From: Burkholderiaceae bacterium
Lineage (GTDB): Bacteria > Pseudomonadota > Gammaproteobacteria > Burkholderiales > Burkholderiaceae_C
Assembly (NCBI GenBank): GCA_004299095.1
Contig: SCQQ01000049.1
Coordinates: 1-45,288, forward strand
Length of the DNA: 45,288 nt
Reading direction: 5' to 3'
In this document: piece after piece, positions 1-45,288 of the stretch
Numbering within the stretch: the stretch's first letter is position 1
How the letters are laid out: every line of letters begins with the position of its first letter
Program-made: the position numbers and the translations under genes
The notes under the pieces: generated by a model
The model's input: the letters and a program-made list of their open reading frames with translations, nothing else
Database searches by the model: none
Told to the model about the DNA's origin: nothing

Positions 1-1
1 G

Positions 2-355
2 ATGGCGTACTTCGAGTGCTGCCACGAAATGAAGCTCATCGTCGACCTGATCTACGAGGGCGGCATCGCCAACATGAACTACTCCATCAGCAACAACGCG
101 GAGTTCGGCGAATACGTGAGTGGGCCGCGTGTGGTGAACGACGAATCGAGAGAAGCGATGCGCGCCATCCTGCACGACATCCAGACGGGCGAATACGCGA
201 AGAAATTCATCCTGGAGAATGCCGCGGGGGCGCCCTCGCTGCAAAGCTACCGGCGCCTCAATGCCGAGAGCCAGATCGAGCAGGTGGGCGGCAAGCTGCG
301 CGGCATGATGCCGTGGATTGCGAAGAACAAGCTGGTGGACAAGGCCAAGAACTGA
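2..355 (+). CDS. ilvC: Ketol-acid reductoisomerase, C-terminal part
   Basis: Partial gene: the frame is open at the left window edge and ends in TGA. IlvC converts acetolactate or acetohydroxybutyrate to the dihydroxy acid using NADPH and Mg2+, in valine, isoleucine and leucine synthesis. The 117 visible residues match the knotted C-terminal domain of class I enzymes. They include the metal-binding segment [15 protein letters not shown], the segment [14 protein letters not shown], and the characteristic end [11 protein letters not shown]. Only the N-terminal Rossmann domain and the first metal ligand are outside the window. It is followed on the same strand by pssA and the leucine genes, a gene order common in Burkholderiales. 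Confidence 0.97.
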
Positions 356-494
356 GCGCACCGGCGAATCGGCACCGGAGTACGCAAGGCCACCGCCGGT
401 GGCCTTGTTCATTTGCGGCGCGGCGACGAACCGGGCTGTGCCTGATCGAGCACTCGGCGCTGATGTGCTGCAGTTCAGGTGGAGAATGGGTGAG

Positions 495-1382
495 ATGCAC
501 ATGACGGAACAAATCCCTGAGCCGGACGATGATTCGTGGGAAACCGAGCCCCCGCGCCGTCGGCTGCGCAAGGGCATTTACATCCTGCCCAATCTGGTCA
601 CGCTGGCGGCGCTGTTTTCGGGCTTCTACGCCATCGTGATGGCCATGAATGCTCGTTTCGATCTGGCGACCACCGGCGTGTTTGCCGCCATGATTTTCGA
701 CAGCCTCGATGGCCGCGTGGCGCGCATCACGGGCACCCAGAGCGCGTTTGGCGAGCAGTTCGATTCGTTGGCCGACATGGTCGATTTCGGCTTGGCGCCG
801 GCGCTGATTGCCTATGAATGGGCATTGCGGCCGCTGGGGCGTTGGGGCTGGATTGCGGCGTTCATTTACTGCGCTTGTGCCGCGCTGCGCCTGGCACGCT
901 TCAACGTCAATGTGGGCGTGGTCGACAAGCGTTACTTCCAGGGGTTGCCGTCGCCGGCCGGCGCCGCGGTCGTGGCCGGCTTTGTCTGGCTCACGAGCGC
1001 CATGGTCGACATGCATCGTGATGTGCCGCTCTTTCACGACCTGATCACGGCGCTCGGCGGTGCGCGCGTGGCGCGCGGCGATTTCTCCTGGCTGATGTTC
1101 GTGCTCACGCTGTTCGCCGGCCTCACGATGGTGACCAATATCCCGTACTACAGCTTCAAGGACTTGAGCGGCCGCCGCAGCGTGCCTTTCATCGTTCTGG
1201 TGGTTGTGGCGCTCATCATCGCGGTGATCAGCATCGAGCCGGCGACCGTCCTGTTCATCCTGTTCGTGGCGTATGCGCTCTCGGGCTATGTCCTTTACGG
1301 CGTGCGCCGCGCCAAGGGGCAGCACGTGAGCCTGGTCAGCACCTCCACGGACGAGCCCGAAGAGCGCGGGCTGCATGAATGA
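495..1382 (+). CDS. pssA: CDP-diacylglycerol--serine O-phosphatidyltransferase
   Basis: Integral membrane enzyme that makes phosphatidylserine from CDP-diacylglycerol and serine, the first step toward phosphatidylethanolamine. The CDP-alcohol phosphatidyltransferase motif DG-x2-AR-x8-G-x3-D-x3-D is complete at about residues 72-94 (DGRVAR ... GEQFDSLAD), and several hydrophobic segments follow. The frame is open from position 318, but homology-like sequence begins only near here. GGAG at 481-484 lies 10 nt before the ATG at 495, which I prefer; ATG 501 is also possible and ATG 486 is too close to the site. The product is 295 residues. The hydrophilic N-terminus is acidic, then basic (PPRRRLRK) just before the first membrane segment. 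The gene sits between ilvC and the leucine leader. Confidence 0.93.
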   Translation: MHMTEQIPEPDDDSWETEPPRRRLRKGIYILPNLVTLAALFSGFYAIVMAMNARFDLATTGVFAAMIFDSLDGRVARITGTQSAFGEQFDSLADMVDFGLAPALIAYEWALRPLGRWGWIAAFIYCACAALRLARFNVNVGVVDKRYFQGLPSPAGAAVVAGFVWLTSAMVDMHRDVPLFHDLITALGGARVARGDFSWLMFVLTLFAGLTMVTNIPYYSFKDLSGRRSVPFIVLVVVALIIAVISIEPATVLFILFVAYALSGYVLYGVRRAKGQHVSLVSTSTDEPEERGLHE

Positions 1383-1414
1383 ATAAACCCGCGAGTGCTA
1401 TCATTCGCAGCGTC

Positions 1415-1510
1415 ATGGACACGCGCCCGCAGTCATCCACGTTTGCCGAAGCCACCGGTTCGGCTTTTGGCGCGCTGCTGCTGGGCCTACTGCTAACGCA
1501 GGCGGGCTAG
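1415..1510 (+). CDS. leuL: Leucine-rich leader peptide of the leuA attenuator
   Basis: A 31-codon frame, [20 protein letters not shown] followed by [11 protein letters not shown] and TAG. Six of seven consecutive codons (1475-1495) are leucine: CTG CTG CTG GGC CTA CTG CTA. CTA is expected to be rare in a genome this GC-rich, so ribosomes should pause here when charged tRNA-Leu is scarce. The frame lies between pssA and leuA, directly upstream of two competing RNA helices. No convincing Shine-Dalgarno site precedes the ATG. A TATCAT hexamer at 1399-1404 could be a -10 box that would make the transcript nearly leaderless, but its -35 is poor. The product is probably not functional; its translation is the signal. 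Confidence 0.85.
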
Positions 1511-1579
1511 GCGCGTTCGTTTCAATCAACTGAATACCCCACGGCCCGCCAGCTTCCAGCAGCGGGCCGTTTTCGTTTT
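1501..1579 (+). promoter_or_regulatory. Transcription attenuator upstream of leuA
   Basis: Terminator: the 9-bp perfect stem ACGGCCCGC (1541-1549) / GCGGGCCGT (1562-1570) with a 12-nt loop, followed by TTTCGTTTT. Antiterminator: GGCGGGC (1501-1507), the last codons of the leader peptide, is exactly complementary to GCCCGCC (1544-1550), which forms most of the left arm of the terminator, so the two helices exclude each other. A ribosome stalled at the Leu codons (1475-1495) leaves 1501-1507 free and favours readthrough. A ribosome reaching the TAG at 1508 covers it and lets the terminator form. This is the classical amino-acid attenuation layout. Confidence 0.88.
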
Positions 1580-1622
1580 GCGTCGCTGGAAGCAAAAAAC
1601 TCTTCTCAAAAGGACAGAAACC

Positions 1623-3347
1623 ATGCTCCAGCAACCCGGCACCAAGTACAAGGCGTTCGAGCCCATCCGTTTGCAAGCGCGCACTTGGCCCGATGCGCGC
1701 ATCACGCACGCGCCCATCTGGACCTCGATCGATCTGCGTGACGGCAACCAGGCACTGGTGGAGCCGATGGACGTGGCGCGCAAGATGCGCATGTTCGAAA
1801 CGCTGGTGAAGATCGGCTTCAAGCAGATCGAAGTGGGTTTCCCGTCCGCGTCGCAGCCCGAATTCGATTTCGTGCGCAAGCTGATCGATGAAAAGCGCAT
1901 TCCGGAAGACGTCACGATCCAAGTGCTGACCCAGGCGCGCGACGAGCTGATCGCGCGCACCTTCGAAGCCTTGCGCGGCGTGTCGCGTGCCATCGTGCAC
2001 ATGTACGTCGCGGTGGCGCCCATCATGCGGCGCACCGTGCTCAATCTGGACGAGGACGGCATCGTCGAGCTGTCCACCAGCCGCGCGCGCCTGATTGCAG
2101 CGGAAGCCGCGAAATACCCGGAAACCGATTGGACGTTCGAGTATTCGCCGGAAATGTTTTCCGATACCGACTTGGCGTTTTCCAAGCGCGTGGTTGACGC
2201 GGTTACCGCAGTCTGGCAGCCGACGCCCGCGCGCAAGTGCATCATCAACTTGCCTTCGACGGTCGAGCGCAGCAGCCCCAACATCTACGCCGACATGATC
2301 GAATGGATGCACCGCCACATCGCGCGGCGCGACGCGGTCATCCTGTCGGTGCACCCGCACAACGACCGTGGCACCGGCACGGCCGCCGCCGAATTCGCGC
2401 TGATGGCAGGCGCCGATCGGCTGGAAGGCTGTTTGTTCGGCAACGGCGAGCGCACCGGCAACCTCGATCTGGTGAACGTGGCGCTCAACATGTACACGCA
2501 AGGCGTGGCGCCGCACCTCGATTTCTCCCATATCGACGAAATCCGCGCGACGGTGGAGCAGTGCAACCAGCTTCCCATCCACCCGCGGCATCCGTACGTC
2601 GGCGACCTGGTCTACACGTCGTTTTCGGGCTCGCACCAGGACGCCATCAAGAAAGCGTTTGCCGCGCGCCAGGAAGGGGATTTCTGGGAAATGCCGTACC
2701 TGCCCATCGATCCCAAGGACGTGGGGCGTAGCTACGAAGCGGTGATTCGTGTGAACAGCCAGTCCGGCAAGGGTGGCATCTCGTATTTGCTCGAAAGCGA
2801 ATACGGCCTCACACTGCCGCGGCGCCTGCAAATCGAATTCAGCCACGCCGTTCAGCGCGTCATGGATGCCCAAGGCAAGGAGCTGGGCGCGGCCGACCTG
2901 TGGACCATCTTTCATGACGAATACGGTATCGACCAGGCCAACGGCTTGCGCCGGCACACCATCGAAGCCCAGCACGATGACGCGCGCGGCACGGTGCGTG
3001 TGCGCGGGGAGTTGGCCTGGAACGACGCGACCTTGCGGGTCGACGGGCGCGGCAACGGGCCGATCGCCGCGTTTACCGGCGCGCTCGGCGCGGCCGCAGG
3101 GCACGAGCTGCGCATCATGGACTACCAGCAGCACGCCATCGGCGATGGCGCCGACGCGCAATCCGTGGCCTACATCGAAATGCGCGTGGACGACAGCGCG
3201 ACGCTGTTCGGCGTCGGCATGGACGCGGACACCACGGCGGCGGCATTCAAGGCGCTGATCTCGGGCGTCCAGCGCGCCGAGAAAATGGGGATCGCGCCGC
3301 GCGGCGCAGCACAATCACGGGCTGCCGCTGACGCGGTGGCGGCATGA
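1623..3347 (+). CDS. leuA: 2-isopropylmalate synthase, long (yeast-like, type 2) form
   Basis: Condenses acetyl-CoA with 2-ketoisovalerate, the committed step to leucine. At 574 residues it is of the longer class resembling fungal and actinobacterial LeuA. The start ATG is preceded by AGGA at 1611-1614. Catalytic features seen are the [11 protein letters not shown] segment (Arg39-Asp40), [11 protein letters not shown] and the metal-binding GNGERTGN region. The C-terminal domain from about residue 430 is the LeuA regulatory domain, where leucine normally inhibits the enzyme. The gene lies just below the leucine attenuator and 38 nt before a second IPMS gene of a different subfamily. Specificity for a related 2-ketoacid cannot be excluded. 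Confidence 0.94.
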
Positions 3348-3385
3348 CGCGAGGCGCTTCCGCGCAGCGACAAGGAGAACGGGCG

Positions 3386-4924
3386 GTGACTGACAAACTG
3401 GTGATCTTCGATACCACGCTGCGCGATGGCGAGCAATCGCCCGGCGCCAGCATGACGCAGGACGAAAAGCTGCGCATTGCACGCCAGCTCGAGCGCCTCA
3501 AGGTGGACGTGATCGAAGCGGGCTTTGCGGCCAGCTCCAATGGCGACTTCCATTGCGTTCAGGCGATCGCTTCGGTTATCAAGGACGCGGTCGTGTGCTC
3601 GCTCTCGCGCGCCAACGACCGCGACGTGAGCCGCTCGGTCGAAGCACTCAAGCCGGCCAGGCATGGGCGTGTGCACATCTTCATTGCGACCAGCCCGCTG
3701 CACATGGAGAAGAAGCTGCGCATGTCGCCCGAGGAAGTGCTGGAGCAGGCGCGGCTCTCGGTGCGCTTTGCGCGCCAGCACATGAGTGATATCGAATTCA
3801 GCGCCGAGGACGGCTACCGCAGCGACCTGGATTTTCTGGCGCGGGTGTGCGAAGCAGTCATCAAGGAAGGCACCACCACTATCAACATTCCGGATACCGT
3901 GGGCTATGCGATCCCGGAGCTCTACGGCAATTTCATCAAGAGTTTGCGCGAGAAAGTGCCCAACAGCGACAAGGTGGTGTGGTCGGTGCATTGCCACAAC
4001 GACTTGGGCATGGCGGTGGCCAACAGTCTGGCCGGTGTGAAGTTCGGCGGCGCGCGCCAAGTCGAGTGCACCATCAACGGCCTAGGCGAACGCGCGGGCA
4101 ACTGCTCGCTGGAAGAAGTCGTGATGGCGGTGAAGACGCGGCGCGATTACTTCGGGCTCGACGTCGGCATCGACACCACGCAGATCGTGCCCGCCAGCAA
4201 ACTGGTAAGCAGCACCACCGGCTTTGTCGTGCAGCCGAACAAGGCGGTGGTGGGCGCCAACGCGTTCGCGCACGCGAGCGGCATTCACCAGGACGGCGTG
4301 CTGAAGGCGCGCAACACCTACGAAATCATGCGCGCGCAAGACGTGGGCTGGAACGCCAACAAGATCGTGCTGGGCAAGCTGTCGGGGCGCACCGCGTTCA
4401 AGCAGCGTCTGCATGATCTGGGCGTCGTCATGGATTCGGACGCCGACGTGATGACGGCCTTCATGAAATTCAAGGAACTGGCCGATCGCAAGAAAGACAT
4501 TTTCGACGAAGACATCCTGGCGCTGGTGGGCGAGAGTAGCAGCACCGCGCACAAGGAACGCTACGGTTTCGTCTCGCTCTCGCACCAGAGCACGACCGGT
4601 ACCCAACCGCACGCCGAGATCGTTTTCACCGAAGACGGCACTGAGGTGCGCGCTGCAGCCGTTGGCAACGGTTCGGTGGACGCTTCGTTGAAAGCCATCG
4701 AATCGCACGTAAAAAGCGGTGCCGAGCTGGTGTTGTATTCGGTCAACGCCATCAGTGGCTCAACCGAGAGCCAGGGCGAAGTCACGGTGCGCCTGCAGGA
4801 CAGCGGCCGCATCGTGAACGGCGTGGGCGCCGATCCCGATATCATTGTGGCGTCGGCCAAGGCTTACTTGAGCGCGCTCAACAAGCTGAGCAGCCAGGTG
4901 GAACGCATCCCGGCTCAGGGTTAG
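3386..4924 (+). CDS. leuA: 2-isopropylmalate synthase, type 1 (bacterial) form
   Basis: Second IPMS, 512 residues, the usual length for the classical bacterial enzyme. The open frame reaches back to 3344, but GTG 3386 has AAGGAGA (3372-3378) seven nucleotides upstream and gives the expected N-terminus [20 protein letters not shown]. Visible features are Arg13-Asp14 in the DTTLRDGEQ signature, the metal-ligand motif [25 protein letters not shown], and a C-terminal regulatory domain with GxG-containing turns. It is likely cotranscribed with the upstream leuA and hence under the same attenuator; a strong terminator follows. Two IPMS isozymes with different feedback sensitivity are the simplest reading. 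A homocitrate or citramalate role is less likely given the close match to LeuA. Confidence 0.94.
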
Positions 4925-4959
4925 CGCCGACTGAATCTCAAAAAATCGGCTTTAAGATC

Positions 4960-4992
4960 AAGACGTAACTCGATGTTGTTGCGTCTTTTTTT
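4960..4992 (+). terminator. Rho-independent terminator after the leu genes
   Basis: Stem of 10 bp with one G-U pair, AAGACGTAAC (4960-4969) / GTTGCGTCTT (4978-4987), an 8-nt loop and a run of seven T (4986-4992). It lies 35 nt after the second leuA stop and before pbpG. Confidence 0.88.
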
Positions 4993-5046
4993 CTGTTCTC
5001 GTACACTTGCGCCCAGCGCGTGGGCTGGAATCGATTTTGGAGGGTC

Positions 5047-6222
5047 ATGGTGACGGTATTTGCGAAACGGATTGCATTCTTGCTGCGTGGATTCGCAGCA
5101 TCGGTGGCAACAGTGTCTCTGGTGGCTTTCCCGCTATCCCAAGCGGCAGCCGCACCAGCCAAAAAGGCCACGACAACGGCCAGCCGCACGGCCCACGCCA
5201 AAGGCAAGGTCAAAGTGACCGCCCACGCCAAAGGCGCAAAAGCCAAATCGCAGACCACCGCCGGCGCAGCGACCAAGCGCCGTACCGCCAAGACTCGCCA
5301 GGTTGCCGAAAAGGAGCGCGTGAACACGCATCATGTGGCGCGCCTGCGGCACCGGGCGACGGTTGCGCGCACGCGTCACGCCGTGGCCGCGGGGCCTGTG
5401 CTGGTGTCGTTTGGCCATCAGGCCGGGTTGGAGCGCGCCATGGGGCCGCTGGACATTACGTCCAGCGCCGCGTTGGTGATCGATCAAGATACGCATGAGG
5501 TTCTCGTCAGCAAGAACGACCAGGCGGTGTTGCCGATCGCGTCGCTGACCAAACTCATGACCGGACTCATCCTGTCCTCGGCGCATCTGCCGATGAATAC
5601 GCCGATCACCATCACCGAAGCCGACGTGGACACGCTGAAGAACAGCAGTTCGCGTCTGGCGGTGGGGACCACGCTCACGCGCGGCGAACTGATGCACCTG
5701 GCGCTGATGTCGAGTGAAAATCGTGCGGCACACGCGCTGGCCCGCACGTTCCCGGGTGGACTGGAGCACTTCGTCGACTTGATGAATGCGCGTGCACGAT
5801 CGATCGGCATGACCGAGACGCACTACGTTGAACCCACGGGGCTTTCCAACGACAACCGCTCCAGCGCACGCGATTTGGCGATGCTGGTCCAGGTGGCGTA
5901 CAACGATCCGACCCTGCGCCAGTTGACCACGTCCAACGGCTTCGATGTGGCCACGCGTCGCGGCCGGATGCTCGAATATCACAACACCAATCCGCTGATT
6001 CGCGATTCGGATTGGGATATCGGGCTTCAGAAGACCGGCTACATCTGGGAATCAGGGCGTTGCATGGTGCTGCAAACCACCATCAGCGGCCGCCGTCTCA
6101 TCATGGTGTTCCTCGATGCCGGCAGTACCCGTGAGCGGACCGTGGATGCGGAACGCGTCCGCCGCTGGGTCGAGCGCCAAGCCACTGTGGCGCGTGGTGC
6201 CGCGGCGCACCCGCTCACTTGA
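5047..6222 (+). CDS. pbpG: D-alanyl-D-alanine endopeptidase / PBP7-type serine peptidase (S11)
   Basis: Periplasmic peptidoglycan-crosslink hydrolase. The three penicillin-binding motifs are present: SLTK (Ser166, Lys169), SEN (Ser223-Asn225) and KTG (Lys329). The N-terminus is a signal peptide (FAKRIAFLLRGFAAS... ending AAAAPA). Residues about 38-110 form an unusual Lys/Arg/Ala/Thr-rich linker before the catalytic domain, longer than in typical PBP7. GGAGG at 5039-5043 is very close to ATG 5047; GTG 5050, one codon later, has better spacing and may be the true start. Length is 391 residues. It sits after the leu terminator and converges with bpt only 8 nt downstream. Confidence 0.92.
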   Translation: MVTVFAKRIAFLLRGFAASVATVSLVAFPLSQAAAAPAKKATTTASRTAHAKGKVKVTAHAKGAKAKSQTTAGAATKRRTAKTRQVAEKERVNTHHVARLRHRATVARTRHAVAAGPVLVSFGHQAGLERAMGPLDITSSAALVIDQDTHEVLVSKNDQAVLPIASLTKLMTGLILSSAHLPMNTPITITEADVDTLKNSSSRLAVGTTLTRGELMHLALMSSENRAAHALARTFPGGLEHFVDLMNARARSIGMTETHYVEPTGLSNDNRSSARDLAMLVQVAYNDPTLRQLTTSNGFDVATRRGRMLEYHNTNPLIRDSDWDIGLQKTGYIWESGRCMVLQTTISGRRLIMVFLDAGSTRERTVDAERVRRWVERQATVARGAAAHPLT

Positions 6223-6230
6223 TCGTGCGC

Positions 6231-7025
6231 TCAGGCGCGCCAGGATATGGGCGTCTGAATCGTCGGCCGGAAACGTGACGGAGCGGGCGCTTCGTACAAG
6301 CGCCAATGTCCGTCCGTCAACGTTTCGATCGGCTGGAAGCGGATTTTGTACGCCATCTTTTGGCTCTCGTGAATCCAGTAGCCCAAGTACACATAGGGGA
6401 GCGAGAGGCGCGCGGCGTACCTGATTTGCCACAGAACGCCGTAGGTGCCATAGCTGGCGTGGGGATCGGGGTCGAAAAACGTGTAGACCGCGGACAGCCC
6501 ATCGGTCACGAAGTCGACGATCGAGACCATGCGCAGCGCGCCGGGAATGCCGTGCACCGACGGTTCGCGGAACTCCACCAGACGCGATTCCACGTGGCTT
6601 TGCAGCAGGAACTGGGTGTACTGTGATTCGCTGTCCTGGTCCATGCCGCTGCCGGCATGGCGCGTGGACTGATAGCGCTGGTAGAGCCGGTAATGTTCGG
6701 GCACGTAGCGCAGTGGCAATACACGCGCTTCGAGGTTGCCGTGCTGCTTCCAGGCGCGGCGTTGGCTGCGGTCGGGCTTGAACTCCAGTGCCCGCACGCG
6801 CACTGGAATGCAGGCTTGGCAGCCTTCGCATTGCGGCCGATAGGTGAACATGCCGCTGCGCCGGAAGCCCATGCGCACCAAGTTTGAGTACACCTCGGTG
6901 TCAATCAGGTAGCTGGGTGCAGCCACCTGGGAGCGCGCCTGCCGACCCGGAAGATAACTGCACGGGTAGGGCGCCGTCGTATAGAACTGGAGCGTCTTAT
7001 GCGGGAGATCTTTGAGGTGCGTCAC
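6231..7025 (-). CDS. bpt: Aspartate/glutamate leucyltransferase (Bpt)
   Basis: Transfers leucine from tRNA to proteins with N-terminal Asp or Glu, marking them for ClpS/ClpAP degradation. The 264-residue protein has the ATE-family N-terminal segment ([15 protein letters not shown]), the [16 protein letters not shown] cysteine cluster, and the C-terminal [13 protein letters not shown] region typical of bacterial Bpt. The start is GTG at 7025, overlapping the TGA of aat as GTGA, so translation is coupled to aat. It converges with pbpG. Confidence 0.94.
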
Positions 7026-7783
7026 TGCGGATTTTGAGCCGAAAGGACGAGTTCGTCCCAGTATATCGGCTCAAATTTCCATTCGGGCGATGGCTCTTTT
7101 GCCAGCACTGCCACGCGTTCGGCAAATTCCAATCGCGAGATTTCGTGGGCGCCGAGCGATGCCAGATGGTGCGTGTTCTGCTGGCAGTCAATGAGCGGAA
7201 CGCCGTGATGGCGGCACCACGCCACGAGCGCCGACAGCGCGATCTTGGAGCCGTCCGTGACATCCGTGAACATCGATTCCCCGAACAGGGCCCGGCCGAC
7301 AGAAACGCAGTACAGCCCGGCGACCAGTTGCCCGTCGATCCAGGTCTCGACGCTGTGCGCGCCGCCGGCCTCGTACAGTGCTTGATAGGCGCTCCGCATC
7401 TTGGGGCCGATCCAGGTGCCTGATTGGCCATGCCGGGGTATCCGCGCGCAGGCACCGATCACCTGGTGAAACGCGCTGTCGAAGCGGACTTCCGAGCGTG
7501 CGTCGCCCACAAAACGGTGCAGCGTTTTGCGCAGCGAATGGTGCAGCCTGAAATCGGAAACCTTGAGCACCATCCGCGGGTCCGGACTCCACCAGAGTAT
7601 TGGCTCGCCCGCGCTGAACCACGGGAAGATGGTGGATGCATAGGCGTTGCGCAAGGTCGCGACGTCCAGCGCGCCGCCCACCGCGATCAGGCCTGGCGCG
7701 GGCGATCCCGGTGGCCACGATTTCGAGATCGGCGGGAACGGGTCTCCCGGATGGAGCAGCGGGAGGGTGGGCTGGTTGTTCAT
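7022..7783 (-). CDS. aat: Leucyl/phenylalanyl-tRNA--protein transferase
   Basis: Adds Leu or Phe from tRNA to N-terminal Lys or Arg, the other bacterial N-degron transferase. The 253 residues include [44 protein letters not shown] and the ending [11 protein letters not shown], all characteristic. It is adjacent to bpt, so both branches of the leucine N-degron route sit together. It lies 10 nt downstream of the Nudix gene on the same strand and is probably in one transcript: Nudix, aat, bpt. Confidence 0.95.
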
Positions 7784-7793
7784 GGCTGCGCGC

Positions 7794-8339
7794 TCACGCC
7801 AGACTGCATTCGTGCACGCCGAAACCTTGCTGTTTCACGTCTGCGTAGAAAAATTCCAGCGTTCGGCTGATGCTGCGGAAGGCGAGATCATTCCAGGGAA
7901 TCTGGTCTTCTCGAAACAGGCTGGCCGCGAGCGTTTCGCTGCCCGGATCCAAGTGATCGTCCAGCATGCGGGCGCGGTAGAAGAAATGCACCTGCGCCAC
8001 GCGCGGGATGCTGATTACGCTGAAAAGCGGTTCCATTGCGATGTGCGCGCCGGTTTCCTCGTCGGTCTCGCGAGCCGCACCGTCGGGCATGGTTTCACCG
8101 AGTTCCATGAAGCCAGCGGGCAGCGTCCAGTAGCCGCGTCGCGGCTCGATCGCGCGCTTGCACAGCAGCACCTGGTCGCCGAGGACCGGAATGGTTCCAA
8201 CGACAATCAACGGGTTGACGTAATGGATCTCTCCGCAGGCTGGGCAAACGGCGCGCTCGCGGGTGTCGCCATCGTCCGGAATGCGGTAGACCACGGCGGT
8301 CCCGCAGCGTCGGCAGTATTTGATCGGGCGGGTATTCAT
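7794..8339 (-). CDS. Nudix hydrolase with N-terminal zinc ribbon
   Basis: 181 residues. The N-terminus carries a zinc ribbon (Cys9/Cys12 CRRCG and Cys32/Cys35 CPACG), as in NudC-like proteins. The Nudix box G-x5-E-x7-RE-x2-EE-x-G is complete from Gly76 to Gly97 (GFMELGE ... RETDEETG), with the metal-binding Glu94 and Glu95. It is shorter than NudC proper, so it is best called a zinc-ribbon Nudix hydrolase acting on an unknown nucleoside diphosphate derivative. It is first or second in a minus-strand operon with aat and bpt. Confidence 0.88.
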   Translation of the reverse strand: MNTRPIKYCRRCGTAVVYRIPDDGDTRERAVCPACGEIHYVNPLIVVGTIPVLGDQVLLCKRAIEPRRGYWTLPAGFMELGETMPDGAARETDEETGAHIAMEPLFSVISIPRVAQVHFFYRARMLDDHLDPGSETLAASLFREDQIPWNDLAFRSISRTLEFFYADVKQQGFGVHECSLA

Positions 8340-8524
8340 TGCTGGTCAGTGTAGCGAGCCGTGTGAGGGTTCAAGGATCGCCGCACGAGCAGCGCCTTGA
8401 CCGGGGCATGCGGCAGCACCGGGTACGGATGCCGGTACCCGGAGCCGCCGGGGTGATCCCCATGGCGGAGGTGATGTGCCGCACGCAGGGGGTTGCGCAG
8501 TGCGCGTGTGACGGGGGTTTGCAT
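8336..8524 (-). CDS. Possible 62-residue protein coupled to the Nudix gene
   Basis: Open frame of 62 codons rich in Arg, His and Pro. Its TGA overlaps the ATG of the Nudix gene as ATGA, the spacing expected for a real upstream partner. Against it, there is no visible Shine-Dalgarno site before the ATG, I recognise no domain, and GC-rich DNA gives such frames by chance. Function unknown. Confidence 0.25.
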   Translation of the reverse strand: MQTPVTRALRNPLRAAHHLRHGDHPGGSGYRHPYPVLPHAPVKALLVRRSLNPHTARYTDQQ

Positions 8525-8690
8525 GTCATTGGAAGCCAGCCGCTTGCGTCCAATCCACGGCGCGCTGGGGCCCGCGATTCAGGCGCTTTTGGCGGTGGTT
8601 TTAAACTATGCCACCTGTGTTTCAAGGTTTTACACGGCGCCTCCGCAGTGCGCGCTGCACCCGGGGCCGCCGGTTTGCAAAGGATTCGAA
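8525..8690. other. Divergent intergenic region
   Basis: Non-coding stretch upstream of the OmpA-like gene and of the minus-strand Nudix operon. It should hold both promoters. A patch with lower GC (about 8590-8625) is the likeliest promoter zone, but I see no clear -35/-10 pair and no terminator. Confidence 0.4.
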
Positions 8691-9392
8691 ATGGGACGTT
8701 CCATACAGACAGCCATGCGTGGCTATTTGCTGGCGATTGCGGCGGCGGCGACGCTCCTCACCGGCTGCGCGGACATGAATGAAACGGGGCGCAATTCAGC
8801 CATCGGCGCGGGCGTCGGCGCGGCGGCGGGCGCCTTGATTGGCCATGGACGCGGTGCGGTGATCGGCGCCGGTGTCGGCGCGCTCGGCGGCTACGTCTGG
8901 TCGCGTTACATGGAAAACAAGCGCGAACAAATGCAGCAAGTCGTGGCCGGCACGGGCGTGCAGGTGAGTCAGACGTCGGACAACCGCCTGAAAGTCAACA
9001 TTCCAAGCGATGTTTCGTTCGACACCAACCGCGCCGACATCAAACCCAAGCTGCAACCCATTCTGGACAAGTTCGCCCAGGGGTTGGGTGATCAGCCCGG
9101 AACCGAGATCTCGATCCTGGGGTACACCGACTCGACCGGCACCGATGCCATCAACAATCCGCTGTCCTTGGCGCGCGCCAACAGCGTGCGTGACTACTTG
9201 GTGGCGCGCGGCGTGAGTGCGCAGCGTATTCAAACCGCTGGTTTGGGGTCGAGCAACCCGATCGCCAGCAACGCGACGGCCGAGGGCCGCGCGGCCAATC
9301 GTCGGGTGGAGATTTATCTGGCGGACCGGAACACCGACACCGCATCCGCCCCGGCGCCGATGAACACGCCGATTGGCACACCGGTGCGTTGA
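8691..9392 (+). CDS. OmpA-family outer-membrane lipoprotein with glycine zipper
   Basis: 233 residues, start ATG 8691 with AAAGGA six nucleotides upstream. A lipoprotein signal ends at LLTGC (Cys26). Residues about 38-72 are a glycine-zipper segment (AIGAGVGAAAGALIG ... VIGAGVGALGGYVW), which usually spans or packs on the outer membrane. The C-terminal half is an OmpA-like peptidoglycan-binding domain (VSFDTNRADIKPKL, ILGYTDSTGTD, NRRVEIYL). The family anchors the outer membrane to peptidoglycan or acts in envelope stress. It resembles YiaD/YfiB-type proteins. It appears monocistronic. Confidence 0.9.
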   Translation: MGRSIQTAMRGYLLAIAAAATLLTGCADMNETGRNSAIGAGVGAAAGALIGHGRGAVIGAGVGALGGYVWSRYMENKREQMQQVVAGTGVQVSQTSDNRLKVNIPSDVSFDTNRADIKPKLQPILDKFAQGLGDQPGTEISILGYTDSTGTDAINNPLSLARANSVRDYLVARGVSAQRIQTAGLGSSNPIASNATAEGRAANRRVEIYLADRNTDTASAPAPMNTPIGTPVR

Positions 9393-9448
9393 TCGAGGGT
9401 CGTTTTGTAGGGGTGCGGGCAGCCCATTCGGCTGCGCGCGCTTGACAC

Positions 9449-10084
9449 ATGAAGCTCTATAACTACTTTCGCTCTTCCACGTCGTTTCGCGTTCGCATCG
9501 CGCTCGCGTTCAAGGGGCTCCGTTACGAATACGTTCCCGTCCACTTGCGCAAGAGCGAGCAGCGCGCGGCGCCGTATCTGGCGCGCAATCCAGAAGGCTT
9601 GGTGCCGCTCCTGGAATTGGACGACGGCCACGCGCTCACGCAGTCCGTGGCCATCATGGAGTACTTGGACGAGACCTATCCGCAACCGGCGCTGTTGCCC
9701 GCCGATGCGCTCGGACGGGCGCGGGTCAGGGCGCTGGCTCAAATCATCGCGTGCGAGATTCATCCGCTCGACAACCTGCGCGTGCTGCGTTATCTGGTGC
9801 ACACGTTGAATGTCTCCGAGGATCAAAAAATGGCGTGGTATCGCCACTGGGTGCGCGCTGGGCTGGAAGCCTACGAGAGGCATCTGGCAGAACAGCCGGC
9901 CAAGTTTAGCCACGGAGACGCGCCGACCATCGCGGATTGCTGCCTGGTGCCGCAGGTGTTCAATGCGCAGCGCTTCGACTGCGATATGACGGGACTCGAT
10001 CGCGTCATGCGCGTGTTCGATGCCTGCATGGAACTGAAGCCGTTCCAGGACGCACAACCCTCGGCGTGCCCCGACGCCGAGTAA
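9449..10084 (+). CDS. maiA: Maleylacetoacetate isomerase / zeta-class glutathione S-transferase
   Basis: 211 residues with the thioredoxin-like N-terminal domain and the zeta-class motif near residue 9, here SSTSFRVRIAL, where the usual form is SSCSxRVRIAL; the cysteine is replaced by threonine. The NPEGLVPLLE and QSVAIMEYLDE segments bind glutathione, and the helical C-terminal domain contains the HPLDNLRVLRYL region. The family isomerises maleylacetoacetate to fumarylacetoacetate in tyrosine catabolism, but no homogentisate-pathway gene is nearby, so the substrate is uncertain. No good ribosome site is visible. Its TAA overlaps the ATG of pgeF. Confidence 0.85.
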   Translation: MKLYNYFRSSTSFRVRIALAFKGLRYEYVPVHLRKSEQRAAPYLARNPEGLVPLLELDDGHALTQSVAIMEYLDETYPQPALLPADALGRARVRALAQIIACEIHPLDNLRVLRYLVHTLNVSEDQKMAWYRHWVRAGLEAYERHLAEQPAKFSHGDAPTIADCCLVPQVFNAQRFDCDMTGLDRVMRVFDACMELKPFQDAQPSACPDAE

Positions 10085-10890
10085 TGCGCAACTCCTGGTT
10101 CGTTCCCGGTTGGCCAGCGCCCGCCCAGGTGCGCGCCGTGTGCACCACGCGGGGTGAATCATCCGGGGATGGCGCATCACGCGGCGCGTACCGCTTTTTC
10201 AATCTGGGCGACCACGTGGGCGACGACTCGGCCGCTGTTTCCGCGAATCGCGCTCGACTCGAGCGCGCCATCGGCGCCCGGCCGGTTTTCCTGCAGCAGG
10301 TGCATGCGACTCACGTCTTGACGCTGGAACCGGGCACGCCGAACGGCCTGGTCGCCGACGCCGCCCTGACCACGACCACCGGACTCGCCTGCACCATCAT
10401 GGTGGCGGATTGCCTGCCGATTTTGTTGACCAATGACCGGGGCAGTTGCGTGGCCGCGCTGCACGCCGGATGGCGGGGGTTGGCGGGTGGCGTGATCGAG
10501 GCTACGCTTGCTCGCTTTGCAACGCTGGCGGCGCAACCTGCGGCATCAACGCGGGGAAAGAGCGCATCAGGTATGACGATGGCCTGGCTGGGCCCGTGCA
10601 TCGGTCCGAGCGCGTTTGAAGTCGGGACCGATGTGTACGACGCTTTTGTCGGCATCGACTCTGAAAGCGCGGACTGTTTCGCGCCAGCCGGCGCGGGCAA
10701 ATTCCTGGCTGACTTGGCCGGCTTGGCGCGATTGCGCCTGCGGCGTGCGGGCGTGGCTGAAATTTACGGTAACGACAGCACGTCTGCGTGGTGTACCGTG
10801 AATAACGAGGCACGGTTCTTCTCGTATCGGGGTGCCCGCCGGCGCAATGAAAAGGCCGGGCGCTTCGCGGCTTGCATTTGGCGTGCCTGA
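10084..10890 (+). CDS. pgeF: Peptidoglycan editing factor / purine nucleoside phosphorylase (YlmD/PgeF family)
   Basis: 268 residues, start ATG 10084 overlapping the maiA stop (TAATG). Family features are FFNLGDHVGDD, the metal-ligand-containing LQQVHATHV, TIMVADCLPILL, AALHAGWRGLAGGV and WLGPCIGPSAFEVG. These are the Cys and His ligands of the former laccase-domain (DUF152) family. Members act as zinc-dependent purine nucleoside phosphorylases/adenosine deaminases and affect peptidoglycan stem-peptide composition. It converges with spoT. Confidence 0.92.
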   Translation: MRNSWFVPGWPAPAQVRAVCTTRGESSGDGASRGAYRFFNLGDHVGDDSAAVSANRARLERAIGARPVFLQQVHATHVLTLEPGTPNGLVADAALTTTTGLACTIMVADCLPILLTNDRGSCVAALHAGWRGLAGGVIEATLARFATLAAQPAASTRGKSASGMTMAWLGPCIGPSAFEVGTDVYDAFVGIDSESADCFAPAGAGKFLADLAGLARLRLRRAGVAEIYGNDSTSAWCTVNNEARFFSYRGARRRNEKAGRFAACIWRA

Positions 10891-10927
10891 AACACTGCGA
10901 ACCGGTCAAAGCCGGACGGTTTGGCGG

Positions 10928-13159
10928 TCACGAACGCTGCACGGTCGGCGCTGAGCGCACCGCGCGCAGCACCGAGGGTGTGCGGCGCAACATGTGCAGC
11001 ACCGTGTCCAGGTGCGCGCGATTCTTGACCGTGATGACGAAGCGCAGTTCCAGCGCGCGTTGCGTGCCGTCATCGCTCATGCTGATGTGAACGATATCGG
11101 TGTCGGCACTGGTGAGCGTCGAGGTGACGGCGGCCAGCACACCTTTGCCGTTGGCGACGGTCACGGCAATTCCGAGCTCGAACGGCCGTACCGGCTCGTC
11201 CGCCCAGGCCAGCGTGATGAAACGGTCGGGTTCCTCGGCTTGCAGGCGGCGCGCCACGCTGCATTGATCGGTGTGCACCACCAGCCCTTCGCCGCGCCCC
11301 AGGTAGCCCACGATGGCGTCGCCCGGAATCGGATGGCAACACGTGGCGTATTTGATGGAGGCGCTCTCGCTGCCGTCGACAATCACCGCGCCTTGCGACA
11401 AGTGCTCGTGTGCCGTGTAGCGCGCCTGTGAGAGCAGCCACGCGTCGGGTTTGATGCCTTGTTTGGCCAAGTGCGCGGCCAACCGCTTGGCGATCATGCG
11501 CGCGCTGCGCTTGCCCAGGCCGATGTCGGCCATGAGCTCGGCGCGCGAGCGGTTGCCGGTGAAGACCAGCAGCGGATTCCAGACCGCGGCGTCTTCCAGC
11601 GTTTCTTTCGGCAACTGCTTCACGCCTTCTTCGAGCAGTGCCTGATCCAGCAATTTCGCGCCCAGCTCTTGCGCCTGGTCTTCGGCCAGCGCCTTGATGT
11701 GGCTGCGGATCTTGGCGCGCGCGCGGCCGGTGCGCACGAATCCCAGCCATGCCGGATTGGGGTGCGCGTCGGGCGAGGTGATGATTTCCACGGTATCGCC
11801 GTTGGCCAGCTCCGTACGCAGCGGCACTTGCTGGTCGTTGACCTTGGCGGCGACCGTATGGTCGCCCACCTTGCTGTGGATGGTGTAGGCGAAATCGACG
11901 ATGGTGGCGCCGCGCGGCAGCGACACGATCTGACCCTTGGGCGTGAAAACGTAGACCGCCTCCGGAAACAGATCGACCTTGACATCCTGCCAGAACTCGG
12001 CCGAATCCAGGCTTTCGTTTTGGATGTCCAGCAACGACTGGAGCCGCTGGCTGCCGAACTGCTGTTCCAGCGCCGCGCTGCCGCCCTGCTTGTAAATCCA
12101 GTGCGCCGCCACGCCCGATTCGGCAATCACGTCCATGGCTTCGGTGCGGATCTGGAATTCGACGTTGACGTTGGCCGGCCCCACCAGCGTGGTGTGCAGC
12201 GACTGATAGCCGTTGGTCTTGGGGATCGCGATGTAATCCTTGAAACGCCCCGGCACCGGCTTGTAGAGCTGGTGCAGCAGGCCGAGCGCCGTGTAACAGT
12301 CCAGCACCTGCGGCAGGATCACGCGCACGCCGTACAAGTCGCTCACGTGAGCAAACGACAGCCGCTTGCCGGCCATCTTCTTGTAAATCGAATAGAGCGG
12401 TTTGACGCGGCCGAAAACCCGTGCCTTGAGATGCGATTCGGAAAAAACGCGCTCGACGTCGCCCTGAACTTTTTGAATCAGGTCGCGGCGCCGCTGGCGC
12501 GCCCGCGCCACGGCCTTGGAAAGCACCTGGTAGCGCCACGGCTTGAGGTGGCGAAAGGCCAGGTCTTGCAGCTCGCGGTAGGTTTGGTGCAGCCCCAGGC
12601 GATCCGCCAGCGGCGCGTAGATCTCGAGCGTTTCGGCCGAGATCCGGTGCCATTTGCTGCGCGGCATGTAGCCCATGGTGCGCATGTTGTGCGTGCGATC
12701 GGCCAACTTGACCAGGATCACCCGGACGTCGCGCGCCATCACCAGCAGCATTTTGCGAAAGGACTCGGCCTGACCCTCCTCGCGCGTGTTGAATTTGAGC
12801 TTGTCGAGCTTGGTGACGCCGTCGACCAGGTCAGCCGTCGATGCGCCGAAGCGTTTGGCGATCTCCGCTTTGCCCACGCCGCAGTCTTCCAGCACGTCGT
12901 GCAGCAGGGCGGCCATCACCACGTTGGCGTCGAGGCGCCACTCGGCCACCAGCGTGGCCACGGCGATCGGATGCGTGATGTAGGGTTCGCCGCTGTGCCG
13001 CATTTGCCCCTCATGGGCTTGCATTGCGAATCGGCAGGCCTGCCGCACGCGCTCGGCGTCTTCCGCTGGCAAATAGCCCAGCTTGCGCTCAAGCGCAGCC
13101 ACCGCCTCGGCCACTGCCGGGTGGGCCTGTGCCGCGACGCTGCGCTCGGTGACGTTCAT
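10928..13159 (-). CDS. spoT: Bifunctional (p)ppGpp synthetase/hydrolase SpoT
   Basis: 743 residues with the full RSH architecture. The HD hydrolase domain has an intact HDVLEDC motif (His87-Asp88, Glu91-Asp92), so hydrolysis is expected. The synthetase domain follows (RVKPLYSIYKKM, GYQSLHTTLVGP), then TGS (VYVFTPKGQIVSLPRGATIVDFAY), a zinc-finger-like CCHPIPGD region and a C-terminal ACT domain. It sets (p)ppGpp levels in stress and starvation. It is preceded on the same strand by rpoZ and gmk, the conserved order, but a terminator hairpin lies between rpoZ and spoT. Confidence 0.97.
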   Translation of the reverse strand: MNVTERSVAAQAHPAVAEAVAALERKLGYLPAEDAERVRQACRFAMQAHEGQMRHSGEPYITHPIAVATLVAEWRLDANVVMAALLHDVLEDCGVGKAEIAKRFGASTADLVDGVTKLDKLKFNTREEGQAESFRKMLLVMARDVRVILVKLADRTHNMRTMGYMPRSKWHRISAETLEIYAPLADRLGLHQTYRELQDLAFRHLKPWRYQVLSKAVARARQRRRDLIQKVQGDVERVFSESHLKARVFGRVKPLYSIYKKMAGKRLSFAHVSDLYGVRVILPQVLDCYTALGLLHQLYKPVPGRFKDYIAIPKTNGYQSLHTTLVGPANVNVEFQIRTEAMDVIAESGVAAHWIYKQGGSAALEQQFGSQRLQSLLDIQNESLDSAEFWQDVKVDLFPEAVYVFTPKGQIVSLPRGATIVDFAYTIHSKVGDHTVAAKVNDQQVPLRTELANGDTVEIITSPDAHPNPAWLGFVRTGRARAKIRSHIKALAEDQAQELGAKLLDQALLEEGVKQLPKETLEDAAVWNPLLVFTGNRSRAELMADIGLGKRSARMIAKRLAAHLAKQGIKPDAWLLSQARYTAHEHLSQGAVIVDGSESASIKYATCCHPIPGDAIVGYLGRGEGLVVHTDQCSVARRLQAEEPDRFITLAWADEPVRPFELGIAVTVANGKGVLAAVTSTLTSADTDIVHISMSDDGTQRALELRFVITVKNRAHLDTVLHMLRRTPSVLRAVRSAPTVQRS

Positions 13160-13204
13160 TCACGAATTTAACCACGCGCGCACAGCGTGTGTGCACCGGC
13201 CACG

Positions 13205-13229
13205 AAAAAGCGCCGCGAGTGCGGCGCTT
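13205..13229 (-). terminator. Hairpin with T-run between rpoZ and spoT
   Basis: Perfect 9-bp inverted repeat AAGCGCCGC (13208-13216) / GCGGCGCTT (13221-13229) with a 4-nt loop. Read on the minus strand it is followed by a T-run (complement of A at 13205-13209). It lies 28 nt after the rpoZ stop and 45 nt before the spoT start, so it should terminate part of the gmk-rpoZ transcript. Confidence 0.8.
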
Positions 13230-13257
13230 CGTAATGCTGAATTTCCAGCGGCAGCAG

Positions 13258-13458
13258 TCAGGGGACCCTTTTCAACATCTCGATGCCGATATCGCCGGCG
13301 GCGATTTCGCGCAGGGCCGTCACGCAGGCCTTGTTTTCGGTTTCGACTTTGGGTGTATGGCCTTGCTTCAGCATGCGCGCGCGGTAGGTTGCGGCCAAGG
13401 TGAGTTGGAAGCGGTTGGGAATGCGCTCGAGGCAATCTTCGACGGTAATGCGGGCCAT
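13258..13458 (-). CDS. rpoZ: RNA polymerase omega subunit
   Basis: 66 residues beginning [20 protein letters not shown], the canonical omega start, although the frame is open further upstream. It helps assemble RNA polymerase and forms part of a ppGpp binding site. The conserved segments [11 protein letters not shown] and [14 protein letters not shown] are present. It lies between gmk and spoT. No clear ribosome site is seen. Confidence 0.97.
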
Positions 13459-13477
13459 GATTAGACGAGTGTAGGAG

Positions 13478-14098
13478 TCAGTTGATGTGCAACGTGGCAA
13501 ACGTGTTGGCGTTCACCAGTTTTTGCGTCGCGTACCGAAGCCGCTGCGCATGAACGATCGCTTTCAAGTCGAATAGCGCGCGCTCGAATATCGTGTTGAT
13601 TATAACGTAGTCGAAGTAATGCACCTGGGCCAATTCCTTGCGCGCGTTGACCATGCGCTGATCGATCACTTCAGGCGCATCTTCGCCGCGGCACTGCAGG
13701 CGCGCGCGCAGTTCATCCAGGCTCGGCGGCAAGACGAAGATCAGGATGGCAGCGGCGAACAATTTGCGAATCTGCAGCGCACCTTGCCAGTCGATTTCGA
13801 GCACCACGTCGCAGCCGGTCTGGATGCAGGTTTCGATGGTTTGGCGTGATGTACCGTAGCGGTGCCCATGCACTTGCGCCCATTCGAGGAACTGGCCGGC
13901 ATCGATCATGCGCTGGAATTCGGCGTCGTCCACGAAAAAATACTCGCGACCGTCCTTTTCATGGCCGCGCGGCTCGCGCGTGGTGTGCGAAATCGACGGC
14001 ACCACGCCGGCGTCCACTTCCATCAACGCCTTGACCAGAGTGGATTTGCCTGAGCCACTGGGCGCGGCGACGACGAACAGATTGCCGGAGTAATTCAT
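13478..14098 (-). CDS. gmk: Guanylate kinase
   Basis: 206 residues; phosphorylates GMP to GDP with ATP. The P-loop APSGSGKST is near residue 12, and the GMP-binding segments [20 protein letters not shown] and LEIDWQGA are intact. The frame extends to 14215, but homology starts at [10 protein letters not shown] (14098). First of the gmk-rpoZ-spoT order on the minus strand, 19 nt from rpoZ. The 176 nt upstream, to the monooxygenase gene, hold no gene I can support. Confidence 0.97.
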
Positions 14099-14274
14099 GG
14101 AAATGGGCGCTGAGCCGCTCAGGCTCGTGCGATGCTTCCGCCCGATTTTATCTGGTGGGTTGCTCTGGATCGCGCGCCCGACGGTGCTGGAAGCGCAGTG
14201 GCTTGCGTGGTGCACGACCGGTTACGCGACTCAGCCATGGTGCCGCATCGCGGGCAACCCGGCCTGCGACCGGT

Positions 14275-15297
14275 TCACGCCGGCACGTCGGCAGCGGCAT
14301 GCCTTGCCGCCATGGTGAGATCCAGCGAGCGCAGGCGCAGCGCCGGATCGTAGACGTCGCACACCAGCATCATTTCGTCGCATTCGGTTTCATCGAGCAG
14401 CGCCTGCAATCCGATGCGCACCCGTTCCGGGTCACCGATCACGGCGCACGCCAGAAAGCGAGCGATGCCATCGCGCTCGGCGTCGCTCAGGTTCTCGAAA
14501 AAGCCTTGCTCGGGCGGCTCCAGCAAGCCCCGCCGGCCGGTCAGGATGCCCAGCACGCGCCGGAACACGCTGCTGGCCAGATACGTGGCTTCTTCGGTGG
14601 TGGGCGCCGCGATGACCGGTACGCCAATGACCACGTAGGGCTTTTTCAGTTGCTTGGACGGTTTGAACCCGTGCCGGTAAAGTGCGATGGCGTCCAGCAG
14701 CATCGCCGGCGCGAAGTGCGATGCGAAGGCGTAAGGCAGCCCGCGCTCGGCGGCCAACTGCGCCGAGAACAGGCTGGAGCCCAGCAGCCAGATCGGAACG
14801 TTGGTGCCGGCGCCGGGGTTGGCCACCAGGCGCTGGCCCGGCTCCGCGTCGCACAGCAAGTGCTGCAGCTCGGCCACGTCGCGCGGGAAATCGTCGACCG
14901 ACTCGACGCGATCGCGCCGCAGCGCGCGCATCGTCATCGGGTCGGTGCCTGGAGCGCGCCCCAGGCCCAAGTCGATGCGACCGGGATAGAGCTCGGCCAG
15001 CGTTCCAAACGCTTCGGCCACCACCAGCGGCGCGTGATTCGGCAGCATGACGCCGCCCGAACCCACGCGGATGCGCTCGGTGCCGCCCGCGATGTACCCG
15101 ACCAGCACCGCCGTGGCCGAAGAGGCAATGCCGCTCATGTTGTGGTGCTCGGCCAGCCAGTAACGCGTGAATCCCAGCTTTTCCGCATGCTGGGCGGTTT
15201 GCAGCGCGACCTGGAGCGCATCACGCACTGAGCGGCCGGCGCGCACCGGGGCCAGGTCCAGCATGGAGAACGCAACGTCTTGGAGAGAGCGGGTCAT
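14275..15297 (-). CDS. Luciferase-like (LLM class) flavin-dependent monooxygenase
   Basis: 340 residues from [18 protein letters not shown]; an in-frame ATG at 15330 would add 11. It has the bacterial luciferase-like TIM-barrel features of the YhbW subgroup: [47 protein letters not shown] and [14 protein letters not shown]. Such enzymes use FMNH2 supplied by a partner reductase, and substrates of this subgroup are largely unknown. It stands on the minus strand between the aminotransferase and gmk with gaps of about 100-180 nt. Confidence 0.88.
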
Positions 15298-15393
15298 GTC
15301 CGGATTTTGCGTGAAACGGCATTCCGGCACGCTCGGCGCGGAATTCGCAGGCCCACGATCGTTTGCATCCGGCGAGTGCTGCGTTCTCGGGCT

Positions 15394-16794
15394 CTACTGG
15401 CGCTTGGCCTTTGTGATCAACTGATCCAGCAATTCGATCGCGAGGTCGATCTCCTGGTCGCTGATCTCCAGCGAGGGCGCCAGGGTGATCACGTTCTTGT
15501 ACCAGCCGCCCACGTCGAGCACCAGGCCGATTTTCTTGCCGGCGTGCTCAAGTTTTCCGGCCAGCGCGATGTCGACCATGCGGTCCAGCAGTGCGCGATT
15601 CGGCGTGAAGCCGTCCTCGGTACAGATTTCGGCACGCAGCGCCAGTCCCAGTCCGTCCACGTCGCCGATTTCCTTGTGGCGCTTTTGCAGGCTGCGCAGT
15701 CCTTCCAGGAAATGCGCGCCTTTTTGCGGCACGCTGGTTTCGTAGCCGCGTTCCCGCCCCATCTTGAGGACTTCCAGCCCCACCGCGGTGCCCAGGGGGT
15801 TGGAGTTGAAGGTGGAGTGCGTGGAACCTGGCGGGAAAACTTGCGGACTGATGATTTCCTCGCGCGCCCACAGACCCGAGAGCGGGTTCAGGCCGTTGGT
15901 GAGCGCCTTGCCGAACACCAGGATGTCGGGCGTGACGCCGAAATGCTCGATCGCCCACAGCTTGCCGGTGCGCCAGAAACCCATCTGGATTTCGTCCACC
16001 ACCAGCAGGATGCCGTACTGATCCAGCACTTTTTTCAAATCGCGGAAAAAGTTCCTGGGCGGGATCACGTAGCCGCCGGTGCCCTGGATCGGCTCGGCGT
16101 AAAACGCGGCGTATTCAGCTTCGCCCGTTTTGGTGTCGAGCACGCCGTTGTATTCGCTCTCGAACAACCGCGCGAACTGATGCACGCAATCGTCCGAATA
16201 CGCCTCCGGCGTCATCCCCTTGGGCCGGCGGAATGGGTAGGGGAAGGGGATGAACATGGCGCGGTCGCCGAAGTGCCCGTAGCGGCGCCGGTAGCGGTAG
16301 CTGGAGGTGATGGCCGATGCGCCCAGCGTGCGGCCGTGGTAGCCCGCTTCGAACGCAAACATCAGGCTCTTGCCGTGCGTGCAGTTGCGCACCAGCTTGA
16401 GCGAATCCTCGATGGCTTGCGAGCCGCCGACGTTGAAGTGGACGCGCCCGTCCAGCCCGAACTTGGCCTTGGCATCGAGCGCAATCGCCTTGGCCAACTC
16501 CACCCGGGTCTGGTGCAGGTACTGGCTGGCCACTTGCGGCAGCAGGTCGATCTGGCGCTTGAGCGCATCGTTCAGGCGCGGGTTGCCATAGCCGAAATTG
16601 ACTGCCGAATACCACATCTGCAAGTCCAGAAAGCGCGTGCCGGCGCTGTCGATCATCCAGCTGCCCTCGCCGTGGCGAAAGATCTTGGGCGGATTGACGT
16701 AGTGCACCGTGTCGCCGTGCGAACTGTATTTGGCTTCGTCGGCCAACAGCTCGGCATCGCTGATGACGGGCGCAGGAATGAAATCAGGAGTCAC
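15394..16794 (-). CDS. Class III PLP-dependent aminotransferase
   Basis: 466 residues, GTG start. Fold type I aminotransferase of the omega-aminotransferase/acetylornithine group: GGSQAIEDSLKLVR cofactor loop, GYHGRTLGASA, LLVVDEIQMGFWRTG (Asp267 pairs with the pyridine nitrogen) and PLP lysine Lys296 in FGKALTNG. An unusual N-terminus carries YVNPPKIFRHGEGSWMID. It follows the HAD phosphatase by 64 nt on the same strand and is divergent from the exporter operon at 17.7 kb, so it may supply an amino group to the same product. Substrate unknown. Confidence 0.85.
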   Translation of the reverse strand: MTPDFIPAPVISDAELLADEAKYSSHGDTVHYVNPPKIFRHGEGSWMIDSAGTRFLDLQMWYSAVNFGYGNPRLNDALKRQIDLLPQVASQYLHQTRVELAKAIALDAKAKFGLDGRVHFNVGGSQAIEDSLKLVRNCTHGKSLMFAFEAGYHGRTLGASAITSSYRYRRRYGHFGDRAMFIPFPYPFRRPKGMTPEAYSDDCVHQFARLFESEYNGVLDTKTGEAEYAAFYAEPIQGTGGYVIPPRNFFRDLKKVLDQYGILLVVDEIQMGFWRTGKLWAIEHFGVTPDILVFGKALTNGLNPLSGLWAREEIISPQVFPPGSTHSTFNSNPLGTAVGLEVLKMGRERGYETSVPQKGAHFLEGLRSLQKRHKEIGDVDGLGLALRAEICTEDGFTPNRALLDRMVDIALAGKLEHAGKKIGLVLDVGGWYKNVITLAPSLEISDQEIDLAIELLDQLITKAKRQ

Positions 16795-16858
16795 GTGGGA
16801 GTTCCCGGAGAGAGGGCGCGTTGGCGCCGAAAGGTGTTGGCCGATTTTTTCGCCGCAG

Positions 16859-17584
16859 TCAGGCGTTCAGGGCGGCCATGTGACGCATGCTGGTCAGTCG
16901 ACCGGACACGAGTTGCGGCAAATACGCCAGTGCGTCTTCGAACCCGTTGATGGGCAGGTAGGGCAGCCCCATGGTGCGGCAGTGTTCGATCAGGCGGTTT
17001 TTGGCAAAAACGAAATCCACGCGATCGGCCACGCAAAAATCGGACGCGCCGTCGCCGATCAACAGCACCCGGCGCTCGCGTTGGCGCGCGCTTGCAGCCA
17101 CCGCGCATTTGCACACGCCGGCGCTGCAGCCGGGTGCCTGATGCGGGGTTTCGAGGCGCCACGTGCGTGCCGCCGGGCCGGGCAGCAGGTGGTTGGCCAT
17201 GAGTGGCAGATCGTCCAGTCCATCACGCCGTAGCATGCGGTCAATGGCGTAGTCGACCCCGTCGCTCACGATATGGAGCGGTACATTCAGCGACCGGGCT
17301 TCTGCGACGAACGCGGCAAAGTCGCGGTCGATCCAGAGACGATCCAAATGGGTGTTCAGTTCGTCGCGGCTCATGTCGAGCAGCGCGACCTGGCCAGTCA
17401 TGCACGTCCGTGATCCAATGCGTCCGGCGCACCAGTCGTGTTCCAGCGTGCGCCAGCCGGTCTGGCCGAAGGAATCGAGCAGCGAGTCGATCACGTCCTC
17501 GACGGAAATCGTGCCGTCAAAATCGCACAAAATGGTCCAATTTTTCAACGCAATCGCCTTGTCGCGCGCATCCAGATGCCCCAT
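16859..17584 (-). CDS. HAD-superfamily phosphatase (MtnX/SerB-like, HAD-IB)
   Basis: 241 residues from MGHLDARDKA; the frame is open to 17671 but homology starts here. HAD motif I is ILCDFDGT with nucleophile Asp21 and acid/base Asp23, motif II is HIVSDGVDY, and motif IV is LLIGDGASDFCVAD. It resembles the MtnX-like and phosphoserine phosphatase group. No methionine-salvage genes are nearby, so a role in that pathway is not supported. It is immediately upstream of the aminotransferase, suggesting a phosphatase-transaminase pair, and is divergently arranged with the exporter lipoprotein gene. Confidence 0.82.
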   Translation of the reverse strand: MGHLDARDKAIALKNWTILCDFDGTISVEDVIDSLLDSFGQTGWRTLEHDWCAGRIGSRTCMTGQVALLDMSRDELNTHLDRLWIDRDFAAFVAEARSLNVPLHIVSDGVDYAIDRMLRRDGLDDLPLMANHLLPGPAARTWRLETPHQAPGCSAGVCKCAVAASARQRERRVLLIGDGASDFCVADRVDFVFAKNRLIEHCRTMGLPYLPINGFEDALAYLPQLVSGRLTSMRHMAALNA

Positions 17585-17714
17585 AGAGCCCCATTCAACG
17601 GCCGATCTCGAGCTTCGCGCGCGCTGCAGCCGGTGAATTTTAGTGCGTGAGCGTTTTGAATCGGGCGCCATGCACCTCCAGGGCGCGTCGTGCCAACCGA
17701 TTTGCGTGCCGCCG

Positions 17715-19181
17715 ATGCGGGGTTGCGACCGGTCTCACCGGGTGGGGCGTTACCGAGCCAAGGGTGTGATCGCGGCCACGGCCCGGCTGTGTGCGTTCGC
17801 CCTCTCGGCTCTGCTGGCGGGATGCGCCGCGAGCGCGTTGCCTGACTTGAAGGCGCCGGTTCCCGACGCCTGGCGCAATGGGTCGGTCGTGGCACCGGCT
17901 GTCGCGACGCGGGCGAGCGGCGTCTGGTGGCGGGTTTTCAATGACCCCGAACTGTCCGATCTCGTGGCGCGCGCATTGCATGGCAATCTCGGTCTGGCGC
18001 AGGCGGCGGAGCGCCTGCGGGCGGCGCGTGCGCTCGCTGGCGCGTCGCGAGCCCCTTATCTGCCGGTGTTGAAGGTCGGAACCGACCGGGTGGTGGAACC
18101 GGACCGGGCGCGCTCCTACTTCCTGGCCGGGTTCGATGCCGGCTGGGAACTGCCGCTGTTCGGCGCCGGAACCGGTGCGGCGCGCGTCGCGCATTCGGCA
18201 ACCGATGAGGCGTTGGCGGAATGGCAGGGTGCCCGAATTTCCCTGGTGGCCGAGGTGGTGCGCTGCTGGATCGATCTGCGCGCCGCACAGCAGCGCGTGC
18301 ACGGGCTTGCGGCGCTGCATGACGACGCGGCGCGGCGCCTGCAACTGGTGCAAAAGCGCATTCAGCTCCAACTTGCGCCTGCCGCGGAACTTCATACCGC
18401 CGAAGCTGCTGTCGCGCGGCGCGACGCTGCGCTGGCCAAAGCGCGCCCGGCAGTGGGCGAAAGCGCGCAGCAGTTGGCATTGCTGCTCGGCCTGAACGAA
18501 CCCGATCCGGCTTGGCTCGCCGTGCAGCCGCTGCCGCGCCTCGCCGTGCCGCCGCTTGCCAGCGTGCCGGCCGATCTGCTGCGCAATCAGCCGCAAATCG
18601 CGCGCGCTGAAGCGCAGGTGGTGCGGGCCGCAGGCGAACTCGACATCAGCCGCGCCGATCTCTATCCGCATATCGGCCTGGGCGCATCGCTGCAATGGGC
18701 GCTCGATACCACCGACGCCCGCATGCGCTCGCACGGCACCATCTTTTCGCTCGGTCCCATCGTCCACATTCCGCTGTTCGATTGGGGCCTGCGGCAAGCG
18801 CAGAAAAGGGCCGACGGCCATCGCCTGGAAGCGGCGGTGCTGGCTTATCGCGAAGCCGTCCTGAAAGGCGTCGCGGATACCGAAATCGCCCTCGGAAACC
18901 TGCGCGAAAGCGAGCTGCGCGAAGCGGCCACGGAGCAGGCCCTGCGCGCAACCCGGCAGGCGCAACGTGCGGTCGAAACGCGGCAATCTCTGCAACTTGC
19001 GGATCAACTGGATGTGCTGGCGGCGCGGGCCGCGAGCGTGCAGGCCGGCCTGGATGCGCTGGCCGCACAACGCGAACGCGATCTGGCCTATGTCGCGCTC
19101 TACAAGGCGCTGGGCGGGCCGCCGGTCGATCCCGATCAGCTCGCCACGTCACACGAGCCGGTGGCTGCCGGAGCGCGTTGA
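17715..19181 (+). CDS. Outer-membrane efflux lipoprotein (TolC/NodT family)
   Basis: About 488 residues. The lipobox SALLAGC places Cys37 as the lipidated residue. The body has the duplicated OEP fold, with WWRVFNDPELSDLVARAL near the start and LAYVALYKALGG near the end, both typical of NodT-type channels. The start is uncertain: the frame opens at GTG 17643, with ATG at 17670 and 17715; I chose 17715 because it gives a compact signal. It forms the outer-membrane duct of the exporter encoded downstream. Its TGA overlaps the permease ATG (TGATG). Confidence 0.88.
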   Translation: MRGCDRSHRVGRYRAKGVIAATARLCAFALSALLAGCAASALPDLKAPVPDAWRNGSVVAPAVATRASGVWWRVFNDPELSDLVARALHGNLGLAQAAERLRAARALAGASRAPYLPVLKVGTDRVVEPDRARSYFLAGFDAGWELPLFGAGTGAARVAHSATDEALAEWQGARISLVAEVVRCWIDLRAAQQRVHGLAALHDDAARRLQLVQKRIQLQLAPAAELHTAEAAVARRDAALAKARPAVGESAQQLALLLGLNEPDPAWLAVQPLPRLAVPPLASVPADLLRNQPQIARAEAQVVRAAGELDISRADLYPHIGLGASLQWALDTTDARMRSHGTIFSLGPIVHIPLFDWGLRQAQKRADGHRLEAAVLAYREAVLKGVADTEIALGNLRESELREAATEQALRATRQAQRAVETRQSLQLADQLDVLAARAASVQAGLDALAAQRERDLAYVALYKALGGPPVDPDQLATSHEPVAAGAR

Positions 19182-20314
19182 TGGTTGCACTGGCGCGCAA
19201 GACCCTGGTTTTCGAGTGGCGGCGTTTCTTGCCCGCCATTCTCGCGGTCGGCTTTGCCGGCGTGCTGCAATTGCTGCAAGCCGCGCTGGTGCTAGGGATC
19301 TTCAGCGGCGCCAGCGTCTACGTCACGCAATCGAGCGCCGATTTGTGGGTGGGCTATCCCGGCACGCAAAGCGTCAGCCTCGGTAGCTCGATTCCGGCCG
19401 ATATCGAAATGCGTTTGCGCATGGACCCGGACGTGGCGCGGGTGCAGCCGTTCGACTGGGTCGACGGTGATTGGCGCAGCGACCACCGACCCGGCACCAG
19501 CTCGGTATTCGTCTGCGGTCTCGATCCGCACGCGGACGGCATGCTGTTTGCCCGGGCGCTGCCCGAAGCGCTGCGGGCGCTGCTCGCGGAGCCGGGCGCG
19601 GTGATCGTCGATCGCGCCGACGTCGGCAACCTGGGCGTGGGCGTGGGTGACCGCGCCTACATCAACGGCCACACGGTGCGCGTCGTGGGCATCAGCAGCG
19701 GACTCAGGGCGCTCGGCGGCGTCAACGTGCTGGCGTCGCTTGCAACCGCCCGCGAATTGAATGGCAACCCGACCGATGGGGGCCGCACCACGTTTCTTCT
19801 GATTGGGCTGCGCCACGCCGCGCAAGCGCCAGTGGTGGCCCGGCGCTTGTCCGGTGCCGCGTCGTTCGGCCCGTATCAAGTCTGGACGGCGGCGCAGTTC
19901 GCCCGGCGCTCGCAAATGCACTGGATTCTGGATACCGGCGCGGGTGTGGCGGTCTTGTTTCTGGCGCTGGTGGTTTTTCTGGTGGGCGCGGTGATCACCA
20001 GCCAGACGCTGATCGCCGCCGTGGTCGCTTCGATCCGGGAGTACGCCACCCTGAACGCACTGGGCGTGGGGCGGCGCGCTCTGCGGCGCATCGTGATGGA
20101 GCAGGCGTTTTGGGTGGGCGCATTGGGCCTGGTCGGCAGCGCGCTCTTGGGCGCGGTGCTGTTCGTCGCGGCGCGCGAACGCGCCATTCCGATTGCGCTC
20201 GATTCGACCGTGATCGCGGCGTGCCTGGCGCTCAACATGGCTCTGGCCATCGTCTCGGGCCTGTTCGCTTTGCGCAGCCTGCGCCGGGCCGACCCGGCCA
20301 GCCTGCTGCGTTGA
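19181..20314 (+). CDS. ABC exporter permease, FtsX/MacB-like
   Basis: 377 residues. One N-terminal membrane helix (FLPAILAVGFAGVLQLLQAAL) is followed by a large periplasmic domain (about residues 50-240) and three C-terminal helices (VAVLFLALVVFLVGAVITSQ and later). This is the MacB/DevC type III exporter layout. The cytoplasmic signature SIREYATLNALGVGRRALR matches FtsX-family permeases. Coupled by overlap to the OMF gene upstream and to the ATPase downstream (TGATG at 20312-20316). Such systems push lipids, glycolipids or peptides from the periplasm through an outer-membrane channel. Confidence 0.9.
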   Translation: MVALARKTLVFEWRRFLPAILAVGFAGVLQLLQAALVLGIFSGASVYVTQSSADLWVGYPGTQSVSLGSSIPADIEMRLRMDPDVARVQPFDWVDGDWRSDHRPGTSSVFVCGLDPHADGMLFARALPEALRALLAEPGAVIVDRADVGNLGVGVGDRAYINGHTVRVVGISSGLRALGGVNVLASLATARELNGNPTDGGRTTFLLIGLRHAAQAPVVARRLSGAASFGPYQVWTAAQFARRSQMHWILDTGAGVAVLFLALVVFLVGAVITSQTLIAAVVASIREYATLNALGVGRRALRRIVMEQAFWVGALGLVGSALLGAVLFVAARERAIPIALDSTVIAACLALNMALAIVSGLFALRSLRRADPASLLR

Positions 20315-21048
20315 TGACCATGCAGCCCGCACCTTCCACCGAACCTGTGTTGAGCGGCCTGCATCTGGCCAAGGCGTTTTCGTCGGGCGAAATCCGCGCG
20401 ACGGTGCTGAGCGATCTGTCGATCGAGGTGTATCCGGGCGAGCTCACGCTGATTTCCGGCCCGTCGGGTTGCGGCAAAAGCACGTTGCTGTCGATCCTGA
20501 GCGGCTTGCAGAAGCCCGACCAAGGCAGCGTGCGGGCGCTGGGTGAATCGCTGCTGGAACTCAGTCCGCGCGGGCTGGAGGGCTTTCGCCTGCGCCACAC
20601 GGGTTTCGTTTTCCAGGGGTTCAACCTATTTCCGGCCCTCAACGCCCGGGAGCAGGTGGAGTTGCCGCTCACCTACCTGAAGCTCGGCAAGGCCGAAGCG
20701 CGTGCGCGCGCGCTGGCCGCGCTGGACGAAGTCGGTTTGAGCGCCCGTGCCCACTTGCGCCCGGCGCAGCTCTCGGGCGGCGAAAAGCAGCGCGTCGCCA
20801 TTGCCCGCGCCATCGCCAAGCGGCCGCAACTGCTGTTTGCCGATGAGCCCACCAGCGCGCTGGATGCCGCCAACGGCCAAATCATTGTTGATATGCTGCA
20901 CGCCATCGCGCGTACGCACCAGGCCACCGTGCTGTGCGTGAGCCACGATCCGCGCGTGGCGGCCCATGCCGATCGGGTGCTGGTCATGGAGGACGGCTGC
21001 ATCCTGAGCGATCGACGGGCTTCGCGGCCGGAACGACACCCCACATGA
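20314..21048 (+). CDS. ABC exporter ATP-binding protein (LolD/MacB-type)
   Basis: 244 residues. Walker A GPSGCGKST at about residues 49-57, Q-loop VFQGFNLFPAL, signature LSGGEKQRVAIARA, Walker B LLFADEPTSALD and switch His in VSHDPRV. The LolD/MacB/DevA subgroup fits the FtsX-type permease partner. Two starts six nucleotides apart are possible (20314, 20320); the first overlaps the permease stop. The TGA overlaps the adaptor ATG (ATGA). Confidence 0.95.
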   Translation: MTMQPAPSTEPVLSGLHLAKAFSSGEIRATVLSDLSIEVYPGELTLISGPSGCGKSTLLSILSGLQKPDQGSVRALGESLLELSPRGLEGFRLRHTGFVFQGFNLFPALNAREQVELPLTYLKLGKAEARARALAALDEVGLSARAHLRPAQLSGGEKQRVAIARAIAKRPQLLFADEPTSALDAANGQIIVDMLHAIARTHQATVLCVSHDPRVAAHADRVLVMEDGCILSDRRASRPERHPT

Positions 21049-22031
21049 TTTCCAGATTCCCGTTTTTTCCTTTGAGTGCACCTGGACCCTGTGTGGTTCG
21101 GCGCCGGTTCGGCGCGCGCTGGTCCCGGGTGCTGGCCGCGGGCACGGCGCTGCTGATCCTGGGCGCGCTCCAGGGCTGCTCGCCGCACGCGGAAGAGCGG
21201 ACTGCGGCCCCGGCCGCTTCCCCTTACGTCGCCGTGGCGCGCGGGCGGGTCGATGTCGAAGGAGGGCTGTTGAACCTGGCCGCTCCCGTCACTGGCATCG
21301 TCGCCAGCGTCAAGGTGAAAGAAGGCGAGCACGTGAACAAGGGGGCGCTGGTCGCCACGCTGGACCCGCGCGGCGCCACGCTGGCGCTGGATGCGGCCAA
21401 GGCCGTCTTGGAGCAAGCCCGGGCACGAGTCAAGCTGGACGATGTGCGCCTGCAGGCGGCGCGTGCCCAGGGCAAGCGCTTGTCGGCGGCGGCCGCGGCC
21501 GGCGTGGCCGATGGGCAAAGCGCCGATCAGGCACACGCCGGCAGCGCCGCGCTGGCCGCGCAGCGCGCCATCGACGAAGCGGCGGTGAACGAAGCCCAGC
21601 AGGGCGTGGCGCGCGCCCGTTTTGCGCTGGCACAGCACCGTGTCGTCGCGCCCCTGAATGGCGACGTGGTGCGCGTGGCGGCGCAGCCGGGCATGGCGGC
21701 CACGCCCGAAGGTGCGTCGCTGGTCACGCTGTTGCCCGACGCGCCGCGCATCGTGCGTGCCGAGCTGAATGAAAGCTACGCCGATGCCGTCAGGCCCGGG
21801 ATGACCGCCGAAGTTCAGACCGAGGACGGGCGCGGCTCCTGGCCCGCGCGGGTCGAGCGTGTGGCCGCGGTCTACGGCCCCTCAACGCTGCTGGACGATC
21901 CGGCGCGCCGGGCCAATGCGCGCTCGCTAGAATGCGTGCTCACGCTGGACGCGCCGACGCCGCTGCGCGTGGGCCAGCGCGTGATGGTCCGGATCTTGCC
22001 GGAAGGCGTGGCGCCAAAAGCCGGCGGTTGA
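21045..22031 (+). CDS. HlyD-family periplasmic adaptor lipoprotein
   Basis: 328 residues. Signal sequence with lipobox ALQGC (Cys45). A lipoyl-like half (VTGIVASVKVKEGEHVNKG) and its partner (APLNGDVVRVAAQPG) flank an Ala-rich coiled-coil hairpin (about residues 120-215). This is the membrane-fusion architecture that links an ABC exporter to a TolC-type duct. It overlaps the ATPase gene by 4 nt, so OMF, permease, ATPase and adaptor are one translationally coupled unit resembling cyanobacterial DevBCA. Confidence 0.88.
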   Translation: MISRFPFFPLSAPGPCVVRRRFGARWSRVLAAGTALLILGALQGCSPHAEERTAAPAASPYVAVARGRVDVEGGLLNLAAPVTGIVASVKVKEGEHVNKGALVATLDPRGATLALDAAKAVLEQARARVKLDDVRLQAARAQGKRLSAAAAAGVADGQSADQAHAGSAALAAQRAIDEAAVNEAQQGVARARFALAQHRVVAPLNGDVVRVAAQPGMAATPEGASLVTLLPDAPRIVRAELNESYADAVRPGMTAEVQTEDGRGSWPARVERVAAVYGPSTLLDDPARRANARSLECVLTLDAPTPLRVGQRVMVRILPEGVAPKAGG

Positions 22032-22105
22032 TCGCAACTTCTTCTCCCCGATATCCAAGTCAACGCCCGCGGCCCGTGCTGCCGCGCATCGCGCTTCGCT
22101 TTTCC

Positions 22106-22930
22106 ATGATTCAACCCAGCAGTTTCTTGCTCGAAGGCGGGCGCAAGGGGGTGCTGCTGATTCACGGCCTGACCGGCACGCCGATGGAAATGAAGCTGCT
22201 CGGCAAGGGTTTGAACCACGCCGGCTACACCGTCTCGGGCATGCAGTTGGCGGGCCATTGCGGCACCACCGACGATTTGCTCGCCACCTCCTGGGAAGAT
22301 TGGTATGCCAGCGTTCAGGCCGCCGCGGATGCGTTGGCCGGGCACGTGGATCATTTGTTCGTGGGCGGCCTGTCCATGGGCGCGGTGCTGGCGCTCAAGC
22401 TGGCGGCCGACCGGCCAGCGCAAGTGGCGGGTGTGGGCGTTTACGGCGCCACGTTTTTCTACGATGGCTGGACCATTCCGCGGCTCGCTCGCCTGTCCTT
22501 CCTGCTGCCGTTGCTGAAGCGTCTGGGCATCGGCCGCGGGCGCACGTTCATGGAGCAGCCACCTTACGGCATTCAGGACGAACGGCTGCGCGCGCAGATC
22601 AGCAGCGCCATGCTCGCAGGCGACAGCGCTGCTGCCGGCTTGCCCGGCAACCCGTGGTTCGCGCTGGCCGAAATGCATGCGCTGGCCGCCATCACCCGGC
22701 GCCGGTTGGGTGGCGTGGTGGCGCCGTGCCTGATTGCCCACGCCCGCCACGACGACGTCGCCAGCGTTCGCAACGCGCGGCTGGTGGAACGCTCGGTGTC
22801 CGGCCCCACGGAACTGCTGCTGCTGGATCACAGCTACCACATGATCACTGTCGACCAGGAACGGCGTACGCTGATCGAGCGCTCGGCCGCCTTTTTCGAT
22901 CGCGTGGTCGCGCGCCGCGCGCCAGCGTGA
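22106..22930 (+). CDS. Alpha/beta hydrolase (carboxylesterase-like)
   Basis: 274 residues from MIQPSSFLLEGG; earlier in-frame GTG (22076) and TTG starts exist, and no clear ribosome site decides. Fold markers are VLLIHGLTGTP (oxyanion loop), nucleophile Ser90 in GGLSMG, acid in ARHDDVAS and His in LDHSYHMIT. It resembles Est30-type carboxylesterases. No signal peptide is seen, so it is probably cytoplasmic. Placed between the exporter and the ACP/KAS genes, it could release an acyl chain from the carrier as a thioesterase, or hydrolyse an ester. That is inference. Confidence 0.85.
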   Translation: MIQPSSFLLEGGRKGVLLIHGLTGTPMEMKLLGKGLNHAGYTVSGMQLAGHCGTTDDLLATSWEDWYASVQAAADALAGHVDHLFVGGLSMGAVLALKLAADRPAQVAGVGVYGATFFYDGWTIPRLARLSFLLPLLKRLGIGRGRTFMEQPPYGIQDERLRAQISSAMLAGDSAAAGLPGNPWFALAEMHALAAITRRRLGGVVAPCLIAHARHDDVASVRNARLVERSVSGPTELLLLDHSYHMITVDQERRTLIERSAAFFDRVVARRAPA

Positions 22931-22951
22931 TCGGCCCCGGCACCGCTTCTC

Positions 22952-23311
22952 ATGTCCGGCCTGGCTTTTTCTCTCTGGATCTTCAACGTCGCGTTGCACA
23001 CCGCGGGGCAACTGGCGTTCAAGGCGGCCGCCGGCGATCCGCGCGCCGGCGATGGCTGGGCGCGCTGGTGCTACATGGCCGGGCGGCCGTGGTTGTGGCT
23101 GGGCGTTGGCTGCTATGTGGTCGAATTTCCGGCCTGGATTGCGTTTCTGTCGCTGCTGCCGCTCTCGGTGGGCGTGCTGCTCGGCGCCATCGACACGGTG
23201 GTCATCATGCTGGCCGCGCACCTGCTGTTCCGCGAACGGCTGACTGTGCTGCGCGTCACCGGGGTGCTGCTTGTCACCGCTGGCGTGGCGGTCGTGGGGC
23301 TGGGCGGATGA
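22952..23311 (+). CDS. Small four-helix transporter (SMR/EamA-like), first of pair
   Basis: 119 residues, four predicted membrane helices; the first carries the LHTAGQLAFKAAAG segment that in SMR/ArnE-like proteins includes a helix-1 polar site. The last two helices are LSVGVLLGAIDTVVIMLAAHLLF and VTGVLLVTAGVAVVGL. It starts 21 nt after the hydrolase stop and overlaps the next small transporter by ATGA, so the two likely form a heterodimer. Possible role: flipping a lipid-linked intermediate across the inner membrane. Confidence 0.82.
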   Translation: MSGLAFSLWIFNVALHTAGQLAFKAAAGDPRAGDGWARWCYMAGRPWLWLGVGCYVVEFPAWIAFLSLLPLSVGVLLGAIDTVVIMLAAHLLFRERLTVLRVTGVLLVTAGVAVVGLGG

Positions 23312-23721
23312 GGCGCTTTTACCTGATCGGCTTCTTGCTTCTGATGGCGTTCGACACGCTGGCGCAGGTCAGTTTCAAATACGCCGGCATGCACGCGCTC
23401 CCGGTGCAGGCCGACATCGGCTGGGTGGTGCGGGTGTTTGGCGCGCCTTGGGTTTATGGCGCGGTGATCGGCTATCTCGGTTCGTTTTTCATCTGGATGC
23501 GCCTGCTCGAGCGCGCGCCGATCGGCCCGGCGTTCGCCGCGTCGCACCTCGAAGTGGTTTCGGTCCTGCTGCTGTCGGCGTGGCTGTTTGGTGAAGCGTT
23601 GACGGTTCCACGCGTGGCGGGCGCGACGCTCATCGTGGCCGGCATCGCGTGCCTGGCACTGGCCGAAGACCGAGAAGCGCGCGCCACCACCGCACACCGG
23701 CATTCCGGGCAGGTCGCGTGA
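23308..23721 (+). CDS. Small four-helix transporter (SMR/EamA-like), second of pair
   Basis: 137 residues with four membrane helices (YLIGFLLLMAFDTLAQVSFK; VYGAVIGYLGSFFIWMRLL; HLEVVSVLLLSAWLFG; VAGATLIVAGIACLALA) and a charged C-terminal tail. The ATG overlaps the partner stop (ATGA). Paired unequal SMR proteins are typical of heterodimeric carriers such as ArnE/ArnF. It is followed 49 nt later by the ACP gene. Confidence 0.82.
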   Translation: MRRFYLIGFLLLMAFDTLAQVSFKYAGMHALPVQADIGWVVRVFGAPWVYGAVIGYLGSFFIWMRLLERAPIGPAFAASHLEVVSVLLLSAWLFGEALTVPRVAGATLIVAGIACLALAEDREARATTAHRHSGQVA

Positions 23722-23770
23722 ACTAGACTATGCGAGTTTTCCCAATGTTTGGCGGCTCTTTGGAGGCGTG

Positions 23771-24043
23771 ATGTCCGATTCAATCCAGCAGCGCGTGTTT
23801 GCGCTGATCGCCAAACAGGCCAAGGTGGACCCGAAAGAGGTGACGCCCGAGTCCACGATGGCCAGCCTCGACATTCCGTCGCTGGGTGCGGTCGAACTCA
23901 TTTTCGACATCGAGGACGAGTTCGACATTCACTTTCCCGAGAGTGATGGCGCCGACTTCAGCGCCGAAACGGCGCAGAGCTTGGTCGATACCGTGCAAAA
24001 GGTGCTGGCGGAAAAAGACGCGGGCTCCGGAGCCGGCGCTTGA
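23771..24043 (+). CDS. Acyl carrier protein
   Basis: 90 residues. Helix-2 motif IPSLGAVELIFDIEDEF carries the phosphopantetheine serine at Ser37; the usual Asp before Ser is replaced by Pro (PSL for DSL). GGAGG (23762-23766) precedes ATG 23771; an in-frame GTG three nucleotides earlier is less likely. It is not the housekeeping AcpP, given the unusual motif and its location outside a fab cluster. The last codons overlap the TTG start of the condensing-enzyme gene. Confidence 0.9.
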   Translation: MSDSIQQRVFALIAKQAKVDPKEVTPESTMASLDIPSLGAVELIFDIEDEFDIHFPESDGADFSAETAQSLVDTVQKVLAEKDAGSGAGA

Positions 24044-25278
24044 GGGCAACCGCTTCCGAACGGCAGCGCGTCGTCATCACCGGCATGGGCGCGGTCAGCG
24101 CGCTGGGCCTGGATGCCCGCGCGATGTGGGAGCGCCTGCGCGCCGGGGAAAGCGCGATTGCGCCGCTGCGGCACCCGGACAGCGCCGAATTGCGCGTCAA
24201 GGTGGCGGCACAGGTGCCGGAAGAATTCGAACGCGTGGGTGGCCTGAGCGCCGAGCAATCGACCCTCATGGACCGCAACTCGCAATTGGCGCTGTGCGCG
24301 GCACGGGAAGCGGTGGCGCAATCGGGCCTCGATTTCGACCGGCAGGAACTGGCCCGCAACGCGGCCGTGGTGGTGGGTTGCGGCACCGGCGGCGAGCTGG
24401 CGCACGACCAGCAAAGCCGCCGGATGTATGGCGAGCACAACCCGCGCGTGCACCCCTTCACCATCGTTCGGCTGATGGTGAACGCGCCGGCCAGCCACAT
24501 CAGCATGGCGTACAAGCTGCATGGTCCGTCTTTCGTCGTGGCGAGCGCCTGCGCATCGGCCAACCACGCATTGATTCAGGCGGCGCAGATGATTCGCTCT
24601 GGGCAGACCGACGTGGCGCTCAGCGGCGGCACCGAAGCGTGTCTGAGCTTCAGTTGCTTGCGCGCCTGGGAAGCGATGCGCATTCTGGCGACCGACACCT
24701 GCCGGCCCTTCAGCGCGCACCGCAGCGGCCTGGTGCTGGGCGAGGGGGCGGCGATTTTCGTCCTCGAGTCGCTCGCGCACGCGCGCTCGCGCGGCGCCTC
24801 CATCCTGTGCGAATTCGCCGGCGGCGGCATGAGTGCCGATGGCGCCGACATCGTGTTGCCCAGCGCCGAGGGTGAAGCGCTGGCCCTCGAGCGAGCGCTG
24901 GCGGATGCCGGACTGAATGCCGACGACGTGGACTACGTCAATGCCCACGGCACCGGCACCAAGGCCAACGACAGCACCGAAACGCGCGCGCTGCACCTGG
25001 CGTTTGGCGACCACGCCAAACGCCTGGCGGTCTCGTCGACCAAGGCCATGCACGGTCACGCCCTGGGCGCGGCGGGCGCGCTGGAACTGGTGGCCGTCAT
25101 CGGCGCGCTGCGCGAAGGTGTCGTGCCGCCCACCGTCAACCTGGACGCGCCCGATCCCGAGTGCGATCTGGACTACGTCCCCGGCAGTGCCCGCGCCATG
25201 CCGGTGCGCGCGGCCATGAGCAATTCGTTTGCGTTCGGCGGCTTGAACGCCGTGCTGGCGCTGAAGCGCGCGCCGTAG
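24040..25278 (+). CDS. Beta-ketoacyl-ACP synthase, KAS II (FabF-like)
   Basis: 412 residues, TTG start overlapping the ACP TGA (TTGA). The full Cys-His-His triad is visible: Cys171 in VASACASA, His303 in NAHGTGT and His340 in MHGHALGAAG, with Lys335 in SSTKAM. It should therefore catalyse decarboxylative condensation on the adjacent ACP, and is not a chain-length factor. It ends the exporter operon. No ketoreductase, dehydratase or malonyltransferase is present, so those would come from primary fatty-acid synthesis or be unnecessary. Confidence 0.93.
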   Translation: MRATASERQRVVITGMGAVSALGLDARAMWERLRAGESAIAPLRHPDSAELRVKVAAQVPEEFERVGGLSAEQSTLMDRNSQLALCAAREAVAQSGLDFDRQELARNAAVVVGCGTGGELAHDQQSRRMYGEHNPRVHPFTIVRLMVNAPASHISMAYKLHGPSFVVASACASANHALIQAAQMIRSGQTDVALSGGTEACLSFSCLRAWEAMRILATDTCRPFSAHRSGLVLGEGAAIFVLESLAHARSRGASILCEFAGGGMSADGADIVLPSAEGEALALERALADAGLNADDVDYVNAHGTGTKANDSTETRALHLAFGDHAKRLAVSSTKAMHGHALGAAGALELVAVIGALREGVVPPTVNLDAPDPECDLDYVPGSARAMPVRAAMSNSFAFGGLNAVLALKRAP

Positions 25279-25291
25279 GCAAGCGATCTGA

Positions 25292-25307
25292 CGGCGATCG
25301 ATCGCCG
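25292..25307. repeat. 16-bp perfect palindrome
   Basis: CGGCGATCGATCGCCG is its own reverse complement. It lies in the 51-nt gap between the convergent KAS and pyrD genes. No T-run follows, so it is not a clear intrinsic terminator. It holds two GATC sites. Significance unknown. Confidence 0.5.
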
Positions 25308-25329
25308 CGGCGCTGCACGGTTCGTCGAG

Positions 25330-26403
25330 TCAGGTTTTGCGCTGCCGCCGCGCCAATGCGCGCGCCACTTCTGCGACCAATCTCGGCCCGCGATAAATCA
25401 GGCCGGTGAAGAGTTGCACCACGTCTGCGCCCGCGCCGATCTTCTGCACGGCGTCGCCGCCGCTGAAAATGCCGCCCACGCCGATGATGGGGAAATCGGG
25501 CCCGAGCGCCGCGCGCAATTCCCGGATCACGCGGTTGCTGGCCTCGAACACCGGGGCGCCCGAAAGGCCGCCGCTTTCGTTGCCGTGCGGCAGTGTCTCG
25601 ACGCCATTGCGTGCCAGCGTGGTGTTGGTGGCGATCACGCCCTCGACGCCGTGATGCCGCAGCGCATCGGCAATGGCGTGCACTTGGCCGGAATCCAGAT
25701 CGGGCGCGATTTTGAGAAAAATCGGCACCTTTTTTTGGTACTCGTCGGCCAATTCATTCTGGCGTGACTTGAGCGCAGTCAAGAGGCCATTCAGCGCCGC
25801 GTCGCCTTGCAAGTCGCGCAAATGCCGAGTGTTCGGGCTGGAGATGTTGACCGTGACGTAATCGGCGTACGGGTAAACGCTCGCCAGGCCCGCCAGGTAA
25901 TCGTCCACTGCGCGCTCCATGGGTGTCGCAGCGTTCTTGCCGATGTTCAGCCCCAGGAGCGCACGCTTGCCGGCTGCCGCGGTTTGCGCGTGCTGGTGGA
26001 AGTGCGAGCGCCGGACGTGTGCGACGAATGCATCCAGGCCTTCGTTGTTGAAACCCATGCGGTTGATCAGCGCATTCGCTTGCGGCAAGCGGAACATCCT
26101 CGGCTTGGGATTGCCGGGCTGCGGCAGCGGTGTGACCGTGCCCACTTCGACGAAACCGAAGCCCATGCCGATCAGCCCGTCGATCGCGCGCGCGTTCTTG
26201 TCCAGGCCGGCGGCCACGCCGACACGGTTGGGGAACGTCAGGCCGGCGAGCGTGATGGGGTCATCGACACGCGCGTTGCGCCACGCCCATTCGAGTGGCG
26301 TGCCAGCGCCATGCGCCAGCATGCCCAGGATCAATTCGTGCGCGCTCTCGGCATCCAGCGCAAACAGCGCGGCGCGCGCGCAGCCGTAGGGAAGGGCGCT
26401 CAT
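25330..26403 (-). CDS. pyrD: Dihydroorotate dehydrogenase (quinone), class 2
   Basis: 357 residues. Membrane-associated flavoenzyme that oxidises dihydroorotate to orotate with ubiquinone, in pyrimidine synthesis. Class 2 marks: N-terminal helical extension ([19 protein letters not shown]), [29 protein letters not shown] with the catalytic serine, IATNTT and the FMN-binding [12 protein letters not shown]. It is convergent with the KAS gene and divergent from rpiA. Confidence 0.97.
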
Positions 26404-26442
26404 CGGATAATTCGGTCAATCAACACGCAGGAATTGTCGCAA

Positions 26443-27138
26443 ATGACGCAGCAGGTCTCGCAGAGCGGACTCAAACAACAAGTCGGGCGCGCCGCACTGG
26501 ATTACGTCGAGGCTGGGCAGATCATCGGCGTGGGGACGGGATCGACCGTCAATTGCTTCATCGACGCGCTGGCAACGATCAAGGCGCGCGTGCGCGGCGC
26601 CGTGTCGTCTTCCGAAGCGTCGACTGCGCGGCTGAAGGCGCTCGGCATTCCGGTGTTCGATTGCGCCGAAATCGACGCGCTTTCGGTCTACATCGACGGC
26701 GCTGACGAAATCGATCCGCATGGCTGCATGATCAAGGGCGGCGGCGCGGCGCTCACGCGCGAAAAGATCGTGGCGGCGCACGCGGCGCGCTTCATCTGCA
26801 TTGCCGACGAATCCAAACGGGTAGAGGTGCTCGGTCGCTTTCCGCTGCCGGTCGAAGTGATCCCCATGGCCGCACGCTACGTTGCGCGCCGCTTTGCGGC
26901 CGGCGTGTGCGGCACGCGCGGCGATGCCATCTTGCGCCTGCGTGATGGCAAACCGCTCATCACCGACAACGGCCAGCACATCCTCGACGTGCGCGGGCTG
27001 CACATCGCCGATCCGCTGACGTTTGAACGCGAAGTGAGCCAGTGGCCGGGCGTGGTCACCGTGGGGGTGTTCGCGTTACAGAAGGCGGCTGTGTGCCTGT
27101 TGGGCACGCAGGGTGGGGTGCGGACGCTTTCATTTTGA
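26443..27138 (+). CDS. rpiA: Ribose-5-phosphate isomerase A
   Basis: 231 residues, interconverts ribose 5-phosphate and ribulose 5-phosphate. The frame is open far upstream, but homology starts at [13 protein letters not shown] (ATG 26443, AGGAA about 10 nt before). Motifs: [49 protein letters not shown] with the catalytic acid and lysine, and VEVIPMA. The 151 nt after the stop carry no gene or clear terminator. The AT-richer sugar cluster begins beyond. Confidence 0.97.
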
Positions 27139-27289
27139 CCGCTGCAACTGCTGCATCGACTTGGCGCATTCGGTTGCGATGCGGAGCGCGGCCTGCAGCG
27201 GAATTACGCGGTTCATCGTGAATCCCGGGCAAAAGTGCGCGCATTCATTGCCCCGAACGTGTACTGCCGTGTTGGTCTTCGGTAATTGC

Positions 27290-28456
27290 CTATCTGATTC
27301 CAGCCGCTTGCGATGCCAACTTTGATGCAGCGTGGGTGAGGCTGTCGACAACCCGCTGTTGCTGCGCTTCCGTGATTCCCATCCACAGGGGCAGCCGAAT
27401 CAAACGCGCGGACTGCCGATCGGTTACAGGCAACTCGTCAGCGAATCGGCCGTACCGCAGGCCGGCGGGTGACGTATGCAAAGGCACGTAATGGAATACG
27501 CAACCGATTCCTTGGCTTCTGAGTTCGGACAGCACGGCGTGCCGATCGATTTCCGGTGCCAGCAGCACGTAATACATATGCGCGTTATGGCTACACTCTT
27601 CGGGCACTACAGGGCGCCGCAACAGCCCGCTGGATTCAAAGCGCGCCAGCATTTCGTTGTAGAGAGCCCAACTGCGCAGTCTCGTTTGTGTAATGCGCGC
27701 AGCTTCTTCGAGTTGTGCCCATAGAAACGCGGCGGTCAATTCTCCCGGCAACATGGAAGAGCCAACCTCTTGCCACGTGTACTTATCAATTTGACCGCGG
27801 AAGAAGCGGCTCCGGTCGGTACCTTTCTCGCGAATAATTTCGGCACGCTCGGCCAGCGAGGCGTCGTTGACAAGTAACGCGCCTCCTTCCCCGGAAATTA
27901 CGTTTTTTGTTTCGTGGAAACTGTAAGCGCCGAAATCGCCGATTCCACCCAAAGCGCGCCCCCTGTACGTCGCCATAACGCCTTGCGCAGCATCCTCGAC
28001 GACGCGGAGCTCGTGGCGCTTGCTAATTGCCATAATCGTATCCATTTCGCAACTAACGCCCGCGTAATGAACCGCCGCGATTGCCCGTGTACGTGGCGTG
28101 ATTGCAGCCTCAACCAAGCGCTCATCCAAGTTCAATGTGTCTTCCCGGACGTCGACAAATACGGGTACACCACCACGCAGAACAAACGCGTTGGCTGTTG
28201 ATACAAAAGTGTACGACGGCATAATGATCTCGTCACCCGGTTCAATATCGAGCAAGAGGGCGGCCATCTCCAGCGCCGCTGTACAAGAATGGGTCAGCAA
28301 CGCTTTGGTGCAGCCAGTGCGCTGTTCCAACCAACTGTGGCAGCGCTTTGTGAACGGTCCGTCGCCCGCTAGCATGCCGCTGAAGTGTGCCTCAGCAATG
28401 TAATAGAGCTCCTTGCCAGTCATGTACGGGCGATTGAATGGGATGGATTCATTCAT
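27290..28456 (-). CDS. dTDP-4-amino-4,6-dideoxyhexose transaminase (WecE/RffA-like)
   Basis: 388 residues, DegT/DnrJ/EryC1 family. The PLP lysine is Lys184 in the WecE-type signature SFHETKNV; Asp155-Ala-Ala in VVEDAAQG is the cofactor-binding Asp region. WecE transfers an amino group from glutamate to C4 of dTDP-4-keto-6-deoxyglucose, giving dTDP-Fuc4N. ArnB of the aminoarabinose pathway is a family relative. It is the last gene of the minus-strand operon and overlaps the thymidylyltransferase gene by 4 nt (ATGA). The needed 4,6-dehydratase (RfbB) is not in the window. Confidence 0.9.
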   Translation of the reverse strand: MNESIPFNRPYMTGKELYYIAEAHFSGMLAGDGPFTKRCHSWLEQRTGCTKALLTHSCTAALEMAALLLDIEPGDEIIMPSYTFVSTANAFVLRGGVPVFVDVREDTLNLDERLVEAAITPRTRAIAAVHYAGVSCEMDTIMAISKRHELRVVEDAAQGVMATYRGRALGGIGDFGAYSFHETKNVISGEGGALLVNDASLAERAEIIREKGTDRSRFFRGQIDKYTWQEVGSSMLPGELTAAFLWAQLEEAARITQTRLRSWALYNEMLARFESSGLLRRPVVPEECSHNAHMYYVLLAPEIDRHAVLSELRSQGIGCVFHYVPLHTSPAGLRYGRFADELPVTDRQSARLIRLPLWMGITEAQQQRVVDSLTHAASKLASQAAGIR

Positions 28457-29337
28457 GACATTTTTCCCAGGTTACGTGTCTCGGTTGCGAGGTGACTGAG
28501 ATAATCTCGATATTCGCAATTTGGCATGGCTTGCACTAGCGCTTCAAAACGCTCGATTGTCAAGAATTTTCGAATTAATGCCGCTTCCTCTGGGCAACCG
28601 ATTTTGATACCCTGCCGACGTTCAATCGCAGCGATGTAGGCAGAAGCCTCTTGCAGTGTGCTGCTAGTTCCTGCATCCATCCAAGCGAATCCGCGGCTTA
28701 GGCGATGGACGTGGAGTTCGCCTCTGCGCATGTATTCCAAGTTAACATCCGTGATTTCCATCTCACCCCGTGCCGAAGGTCGTATCGATCGCGCTATTTC
28801 AAGCACTTGGTTGTCGTATAGATACACACCGGGTACTGCATAGTTGCTTTTTGGTTTTAGAGGTTTTTCCTCCAATGATAATGGTTGGCCCAAGGGCGTG
28901 AATTCAACTACGCCGTAGTGTTCAGGATTTTTTACCAGATATGCAAAAATCGTGGCACCACCGCGAAATGTAGACAGCGCTCGAGGAAAATCGTCACTAC
29001 CAGAAAAAATATTGTCACCCAACATCAACGCAACATTGTCAGTTCCAATAAATTCCTCTGCGATTAAAAATGCCTGTGCAATGCCTGATGGGCGAGCTTG
29101 CTCACGGTGAATAATATTTATACCCCATTGTGTGCCATCATGTAACAAATGTTTAAATCGTGGCAAATCGTTTGACGTAGAAATTAAGCAGATATCGCGA
29201 ATACCGGCTGCAATCAGGACGGTAAGCGGATAATAGATCATCGGCTTATCAAATACCGCCTGCAATTGTTTACTCGTGACCTGAGTTAGTGGATAGAGGC
29301 GTGAGCCCGTACCTCCAGCAAGAATAATAGCCTTCAT
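28453..29337 (-). CDS. rfbA: Glucose-1-phosphate thymidylyltransferase
   Basis: 294 residues. Makes dTDP-glucose from dTTP and glucose 1-phosphate. N-terminal nucleotidyltransferase signature AGGTGSRLYPLT, then SKQLQAVFDKPMIYYPL, LMLGDNIFSG, EEKPLKPKS and WMDAGTSSTLQEAS. It supplies the activated sugar for the transaminase encoded next. Codon and base use are AT-richer than in the flanking housekeeping genes. Confidence 0.95.
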   Translation of the reverse strand: MKAIILAGGTGSRLYPLTQVTSKQLQAVFDKPMIYYPLTVLIAAGIRDICLISTSNDLPRFKHLLHDGTQWGINIIHREQARPSGIAQAFLIAEEFIGTDNVALMLGDNIFSGSDDFPRALSTFRGGATIFAYLVKNPEHYGVVEFTPLGQPLSLEEKPLKPKSNYAVPGVYLYDNQVLEIARSIRPSARGEMEITDVNLEYMRRGELHVHRLSRGFAWMDAGTSSTLQEASAYIAAIERRQGIKIGCPEEAALIRKFLTIERFEALVQAMPNCEYRDYLSHLATETRNLGKMS

Positions 29338-29341
29338 GTCA

Positions 29342-30244
29342 CTACTTTCTCGAAGGCCTCCGCGCCACTACCAAGCGGGAGCCACCTGCTTTAAAGTTTA
29401 TTCCCAATCTAATAAGAAATCGTTCAATTCCCATCACACAATACAGTGCGGTATTCAGTAGTTTTGAAAGTTGTAGTTCTGCAGACAGATTAGATTCGTC
29501 ACCAGCTTTGATCCTTGACCCATCACTGTGATTGGATTTGCGGCCGCGTGACAGGAGCATTGCCGGCAGGAGCAGACTCACAAAAGAGGTGGTGCGCAGC
29601 ACATCAAACCCAGTCGCAGTGACCTTCTTTTGGAGTTCAGTGGTCGTGTAGCGGCGCACATGGCATGCCCGTTCGTCCGTTGCACTCCACAACCACGGAT
29701 GTTGCGGAACGGTTACCAGCAGCAACCCTCCTGGCTTGAGCGATTGATACAACTGTGTAAGGACGGCTTCATCCTCGGGTATATGTTCAAGTACGTCGAA
29801 CGCGCCCACCGCGTCGAACTCTTGCAGGAAAGGAATGCATCGTGCGTCCATTTGCATCAGCTCCGCACTTGGGACGCGCTTGCGAGCGTAAGGCAAGCCT
29901 GCAATGAAGATTTCGCTGCCGCACAACTTCATATCGGTACGCGCGTGCGAAAGCCCCGAAAGTACGAAACCTGTACCACAGCCGATTTCAAGGAACGAAC
30001 GGACACCGCTGCCATAGCGGTTGAGAGTCCACAGGATTAGATGGTTTCTAGAGCGGAACCAGAAATTAGAGCTCTCGAGGGCCTCAATCTCTTTGAATGC
30101 GTCTGGGCGAAAGCCGCCTCCCTTATAGGCCATTTCCGGTGCATGGATCATGAAGCCCTCAGACATCTCAGGCTTATGATTGCATTTTGGACATACCCAA
30201 CTTGAAGTTTCGAATCTATAGCCGCACTTCGAGCAGATCTTCAT
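29342..30244 (-). CDS. SAM-dependent methyltransferase with N-terminal zinc ribbon
   Basis: 300 residues. The N-terminus holds CSKCGYRF ... CPKCNHKP, a zinc-ribbon pair. A class I methyltransferase core follows: FLEIGCGTGFVLSGL (motif I), FDAVGAFDVLEHIPED, and GGLLLVTVPQHPWLWS. A hydrophobic C-terminal region (VSLLLPAMLL; LLNTALYCVMG) may sit at the membrane. It is coupled by ATGA overlap to the small transporter upstream and lies 4 nt from rfbA. A role in methylating the sugar or its acyl group is plausible; the target is not visible. Confidence 0.82.
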   Translation of the reverse strand: MKICSKCGYRFETSSWVCPKCNHKPEMSEGFMIHAPEMAYKGGGFRPDAFKEIEALESSNFWFRSRNHLILWTLNRYGSGVRSFLEIGCGTGFVLSGLSHARTDMKLCGSEIFIAGLPYARKRVPSAELMQMDARCIPFLQEFDAVGAFDVLEHIPEDEAVLTQLYQSLKPGGLLLVTVPQHPWLWSATDERACHVRRYTTTELQKKVTATGFDVLRTTSFVSLLLPAMLLSRGRKSNHSDGSRIKAGDESNLSAELQLSKLLNTALYCVMGIERFLIRLGINFKAGGSRLVVARRPSRK

Positions 30245-30567
30245 AGTGGAACCTGAGGTAGATTATAAATCGCAACCCCACAAACAATCAAAATCATCGC
30301 CAGCCAATGTCGTTGCGAAATACTCTCCTTAAAAACTACTCGCGCTCCTAGAGGGGCAAGTACATAAATCAGAGCTGCTGCCACGTAAACTCTTCCAATG
30401 CCAAAACCTCGTACCGCAAGATACGTAAACGGTATAGTTAATATAAAAAATGAAATTGCTGAGCAGAGCAAATAGACTTTCTTATATATATAATAACCTT
30501 TGAAGGTCAACTGCGCGAGAATACTTGTCGAAATGCAAACAATTAATGCAATTAGGTGGATCGTCAC
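30241..30567 (-). CDS. ArnE-like small flippase subunit (EamA/SMR)
   Basis: 108 residues with four membrane helices, close to the length of ArnE. The first helix contains ISTSILAQLTFKGYYI, the family polar site, and the end contains LAMILIVCGVAIYNLP. It overlaps by 4 nt both the methyltransferase and its partner transporter. By analogy with ArnE/ArnF it would flip an undecaprenyl-phosphate-linked amino sugar to the periplasm. The DNA here is markedly AT-rich. Confidence 0.8.
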   Translation of the reverse strand: MTIHLIALIVCISTSILAQLTFKGYYIYKKVYLLCSAISFFILTIPFTYLAVRGFGIGRVYVAAALIYVLAPLGARVVFKESISQRHWLAMILIVCGVAIYNLPQVPL

Positions 30568-30968
30568 AACAGTTCACTTTTTTCAAGTGATTCACGAGCT
30601 GGGCGCCAAAGCAAAATTACTACGCCAGCCACGACCAATGAAGCGCCTGTTATTTGAATAAGAGAAATATGCTCTCCATAAAGCCATGCGAGGATTAGCA
30701 GGCAAGGAAAGAATAACGCTGTGATAGGATACGCGGTACTTACAGGAAATCGTTTATGAATTGCTCCCCACACCATCAAACGAACAAGACCAAGTATCAT
30801 GACGAACATAAATATTAACATTAAATTCATCAAACGGTCATCCTGACGAATGGACGCGAGCTTTATCAAGGACGCGTTGATCAATTGCAATATAATGTTA
30901 ATTATGACGAGCGTAAGTAGCAGCGTCGTTCTTGCTTGCGGTTTGACGTCGGTCGTTGGCTGCGGCAT
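30564..30968 (-). CDS. ArnF-like small flippase subunit (EamA/SMR)
   Basis: 134 residues, four membrane helices after a hydrophilic N-terminus (TTLLLTLVIINIILQLINASLIK; LMLIFMFVMILGLVRLMVW; TALFFPCLLILAWLYGE; ITGASLVVAGVVILLW). The size matches ArnF. It overlaps its partner as ATGA, so stoichiometric coupled synthesis is expected. 38 nt separate it from the ACP gene upstream. Confidence 0.8.
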   Translation of the reverse strand: MPQPTTDVKPQARTTLLLTLVIINIILQLINASLIKLASIRQDDRLMNLMLIFMFVMILGLVRLMVWGAIHKRFPVSTAYPITALFFPCLLILAWLYGEHISLIQITGASLVVAGVVILLWRPARESLEKSELL

Positions 30969-31006
30969 GAAAGTAGATCAAGTTCCTTTGTTTGCTCTGT
31001 GTGGCC

Positions 31007-31246
31007 TTATTTGAGCTCACAAGCCTTCTGATAGAAACTATTTATTGTGTTCGCTTTGGCGGGGTCAAGTTCGCCGAAGTCTAATCCTGTAATGGTTTCG
31101 ACTTGAATTACAAGATCCATGGCATCCAATGAGTCAAGTCCTACAACCGTGAAATTCTCATCATCTGAGATATTAACAGTATTCAGTGATTTGATTTGTT
31201 TTATGCTTTTAAAAACGGCTGTCCTAAAATCGTCCTTGCTGATCAT
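31007..31246 (-). CDS. Acyl carrier protein, dedicated
   Basis: 79 residues. VVGLDSLDAMDLVIQVE holds the phosphopantetheine attachment serine, Ser39, in a standard DSL motif. It is AT-rich and unlike AcpP in the flanking residues. It lies between the flippase pair and a KAS III gene, so it probably carries the acyl group destined for the sugar. Confidence 0.9.
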   Translation of the reverse strand: MISKDDFRTAVFKSIKQIKSLNTVNISDDENFTVVGLDSLDAMDLVIQVETITGLDFGELDPAKANTINSFYQKACELK

Positions 31247-31289
31247 AAATCACCCCTTTTTGATCTAGTAGAATCTCACTTCGATCCCA

Positions 31290-32243
31290 TCAAGTTTCGT
31301 CGGATATCTCTTGATTGTTGTCAAGTATCATGGTTGCCCAGGACAGGCCGACTCCGAATCCACTGAGGAGTATGCGCGCTGGCCGGTCGTTGAGTCGTGA
31401 GAGTGGCAACAACGGCAAACTTGATGACACGGTATTGCCAGTATGCGTGGCCTCGAAAGGGACTTTAGCGGGAGGCAGTCCGAGTTTTTTTGCCAAGCTT
31501 TCAACGATGAAGCGACTACCCTGATGAAATAGAAATATATCGATGTCGTTAATTGATAGTGACTCTCGCGTCAAATAGGCTATGATCTGCTGAGGGACTA
31601 CGGTCATGCAGAATTTGAACACGTTGCTACCCAGCATGGAGAGCGTTCCGGCGACGGGATCGATCTGGATCGAATGTCCCAGATTGCCGTCGGTGCCGAA
31701 CATCGGAGGTCGAATACGATAGATGGGGTTGGATGAGATCCAAGTGCAGGTGGCGGCGTCACCAAACAACAGTTCAGTATTCCAATCTTTGTGGTCGAGA
31801 ATGCGAGAGTAGGGATCTGCCGTGAACAGAAGGCCGTTTTGCATGCCGTTGGCTTGCATGAATCCAAGGATGATCGAGAGGCCATAGACGTAGCCCGAAC
31901 AACCGAGAGAGATGTCAAAGCACGCCACACCCTTTGGGAATCCCAGCTTTTTGTGAACAATTGCGGAGGTATGCGGCAATCCCTTGCCATCCGGATTCTG
32001 CGTACAAACGACGACACAATCCAATTGATTTGCTCTTACGGTGGTCCGCTTGCAGAGATCCTCGAAGGCCGCGACGCAGAGATCCGAGGCTTGTGTTTCC
32101 GGCGTCGCACGGGCGACTGACACGAAGCCAATTTTGTCGCGGATGAAATCTTCGTCTTTCCCTGAGATCTTTGCGCGATCCAAGTTTGAAATAGTGTGTG
32201 AAGCAATCGACTGGCCGAGGGCTCTGATACCTATCATTTCCAT
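31290..32243 (-). CDS. Beta-ketoacyl-ACP synthase III (FabH-like)
   Basis: 317 residues. The KAS III triad is complete: Cys115 in ISLGCSGYVYG, His240 in LFHQGSR and Asn270 in THTGNTVSS, with the GFGVGLSW C-terminal loop. It should start or extend a short acyl chain on the neighbouring ACP. It overlaps the unknown gene upstream by 10 nt. Related enzymes in O-antigen loci make the acyl groups used to modify amino sugars, which fits the LpxD-like acyltransferase two genes upstream. Confidence 0.92.
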   Translation of the reverse strand: MEMIGIRALGQSIASHTISNLDRAKISGKDEDFIRDKIGFVSVARATPETQASDLCVAAFEDLCKRTTVRANQLDCVVVCTQNPDGKGLPHTSAIVHKKLGFPKGVACFDISLGCSGYVYGLSIILGFMQANGMQNGLLFTADPYSRILDHKDWNTELLFGDAATCTWISSNPIYRIRPPMFGTDGNLGHSIQIDPVAGTLSMLGSNVFKFCMTVVPQQIIAYLTRESLSINDIDIFLFHQGSRFIVESLAKKLGLPPAKVPFEATHTGNTVSSSLPLLPLSRLNDRPARILLSGFGVGLSWATMILDNNQEISDET

Positions 32244-32791
32244 ATTCCAAAGAATATTTGACCTAGATCAATGTCATATGAATGAATGTCACCCTGGACG
32301 AACTGTCCCATATGCCTGGTATAAGATATTTGAAATGACCCTTCAAAGCTTCGCAGCAGGCGAATACGGGCAAACGCATATTGTGCGCCGACGGGGATTG
32401 TGTATGTTTTGTGAAGTAAGTACTTGAAACTCGCAACAATTGCGTCGATCGTACTGAAAGGTTGAATCTTGTCGGAAACGATTACATTGGTTTGATCTAG
32501 CTTAAATTGAGCTTGGAGCTCATTTTCATCATAGGCTTCTCGGTCCTGGATAAGTTCTGATCGTTCGATGACGTACAGCGTTCCAGCGGAATCCTTCCAC
32601 TTGGCAACGGGCGGGGCTCCAAGAGCGGGCGTAGTATCAACGTATGTTACCTGGTGGCCAGTTCTGCGATAGAACATCATATCGATATTCTCAGCAGCGC
32701 CACCACGGAATTGGAGCATATCGTTGAACAAAGACGTGCTGTGCAAGTAGTTTCGGTGGCCGCGTAGGCGAAAGGTACGGTCATTTCTCAT
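32234..32791 (-). CDS. Protein of unknown function in the acyl-sugar operon
   Basis: 185 residues with no motif I recognise and no signal peptide or membrane helix. The start is basic and aromatic (FRLRGHRNYLHSTSLFND). The middle is acidic (RSELIQDREAYDENELQAQF), and the C-terminal half has alternating hydrophobic residues suggesting beta structure. It overlaps the LpxD-like gene by ATGA and the KAS III gene by 10 nt, so it belongs to the operon. Between a condensing enzyme and an acyltransferase it might process the beta-ketoacyl-ACP (reduction, dehydration or binding). That is a guess from position only. Confidence 0.75.
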   Translation of the reverse strand: MRNDRTFRLRGHRNYLHSTSLFNDMLQFRGGAAENIDMMFYRRTGHQVTYVDTTPALGAPPVAKWKDSAGTLYVIERSELIQDREAYDENELQAQFKLDQTNVIVSDKIQPFSTIDAIVASFKYLLHKTYTIPVGAQYAFARIRLLRSFEGSFQISYTRHMGQFVQGDIHSYDIDLGQIFFGIWK

Positions 32792-33714
32792 GAGTTGCGG
32801 CTTTCCGACAATTGGCGAAGATTGCTAATGTGGTTGGTTGCAAAATTCCCCGAAACGTCCTCCCCATTGGGGACATCTCGAACAACGACTGCACCCAACC
32901 GGACGCGGGCATCGTTACCGATCGTCAGCGCATTGGAGATTGTTGCGGACGCGCCGATCCAGGCACGTGCGCCGATACGAGCTCGTCCAGCAATGACACA
33001 ATGGCTGGATAAGGTGGCCGCTTCGCCGATAGTGACGTCGTGGCCGATATTCGCCATGATGCCAATATGCGTGGAACCACCGATCTTGGTCGCTTCGCCA
33101 CGGATTGCCGAGCGCACGATAATCGCACCGGCATGGATGTGCGACGACGGGCCGATCTCCACGCCGCCAAAATGCGGAATGTGTTGTCGGCGACCCAAGA
33201 TGCTTTTCGCGTATAAACCGTCACACCCAATGATGGCCCCTGCTTCGATGCGTGTGCCGTGCCCTATGCGAATTGGTCCAATGATGCTGACGTGTGGTCC
33301 GACACATACGTCGGTTTCGATTCGAATCCGGCCGAGAAGGATAGCCGAGGGATCTATGGTGGCGCTTGGGTCTATGAGCGGTGTCTCGGCGCTGACCAAG
33401 GTTTGCTGCTGCAACGTGTGAAGATACAGGTAGAGCTCTTCCGCTTTGTCGCAGACTATCAATGCCTTGGGCGTGACCGGTGCTTGGACCGCAACTTCCG
33501 GTGGCACGATGATTGCGCGCACAGAACGGTTTTCGAGCGCCAGTTGCATGTACTTGAGATTAATGGCGAGACAGACCACCCCTTGCTGTTGCGTCCAGAC
33601 AAATCCGGTCTGGCGTAGTTCCGGCAAGGCCTGCGGGTGATCGACGCGCAAGAGGCCGAAGCGCTCACCCATTCGTTCAAGCACTGTTTCAGGTTTCGTG
33701 ATCCAGTAATTCAT
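32788..33714 (-). CDS. LpxD-like acyl-ACP-dependent N-acyltransferase
   Basis: 308 residues. An N-terminal LpxD-type sugar-nucleotide domain (about residues 1-105) precedes a left-handed beta-helix of hexapeptide repeats (PSATIDPSAILLGRIRIE through ARIGARAWIGASATIS). The active-site region includes IGCDGLYAK and IGHDVTIGEA. It is shorter than LpxD (about 340) and sits far from lpxA/fabZ, so it is not the lipid A enzyme. Best reading: it moves an acyl chain from the operon's ACP onto the amino group made by the WecE-like enzyme. Overlaps both neighbours by 4 nt. Confidence 0.85.
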   Translation of the reverse strand: MNYWITKPETVLERMGERFGLLRVDHPQALPELRQTGFVWTQQQGVVCLAINLKYMQLALENRSVRAIIVPPEVAVQAPVTPKALIVCDKAEELYLYLHTLQQQTLVSAETPLIDPSATIDPSAILLGRIRIETDVCVGPHVSIIGPIRIGHGTRIEAGAIIGCDGLYAKSILGRRQHIPHFGGVEIGPSSHIHAGAIIVRSAIRGEATKIGGSTHIGIMANIGHDVTIGEAATLSSHCVIAGRARIGARAWIGASATISNALTIGNDARVRLGAVVVRDVPNGEDVSGNFATNHISNLRQLSESRNS

Positions 33715-34706
33715 GCGTTGTCGGATTCACTGAGGTCATTTGTTTCGGTGCTTCCTATCGTACGTCGTACAACGTACAGCGGTTGGCCTCGGCTTTCTCC
33801 GAGAATGCGTAGCAAGTATTCTCCGGCCACACCGACCGACAGCAAACCGAGACCTGCGTAGAAATTGATTGCAAGAAAAAGGCTGGTCCAGCCCGGCACA
33901 CCGCCTTTGCTGAACAAATGGATCAATATATAAATCACACCTAGAATAAAACTGAGTAAAGAGACACCGACACCAATTATTGAAATTAATTGAAGTGGCA
34001 ACGAGCTGAAGCTTAAAATATCATCAAGTGTAGCACGAATAAGTCTTATCAGATTATAATTTGAGGTACCATGTCTACGTTTGTCATGCTGGATCGTGAC
34101 GTTCTCGATGCGTCGAGTATTGCTAAGAATAAGAGCGCCAATTATTGGGTAATATGTATGATTTGCAAGCAAGGCATCTACCAATTGCCGATTCAAGCAA
34201 CGGAAGGAAGACATCACGAGATTTCTGGGTTTGTGAAAAATATAAGTATTAACAGCTCGCAGCAATAAACTGCCTACATTGCGCCAAGCCGAGTGTTGTT
34301 TTATTTTATAGGCACCAAACACAGCATCCAGACGTGGTGATTCGCGCAGATGGTTATAGAGTTTGCTAATTTCTTCCGGTGGATGTTGCAGATCATCGTC
34401 CATCGTAATAACATAACGCCCCCGCGCGTGAGCGAGACCGCACATTAGTGCGCGAAACTGACCGACGTTATGCATTAATTCTATGTAACGAACGTTGGGG
34501 TAACAGTGTATTTCGTGTTCCACAGAAACATCAAGGTCATCACCGGCACAGTCGTCGACCAAGATGATTTCGTATGAAACGTTAATGCACGAGAGAGCGG
34601 AACTGAGCCGATCCAACAACTCGGAAATCACAGCCGTAGTACAATAGCACGGTATAACCACAGAGATCTCTGTGACGGAGTGGTTAGTGTCTATGCTATT
34701 TTTCAT
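33711..34706 (-). CDS. ArnC/DPM1-like family 2 glycosyltransferase
   Basis: 331 residues. GT-A domain with VVIPCYCTT, EIILVDDCAGDD and the metal-binding VITMDDDLQHPPEE. Two C-terminal membrane helices follow (LPLQLISIIGVGVSLLSFIL; SLFLAINFYAGLGLLSVGVAG). This is the layout of ArnC, which places Ara4FN on undecaprenyl phosphate. It probably transfers the acylated amino sugar from dTDP to the same carrier. Overlaps the LpxD-like gene as ATGA; 116 AT-rich nt separate it from the GT-C gene upstream. Confidence 0.88.
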   Translation of the reverse strand: MKNSIDTNHSVTEISVVIPCYCTTAVISELLDRLSSALSCINVSYEIILVDDCAGDDLDVSVEHEIHCYPNVRYIELMHNVGQFRALMCGLAHARGRYVITMDDDLQHPPEEISKLYNHLRESPRLDAVFGAYKIKQHSAWRNVGSLLLRAVNTYIFHKPRNLVMSSFRCLNRQLVDALLANHTYYPIIGALILSNTRRIENVTIQHDKRRHGTSNYNLIRLIRATLDDILSFSSLPLQLISIIGVGVSLLSFILGVIYILIHLFSKGGVPGWTSLFLAINFYAGLGLLSVGVAGEYLLRILGESRGQPLYVVRRTIGSTETNDLSESDNA

Positions 34707-34822
34707 GAATAGTTGCTATTGACAAATTCATTCAACTGGCGTCATCATGAACCTAACGTAAATAGTAGGCTGAATAATTTACGCGGTAGGGAACCGGATA
34801 GTGGACAGGACTGGGACTCACT

Positions 34823-36610
34823 TCAATGCGTCAATGATCGGGAATTGTCGGGCGCATATAATATCTGTGTGCGTATTGCATTGTAGCCTCCGGCGCCAAC
34901 TGCGGTCGTCCAGTGGGCGATCGCGCTGTACTCCTGCGGAAATGGGAGGCCCAGCTTGGTCACGACAGTATTTGGAAGACTCAAGGGCCCATTTTCCTCG
35001 CACAATATCCAAGCGGACCGGAAGGTACGGCGAGGAACCTGATTCAGGGCCGACTCGGCGCGTACAGCGCTCCCGGGGTAGCCGCCGATCATCCACGCCT
35101 GACCAAGGTTTCGCGCGCCTAGAACGTAAAGCAATCCGGGTGAATGTCCAGTCAAATCGATAATTGGCATGCCCGGTTGGAAGCCCGCAACAGCGGCCGC
35201 GTGTTTTGCTTCACCAATAAAGTCGGCGTAATCGGCTGATAGCGTCAACAGAGATCCCGGTTTACCAACCTGCACAACACGGGTGTTTTGCCAAAGAGGC
35301 TGTGGCTGACGGTAAGGATGAGCAATGCTGGTTTGCAGGAGTACCGCAGAGATTGCGATAGCGGCCAGAGAAATGGGGGCGCTGAACACCCAGCCCTGCT
35401 GGGTTCGGGCGATTGGACCAAGCAGGACGATTCCCGCGAGTAACCAAAACAATGCGACGTGACTGGCCTGATACCAGTAATTGTTATTGGTCCCAAACGC
35501 AAAGACGTAGGGCATGACCAGAAGCCATAGCGCAATCCCCCATTGCCGACGTGTGATGTGAGCAGGGAGGCCCTGTCTGAAGACGTAAATCGCGAATAAT
35601 ACCGCAGTGAAAACCAAGCCAAAAATGATCAGTGACTGATATTGACCCAGTATTGGAGTCGCTTTCACGACATTCGAACTCCACGCAGCTCCGCTCACGA
35701 ATAGCAGAACGGAAACAGCAAGTCCCAGCCGTCTCGTCAGCGTAGCTTTTGATTGACTAAGCAGCATGGCGCCCAAAGGGGCTACGGTAAGCAGGAAGAT
35801 TGCCAGCTTGGCATTGCGAATGAGCTGGAAGTCGTCGATCCGCAGGATTTGCCCCAGCGTATGGCCACCTTCCAATGAACCGGACATGACGTACGCGGTC
35901 TGCAAGCGATCAATAAATTGAGAAATAGAGCCGTCGATCAGGAAAGCGCTGATCAATAGCAGAGCCAAGGCAATGCTGGCAGCCAATATGAGTTTACGGA
36001 TGCCAAACTTTTCTGACAACAACCCATAAATTAAGACGCCAATTGCCAACAAAACAGCGGTGCTTGGCTTGGCCATGAACGCTAGCCAGCCCCCAATGCC
36101 CACCAATGTCGCACCAGCCAAAGCGCCGAGCCTATCCTGCCGGCCAGCGAGAAGCAGCCCGGTAGTCGTAATCAGCAGCGATTGAAAGGTGAGCGTGTTG
36201 TAGTTGGGCGTCAGGAGACCAATTTGGAACACGACCAATGACGTCGTCGCGATGCCTGTGCTGATGATGAGCGTCGTGGCCTTGAGCGCTTGCGTTTCTT
36301 CTGCGAGCGATTTCAGGAGCAGTGTCACCAGCCACCACGCGAGGCCGAAAGTAATCAGAACATTGGCTCGCCGCAAAGCGGCAATGTTGCCGTTGAGCAC
36401 TTCGTAAAGCGGATGGTAGATGAAACCGAATTGAGTAAGCGACCAGTGGTATGCAAATGGATTGGACATCCAGACCAAGTAGAAACCTTCATCCGTGAAG
36501 TCGAAACCAAAGCCACTGTAGTAAAGGATATGTGCCAGTACCAACACCACGCCGGTGGCCGTCAGCAACACAGGGAGACGTGCCACGGTAAGGTGGTTTT
36601 TGATGGTCAT
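34823..36610 (-). CDS. GT-C membrane glycosyltransferase (ArnT/PMT-like)
   Basis: 595 residues from MTIKNHLTVARLP; the frame extends to 36673, without homology-like sequence. About a dozen membrane helices, then a soluble periplasmic C-terminal domain (from about residue 440). The first periplasmic loop holds FTDEGFY (Asp40-Glu41), the acidic pair expected in GT39/GT83 enzymes. ArnT-type enzymes take an undecaprenyl-phosphate sugar and attach it to lipid A or another acceptor. It is first in the operon and sits directly beyond the tRNA terminator and attL. Confidence 0.8.
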   Translation of the reverse strand: MTIKNHLTVARLPVLLTATGVVLVLAHILYYSGFGFDFTDEGFYLVWMSNPFAYHWSLTQFGFIYHPLYEVLNGNIAALRRANVLITFGLAWWLVTLLLKSLAEETQALKATTLIISTGIATTSLVVFQIGLLTPNYNTLTFQSLLITTTGLLLAGRQDRLGALAGATLVGIGGWLAFMAKPSTAVLLAIGVLIYGLLSEKFGIRKLILAASIALALLLISAFLIDGSISQFIDRLQTAYVMSGSLEGGHTLGQILRIDDFQLIRNAKLAIFLLTVAPLGAMLLSQSKATLTRRLGLAVSVLLFVSGAAWSSNVVKATPILGQYQSLIIFGLVFTAVLFAIYVFRQGLPAHITRRQWGIALWLLVMPYVFAFGTNNNYWYQASHVALFWLLAGIVLLGPIARTQQGWVFSAPISLAAIAISAVLLQTSIAHPYRQPQPLWQNTRVVQVGKPGSLLTLSADYADFIGEAKHAAAVAGFQPGMPIIDLTGHSPGLLYVLGARNLGQAWMIGGYPGSAVRAESALNQVPRRTFRSAWILCEENGPLSLPNTVVTKLGLPFPQEYSAIAHWTTAVGAGGYNAIRTQILYAPDNSRSLTH

Positions 36611-36675
36611 TCTTGCTGTAGCACAGTACGGCGTGCATGAAATCGCCGAAGTCCCAAGCAACGCGGCGACCACGT

Positions 36676-36708
36676 AAACAAAAGCGCCCGGCTAACGCTA
36701 GCCGGGCG
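36676..36708 (-). terminator. Original terminator of tRNA-Ala, now separated from it
   Basis: Perfect 10-bp stem CGCCCGGCTA (36685-36694) / TAGCCGGGCG (36699-36708) with a 4-nt loop. Read on the minus strand it is followed by CTTTTGTTT. It begins 8 nt beyond the CCA end of the tRNA fragment in the left repeat, where a tRNA terminator belongs. The intact tRNA gene is now about 7.2 kb away. Confidence 0.82.
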
Positions 36709-36712
36709 TGAA

Positions 36713-36763
36713 TGGTGGTGGAGAGGAGGAGGATCGAACTCCCGACCTCTGCATTGCGAACGC
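36713..36763. repeat. Left attachment site (51-bp direct repeat)
   Basis: Identical over 51 bp to 43919-43969. It contains the 3' 48 nt of tRNA-Ala (36716-36763, minus orientation: anticodon loop through CCA) plus 3 bp. Sequence diverges immediately after 36763. This is the displaced chromosomal 3' end of the tRNA gene. Confidence 0.93.
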
Positions 36764-36793
36764 CACCGAAAGCGTGTCCGCGCCTCTGGCCCA

Positions 36794-36846
36794 GTCCCAT
36801 TTTCCATAGCTAATCCACGCACCCATTGTCCCGCCCGTGTCCCACG
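36794..36846. promoter_or_regulatory. Candidate integrase arm-type sites, left end
   Basis: GTCCCGCC (36828-36835) and GTCCCACG (36839-36846) repeat with an 11-bp period. A further GTCCCAT is at 36794. The same 8-mer and the same 11-bp spacing recur at the right end (43858-43876), in the same orientation. Confidence 0.5.
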
Positions 36847-37170
36847 AAAAGGCGGCGGGAGCGGGTAGTGTAGCGCGGCCCTTCGGGGGAAATTTTGCTG
36901 GGGATTTTCGCGGGGGTACACGCCGCCCGCCCCCCGCGCACGCGCCCCCGTGTGGCCCTCCGCAGAACGCTTGGGGGGAACCATCTGGCCATGGCCCGGC
37001 GCGGCCTTCCTGTCGCAGCGCCGACAGGCTCGGCGGGCAGCTCAGGGAGCATGTGCCCGAGCGGAACGCGAGCCAACGGCACGCAAGAAACCTGTCCAGT
37101 TGAGGTACACCCTGTCATGACGCCTAACGATCGCTTGAAGTCTGTCAGATTGAAATTGGTTACGGGGCAC
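36847..37170. other. GC-rich non-coding left flank of the element
   Basis: No gene I can support. The stretch is very GC-rich at 36850-37000 with G and C runs, then approaches average composition toward the resolvase promoter. Open frames here have no protein-like character. It may hold replication or transfer sites, but none is recognised. Confidence 0.4.
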
Positions 37171-37199
37171 TTGACACATTTGCTCGGATGGTCTAGAGT
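37171..37199 (+). promoter_or_regulatory. Sigma-70 promoter of the resolvase gene
   Basis: TTGACA (37171-37176), a 17-nt spacer and TAGAGT (37194-37199): a consensus -35 and a good -10 at ideal spacing. Transcription would start near 37206, about 65 nt before the ATG. Confidence 0.78.
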
Positions 37200-37230
37200 A
37201 CAACCTGACACTGCCGCTTTGGCACCACAC

Positions 37231-37244
37231 GTCAACACGTTGAC
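37231..37244. promoter_or_regulatory. Inverted repeat in the resolvase leader
   Basis: GTCAAC-AC-GTTGAC, 6-bp perfect arms, located about 25 nt after the predicted start site and before the ribosome site. A candidate operator for one of the element's HTH proteins or for the resolvase itself. Confidence 0.45.
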
Positions 37245-37270
37245 ACCCGCATCATCAAAGGACTACCACC

Positions 37271-37864
37271 ATGCCAGGACAAGTCATCGCCTACCGCCGC
37301 GTTTCCAGTGTTGACCAGAACACCACTCGCCAGCTTGAAGGCCGCACGTTCGATGTTGAGTTCGAGGACAAGGCCAGCGGCAAGGACACCAAGCGCCCGC
37401 AGCTTGCGGAAATGCTCCGCCATATCCGTGCGGGCGATACCGTGGTGGTGCATAGCATCGACCGCCTAGCCCGCAATGCCAGCGATCTATTGGCACTGGT
37501 GAAAACGATCACTGGCCAGCCCAAGGACGGCGGCAAGGGGGCCGCGCTCGAATTCGTCAAGGAAGGGCTACGGTTCAGCGGGAACAAGGCCAGCCCAACG
37601 GATGAACTCATGCTGAACATGCTGGGCGCGGTGGCGCAGTTCGAGCGCAGCATGATCCATGAGCGACAGGCCGAAGGCATCGCCGCTGCCAAAGCGCGGG
37701 GCGCGTACAAGGGCAGCAAGCCGAAGGTCACGGATGCTCAAGTCCAGGAAATACTTGCCCGCGTTCAGGCCGGGGAGCCCAAGGCGGCCATTGCCCGTGC
37801 CCTGGGCATCAGTCGTGAAACGCTTTACCAGAGGATGAAGGCCGTCACTGCTGCGAGCGCGTGA
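37271..37864 (+). CDS. Serine recombinase (resolvase/invertase family)
   Basis: 197 residues. Catalytic Ser12 lies in AYRRVSSVDQNTTRQL, followed by HSIDRLARNASDLL, then AQFERSMIHERQAEGIAAAKARGAYKG and a C-terminal HTH (AAIARALGISRETLYQRM). This is the full small-resolvase layout of about 180-200 residues. AAAGGA at 37257-37262 lies 8 nt before the ATG. It may resolve dimers of the excised element or invert a segment; no paired inversion sites were found by eye. It is driven by the strong promoter upstream. Confidence 0.93.
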   Translation: MPGQVIAYRRVSSVDQNTTRQLEGRTFDVEFEDKASGKDTKRPQLAEMLRHIRAGDTVVVHSIDRLARNASDLLALVKTITGQPKDGGKGAALEFVKEGLRFSGNKASPTDELMLNMLGAVAQFERSMIHERQAEGIAAAKARGAYKGSKPKVTDAQVQEILARVQAGEPKAAIARALGISRETLYQRMKAVTAASA

Positions 37865-38544
37865 TTGGCCGCTAGGCGCGGGATGGGCCGTCTACACAGC
37901 GTGCGGCCGCACCGCCTATGGTGGCTACGCCGGGGAGCTGCAACCCGGCCACCCATGCTATCCAGTGAGGCGCTGAGCTGGCGGGGCGGAACCACGGGCA
38001 AACCTACGCCGCCACATATCGACTGACCGGCCACCAAGGTCGAAAGGACGCCCCGCACTTCCTGGCCTGGAGCTATAGCGGTGCCCACGGGGCGGGCGCC
38101 TTCCGTGCACCGCGTAGAAGCTGCGCGCCGCACTGCGTGCAGAGCTTAGAAGGAGCGCGTCACGCGTGCGACGCCCTAAAACGCCCTAGAACGCGATTAC
38201 AGCGGTTTAGACCTCAACTACCACCCGCATGCGAAAGCCCGTCCTGGGCCGTTCTGACGCGCCCTAGGCCACCCTGCCACCCACACGCCGCCAGCCCCCT
38301 GGCCTATGTCCCAGCGTCCACAGTGGCTAGGCGCGCTGATCCATTGTTTTCGTTGCCCAATGCGGACACACACATCAATTCCGACGCTCGCGAATCGCCC
38401 AACGAATCGCCCAGCGACGGAAGGCGAACACCACGCCGCCAAGCGTGAGCGGCATTCCTGGCCGCACTGCGCACCTGGTGCGCACCATTTTTACAGACTT
38501 CTCTATAGGTACTACGTACCTAATCGATCCAAAAGAGGAACCCC
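37865..38544. other. 680-nt region without a supported gene
   Basis: The largest gene-free stretch in the element. It holds a 10-bp tandem motif at 38171-38195 (ACGCCCTAAA, ACGCCCTAGA, then ACGCG) and another GCCCTA near 38262. Two palindromes lie close to the next gene. Short frames here lack start sites and convincing composition. The repeats could be iterons or resolvase (res) subsites; this is unproven. Confidence 0.45.
38476..38520. promoter_or_regulatory. Two palindromes upstream of the HTH protein gene
   Basis: TGGTGCGCACCA (38476-38487) is a perfect 12-bp palindrome. GGTAC-TAC-GTACC (38508-38520) is an inverted repeat with 5-bp arms. Both lie within 70 nt of the ATG at 38545, with an AT-richer patch between them (TTTTTACAG), suggesting an operator-promoter region, possibly autoregulatory. 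Confidence 0.5.
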
Positions 38545-39405
38545 ATGAACGAAGATTTACACGCGGCCATCAATGACGATGCTGAGCGTACCGCCAAGCT
38601 CGCCGCCGAGCGAGCCGCAGAGATAGCCGCGATGGTTGCGGGAGCTGCGAAGGCAATCCAGGCGGGGAAACTCGACCTGGAGAACTTCAGCCCAAGCATG
38701 CAGAACGCCATTAAGAAATACACGGCCCGCAATCTTGCAGTGACGCCCCAGCAGTTCCACGCAAAGCAGCACCACGAATTGGCCAAGTTCTTCCGGGAAC
38801 TCCGGGCACGTGGCTTCAAGGTGTACCGCACGACGCAACGGGATCACGATTACATCTTCGGCAGCATCCCGCACATCGTTGATTCAGGAACTAGGCCCGC
38901 AGTCAAGCCCATGCTGAGGGAGTACGCCGAGCAGCAAGGCTACCCGCCAGAGTGGGCCGAGCGCGTGGCCACCAAAAGCCAACCAAAAAAGATGGGGCGT
39001 TCCCTCAAAACGAAACAGGCGCACCCCGTAATCCGGGACCTCAAGGAAGGGCACATGTTCACACAGACACACCAAGCCGCGCTAAAGCAAGCCACCTACA
39101 GCGGGATCGCTGAGCTGCTTTTCTCCGGTTCCCAGTCCGCACGGGAAAAGCGGGCCATGAATGCACGCATGGCGGCACTGGAAACCGAGCTGGCCACCGT
39201 CAAGGCGGCAGCGCACCGGGCCAATACTCGGTTGAACATCATGGATGCCGGGCTCGATTGGAAAGAGAAAGTGCGTTCCATCCTTGCGATGGAGCCCAGT
39301 ATTTCCAAGCGTGAACTAGCCCGGCGCGTAGGCAAATCGGAAAGCGCGGTCCGCAAGTACTGGACGGCCCTTGACCAAGGGCACGGCATCGGTGCCACGG
39401 CATAA
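38545..39405 (+). CDS. Unknown protein with coiled coils and C-terminal HTH
   Basis: 286 residues. The N-terminus is an Ala/Glu-rich helix (about 10-45). The middle contains RGFKVYRTTQRDHDYIFGSIP, which I do not recognise. A second coiled coil lies at about 200-235 (MAALETELATVKAAAHRANT). The C-terminus (250-280) looks like a helix-turn-helix, SKRELARRVGKSESAVRKYW. AGAGGA precedes the ATG. It may be a DNA-binding regulator or replication-associated protein of the element. The end overlaps the next frame. Confidence 0.75.
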   Translation: MNEDLHAAINDDAERTAKLAAERAAEIAAMVAGAAKAIQAGKLDLENFSPSMQNAIKKYTARNLAVTPQQFHAKQHHELAKFFRELRARGFKVYRTTQRDHDYIFGSIPHIVDSGTRPAVKPMLREYAEQQGYPPEWAERVATKSQPKKMGRSLKTKQAHPVIRDLKEGHMFTQTHQAALKQATYSGIAELLFSGSQSAREKRAMNARMAALETELATVKAAAHRANTRLNIMDAGLDWKEKVRSILAMEPSISKRELARRVGKSESAVRKYWTALDQGHGIGATA

Positions 39406-39994
39406 ATACGGTCCAAGGTCGCTCCTGCCAGCACTACAAGCGCATGAACGCCGGCTAGGCATCCGGCTTACCGCAAGCAAGCTAACACGCGCCAAGCGGG
39501 AGCTGGCCCGAGCCGATCCGGCCGTGGCCGCGCACTTCAAGCGGCGAATCCGCGAACCTGCCCGGTTCGATGCGTTCATGGCGTGCCGCTCCGCGTTCAT
39601 CAGCGACACCCCATGCGCCCGGTGCGGATCGCAGAAGCGGACGGTCTACACGGCTTCATGCTGGCAATGCCAGATTACACGACGGCCCTTGCGGCTTGAT
39701 GCCCATGGCGCGGTGCTGGCATGGCCCCCGGCCCAGCGGACGCGGGAAAGCTTCTTGGACGTGCACGCACGCAAGCGCCGGGCCAAGGCGGGCGAGTGCG
39801 TGGAGTTCAACGCTGGCGATGTCTTGGCCCGGAAATATCCCGATGGCCGCCTGTTCATTGAGCGGACAGAGCGTGCCCCGCGGTTCCATATCGAGGATGC
39901 GAACAGGCTCCCGCCCGCCGGTGCAGCTTGGCTACTCGACCAGATGAAAAGCGATCCGAACCTACGAGCCGTGGCCGCTTGGGACAACTGGTAA
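39371..39994 (+). CDS. Unknown protein with central zinc ribbon
   Basis: Up to 207 residues. The longest frame starts with TTG 39371; GTG 39392 has AAGGG about 10 nt upstream and may be the true start. Either overlaps the preceding gene, so translation is likely coupled. The N-terminal third is basic and helical. CARCGSQKRT ... CWQCQ is a four-cysteine ribbon, and an acidic C-terminal part follows. Possibly nucleic-acid binding. No family recognised. Confidence 0.65.
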   Translation: MTKGTASVPRHKYGPRSLLPALQAHERRLGIRLTASKLTRAKRELARADPAVAAHFKRRIREPARFDAFMACRSAFISDTPCARCGSQKRTVYTASCWQCQITRRPLRLDAHGAVLAWPPAQRTRESFLDVHARKRRAKAGECVEFNAGDVLARKYPDGRLFIERTERAPRFHIEDANRLPPAGAAWLLDQMKSDPNLRAVAAWDNW

Positions 39995-40027
39995 TCGGGC
40001 ACCTTCAACAACCATCAGAGGGAAATC

Positions 40028-40432
40028 ATGAAAGAACACATAGTGCAGGCACATAGTCTCGAATCCAACACGGCCGAGCGCGATCGCTTCCTGGCCTTGC
40101 GCAACGGCAACGGCCGGGCCGCATGGCGTCGCGCCATCGAAGCCCTGACGGGCGGCCTGCCCACCTGGGCCAAGCGCAAGCCCTGGGCCAACACGATCAA
40201 GTTTGATGCGGCCGCCGCTGTAGCGCTGTATCGAGCCGGGGGCACCAGCTTGCGCAAGGTGTCCGAGCTGTACGGCGTCGCACCGATGACGCTGCATTAC
40301 CACCTTAAAAAGGCGGGCTGCACGGTAGGCCAGCAGGCCCAGCGCCCCGGCGGCTGTACCCGAACAGGCGTTCAACCGAAAAGCGCACCAACCCGCAACC
40401 ATAAGGTGGCACACCGTGCCACCGCAACCTGA
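40028..40432 (+). CDS. Small HTH protein of the element
   Basis: 134 residues, with GAGGGAAATC before the ATG. Residues about 57-98 resemble a helix-turn-helix of the resolvase-tail type (AAAVALYRAGGTSLRKVSELYG, then MTLHYHLKKAG). The tail is basic (TRNHKVAHRATAT). Probably DNA binding. It lies 33 nt after the zinc-ribbon gene and 11 nt before the next gene, in one presumed operon. Confidence 0.7.
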   Translation: MKEHIVQAHSLESNTAERDRFLALRNGNGRAAWRRAIEALTGGLPTWAKRKPWANTIKFDAAAAVALYRAGGTSLRKVSELYGVAPMTLHYHLKKAGCTVGQQAQRPGGCTRTGVQPKSAPTRNHKVAHRATAT

Positions 40433-40443
40433 GAGAGAAAACC

Positions 40444-40941
40444 ATGGACAACGAATCCACGGCCACCCCGGCGATCTTCAACGGCCACCACGACGAAACA
40501 GGCTTCACAGGCCAAAGCGTGGTGAGCTTTCGCAGCGCAGCCATGCAGGCAGGCCGGAACGAGTCCGCCTTGGCTTCCATGGGCACCGAGCCCGCGAGCT
40601 ACCGCCCCTCGGATATGCCCACGTCCAAGGAATTCCTCATCGCCCAGAACCGCCAGCGAGTCGAAGCGGAGACCTCGGTTTATTACGACCACGAAACGAA
40701 CTGCACGCGAATCTCTGGCGGAATCCACTCCGACTACCAGCCCGATGAATTCCTCAAGGCGCACGGGTTCCGAGCCGTGAACGGCAAGGGCGAGGAAGTG
40801 GCCCTCACACCCCGCCAGTCCCGCGGCCTCATTGGTCGGTACATCGACTCGCTGAACCGCGGCGGTGGGGAGTCCGTTTCATTCACCGATGAATCCCTGC
40901 CACCCGGCCGGGCCACCGTGTACTTGCGGAGCCGCTGGTAA
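40444..40941 (+). CDS. Hypothetical protein
   Basis: 165 residues, GAGAGAAAACC before the ATG. Soluble, with no signal or membrane segment and no recognised domain. It has a polar N-terminus, then KEFLIAQNRQRVEAETSVYY, and a C-terminal half with ISGGIHSDYQPDEFLKAHGF. Codon use is like that of its neighbours, so it is likely a real gene of the element. Confidence 0.65.
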   Translation: MDNESTATPAIFNGHHDETGFTGQSVVSFRSAAMQAGRNESALASMGTEPASYRPSDMPTSKEFLIAQNRQRVEAETSVYYDHETNCTRISGGIHSDYQPDEFLKAHGFRAVNGKGEEVALTPRQSRGLIGRYIDSLNRGGGESVSFTDESLPPGRATVYLRSRW

Positions 40942-40985
40942 GGCGGCCCGAGTTGATCCAAGCTAACCCAACAGAAAGAGAAACC

Positions 40986-41544
40986 ATGAACACCACTGAA
41001 TCCGGCTTCGATGCCGACATCAAAGCCATCGGATATTGCCCGCCATGAATCCGCCGTCGCGGCCGACAGGAAACTAGCCGACCAACTCGCCGCCATGCAA
41101 GCCGCTGCCAAGCGCGTCACAGAGGGCGAGGCCAGCATTGCGCAACTGCGGAGCCGCCTTGCTGAGGCAGAGGCCCGCAAGCGCTCGCGGGAAGCGACGC
41201 TCGCCCGATATAGCGTGGTGAGCATCAAGGCAAAGACGGCGGCGGGGGAATTGCCTAGCCCCATCTCGGTTCACGACGTTGTGTTTTCGGAGCGCAGCGC
41301 CGGGCTGTATGGCCCAGAGGTTACGCACGTCACGCACCCGCTGCACGGTTTACCCCCGGAACTCCGGGCCGTGGTGCTGGCCGATCCGAAGAAAATCCCG
41401 GCCTACATCCGCGCCTTGGGCGCTGACGCGCCTGCGGCGTTGCAGCAGCACGCCATCAGCATGAACCGCGGCTATTTGGTCACCAAGGCCCCTCAAGGCC
41501 ACTACATCCCGACCAGCCACGTCCCCGGCGTGACTTTCGTGTAA
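40986..41544 (+). pseudogene. Frameshifted hypothetical gene
   Basis: The ATG at 40986 has the element's typical ribosome site (AAAGAGAAACC), but its frame stops after 20 codons (MNTTESGFDADIKAIGYCPP). A second frame, open from 41011 to 41544, continues with protein-like sequence (SDIARHESAVAADRKLADQL, coiled coil, then a C-terminal domain ending HVPGVTFV). Joining frame 0 to frame 1 near 41025-41030 gives a natural reading ...FDADIKAI-SDIARHES..., so a one-base change is likely. Alternatively ATG 41011 starts a 177-residue protein. Function unknown. Confidence 0.6.
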
Positions 41545-41547
41545 GCC

Positions 41548-41652
41548 ATGCCGCACCGCATCCAATCAATCCTGCAAGGTGGCGCGGCTATCGCGCTTTC
41601 CTTCGTTGCCGTGCTGGCCCTGTCGGGCCTTCTGATCCACGCCACAGCCTGA
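41548..41652 (+). CDS. 34-residue single-helix membrane protein
   Basis: A short frame, MPHRIQSILQGGAAIALSFV then AVLALSGLLIHATA, with one clear membrane helix after a short basic start. It begins 3 nt after the preceding stop. Phage and island genomes often carry such peptides; the role is unknown. Confidence 0.45.
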   Translation: MPHRIQSILQGGAAIALSFVAVLALSGLLIHATA

Positions 41653-41654
41653 CC

Positions 41655-41687
41655 ATGAACACCGGATGAATACCGAATGAACACCGA
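41655..41687 (+). repeat. Three 11-bp tandem repeats, each with a start codon
   Basis: ATGAACACCGG, ATGAATACCGA and ATGAACACCGA. Because the unit is 11 bp, each ATG is in a different frame. The first two frames end at the TGA overlapping the next unit's ATG; only the third stays open. Confidence 0.75.
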
Positions 41688-41925
41688 AAAGACAATGACC
41701 GCGAGCCTTCTCACTGGCATCAATACCGCCAGCCCCGCGCTGGCATCAACACCGCCGATTCACCAGCGCAAGGGACAGCCCGGCCCGCCGGGGCCTGTGG
41801 CTTCTCATCCCGCAAGCGGTTCCCCTGTCTCGCCCGCGATTACGTCGCCGCGATGGACAGCTTCAGCGCCGCGATCCGGGCCGCCGAAGCCGCCCCCGAC
41901 GCTGTGCAATTGGGCATTGCCGTAA
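41677..41925 (+). CDS. Doubtful 82-residue frame, possibly the 5' part of a frameshifted gene
   Basis: Starts at the third repeat unit ATG. The first 30 residues (MNTEKTMTASLLTGINTASP) look plausible, but the rest is Pro-rich, low-complexity sequence as expected from out-of-frame GC-rich DNA. From about 41790 a different frame has better coding character and runs into the small gene at 41853-42014. The two may once have been one gene. Confidence 0.3.
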   Translation: MNTEKTMTASLLTGINTASPALASTPPIHQRKGQPGPPGPVASHPASGSPVSPAITSPRWTASAPRSGPPKPPPTLCNWALP

Positions 41926-42014
41926 GGCGCACCAACGGGCAACGGGCCGAAGCGTACCGACGCCTGATGCAATGCGCGTCCGAAGTGCTTAAGGAACAGG
42001 GGGCGCTGGCATGA
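41853..42014 (+). CDS. Small hypothetical protein (53 residues, may be the C-terminus of a longer gene)
   Basis: MDSFSAAIRAAEAAPDAVQL onward, ending EVLKEQGALA; helical, with strong GC bias at third positions. Its TGA overlaps the next ATG (ATGA at 42011-42014), which argues that it is translated. The frame is open upstream to 41670 with protein-like sequence (RKRFPCLARDYVAAM) but no ATG, so the true start may be lost or lie in another frame. Confidence 0.5.
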   Translation: MDSFSAAIRAAEAAPDAVQLGIAVRRTNGQRAEAYRRLMQCASEVLKEQGALA

Positions 42015-42343
42015 ACGCGGCCGCTGGCATGAACGAGGCCGCCACCGCTTACCGGGAGGCCCTTGCGCGCCTGACCAAGCTCAGGGCCGCGCAGCTTGAA
42101 ATGGACGGCCAAGGGCCGGAGTCCCAAGCGGGGCAGGGTGCCACCCTTGCGGATCGCGTGGCAATGCGGGAAGCCATCACGGTGGCGGACAGAGCCTTGG
42201 GAACGGCCCGTCGCGACGTTCTGAACGCGGCTTGGGCCGATGGCACCCTGACGCACGCGCACCCTCTGGACGAGGCCGTAGAGCGGTTGTTCGAGGACGC
42301 ACGGGGCGGCCGTGCGCGGGGCGACCTTCAAACTGGGGCATAA
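42011..42343 (+). CDS. Hypothetical protein, helical
   Basis: 110 residues, mostly helical and Ala/Arg/Glu-rich (ATAYREALARLTKLRAAQLE; AMREAITVADRALGTARRDV). No signal or membrane segment. Coupled by ATGA to the preceding small gene. Not recognised. About 110 nt of non-coding sequence follow before the next gene. Confidence 0.6.
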   Translation: MNAAAGMNEAATAYREALARLTKLRAAQLEMDGQGPESQAGQGATLADRVAMREAITVADRALGTARRDVLNAAWADGTLTHAHPLDEAVERLFEDARGGRARGDLQTGA

Positions 42344-42455
42344 TCCGCCCCGGTCATTCGACCGCCATAGCCATTGCGAGCAAGCGCGGCGACCGCCCTA
42401 AACGGGGCGATCGTCACCCGTGGCGCCCGCCCCAATACTCCACTATTGAAAGGCT

Positions 42456-42869
42456 ATGATGCAAAACCGTACCGACCGCGAACAACGAGCCGCATACAAC
42501 TTGGGGCAGCTCGCCGTGAAATACTGGCCCCGTGCCCGTATGTCTCTGGCGAATTGGCGGGATGAATGCGCCCGCAGCTTCATCACGGGGCTGAGCCCTG
42601 CGGGGCATCACTTGCTCCCGTTCCATCTAGACGGCTTCGACACCGAAGCGGATTTCCGCTACCCGTCGGCCGAGTTCGGCAAGGGCCGCGCCGCCATACA
42701 GGCCGGGGCCGATGTCTGGTGCATAGACGCTGAGGGCGCAGAGGACTTGCTGACGGTTGGCAGGAAGTACACCGTGCAGGGCGTCCCCGTGGGCGGATGG
42801 CTTCGCGTCACGGATGACAGCGGGGACGTTGCAGCACGGCACCACGAATGCCACTTCATCCCAGCTTGA
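42456..42869 (+). CDS. Hypothetical protein
   Basis: 137 residues. The start has AAAGG upstream. The middle carries WRDECARSFITGLSPAGHHL and a C-terminal part with YTVQGVPVGGWLRVTDDSGD that looks like a small beta barrel. No family recognised. Its last 14 nt overlap the 3' end of the convergent integrase gene. Confidence 0.65.
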   Translation: MMQNRTDREQRAAYNLGQLAVKYWPRARMSLANWRDECARSFITGLSPAGHHLLPFHLDGFDTEADFRYPSAEFGKGRAAIQAGADVWCIDAEGAEDLLTVGRKYTVQGVPVGGWLRVTDDSGDVAARHHECHFIPA

Positions 42870-43854
42870 CGGCCAGCCGGGCGGCGTCCAGGTGCGTGTA
42901 GCGTTTCAGCATCCGCAGGTCCTTGTGGCCTGTGATGCTGGCAACTTCCATCACGTTCAAGTTCTTTTCAAAGAACCGGCTTGCCGCTTCATGGCGCAGA
43001 TCGTGGAATCGCAACCCCTCGATCTGTGCCCTTTGGCAAGCTCGCGGGAAGGCCTGATTAACGGCGCTGGGCGTCACTCCGGGCCACACTGGCCCCGAAG
43101 GGTTGGCCGCAGGCTTGAGGCCCGCCAGCAGCGCTACAGCGGCCTTGCTGAGCGGCACGGTCCTATCGTCGCCGTTCTTGGTGTCGAGCAGGCGAGCCGT
43201 GGCGCGGTCGAGATCGACCAGCTCCCAGCACAGCCCGAGAATCTCGCCCCGCCGCATGCCGGTTTCGATGGCGAGCTGCACCACGCCCCGAAGGTAGGGC
43301 GCCCGCGGGTTGCTACAGGCAGCAAGCAACCGATCTTCCTCACCGGGGCGTAATCGCCTGTTCCGCGCCCGACCATTCTTGGGCCGCGTCACGTCGGAGA
43401 CTGGATTACCGGAGCCGATGCCCCATTCCTTGCGGGCGTACTCGATCACGTGATGCAGCACCGCAAGCTGCCGGTTCACGGTTGACGGCGAGACCCGCTT
43501 CAGTCGGGCATCCCGCCATTCCCGAACCGCTCGCGGCGTCAAGGTGGCGGTGGTGTAGGCCGCGAGCTTAGAGCGCATCAGCGGCCGCATGTGGTAGGAC
43601 TCCGGGATCGCGCCCTTCTTCCCTGGCGTCACTTCTAGCAAATACCGCTGCATCAAGGCCCACAGCGTGGCCGCTTCAGGATCGGGCGCCGGTGCTGCCC
43701 CATGAGCAATGGCGAGTTCGGTCTCGCTCACCCAGAGCTGCGCGCCCCGCTTGTCCGGGAACGTCCGGGAGATTGTTGGATAGCCGGCGCGGCGCACCTT
43801 GGCCTGATAGGACACGGCTCCACGGGCCGTGGATCGCTTGGTGATTGTCCCCAT
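42856..43854 (-). CDS. int: Tyrosine site-specific integrase
   Basis: 332 residues from MGTITKRSTARG; the frame reads back through the tRNA region without meaning. An N-terminal arm-binding-like segment precedes a SAM-like core (about 65-150), then the catalytic domain with Arg201 (TGMRRGEILGL), Lys226, His284-x-x-Arg287 (HDLRHEAASRF), His310 (TGHKDLRM) and Tyr319 (KRYTHL). All catalytic residues are present, so it should be active. It lies 65 bp from attR and reads away from the tRNA. It would integrate and excise the element at tRNA-Ala. Confidence 0.95.
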   Translation of the reverse strand: MGTITKRSTARGAVSYQAKVRRAGYPTISRTFPDKRGAQLWVSETELAIAHGAAPAPDPEAATLWALMQRYLLEVTPGKKGAIPESYHMRPLMRSKLAAYTTATLTPRAVREWRDARLKRVSPSTVNRQLAVLHHVIEYARKEWGIGSGNPVSDVTRPKNGRARNRRLRPGEEDRLLAACSNPRAPYLRGVVQLAIETGMRRGEILGLCWELVDLDRATARLLDTKNGDDRTVPLSKAAVALLAGLKPAANPSGPVWPGVTPSAVNQAFPRACQRAQIEGLRFHDLRHEAASRFFEKNLNVMEVASITGHKDLRMLKRYTHLDAARLAVKLG

Positions 43855-43857
43855 TTT

Positions 43858-43887
43858 GTCCCACGTTTGTCCCACGGGGTGTGGGAC
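43858..43887. promoter_or_regulatory. Candidate integrase arm-type sites, right end
   Basis: GTCCCACG at 43858-43865 and again at 43869-43876 (11-bp period), then an inverted GTGGGAC at 43881-43887. They lie between the int start and attR, where they could also regulate int. They match the left-end sites. Confidence 0.55.
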
Positions 43888-43918
43888 ATATTTCGCAGGA
43901 CACGTAAGCCGTTGATTT

Positions 43919-43969
43919 TGGTGGTGGAGAGGAGGAGGATCGAACTCCCGACCTCTGCATTGCGAACGC
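43919..43969. repeat. Right attachment site (51-bp direct repeat)
   Basis: Identical to 36713-36763. It forms the 3' part of the intact tRNA-Ala gene, from within the anticodon stem to the CCA end, plus 3 bp. Sequence differs from the left copy immediately after 43969. Confidence 0.93.
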
Positions 43970-43997
43970 AGCGCTCTCCCAGCTGAGCTACCCCCCC
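43922..43997 (-). tRNA. tRNA-Ala (anticodon CGC)
   Basis: 76 nt including an encoded CCA. The acceptor stem GGGGGGG/CCTCTCC contains the G3-U70 alanine identity pair. D-arm GCTC...GAGC, anticodon stem-loop CTGCG-TTCGCAA-TGCAG with anticodon CGC (complement of 43962-43964), and T-arm GGGAG-TTCGATC-CTCCT. It is the integration target; its 3' half is supplied by the element. It reads codon GCG. Confidence 0.95.
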
Positions 43998-44082
43998 ACA
44001 ACGAGACGTGAATTCTAACGCAGCTGCGGACGAGACGCCGGCCGCTTCGGACGCAAACGCAGGGCGTTGCGTGCGGTTTTGG

Positions 44083-45288
44083 TCAATTCATCCCCAGGCT
44101 TAACTCGGCGTGCGGGACCCAGGCGGCGGTCGATTTGGATTCGCTTCCTGCGCCCGCGTTGTCGGCAGTGGTCGTCACGCCCTTGCTTTGCGTTCCAGCG
44201 CCGGTTTGGACCGTCCCCAAAAAGAGGCGCGCTGCTGGGATGCCTTTGCTCGCGAGGTAATTCTTGACCGCCAGCGCACGCTGCTCGGCCAGTTGGCGCA
44301 TGGCGCCTTGGCCGATGTTGATGTGGGCCATCATCAGCTTTTCCATTTCAGCCACGGGAACGTCGCGCTGCAGGCCGATGAAGTTGCGCGGCTTGCCGGG
44401 GATGTCGTCGCGCCGATACAGCCGCTTCAGCAACGCGGGGTATTCGGTCGACGACGCAATGTCGGCGGCATCGGTCGGCTGCGTTGCGGTCGATCCCGGC
44501 GCCGCCGCGGCCGGCGCTTCGTGGCGCTCCTCGGCCGCCACCATGGCATAGAGCCGCTGCCGCTTGGCGCCTTCTTCCTCGTCGGCCAGGCGCGCGCTGC
44601 CCGCCACGGTCAGCTTGAGGTTCGGGCGGTCGGCCAAGGCCTTGGCGACGCCATCGAGCTGCGTGCGCGCCTTGGCGCTGAGCTGTGCGCTGCCCGGGGC
44701 GAACGCCACCTGCGACAGGTCCTGCCCGCTGCTGCCGATGCTGCCCAGCGCGTGTGCCAGCAGCGTGAAGGGTGCGGTGATGGCCTTGCCGATCAGGTTC
44801 ATGATGGCCTTGAAGATGATCGGTCCGATGGAAAACTCGGGGTCGTTGATCGAACCGCTGATGGGCAGATCGAGGTTGATGACGCCGTGGCTGTCAGCCA
44901 GCAGCGCGGTGGCCAGTTGTACCGGCAGGCTGGTGGGGGCTCCTGCCACCGGTGCGCCGAATTCGAGCTGGTTCAGCACCAGCTTGTTGGTCGCCGTGAG
45001 CTGGCCGTCGGGCTGGATTTTGTAGGACACGTCCATGCTCAGCTTGCCGCGCTCGATGCCGTGGCCGGCGTACTTGATGGCATAGGGCGAGAGCGGCGGC
45101 AGGTCGAGATCAGCCACCTTGGCCTTGATGTCCAGCGCCAGCGGGTCCGCGAGCGGGTTGATCTGGCCTTCGACATCCAGCGTGGCGGAGCCCTCGGCGG
45201 TGCCGGTGAGTTTCAGTTCCGCCATTTGCGGCGCTGCGCCGGCGTGCGTGGCCGAACTGAAGGCGCCGAGCGAGCCGTTGAGGGCGGT
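44083..45288 (-). CDS. DUF748/AsmA-like envelope protein, C-terminal part
   Basis: Partial: the frame is open to the right window edge, and the visible 401 residues are the C-terminus. Contains the DUF748 features LSPYAIKYAGHGIERGKLSMDVSYKI and LVLNQLEFGAPV, then DLPISGSINDPEFSIGPIIF, typical of large AsmA-like proteins that span the periplasm and are linked to outer-membrane lipid homeostasis. A helical OmpA-like tail follows (FAPGSAQLSAKARTQLDGVA; MRQLAEQRALAVKNYL). It is upstream of the tRNA-Ala gene on the same strand; the 85 nt between hold a possible tRNA promoter (TAGAAT complement at 44012-44017). Confidence 0.85.
   Translation of the reverse strand, partial: TALNGSLGAFSSATHAGAAPQMAELKLTGTAEGSATLDVEGQINPLADPLALDIKAKVADLDLPPLSPYAIKYAGHGIERGKLSMDVSYKIQPDGQLTATNKLVLNQLEFGAPVAGAPTSLPVQLATALLADSHGVINLDLPISGSINDPEFSIGPIIFKAIMNLIGKAITAPFTLLAHALGSIGSSGQDLSQVAFAPGSAQLSAKARTQLDGVAKALADRPNLKLTVAGSARLADEEEGAKRQRLYAMVAAEERHEAPAAAAPGSTATQPTDAADIASSTEYPALLKRLYRRDDIPGKPRNFIGLQRDVPVAEMEKLMMAHINIGQGAMRQLAEQRALAVKNYLASKGIPAARLFLGTVQTGAGTQSKGVTTTADNAGAGSESKSTAAWVPHAELSLGMN

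Follow-up and report, generated by a model that had tools for sequence, protein, structure and literature searches.

The stretch of DNA analyzed here (the window, 45,288 nucleotides) carries, at 27290-36610, eleven minus-strand genes that are all intact and closely spaced. Gaps at 7 of the 10 operon junctions range from -10 to +4 bp, and the wider junctions are SMR1-ACP (38 bp), ACP-KAS III (43 bp) and GT2-GT-C (116 bp). All genes named in the first-pass annotation have open frames on this strand, and their places and sizes agree with those it had given. The frames are not there by chance: eight of the ten operon proteins scanned had a Pfam match at E <= 0.01, although for both SMR-like proteins it lay below the curated cut-off. 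The features are as follows.

27290..28456, minus strand: WecE/RffA dTDP-4-amino-4,6-dideoxygalactose transaminase, 388 aa (TIGR02379, NF008687)
28453..29337, minus strand: RfbA/RmlA glucose-1-phosphate thymidylyltransferase, 294 aa (TIGR01207 380.8 bits, cut-off 360.65 passed)
29342..30244, minus strand: class I methyltransferase with a zinc-ribbon-like N-terminus, 300 aa (PF13489, 57.9 bits)
30241..30567, minus strand: SMR/EamA-like protein 2, putative flippase subunit, 108 aa (PF00892, E 9e-4, below cut-off)
30564..30968, minus strand: SMR/EamA-like protein 1, putative flippase subunit, 134 aa (PF00892, E 3.2e-5, below cut-off)
31007..31246, minus strand: acyl carrier protein (ACP) with a DSL motif, 79 aa (PF00550 27.4 bits, cut-off 20.8 passed)
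31290..32243, minus strand: KAS III (FabH-type), an extra copy, 317 aa (PF08541/PF08545)
32234..32791, minus strand: unknown protein of family U adjoining KAS III, probable hot-dog fold, 185 aa
32788..33714, minus strand: LpxD-like left-handed beta-helix N-acyltransferase, 308 aa (PF00132)
33711..34706, minus strand: GT2 polyprenyl-phosphate sugar synthase, 331 aa (PF00535, 86.7 bits)
34823..36610, minus strand: GT-C glycosyltransferase by predicted fold only, 595 aa
36685..36708, minus strand: terminator-like hairpin between a tRNA-derived repeat and the operon (10-bp stem, -20.9 kcal/mol, z -3.23)

The hairpin has the longest stem of 12 terminator-like hits, where 12.2 were expected. GC3 of the operon genes is 0.34-0.63 versus 0.80-0.85 in three flanking genes, so the eleven-gene operon was probably acquired from elsewhere. 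None of its eleven proteins was found at the 17 of 17 rpiA-side stretches read in the genus, and U had no match in 28 other genomes of the genus, some of them incomplete. The same three observations would suit an operon that is decaying after transfer, or one that yields a small glycolipid or signal for secretion, with no surface glycan made. We regard this as highly improbable, given that all eleven frames are intact, the tested catalytic residues are kept, and the GT-C (about 11 hydrophobic segments in a plain hydropathy scan) and the SMR pair suit export of a lipid-linked sugar.

The transaminase had been taken for a counterpart of ArnB, a reading that its NCBIfam scores overturn: it passed both WecE models (TIGR02379, 631.4 bits, cut-off 434.85; NF008687, 615 bits, cut-off 375) and fell far below the ArnB cut-off (NF008658, 217.5 bits, cut-off 631). 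The sugar is therefore Fuc4N, and the scheme is that of a three-component system supplied by WecE, not of an Arn pathway minus parts. None of the ten proteins scanned passed an NCBIfam Arn cut-off, and Pfam and NCBIfam scans matched no ArnA or ArnD family among the eleven proteins, in agreement with the absence noted earlier. An RmlB match of 474 bits lies at another place in the same genome, and homologs of the methyltransferase (43% and 39%) occur in WecE loci of Rhizobium plasmids. Gene content supports the earlier proposal of a dTDP-4-amino-4,6-dideoxyhexose with dedicated acyl-ACP machinery for its N-acylation.

Among the transfer genes, the supposed ArnC counterpart held up as a polyprenyl-phosphate-type GT2 with two C-terminal hydrophobic regions in a plain hydropathy scan, but not as ArnC proper, whose model (NF007986) was its best NCBIfam match at 160.8 bits against a cut-off of 529. 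Judged by hydropathy only, it has the C-terminal membrane helices that mark the charging enzyme of three-component systems. The two SMR-like frames share 4 bp, as expected of the overlapping ArnE/ArnF-like pair described before, and their sizes and hydrophobic segments (4 in the 108-aa protein, 4-5 in the 134-aa protein, by the same kind of scan) fit such a pair; yet both lie below every family cut-off, with ArnE scores of 21.9 and 22.6 bits (cut-off 92) for the 108-aa and 134-aa proteins and an ArnF score of 16.8 bits (cut-off 99) for the latter.

The GT-C frame starts with ATG at 36610, and a GTG further upstream at 36673 would give 616 aa. The protein had no match in Pfam or NCBIfam and no PDB chain by sequence at E <= 10. 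Its AF2 model is of moderate confidence (mean pLDDT 66.9, pTM 0.72), and Foldseek ranks 1-12 in the PDB comprise translocon/OST complexes, ArnT (5ezm), AftA and DPY19 at query TM 0.30-0.43. Ranks 1-3 are translocon complex chains, two of them with OST named in the title, and the titles at ranks 4-12 identify GT-C enzymes; ArnT matched at E 5.1e-4, with four OST/translocon chains ranking equal or higher. The product is thus predicted to have a GT-C fold resembling ArnT, OST and AftA, and the GT-C class assigned earlier, for which structure prediction had been proposed as a check, agrees with the model.

The remaining genes supply the acyl group. The KAS III keeps the Cys-His-Asn triad reported before (C115, H240, N270, invariant in 8 of 8 aligned KAS III rows). 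It is not FabH proper (TIGR00747, 149.8-150.4 bits, cut-off 292.1); another locus of the genome scores 413.6 bits to FabH, and its product is 30% identical to that of the operon. Neither is the acyltransferase LpxD proper (TIGR01853, 79.6 bits, cut-off 242.5; NF002060, 102.8 bits, cut-off 207), and it missed the cut-off of the NeuD/PglB/VioB model (95.2 bits, cut-off 160.8). In alignment with LpxA and LpxD structures, its H225 falls on the conserved His. Pfam and NCBIfam scans matched no ketoreductase or 3-oxoacyl-ACP reductase family in the operon, and reduction must therefore be supplied by the host or be absent.

LpxD uses host 3-hydroxyacyl-ACP. With the same chassis, the acyltransferase could likewise draw a longer 3-hydroxyacyl chain from the host lipid A pool, KAS III and ACP serving only to prime or channel and the product being a lipid-like amino sugar. 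At the family level the enzyme matches the LpxD and NeuD/VioB models best and LpxA next, and LpxA and LpxD also lead its PDB matches, which is consistent with that source. A longer chain nevertheless appears unlikely: drawing on the host pool would leave the dedicated ACP and KAS III without a purpose, the scans matched neither an elongating KAS I/II nor a reductase or dehydratase family in the operon, and one pseudaminic acid locus couples the U-KAS III-ACP core to a shorter LbH protein of a different type.

Protein U had no accepted Pfam or NCBIfam family. Its AF2 model is of low confidence (mean pLDDT 56.4, about 60-80 in the C-terminal half), and on this low-confidence model Foldseek ranked FabZ and thioesterases best, the hot-dog resemblance lying in the C-terminal half, with a best E of 1.8e-3 (FabZ) and 0 of 826 matches at E <= 0.001. 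R13, E89, K123 and R142 are invariant across six full-length members. FabZ-type dehydratases have a conserved catalytic His, and the six members share no invariant His. U founds a family as yet without a name, for which the predicted structure suggests a probable hot-dog fold.

The best reading of the operon is that two modules have been put together. One is a chassis for three-component glycosylation (RfbA, WecE, methyltransferase, SMR-like pair, GT2 and GT-C), the other an acyl module (ACP, KAS III, U and the LpxD-like N-acyltransferase). Our neighborhood search found a conserved neighborhood elsewhere for each module, but no second locus with both. Relatives of the GT-C occur in 2 of 249 other genomes of the order (42%, 33% and 27%) and on rhizobial plasmids (43% and 33%), and in 0 of 311 class genomes. 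In the chassis relatives (the two order genomes and Neorhizobium and Rhizobium plasmids), a GNAT or WbqC gene replaces the acyl module. One order genome, G226, carries on a single strand a GT-C (32%), a GT2 (30%), a 222-aa GNAT, one SMR-like gene, two methyltransferases and a WecE (68%). The GNAT, which matched no WecD-specific model, sits between the GT2 and SMR genes, the slot that LpxD-U-KAS III-ACP occupies in the window. This stretch is without RfbA and has one SMR gene versus two in the window, and its SMR-like gene resembles the 134-aa protein (tblastn E 1e-4). Neorhizobium galegae plasmid pNgVX has a GT-C (42%), WbqC, methyltransferase, GT2, methyltransferase, RfbA (70%) and WecE (77%), with no SMR-like frame seen at the locus, and gene order on the rhizobial plasmids is unlike that of the window operon.

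The acyl module has other company. U adjoins KAS III, with ACP in the cluster, in all seven distinct U loci (the operon and six others), one of which carries only the C-terminal half of U; four were found by the U profile alone (3 of 368 other class genomes sampled, 1 of 299 order genomes). Of 11 distinct loci with the KAS III subfamily, 4 have no U, though one of these four starts only 0.7 kb upstream of the KAS III gene; a KAS III tree does not set U-linked members apart. Adjoining pathways differ, including FdtA/QdtA 3-amino sugars, a DesI-like 4-amino sugar and pseudaminic acid. In the available text of two papers, several of these classes of sugar are known to bear (R)-3-hydroxybutanoyl, namely Fuc3N, Qui3N and Pse at N7 (PMC4869667, PMC3726653). 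We tentatively propose that U, KAS III and ACP form a portable donor-making cassette for unrelated amino-sugar pathways, each with its own N-acyltransferase, in which U would be a new hot-dog enzyme setting the acyl group. Here the cassette would be fitted into a Fuc4N three-component export chassis that in other versions carries GNAT or WbqC, and the acyl identity of exported sugars would be swapped as a module. Such a cassette would span Fuc4N, another 4-amino sugar, 3-amino-dideoxyhexoses and pseudaminic acid.

Relatives of the acyl module lie in loci that are either polysaccharide-like (L011, L076, L085) or of the nonulosonate kind (L077, L078); in L076 and L085 they adjoin genes that by eye resemble ABC exporters. 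Oligosaccharyltransferases are among the GT-C fold matches. All this would fit an operon feeding an ordinary O-antigen or capsule, with a polymerase- or ligase-like GT-C instead of a decorator using a polyprenyl-phosphate monosaccharide. Such a role seems quite improbable, since the eleven genes include a single GT2 but none of an initiating transferase, Wzx or Wzy family, and an ArnC/PgfS-type GT2 with small membrane proteins and one GT-C is the three-component pattern in the part of the literature available (PMC11127046).

We favor, with a probability of roughly 0.62, an operon that makes N-acylated Fuc4N and exports it via a lipid carrier to a surface acceptor, the acyl chain, acceptor and flipping being the inferred parts. 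By their enzyme families, RfbA would form dTDP-glucose, RmlB, encoded elsewhere in the genome, the 4-keto sugar, and WecE would aminate it to dTDP-Fuc4N. KAS III would join a short acyl-CoA and malonyl on the operon's own ACP, host FabG would reduce the 3-keto group, and U may act on, or hold, the short acyl-ACP. The LpxD-like enzyme, assigned by family, would pass the acyl group, most likely 3-hydroxybutyryl, to the 4-amino group, and the methyltransferase probably methylates the sugar or the acyl group. The GT2 would place the sugar on undecaprenyl phosphate, giving Und-P-linked N-(3-hydroxybutyryl)-Fuc4N as the likely product; the SMR-like pair would flip it, and the GT-C, by its fold, would hand the sugar to a surface acceptor. 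Because the N-acyl group would stay on, no Arn-like formylation/deformylation gate should be needed. In evolutionary terms, the portable acyl module would be the N-modifying gene set of a Fuc4N three-component chassis.

If true, this joins purpose-made short-acyl sugar tags (as on flagellin) with one-by-one polyprenyl-phosphate sugar export (as to lipid A and O-antigen), so far described apart. Recurrence of the U-KAS III-ACP group places an unnamed protein family in the setting of several glycan pathways, which makes the function of U testable with purified enzymes, and the group could serve as a sequence marker by which N-acylated amino sugars are predicted.

The Arn pathway, which adds L-Ara4N to lipid A, follows the same general plan as the operon, with a transaminase, a GT2 acting on undecaprenyl phosphate, a small SMR-like pair and a GT-C; the operon differs in having WecE instead of ArnB, no ArnA or ArnD, a dTDP- rather than UDP-sugar and a presumably retained N-acylation. 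The sugar branch of enterobacterial common antigen (RffH/RmlA, WecE, WecD) makes dTDP-Fuc4N with the same enzyme families, whereas the operon has ACP, KAS III, U and the LpxD-like enzyme in place of the acetyltransferase WecD and, as far as its genes show, no trisaccharide assembly. Three-component systems, such as GtrA/GtrB/Gtr* and C. youngae O1 ribofuranosylation, are described in the available text as a polyprenyl-phosphate-charging enzyme, a small flippase and a GT-C, and C. youngae ORF14, called MATE, is likened there to EmrE and ArnE (PMC11127046). The operon shares the GT2 charging enzyme and a GT-C, with the SMR-like pair, below curated cut-offs, as the putative flippase; unlike them, as far as that text goes, it would have an N-acylated amino-sugar donor and an acyl group made in-operon, and its GT-C is without a Pfam family. 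FdtAB/QdtAB with the 3-hydroxybutanoyl transferase FdhC/QdhC, in E. coli O103, Acinetobacter and Hafnia, also yield a nucleotide-linked dideoxy amino sugar with (R)-3-hydroxybutanoyl, but these are 3-amino sugars, and the available parts of both accounts assign acylation to a single transferase, without mention of a dedicated ACP or KAS III (PMC4869667, PMC3726653). On those accounts, the enteric 3-hydroxybutanoyl sugars need no dedicated KAS III, which counts against our main reading. So do the lack of a ketoreductase in the operon, the SMR-like scores below cut-off, the scarcity of GT-C relatives, the KAS III loci without U and the KAS III tree, the failure to find a second locus with both modules, and the differences in gene content and order at G226 and on the rhizobial plasmids.

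The closest chemical precedent is the viosamine island of Pseudomonas syringae pv. tabaci (vioA, vioM, vioT, vioS, vioB, vioR and acp), whose product, N-(3-hydroxy-1-oxobutyl)-2-O-methyl-viosamine, was identified by mass spectrometry (PMC3927599, in the part available). By gene class, it shares with the operon a transaminase-made dTDP-4-amino-4,6-dideoxyhexose, ACP, KAS III, an N-acyltransferase and a methyltransferase. Its sugar is gluco (Qui4N) versus Fuc4N here, and it has a ketoreductase, VioR, and no unassigned protein among its seven genes, whereas the operon has U and is without a reductase. A 1,173-aa VioT moves the sugar to the flagellin glycan, and that part of the account describes neither a lipid carrier nor a flippase or GT-C; the operon has no VioT-type large transferase, only the GT2 (331 aa) and GT-C (595 aa). 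The earlier statement that no described system with this exact combination was known stood in the literature searched, but for the viosamine island the use of ACP, KAS III, acyltransferase, methyltransferase and transaminase on a dTDP-4-amino sugar has been described (PMC3927599). What is new here is a conserved neighborhood for each half of the operon, and a 185-aa gene that stands beside KAS III, with ACP in the cluster, wherever it is found.

The eleven minus-strand genes at 27290-36610 form a real operon: all are intact and tightly packed, with neighboring genes -10 to +4 bp apart at 7 of the 10 junctions and 38, 43 and 116 bp apart at the other three. It is best read as a three-component export chassis for Fuc4N (RfbA, a WecE-like transaminase, a methyltransferase, two SMR-like proteins, a GT2 and a GT-C) combined with an acyl-donor module (an ACP, a KAS III, an LpxD-like acyltransferase and the 185-aa product of 32234-32791, minus strand, here called U); within this reading, we infer where the sugar is attached, how long its acyl chain is, which step U takes and that the sugar is flipped. 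In NCBIfam, the transaminase scored 631.4 bits against TIGR02379 (cut-off 434.85) and 615 against NF008687 (cut-off 375), both WecE/RffA models, and ArnB is ruled out at 217.5 bits against a curated cut-off of 631. The Arn label of the first-pass annotation is therefore wrong, although its plan, in which an N-acylated dTDP-sugar is made, flipped and attached to a surface acceptor, is right in outline.

RfbA was also above its cut-off (TIGR01207, 380.8 bits against 360.65), as was the ACP in Pfam (PF00550). The top NCBIfam model for the GT2 was ArnC, at 160.8 bits far below the cut-off of 529, with PgfS next, and the two SMR-like proteins reached 21.9 and 22.6 bits against the ArnE model (cut-off 92). 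For the LpxD-like protein, the nearest NCBIfam models were LpxD (79.6 of 242.5 bits, and 102.8 of 207 with NF002060) and NeuD/VioB (95.2 bits, cut-off 160.8), followed by LpxA; in phmmer alignments its H225 lines up with the His of the 'AHD' stretch of LpxA structures and with that of the 'AHN' stretch of one LpxD structure, the catalytic bases of those enzymes. The KAS III fell below the FabH cut-off (150.4 versus 292.1 bits) and, as a second host locus satisfies that model (413.6 bits), is an extra copy; its C115, H240 and N270 are invariant across eight aligned KAS III. RmlB is encoded elsewhere in the host genome (474 bits), so the dehydratase step missing from the operon is available. U and the GT-C had no family match in Pfam or NCBIfam.

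The operon looks foreign, because its GC3 (0.34-0.63 across the eleven genes, against 0.80-0.85 in three flanking genes) and its GC per kilobase (0.44-0.59 at 27-37 kb, against 0.60-0.72 in the remainder of the window) are low compared with the surroundings. The host genome is 3.14 Mb in 122 contigs and 99.5% complete, and U was absent from all 28 other genomes of the genus examined, some of them incomplete. In the genus, rpiA was present in 17 of 17 rpiA-side stretches, of which contig ends shortened two, to 0.8 and 2.7 kb, and tblastn (E <= 1e-5) detected no match there to any of the eleven proteins of the operon. Past rpiA, a comparison of frames revealed that gene order varies among the stretches, so no clean empty site for the operon could be defined. 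The DNA of KAS III and U had no match in E. coli genomes. The plus strand at 23768-25278 carries a ketoacyl synthase (PF00109/PF02801) and a second frame that by eye is ACP-like; their GC is host-like, and they apparently have no relation to the operon.

Repeats and recombinase genes reveal a mobile element next to the operon:

36713-43969, mobile element of 7.2 kb, directly upstream of the operon
36713-36763 and 43919-43969, perfect 51-bp repeats at both element ends, matching the 3' portion of tRNA-Ala(CGC)
43922-43997, tRNA-Ala(CGC) gene
42856-44001, tyrosine integrase frame
37271-37864, serine resolvase
36685-36708, terminator-like hairpin

That the operon is cargo of this element is ruled out, as the repeats bracket the element next door and the operon lies outside them. 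Insertion of the element seems to have displaced the terminator-like hairpin from its tRNA.

The AF2 model of the GT-C, built from four sequences (mean pLDDT 66.9, pTM 0.72), had six Foldseek matches in the PDB at E <= 0.001. Ranks 1-3 were chains of translocon complexes, presumably STT3, with OST in two of the three titles, and ranks 4-12 comprised OST catalytic complexes, ArnT (5ezm, E 5.1e-4), AftA and DPY19. ArnT, suggested by the first-pass annotation, is among the matches together with these other enzymes, and the low TM-scores (0.30-0.43 on the query) mean that the result backs the GT-C fold class only. The host carries two genes of the PMT family (PF02366) outside the operon region.

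A gene-neighborhood search recovered relatives of the chassis and of the acyl module, but each on its own: KAS III and U homologs were absent from all six chassis stretches, those of genomes G173 and G226 and of four Neorhizobium and Rhizobium plasmids (window proteins, tblastn, E <= 1e-4). A search with the GT-C protein hit G173 (42% identity, with a second copy at 27%) and G226 (33%), the only matches among 249 other genomes from the order; a four-sequence profile had no hit at E <= 1e-10 in 311 other genomes from the class, and no homologs were found in phages. Four plasmid records matched, from two N. galegae strains (43%) and two Rhizobium (33%), the latter with identical coordinates, one of the pair being examined. 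G226 encodes in one direction a GT-C, a GT2, a GNAT acetyltransferase (222 aa; PF13673, 36.3 bits over a cut-off of 23.6), an SMR-like protein (122 aa; ArnF model, 28.4 bits, below cut-off), two methyltransferases and a WecE with 68% identity to that of the window (642 bits). The shared genes are in the same order as in the window, with the GNAT gene in the position of LpxD-U-KAS III-ACP; G226 differs in its single SMR gene (the window has two), its two methyltransferases (the window has one) and the lack of RfbA at the locus.

On N. galegae pNgVX, the GT-C (42%) is accompanied by WbqC, two methyltransferases flanking a GT2 (27%), RfbA (70%) and WecE (77%), with no SMR-like frame seen at the locus, and in the second strain these genes recur in a different arrangement, about a frame that by eye is transposase-like. 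Rhizobium N731 carries a GT2, a GT-C (35%) and WbqC on one strand and, nearby on the other, WecE (53%), methyltransferases (one 39% identical to that of the window) and an EamA-like protein. G173 combines the GT-C with a DegT transaminase nearest DesI (311 of 650), WbqC, an ATP-grasp protein, a GT2, GtrA and RfbA (74%). With N. galegae and Rhizobium each taken as a single locus, WecE is near the GT-C in three of the four other loci, and the fourth has a different DegT transaminase. Rhizobium Q54 has WbqC, a GT2, GtrA, a methyltransferase (43%), RmlB, RfbA and WecE (71%), with no GT-C homolog within the stretch examined. The plasmid loci and G173, which share WecE or another DegT transaminase, a GT2, WbqC and methyltransferases (the last not seen in G173), with a GT-C in four of the five and a GtrA or EamA-like gene in some, form a family of loci for amino-sugar export, where the N-modifying gene may be WbqC.

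The patterns used to scan genome contigs for KAS III were weak, so distribution was counted in overlapping samples of between 60 and 398 genomes. The scan returned five loci: two MAG contigs with LpxD-U-KAS III-ACP, Pontibrevibacter, and two MAG contigs with KAS III and no U. A plasmid of the same Pontibrevibacter species, reached by tblastn with KAS III, has the acyl module and sugar genes contiguous, namely ACP, an LpxD-like protein (35%), a 203-aa U homolog, KAS III (49%), an FdtA/QdtA cupin and a DegT transaminase. Plasmid searches with U of the window found nothing, and those with U of MAG contig L016 found only Pontibrevibacter. In L016, a DegT transaminase frame (27%) lies just upstream of the cassette. 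The MAG contigs L016 and L017 share this cassette and, for the most part, the frames around it; their labels are Aeromonadales and Chromatiales, and one of these is probably wrong.

A U profile, applied without KAS III, identified G786, G948 and G714 among 368 other genomes of the class and G236 among 299 of the order; at E <= 0.001, it had no match in a phylum sample of 397 other genomes, and the samples overlap. G618, the one weaker match in the phylum sample apart from the window, was discarded as a chance match (E 0.009, 16 bits, one internal stop). KAS III adjoins U and ACP adjoins KAS III in all four loci, with U detected in G948 in its C-terminal half only. Overall, U lies beside KAS III, with ACP in the cluster, in 7 of 7 distinct loci including the window. 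Only four of these are an independent test, since the search began from the window and came to two others via KAS III. An LpxD-like transferase is present in five of the seven, the others having a shorter LbH protein (G714; PglD_N, sub-threshold) or an Antibiotic_NAT protein (G948). Beside the module, G786 encodes RfbA (50%), a dTDP-sugar isomerase/FdtA fusion and DegT, and G236 a transaminase nearest DesI (537 of 650), with a second DegT and an FdtA/QdtA homolog (59% to that of Pontibrevibacter) farther along the locus. PseC and PseI in G948 and PseF and PseI in G714 place U-KAS III-ACP in pseudaminic acid clusters, which probably make N-acyl pseudaminic acid variants.

Of 11 distinct loci with this KAS III subfamily, 4 lack U, namely those of P. 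veronii, Azospirillum and two MAG contigs, one beginning only 0.7 kb upstream of KAS III. At 7.1-10.9 kb of the Pseudomonas veronii plasmid, the KAS III lies beside annotated phbB and phbC, a context consistent with this group making a C4 3-hydroxyacyl product. The KAS III tree had two well supported forks, was otherwise largely unresolved, and did not separate U-linked members from the others. Viral contigs contained no relatives of U, the LpxD-like protein or KAS III.

Six full-length U proteins share R13, G58, E89, K123, R142, G177, I179 and F181. The AF2 model of U, from three sequences, is poor over residues 1-86 (pLDDT under 50) and moderate thereafter (about 60-80), where it shows strands, then a helix of 16 residues and four more strands. 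FabZ and thioesterases came first in Foldseek, none at E <= 0.001, and U likely has a hot-dog fold. FabZ has an invariant His, and U members have none, which rules out U as a FabZ. YiiD contains a hot-dog domain. It is reportedly a malonyl-ACP decarboxylase (PMC8666670); by analogy, this activity would be one more option for U.

As the first-pass annotation had supposed, this exact gene combination was not found in the open-access literature searched, and precedents for its parts are described in several papers. Three-component glycosylation systems are known (PMC11127046), Aeromonas flagellar islands carry an ACP and a 3-oxoacyl-ACP reductase (PMC7874193), and the available text on the Shewanella sfm operon includes a reductase and does not mention KAS III (PMC3765264). 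The (R)-3-hydroxybutanoyl group is known on Fuc3N, Qui3N and N7 of Pse (PMC4869667, PMC3726653). The viosamine island of P. syringae comprises vioA, vioM, vioT, vioS (KAS III), vioB (acetyltransferase), vioR (ketoreductase) and acp, and its product, with vioR and vioM mutants examined by mass spectrometry, is N-(3-hydroxy-1-oxobutyl)-2-O-methyl-viosamine on flagellin (PMC3927599).
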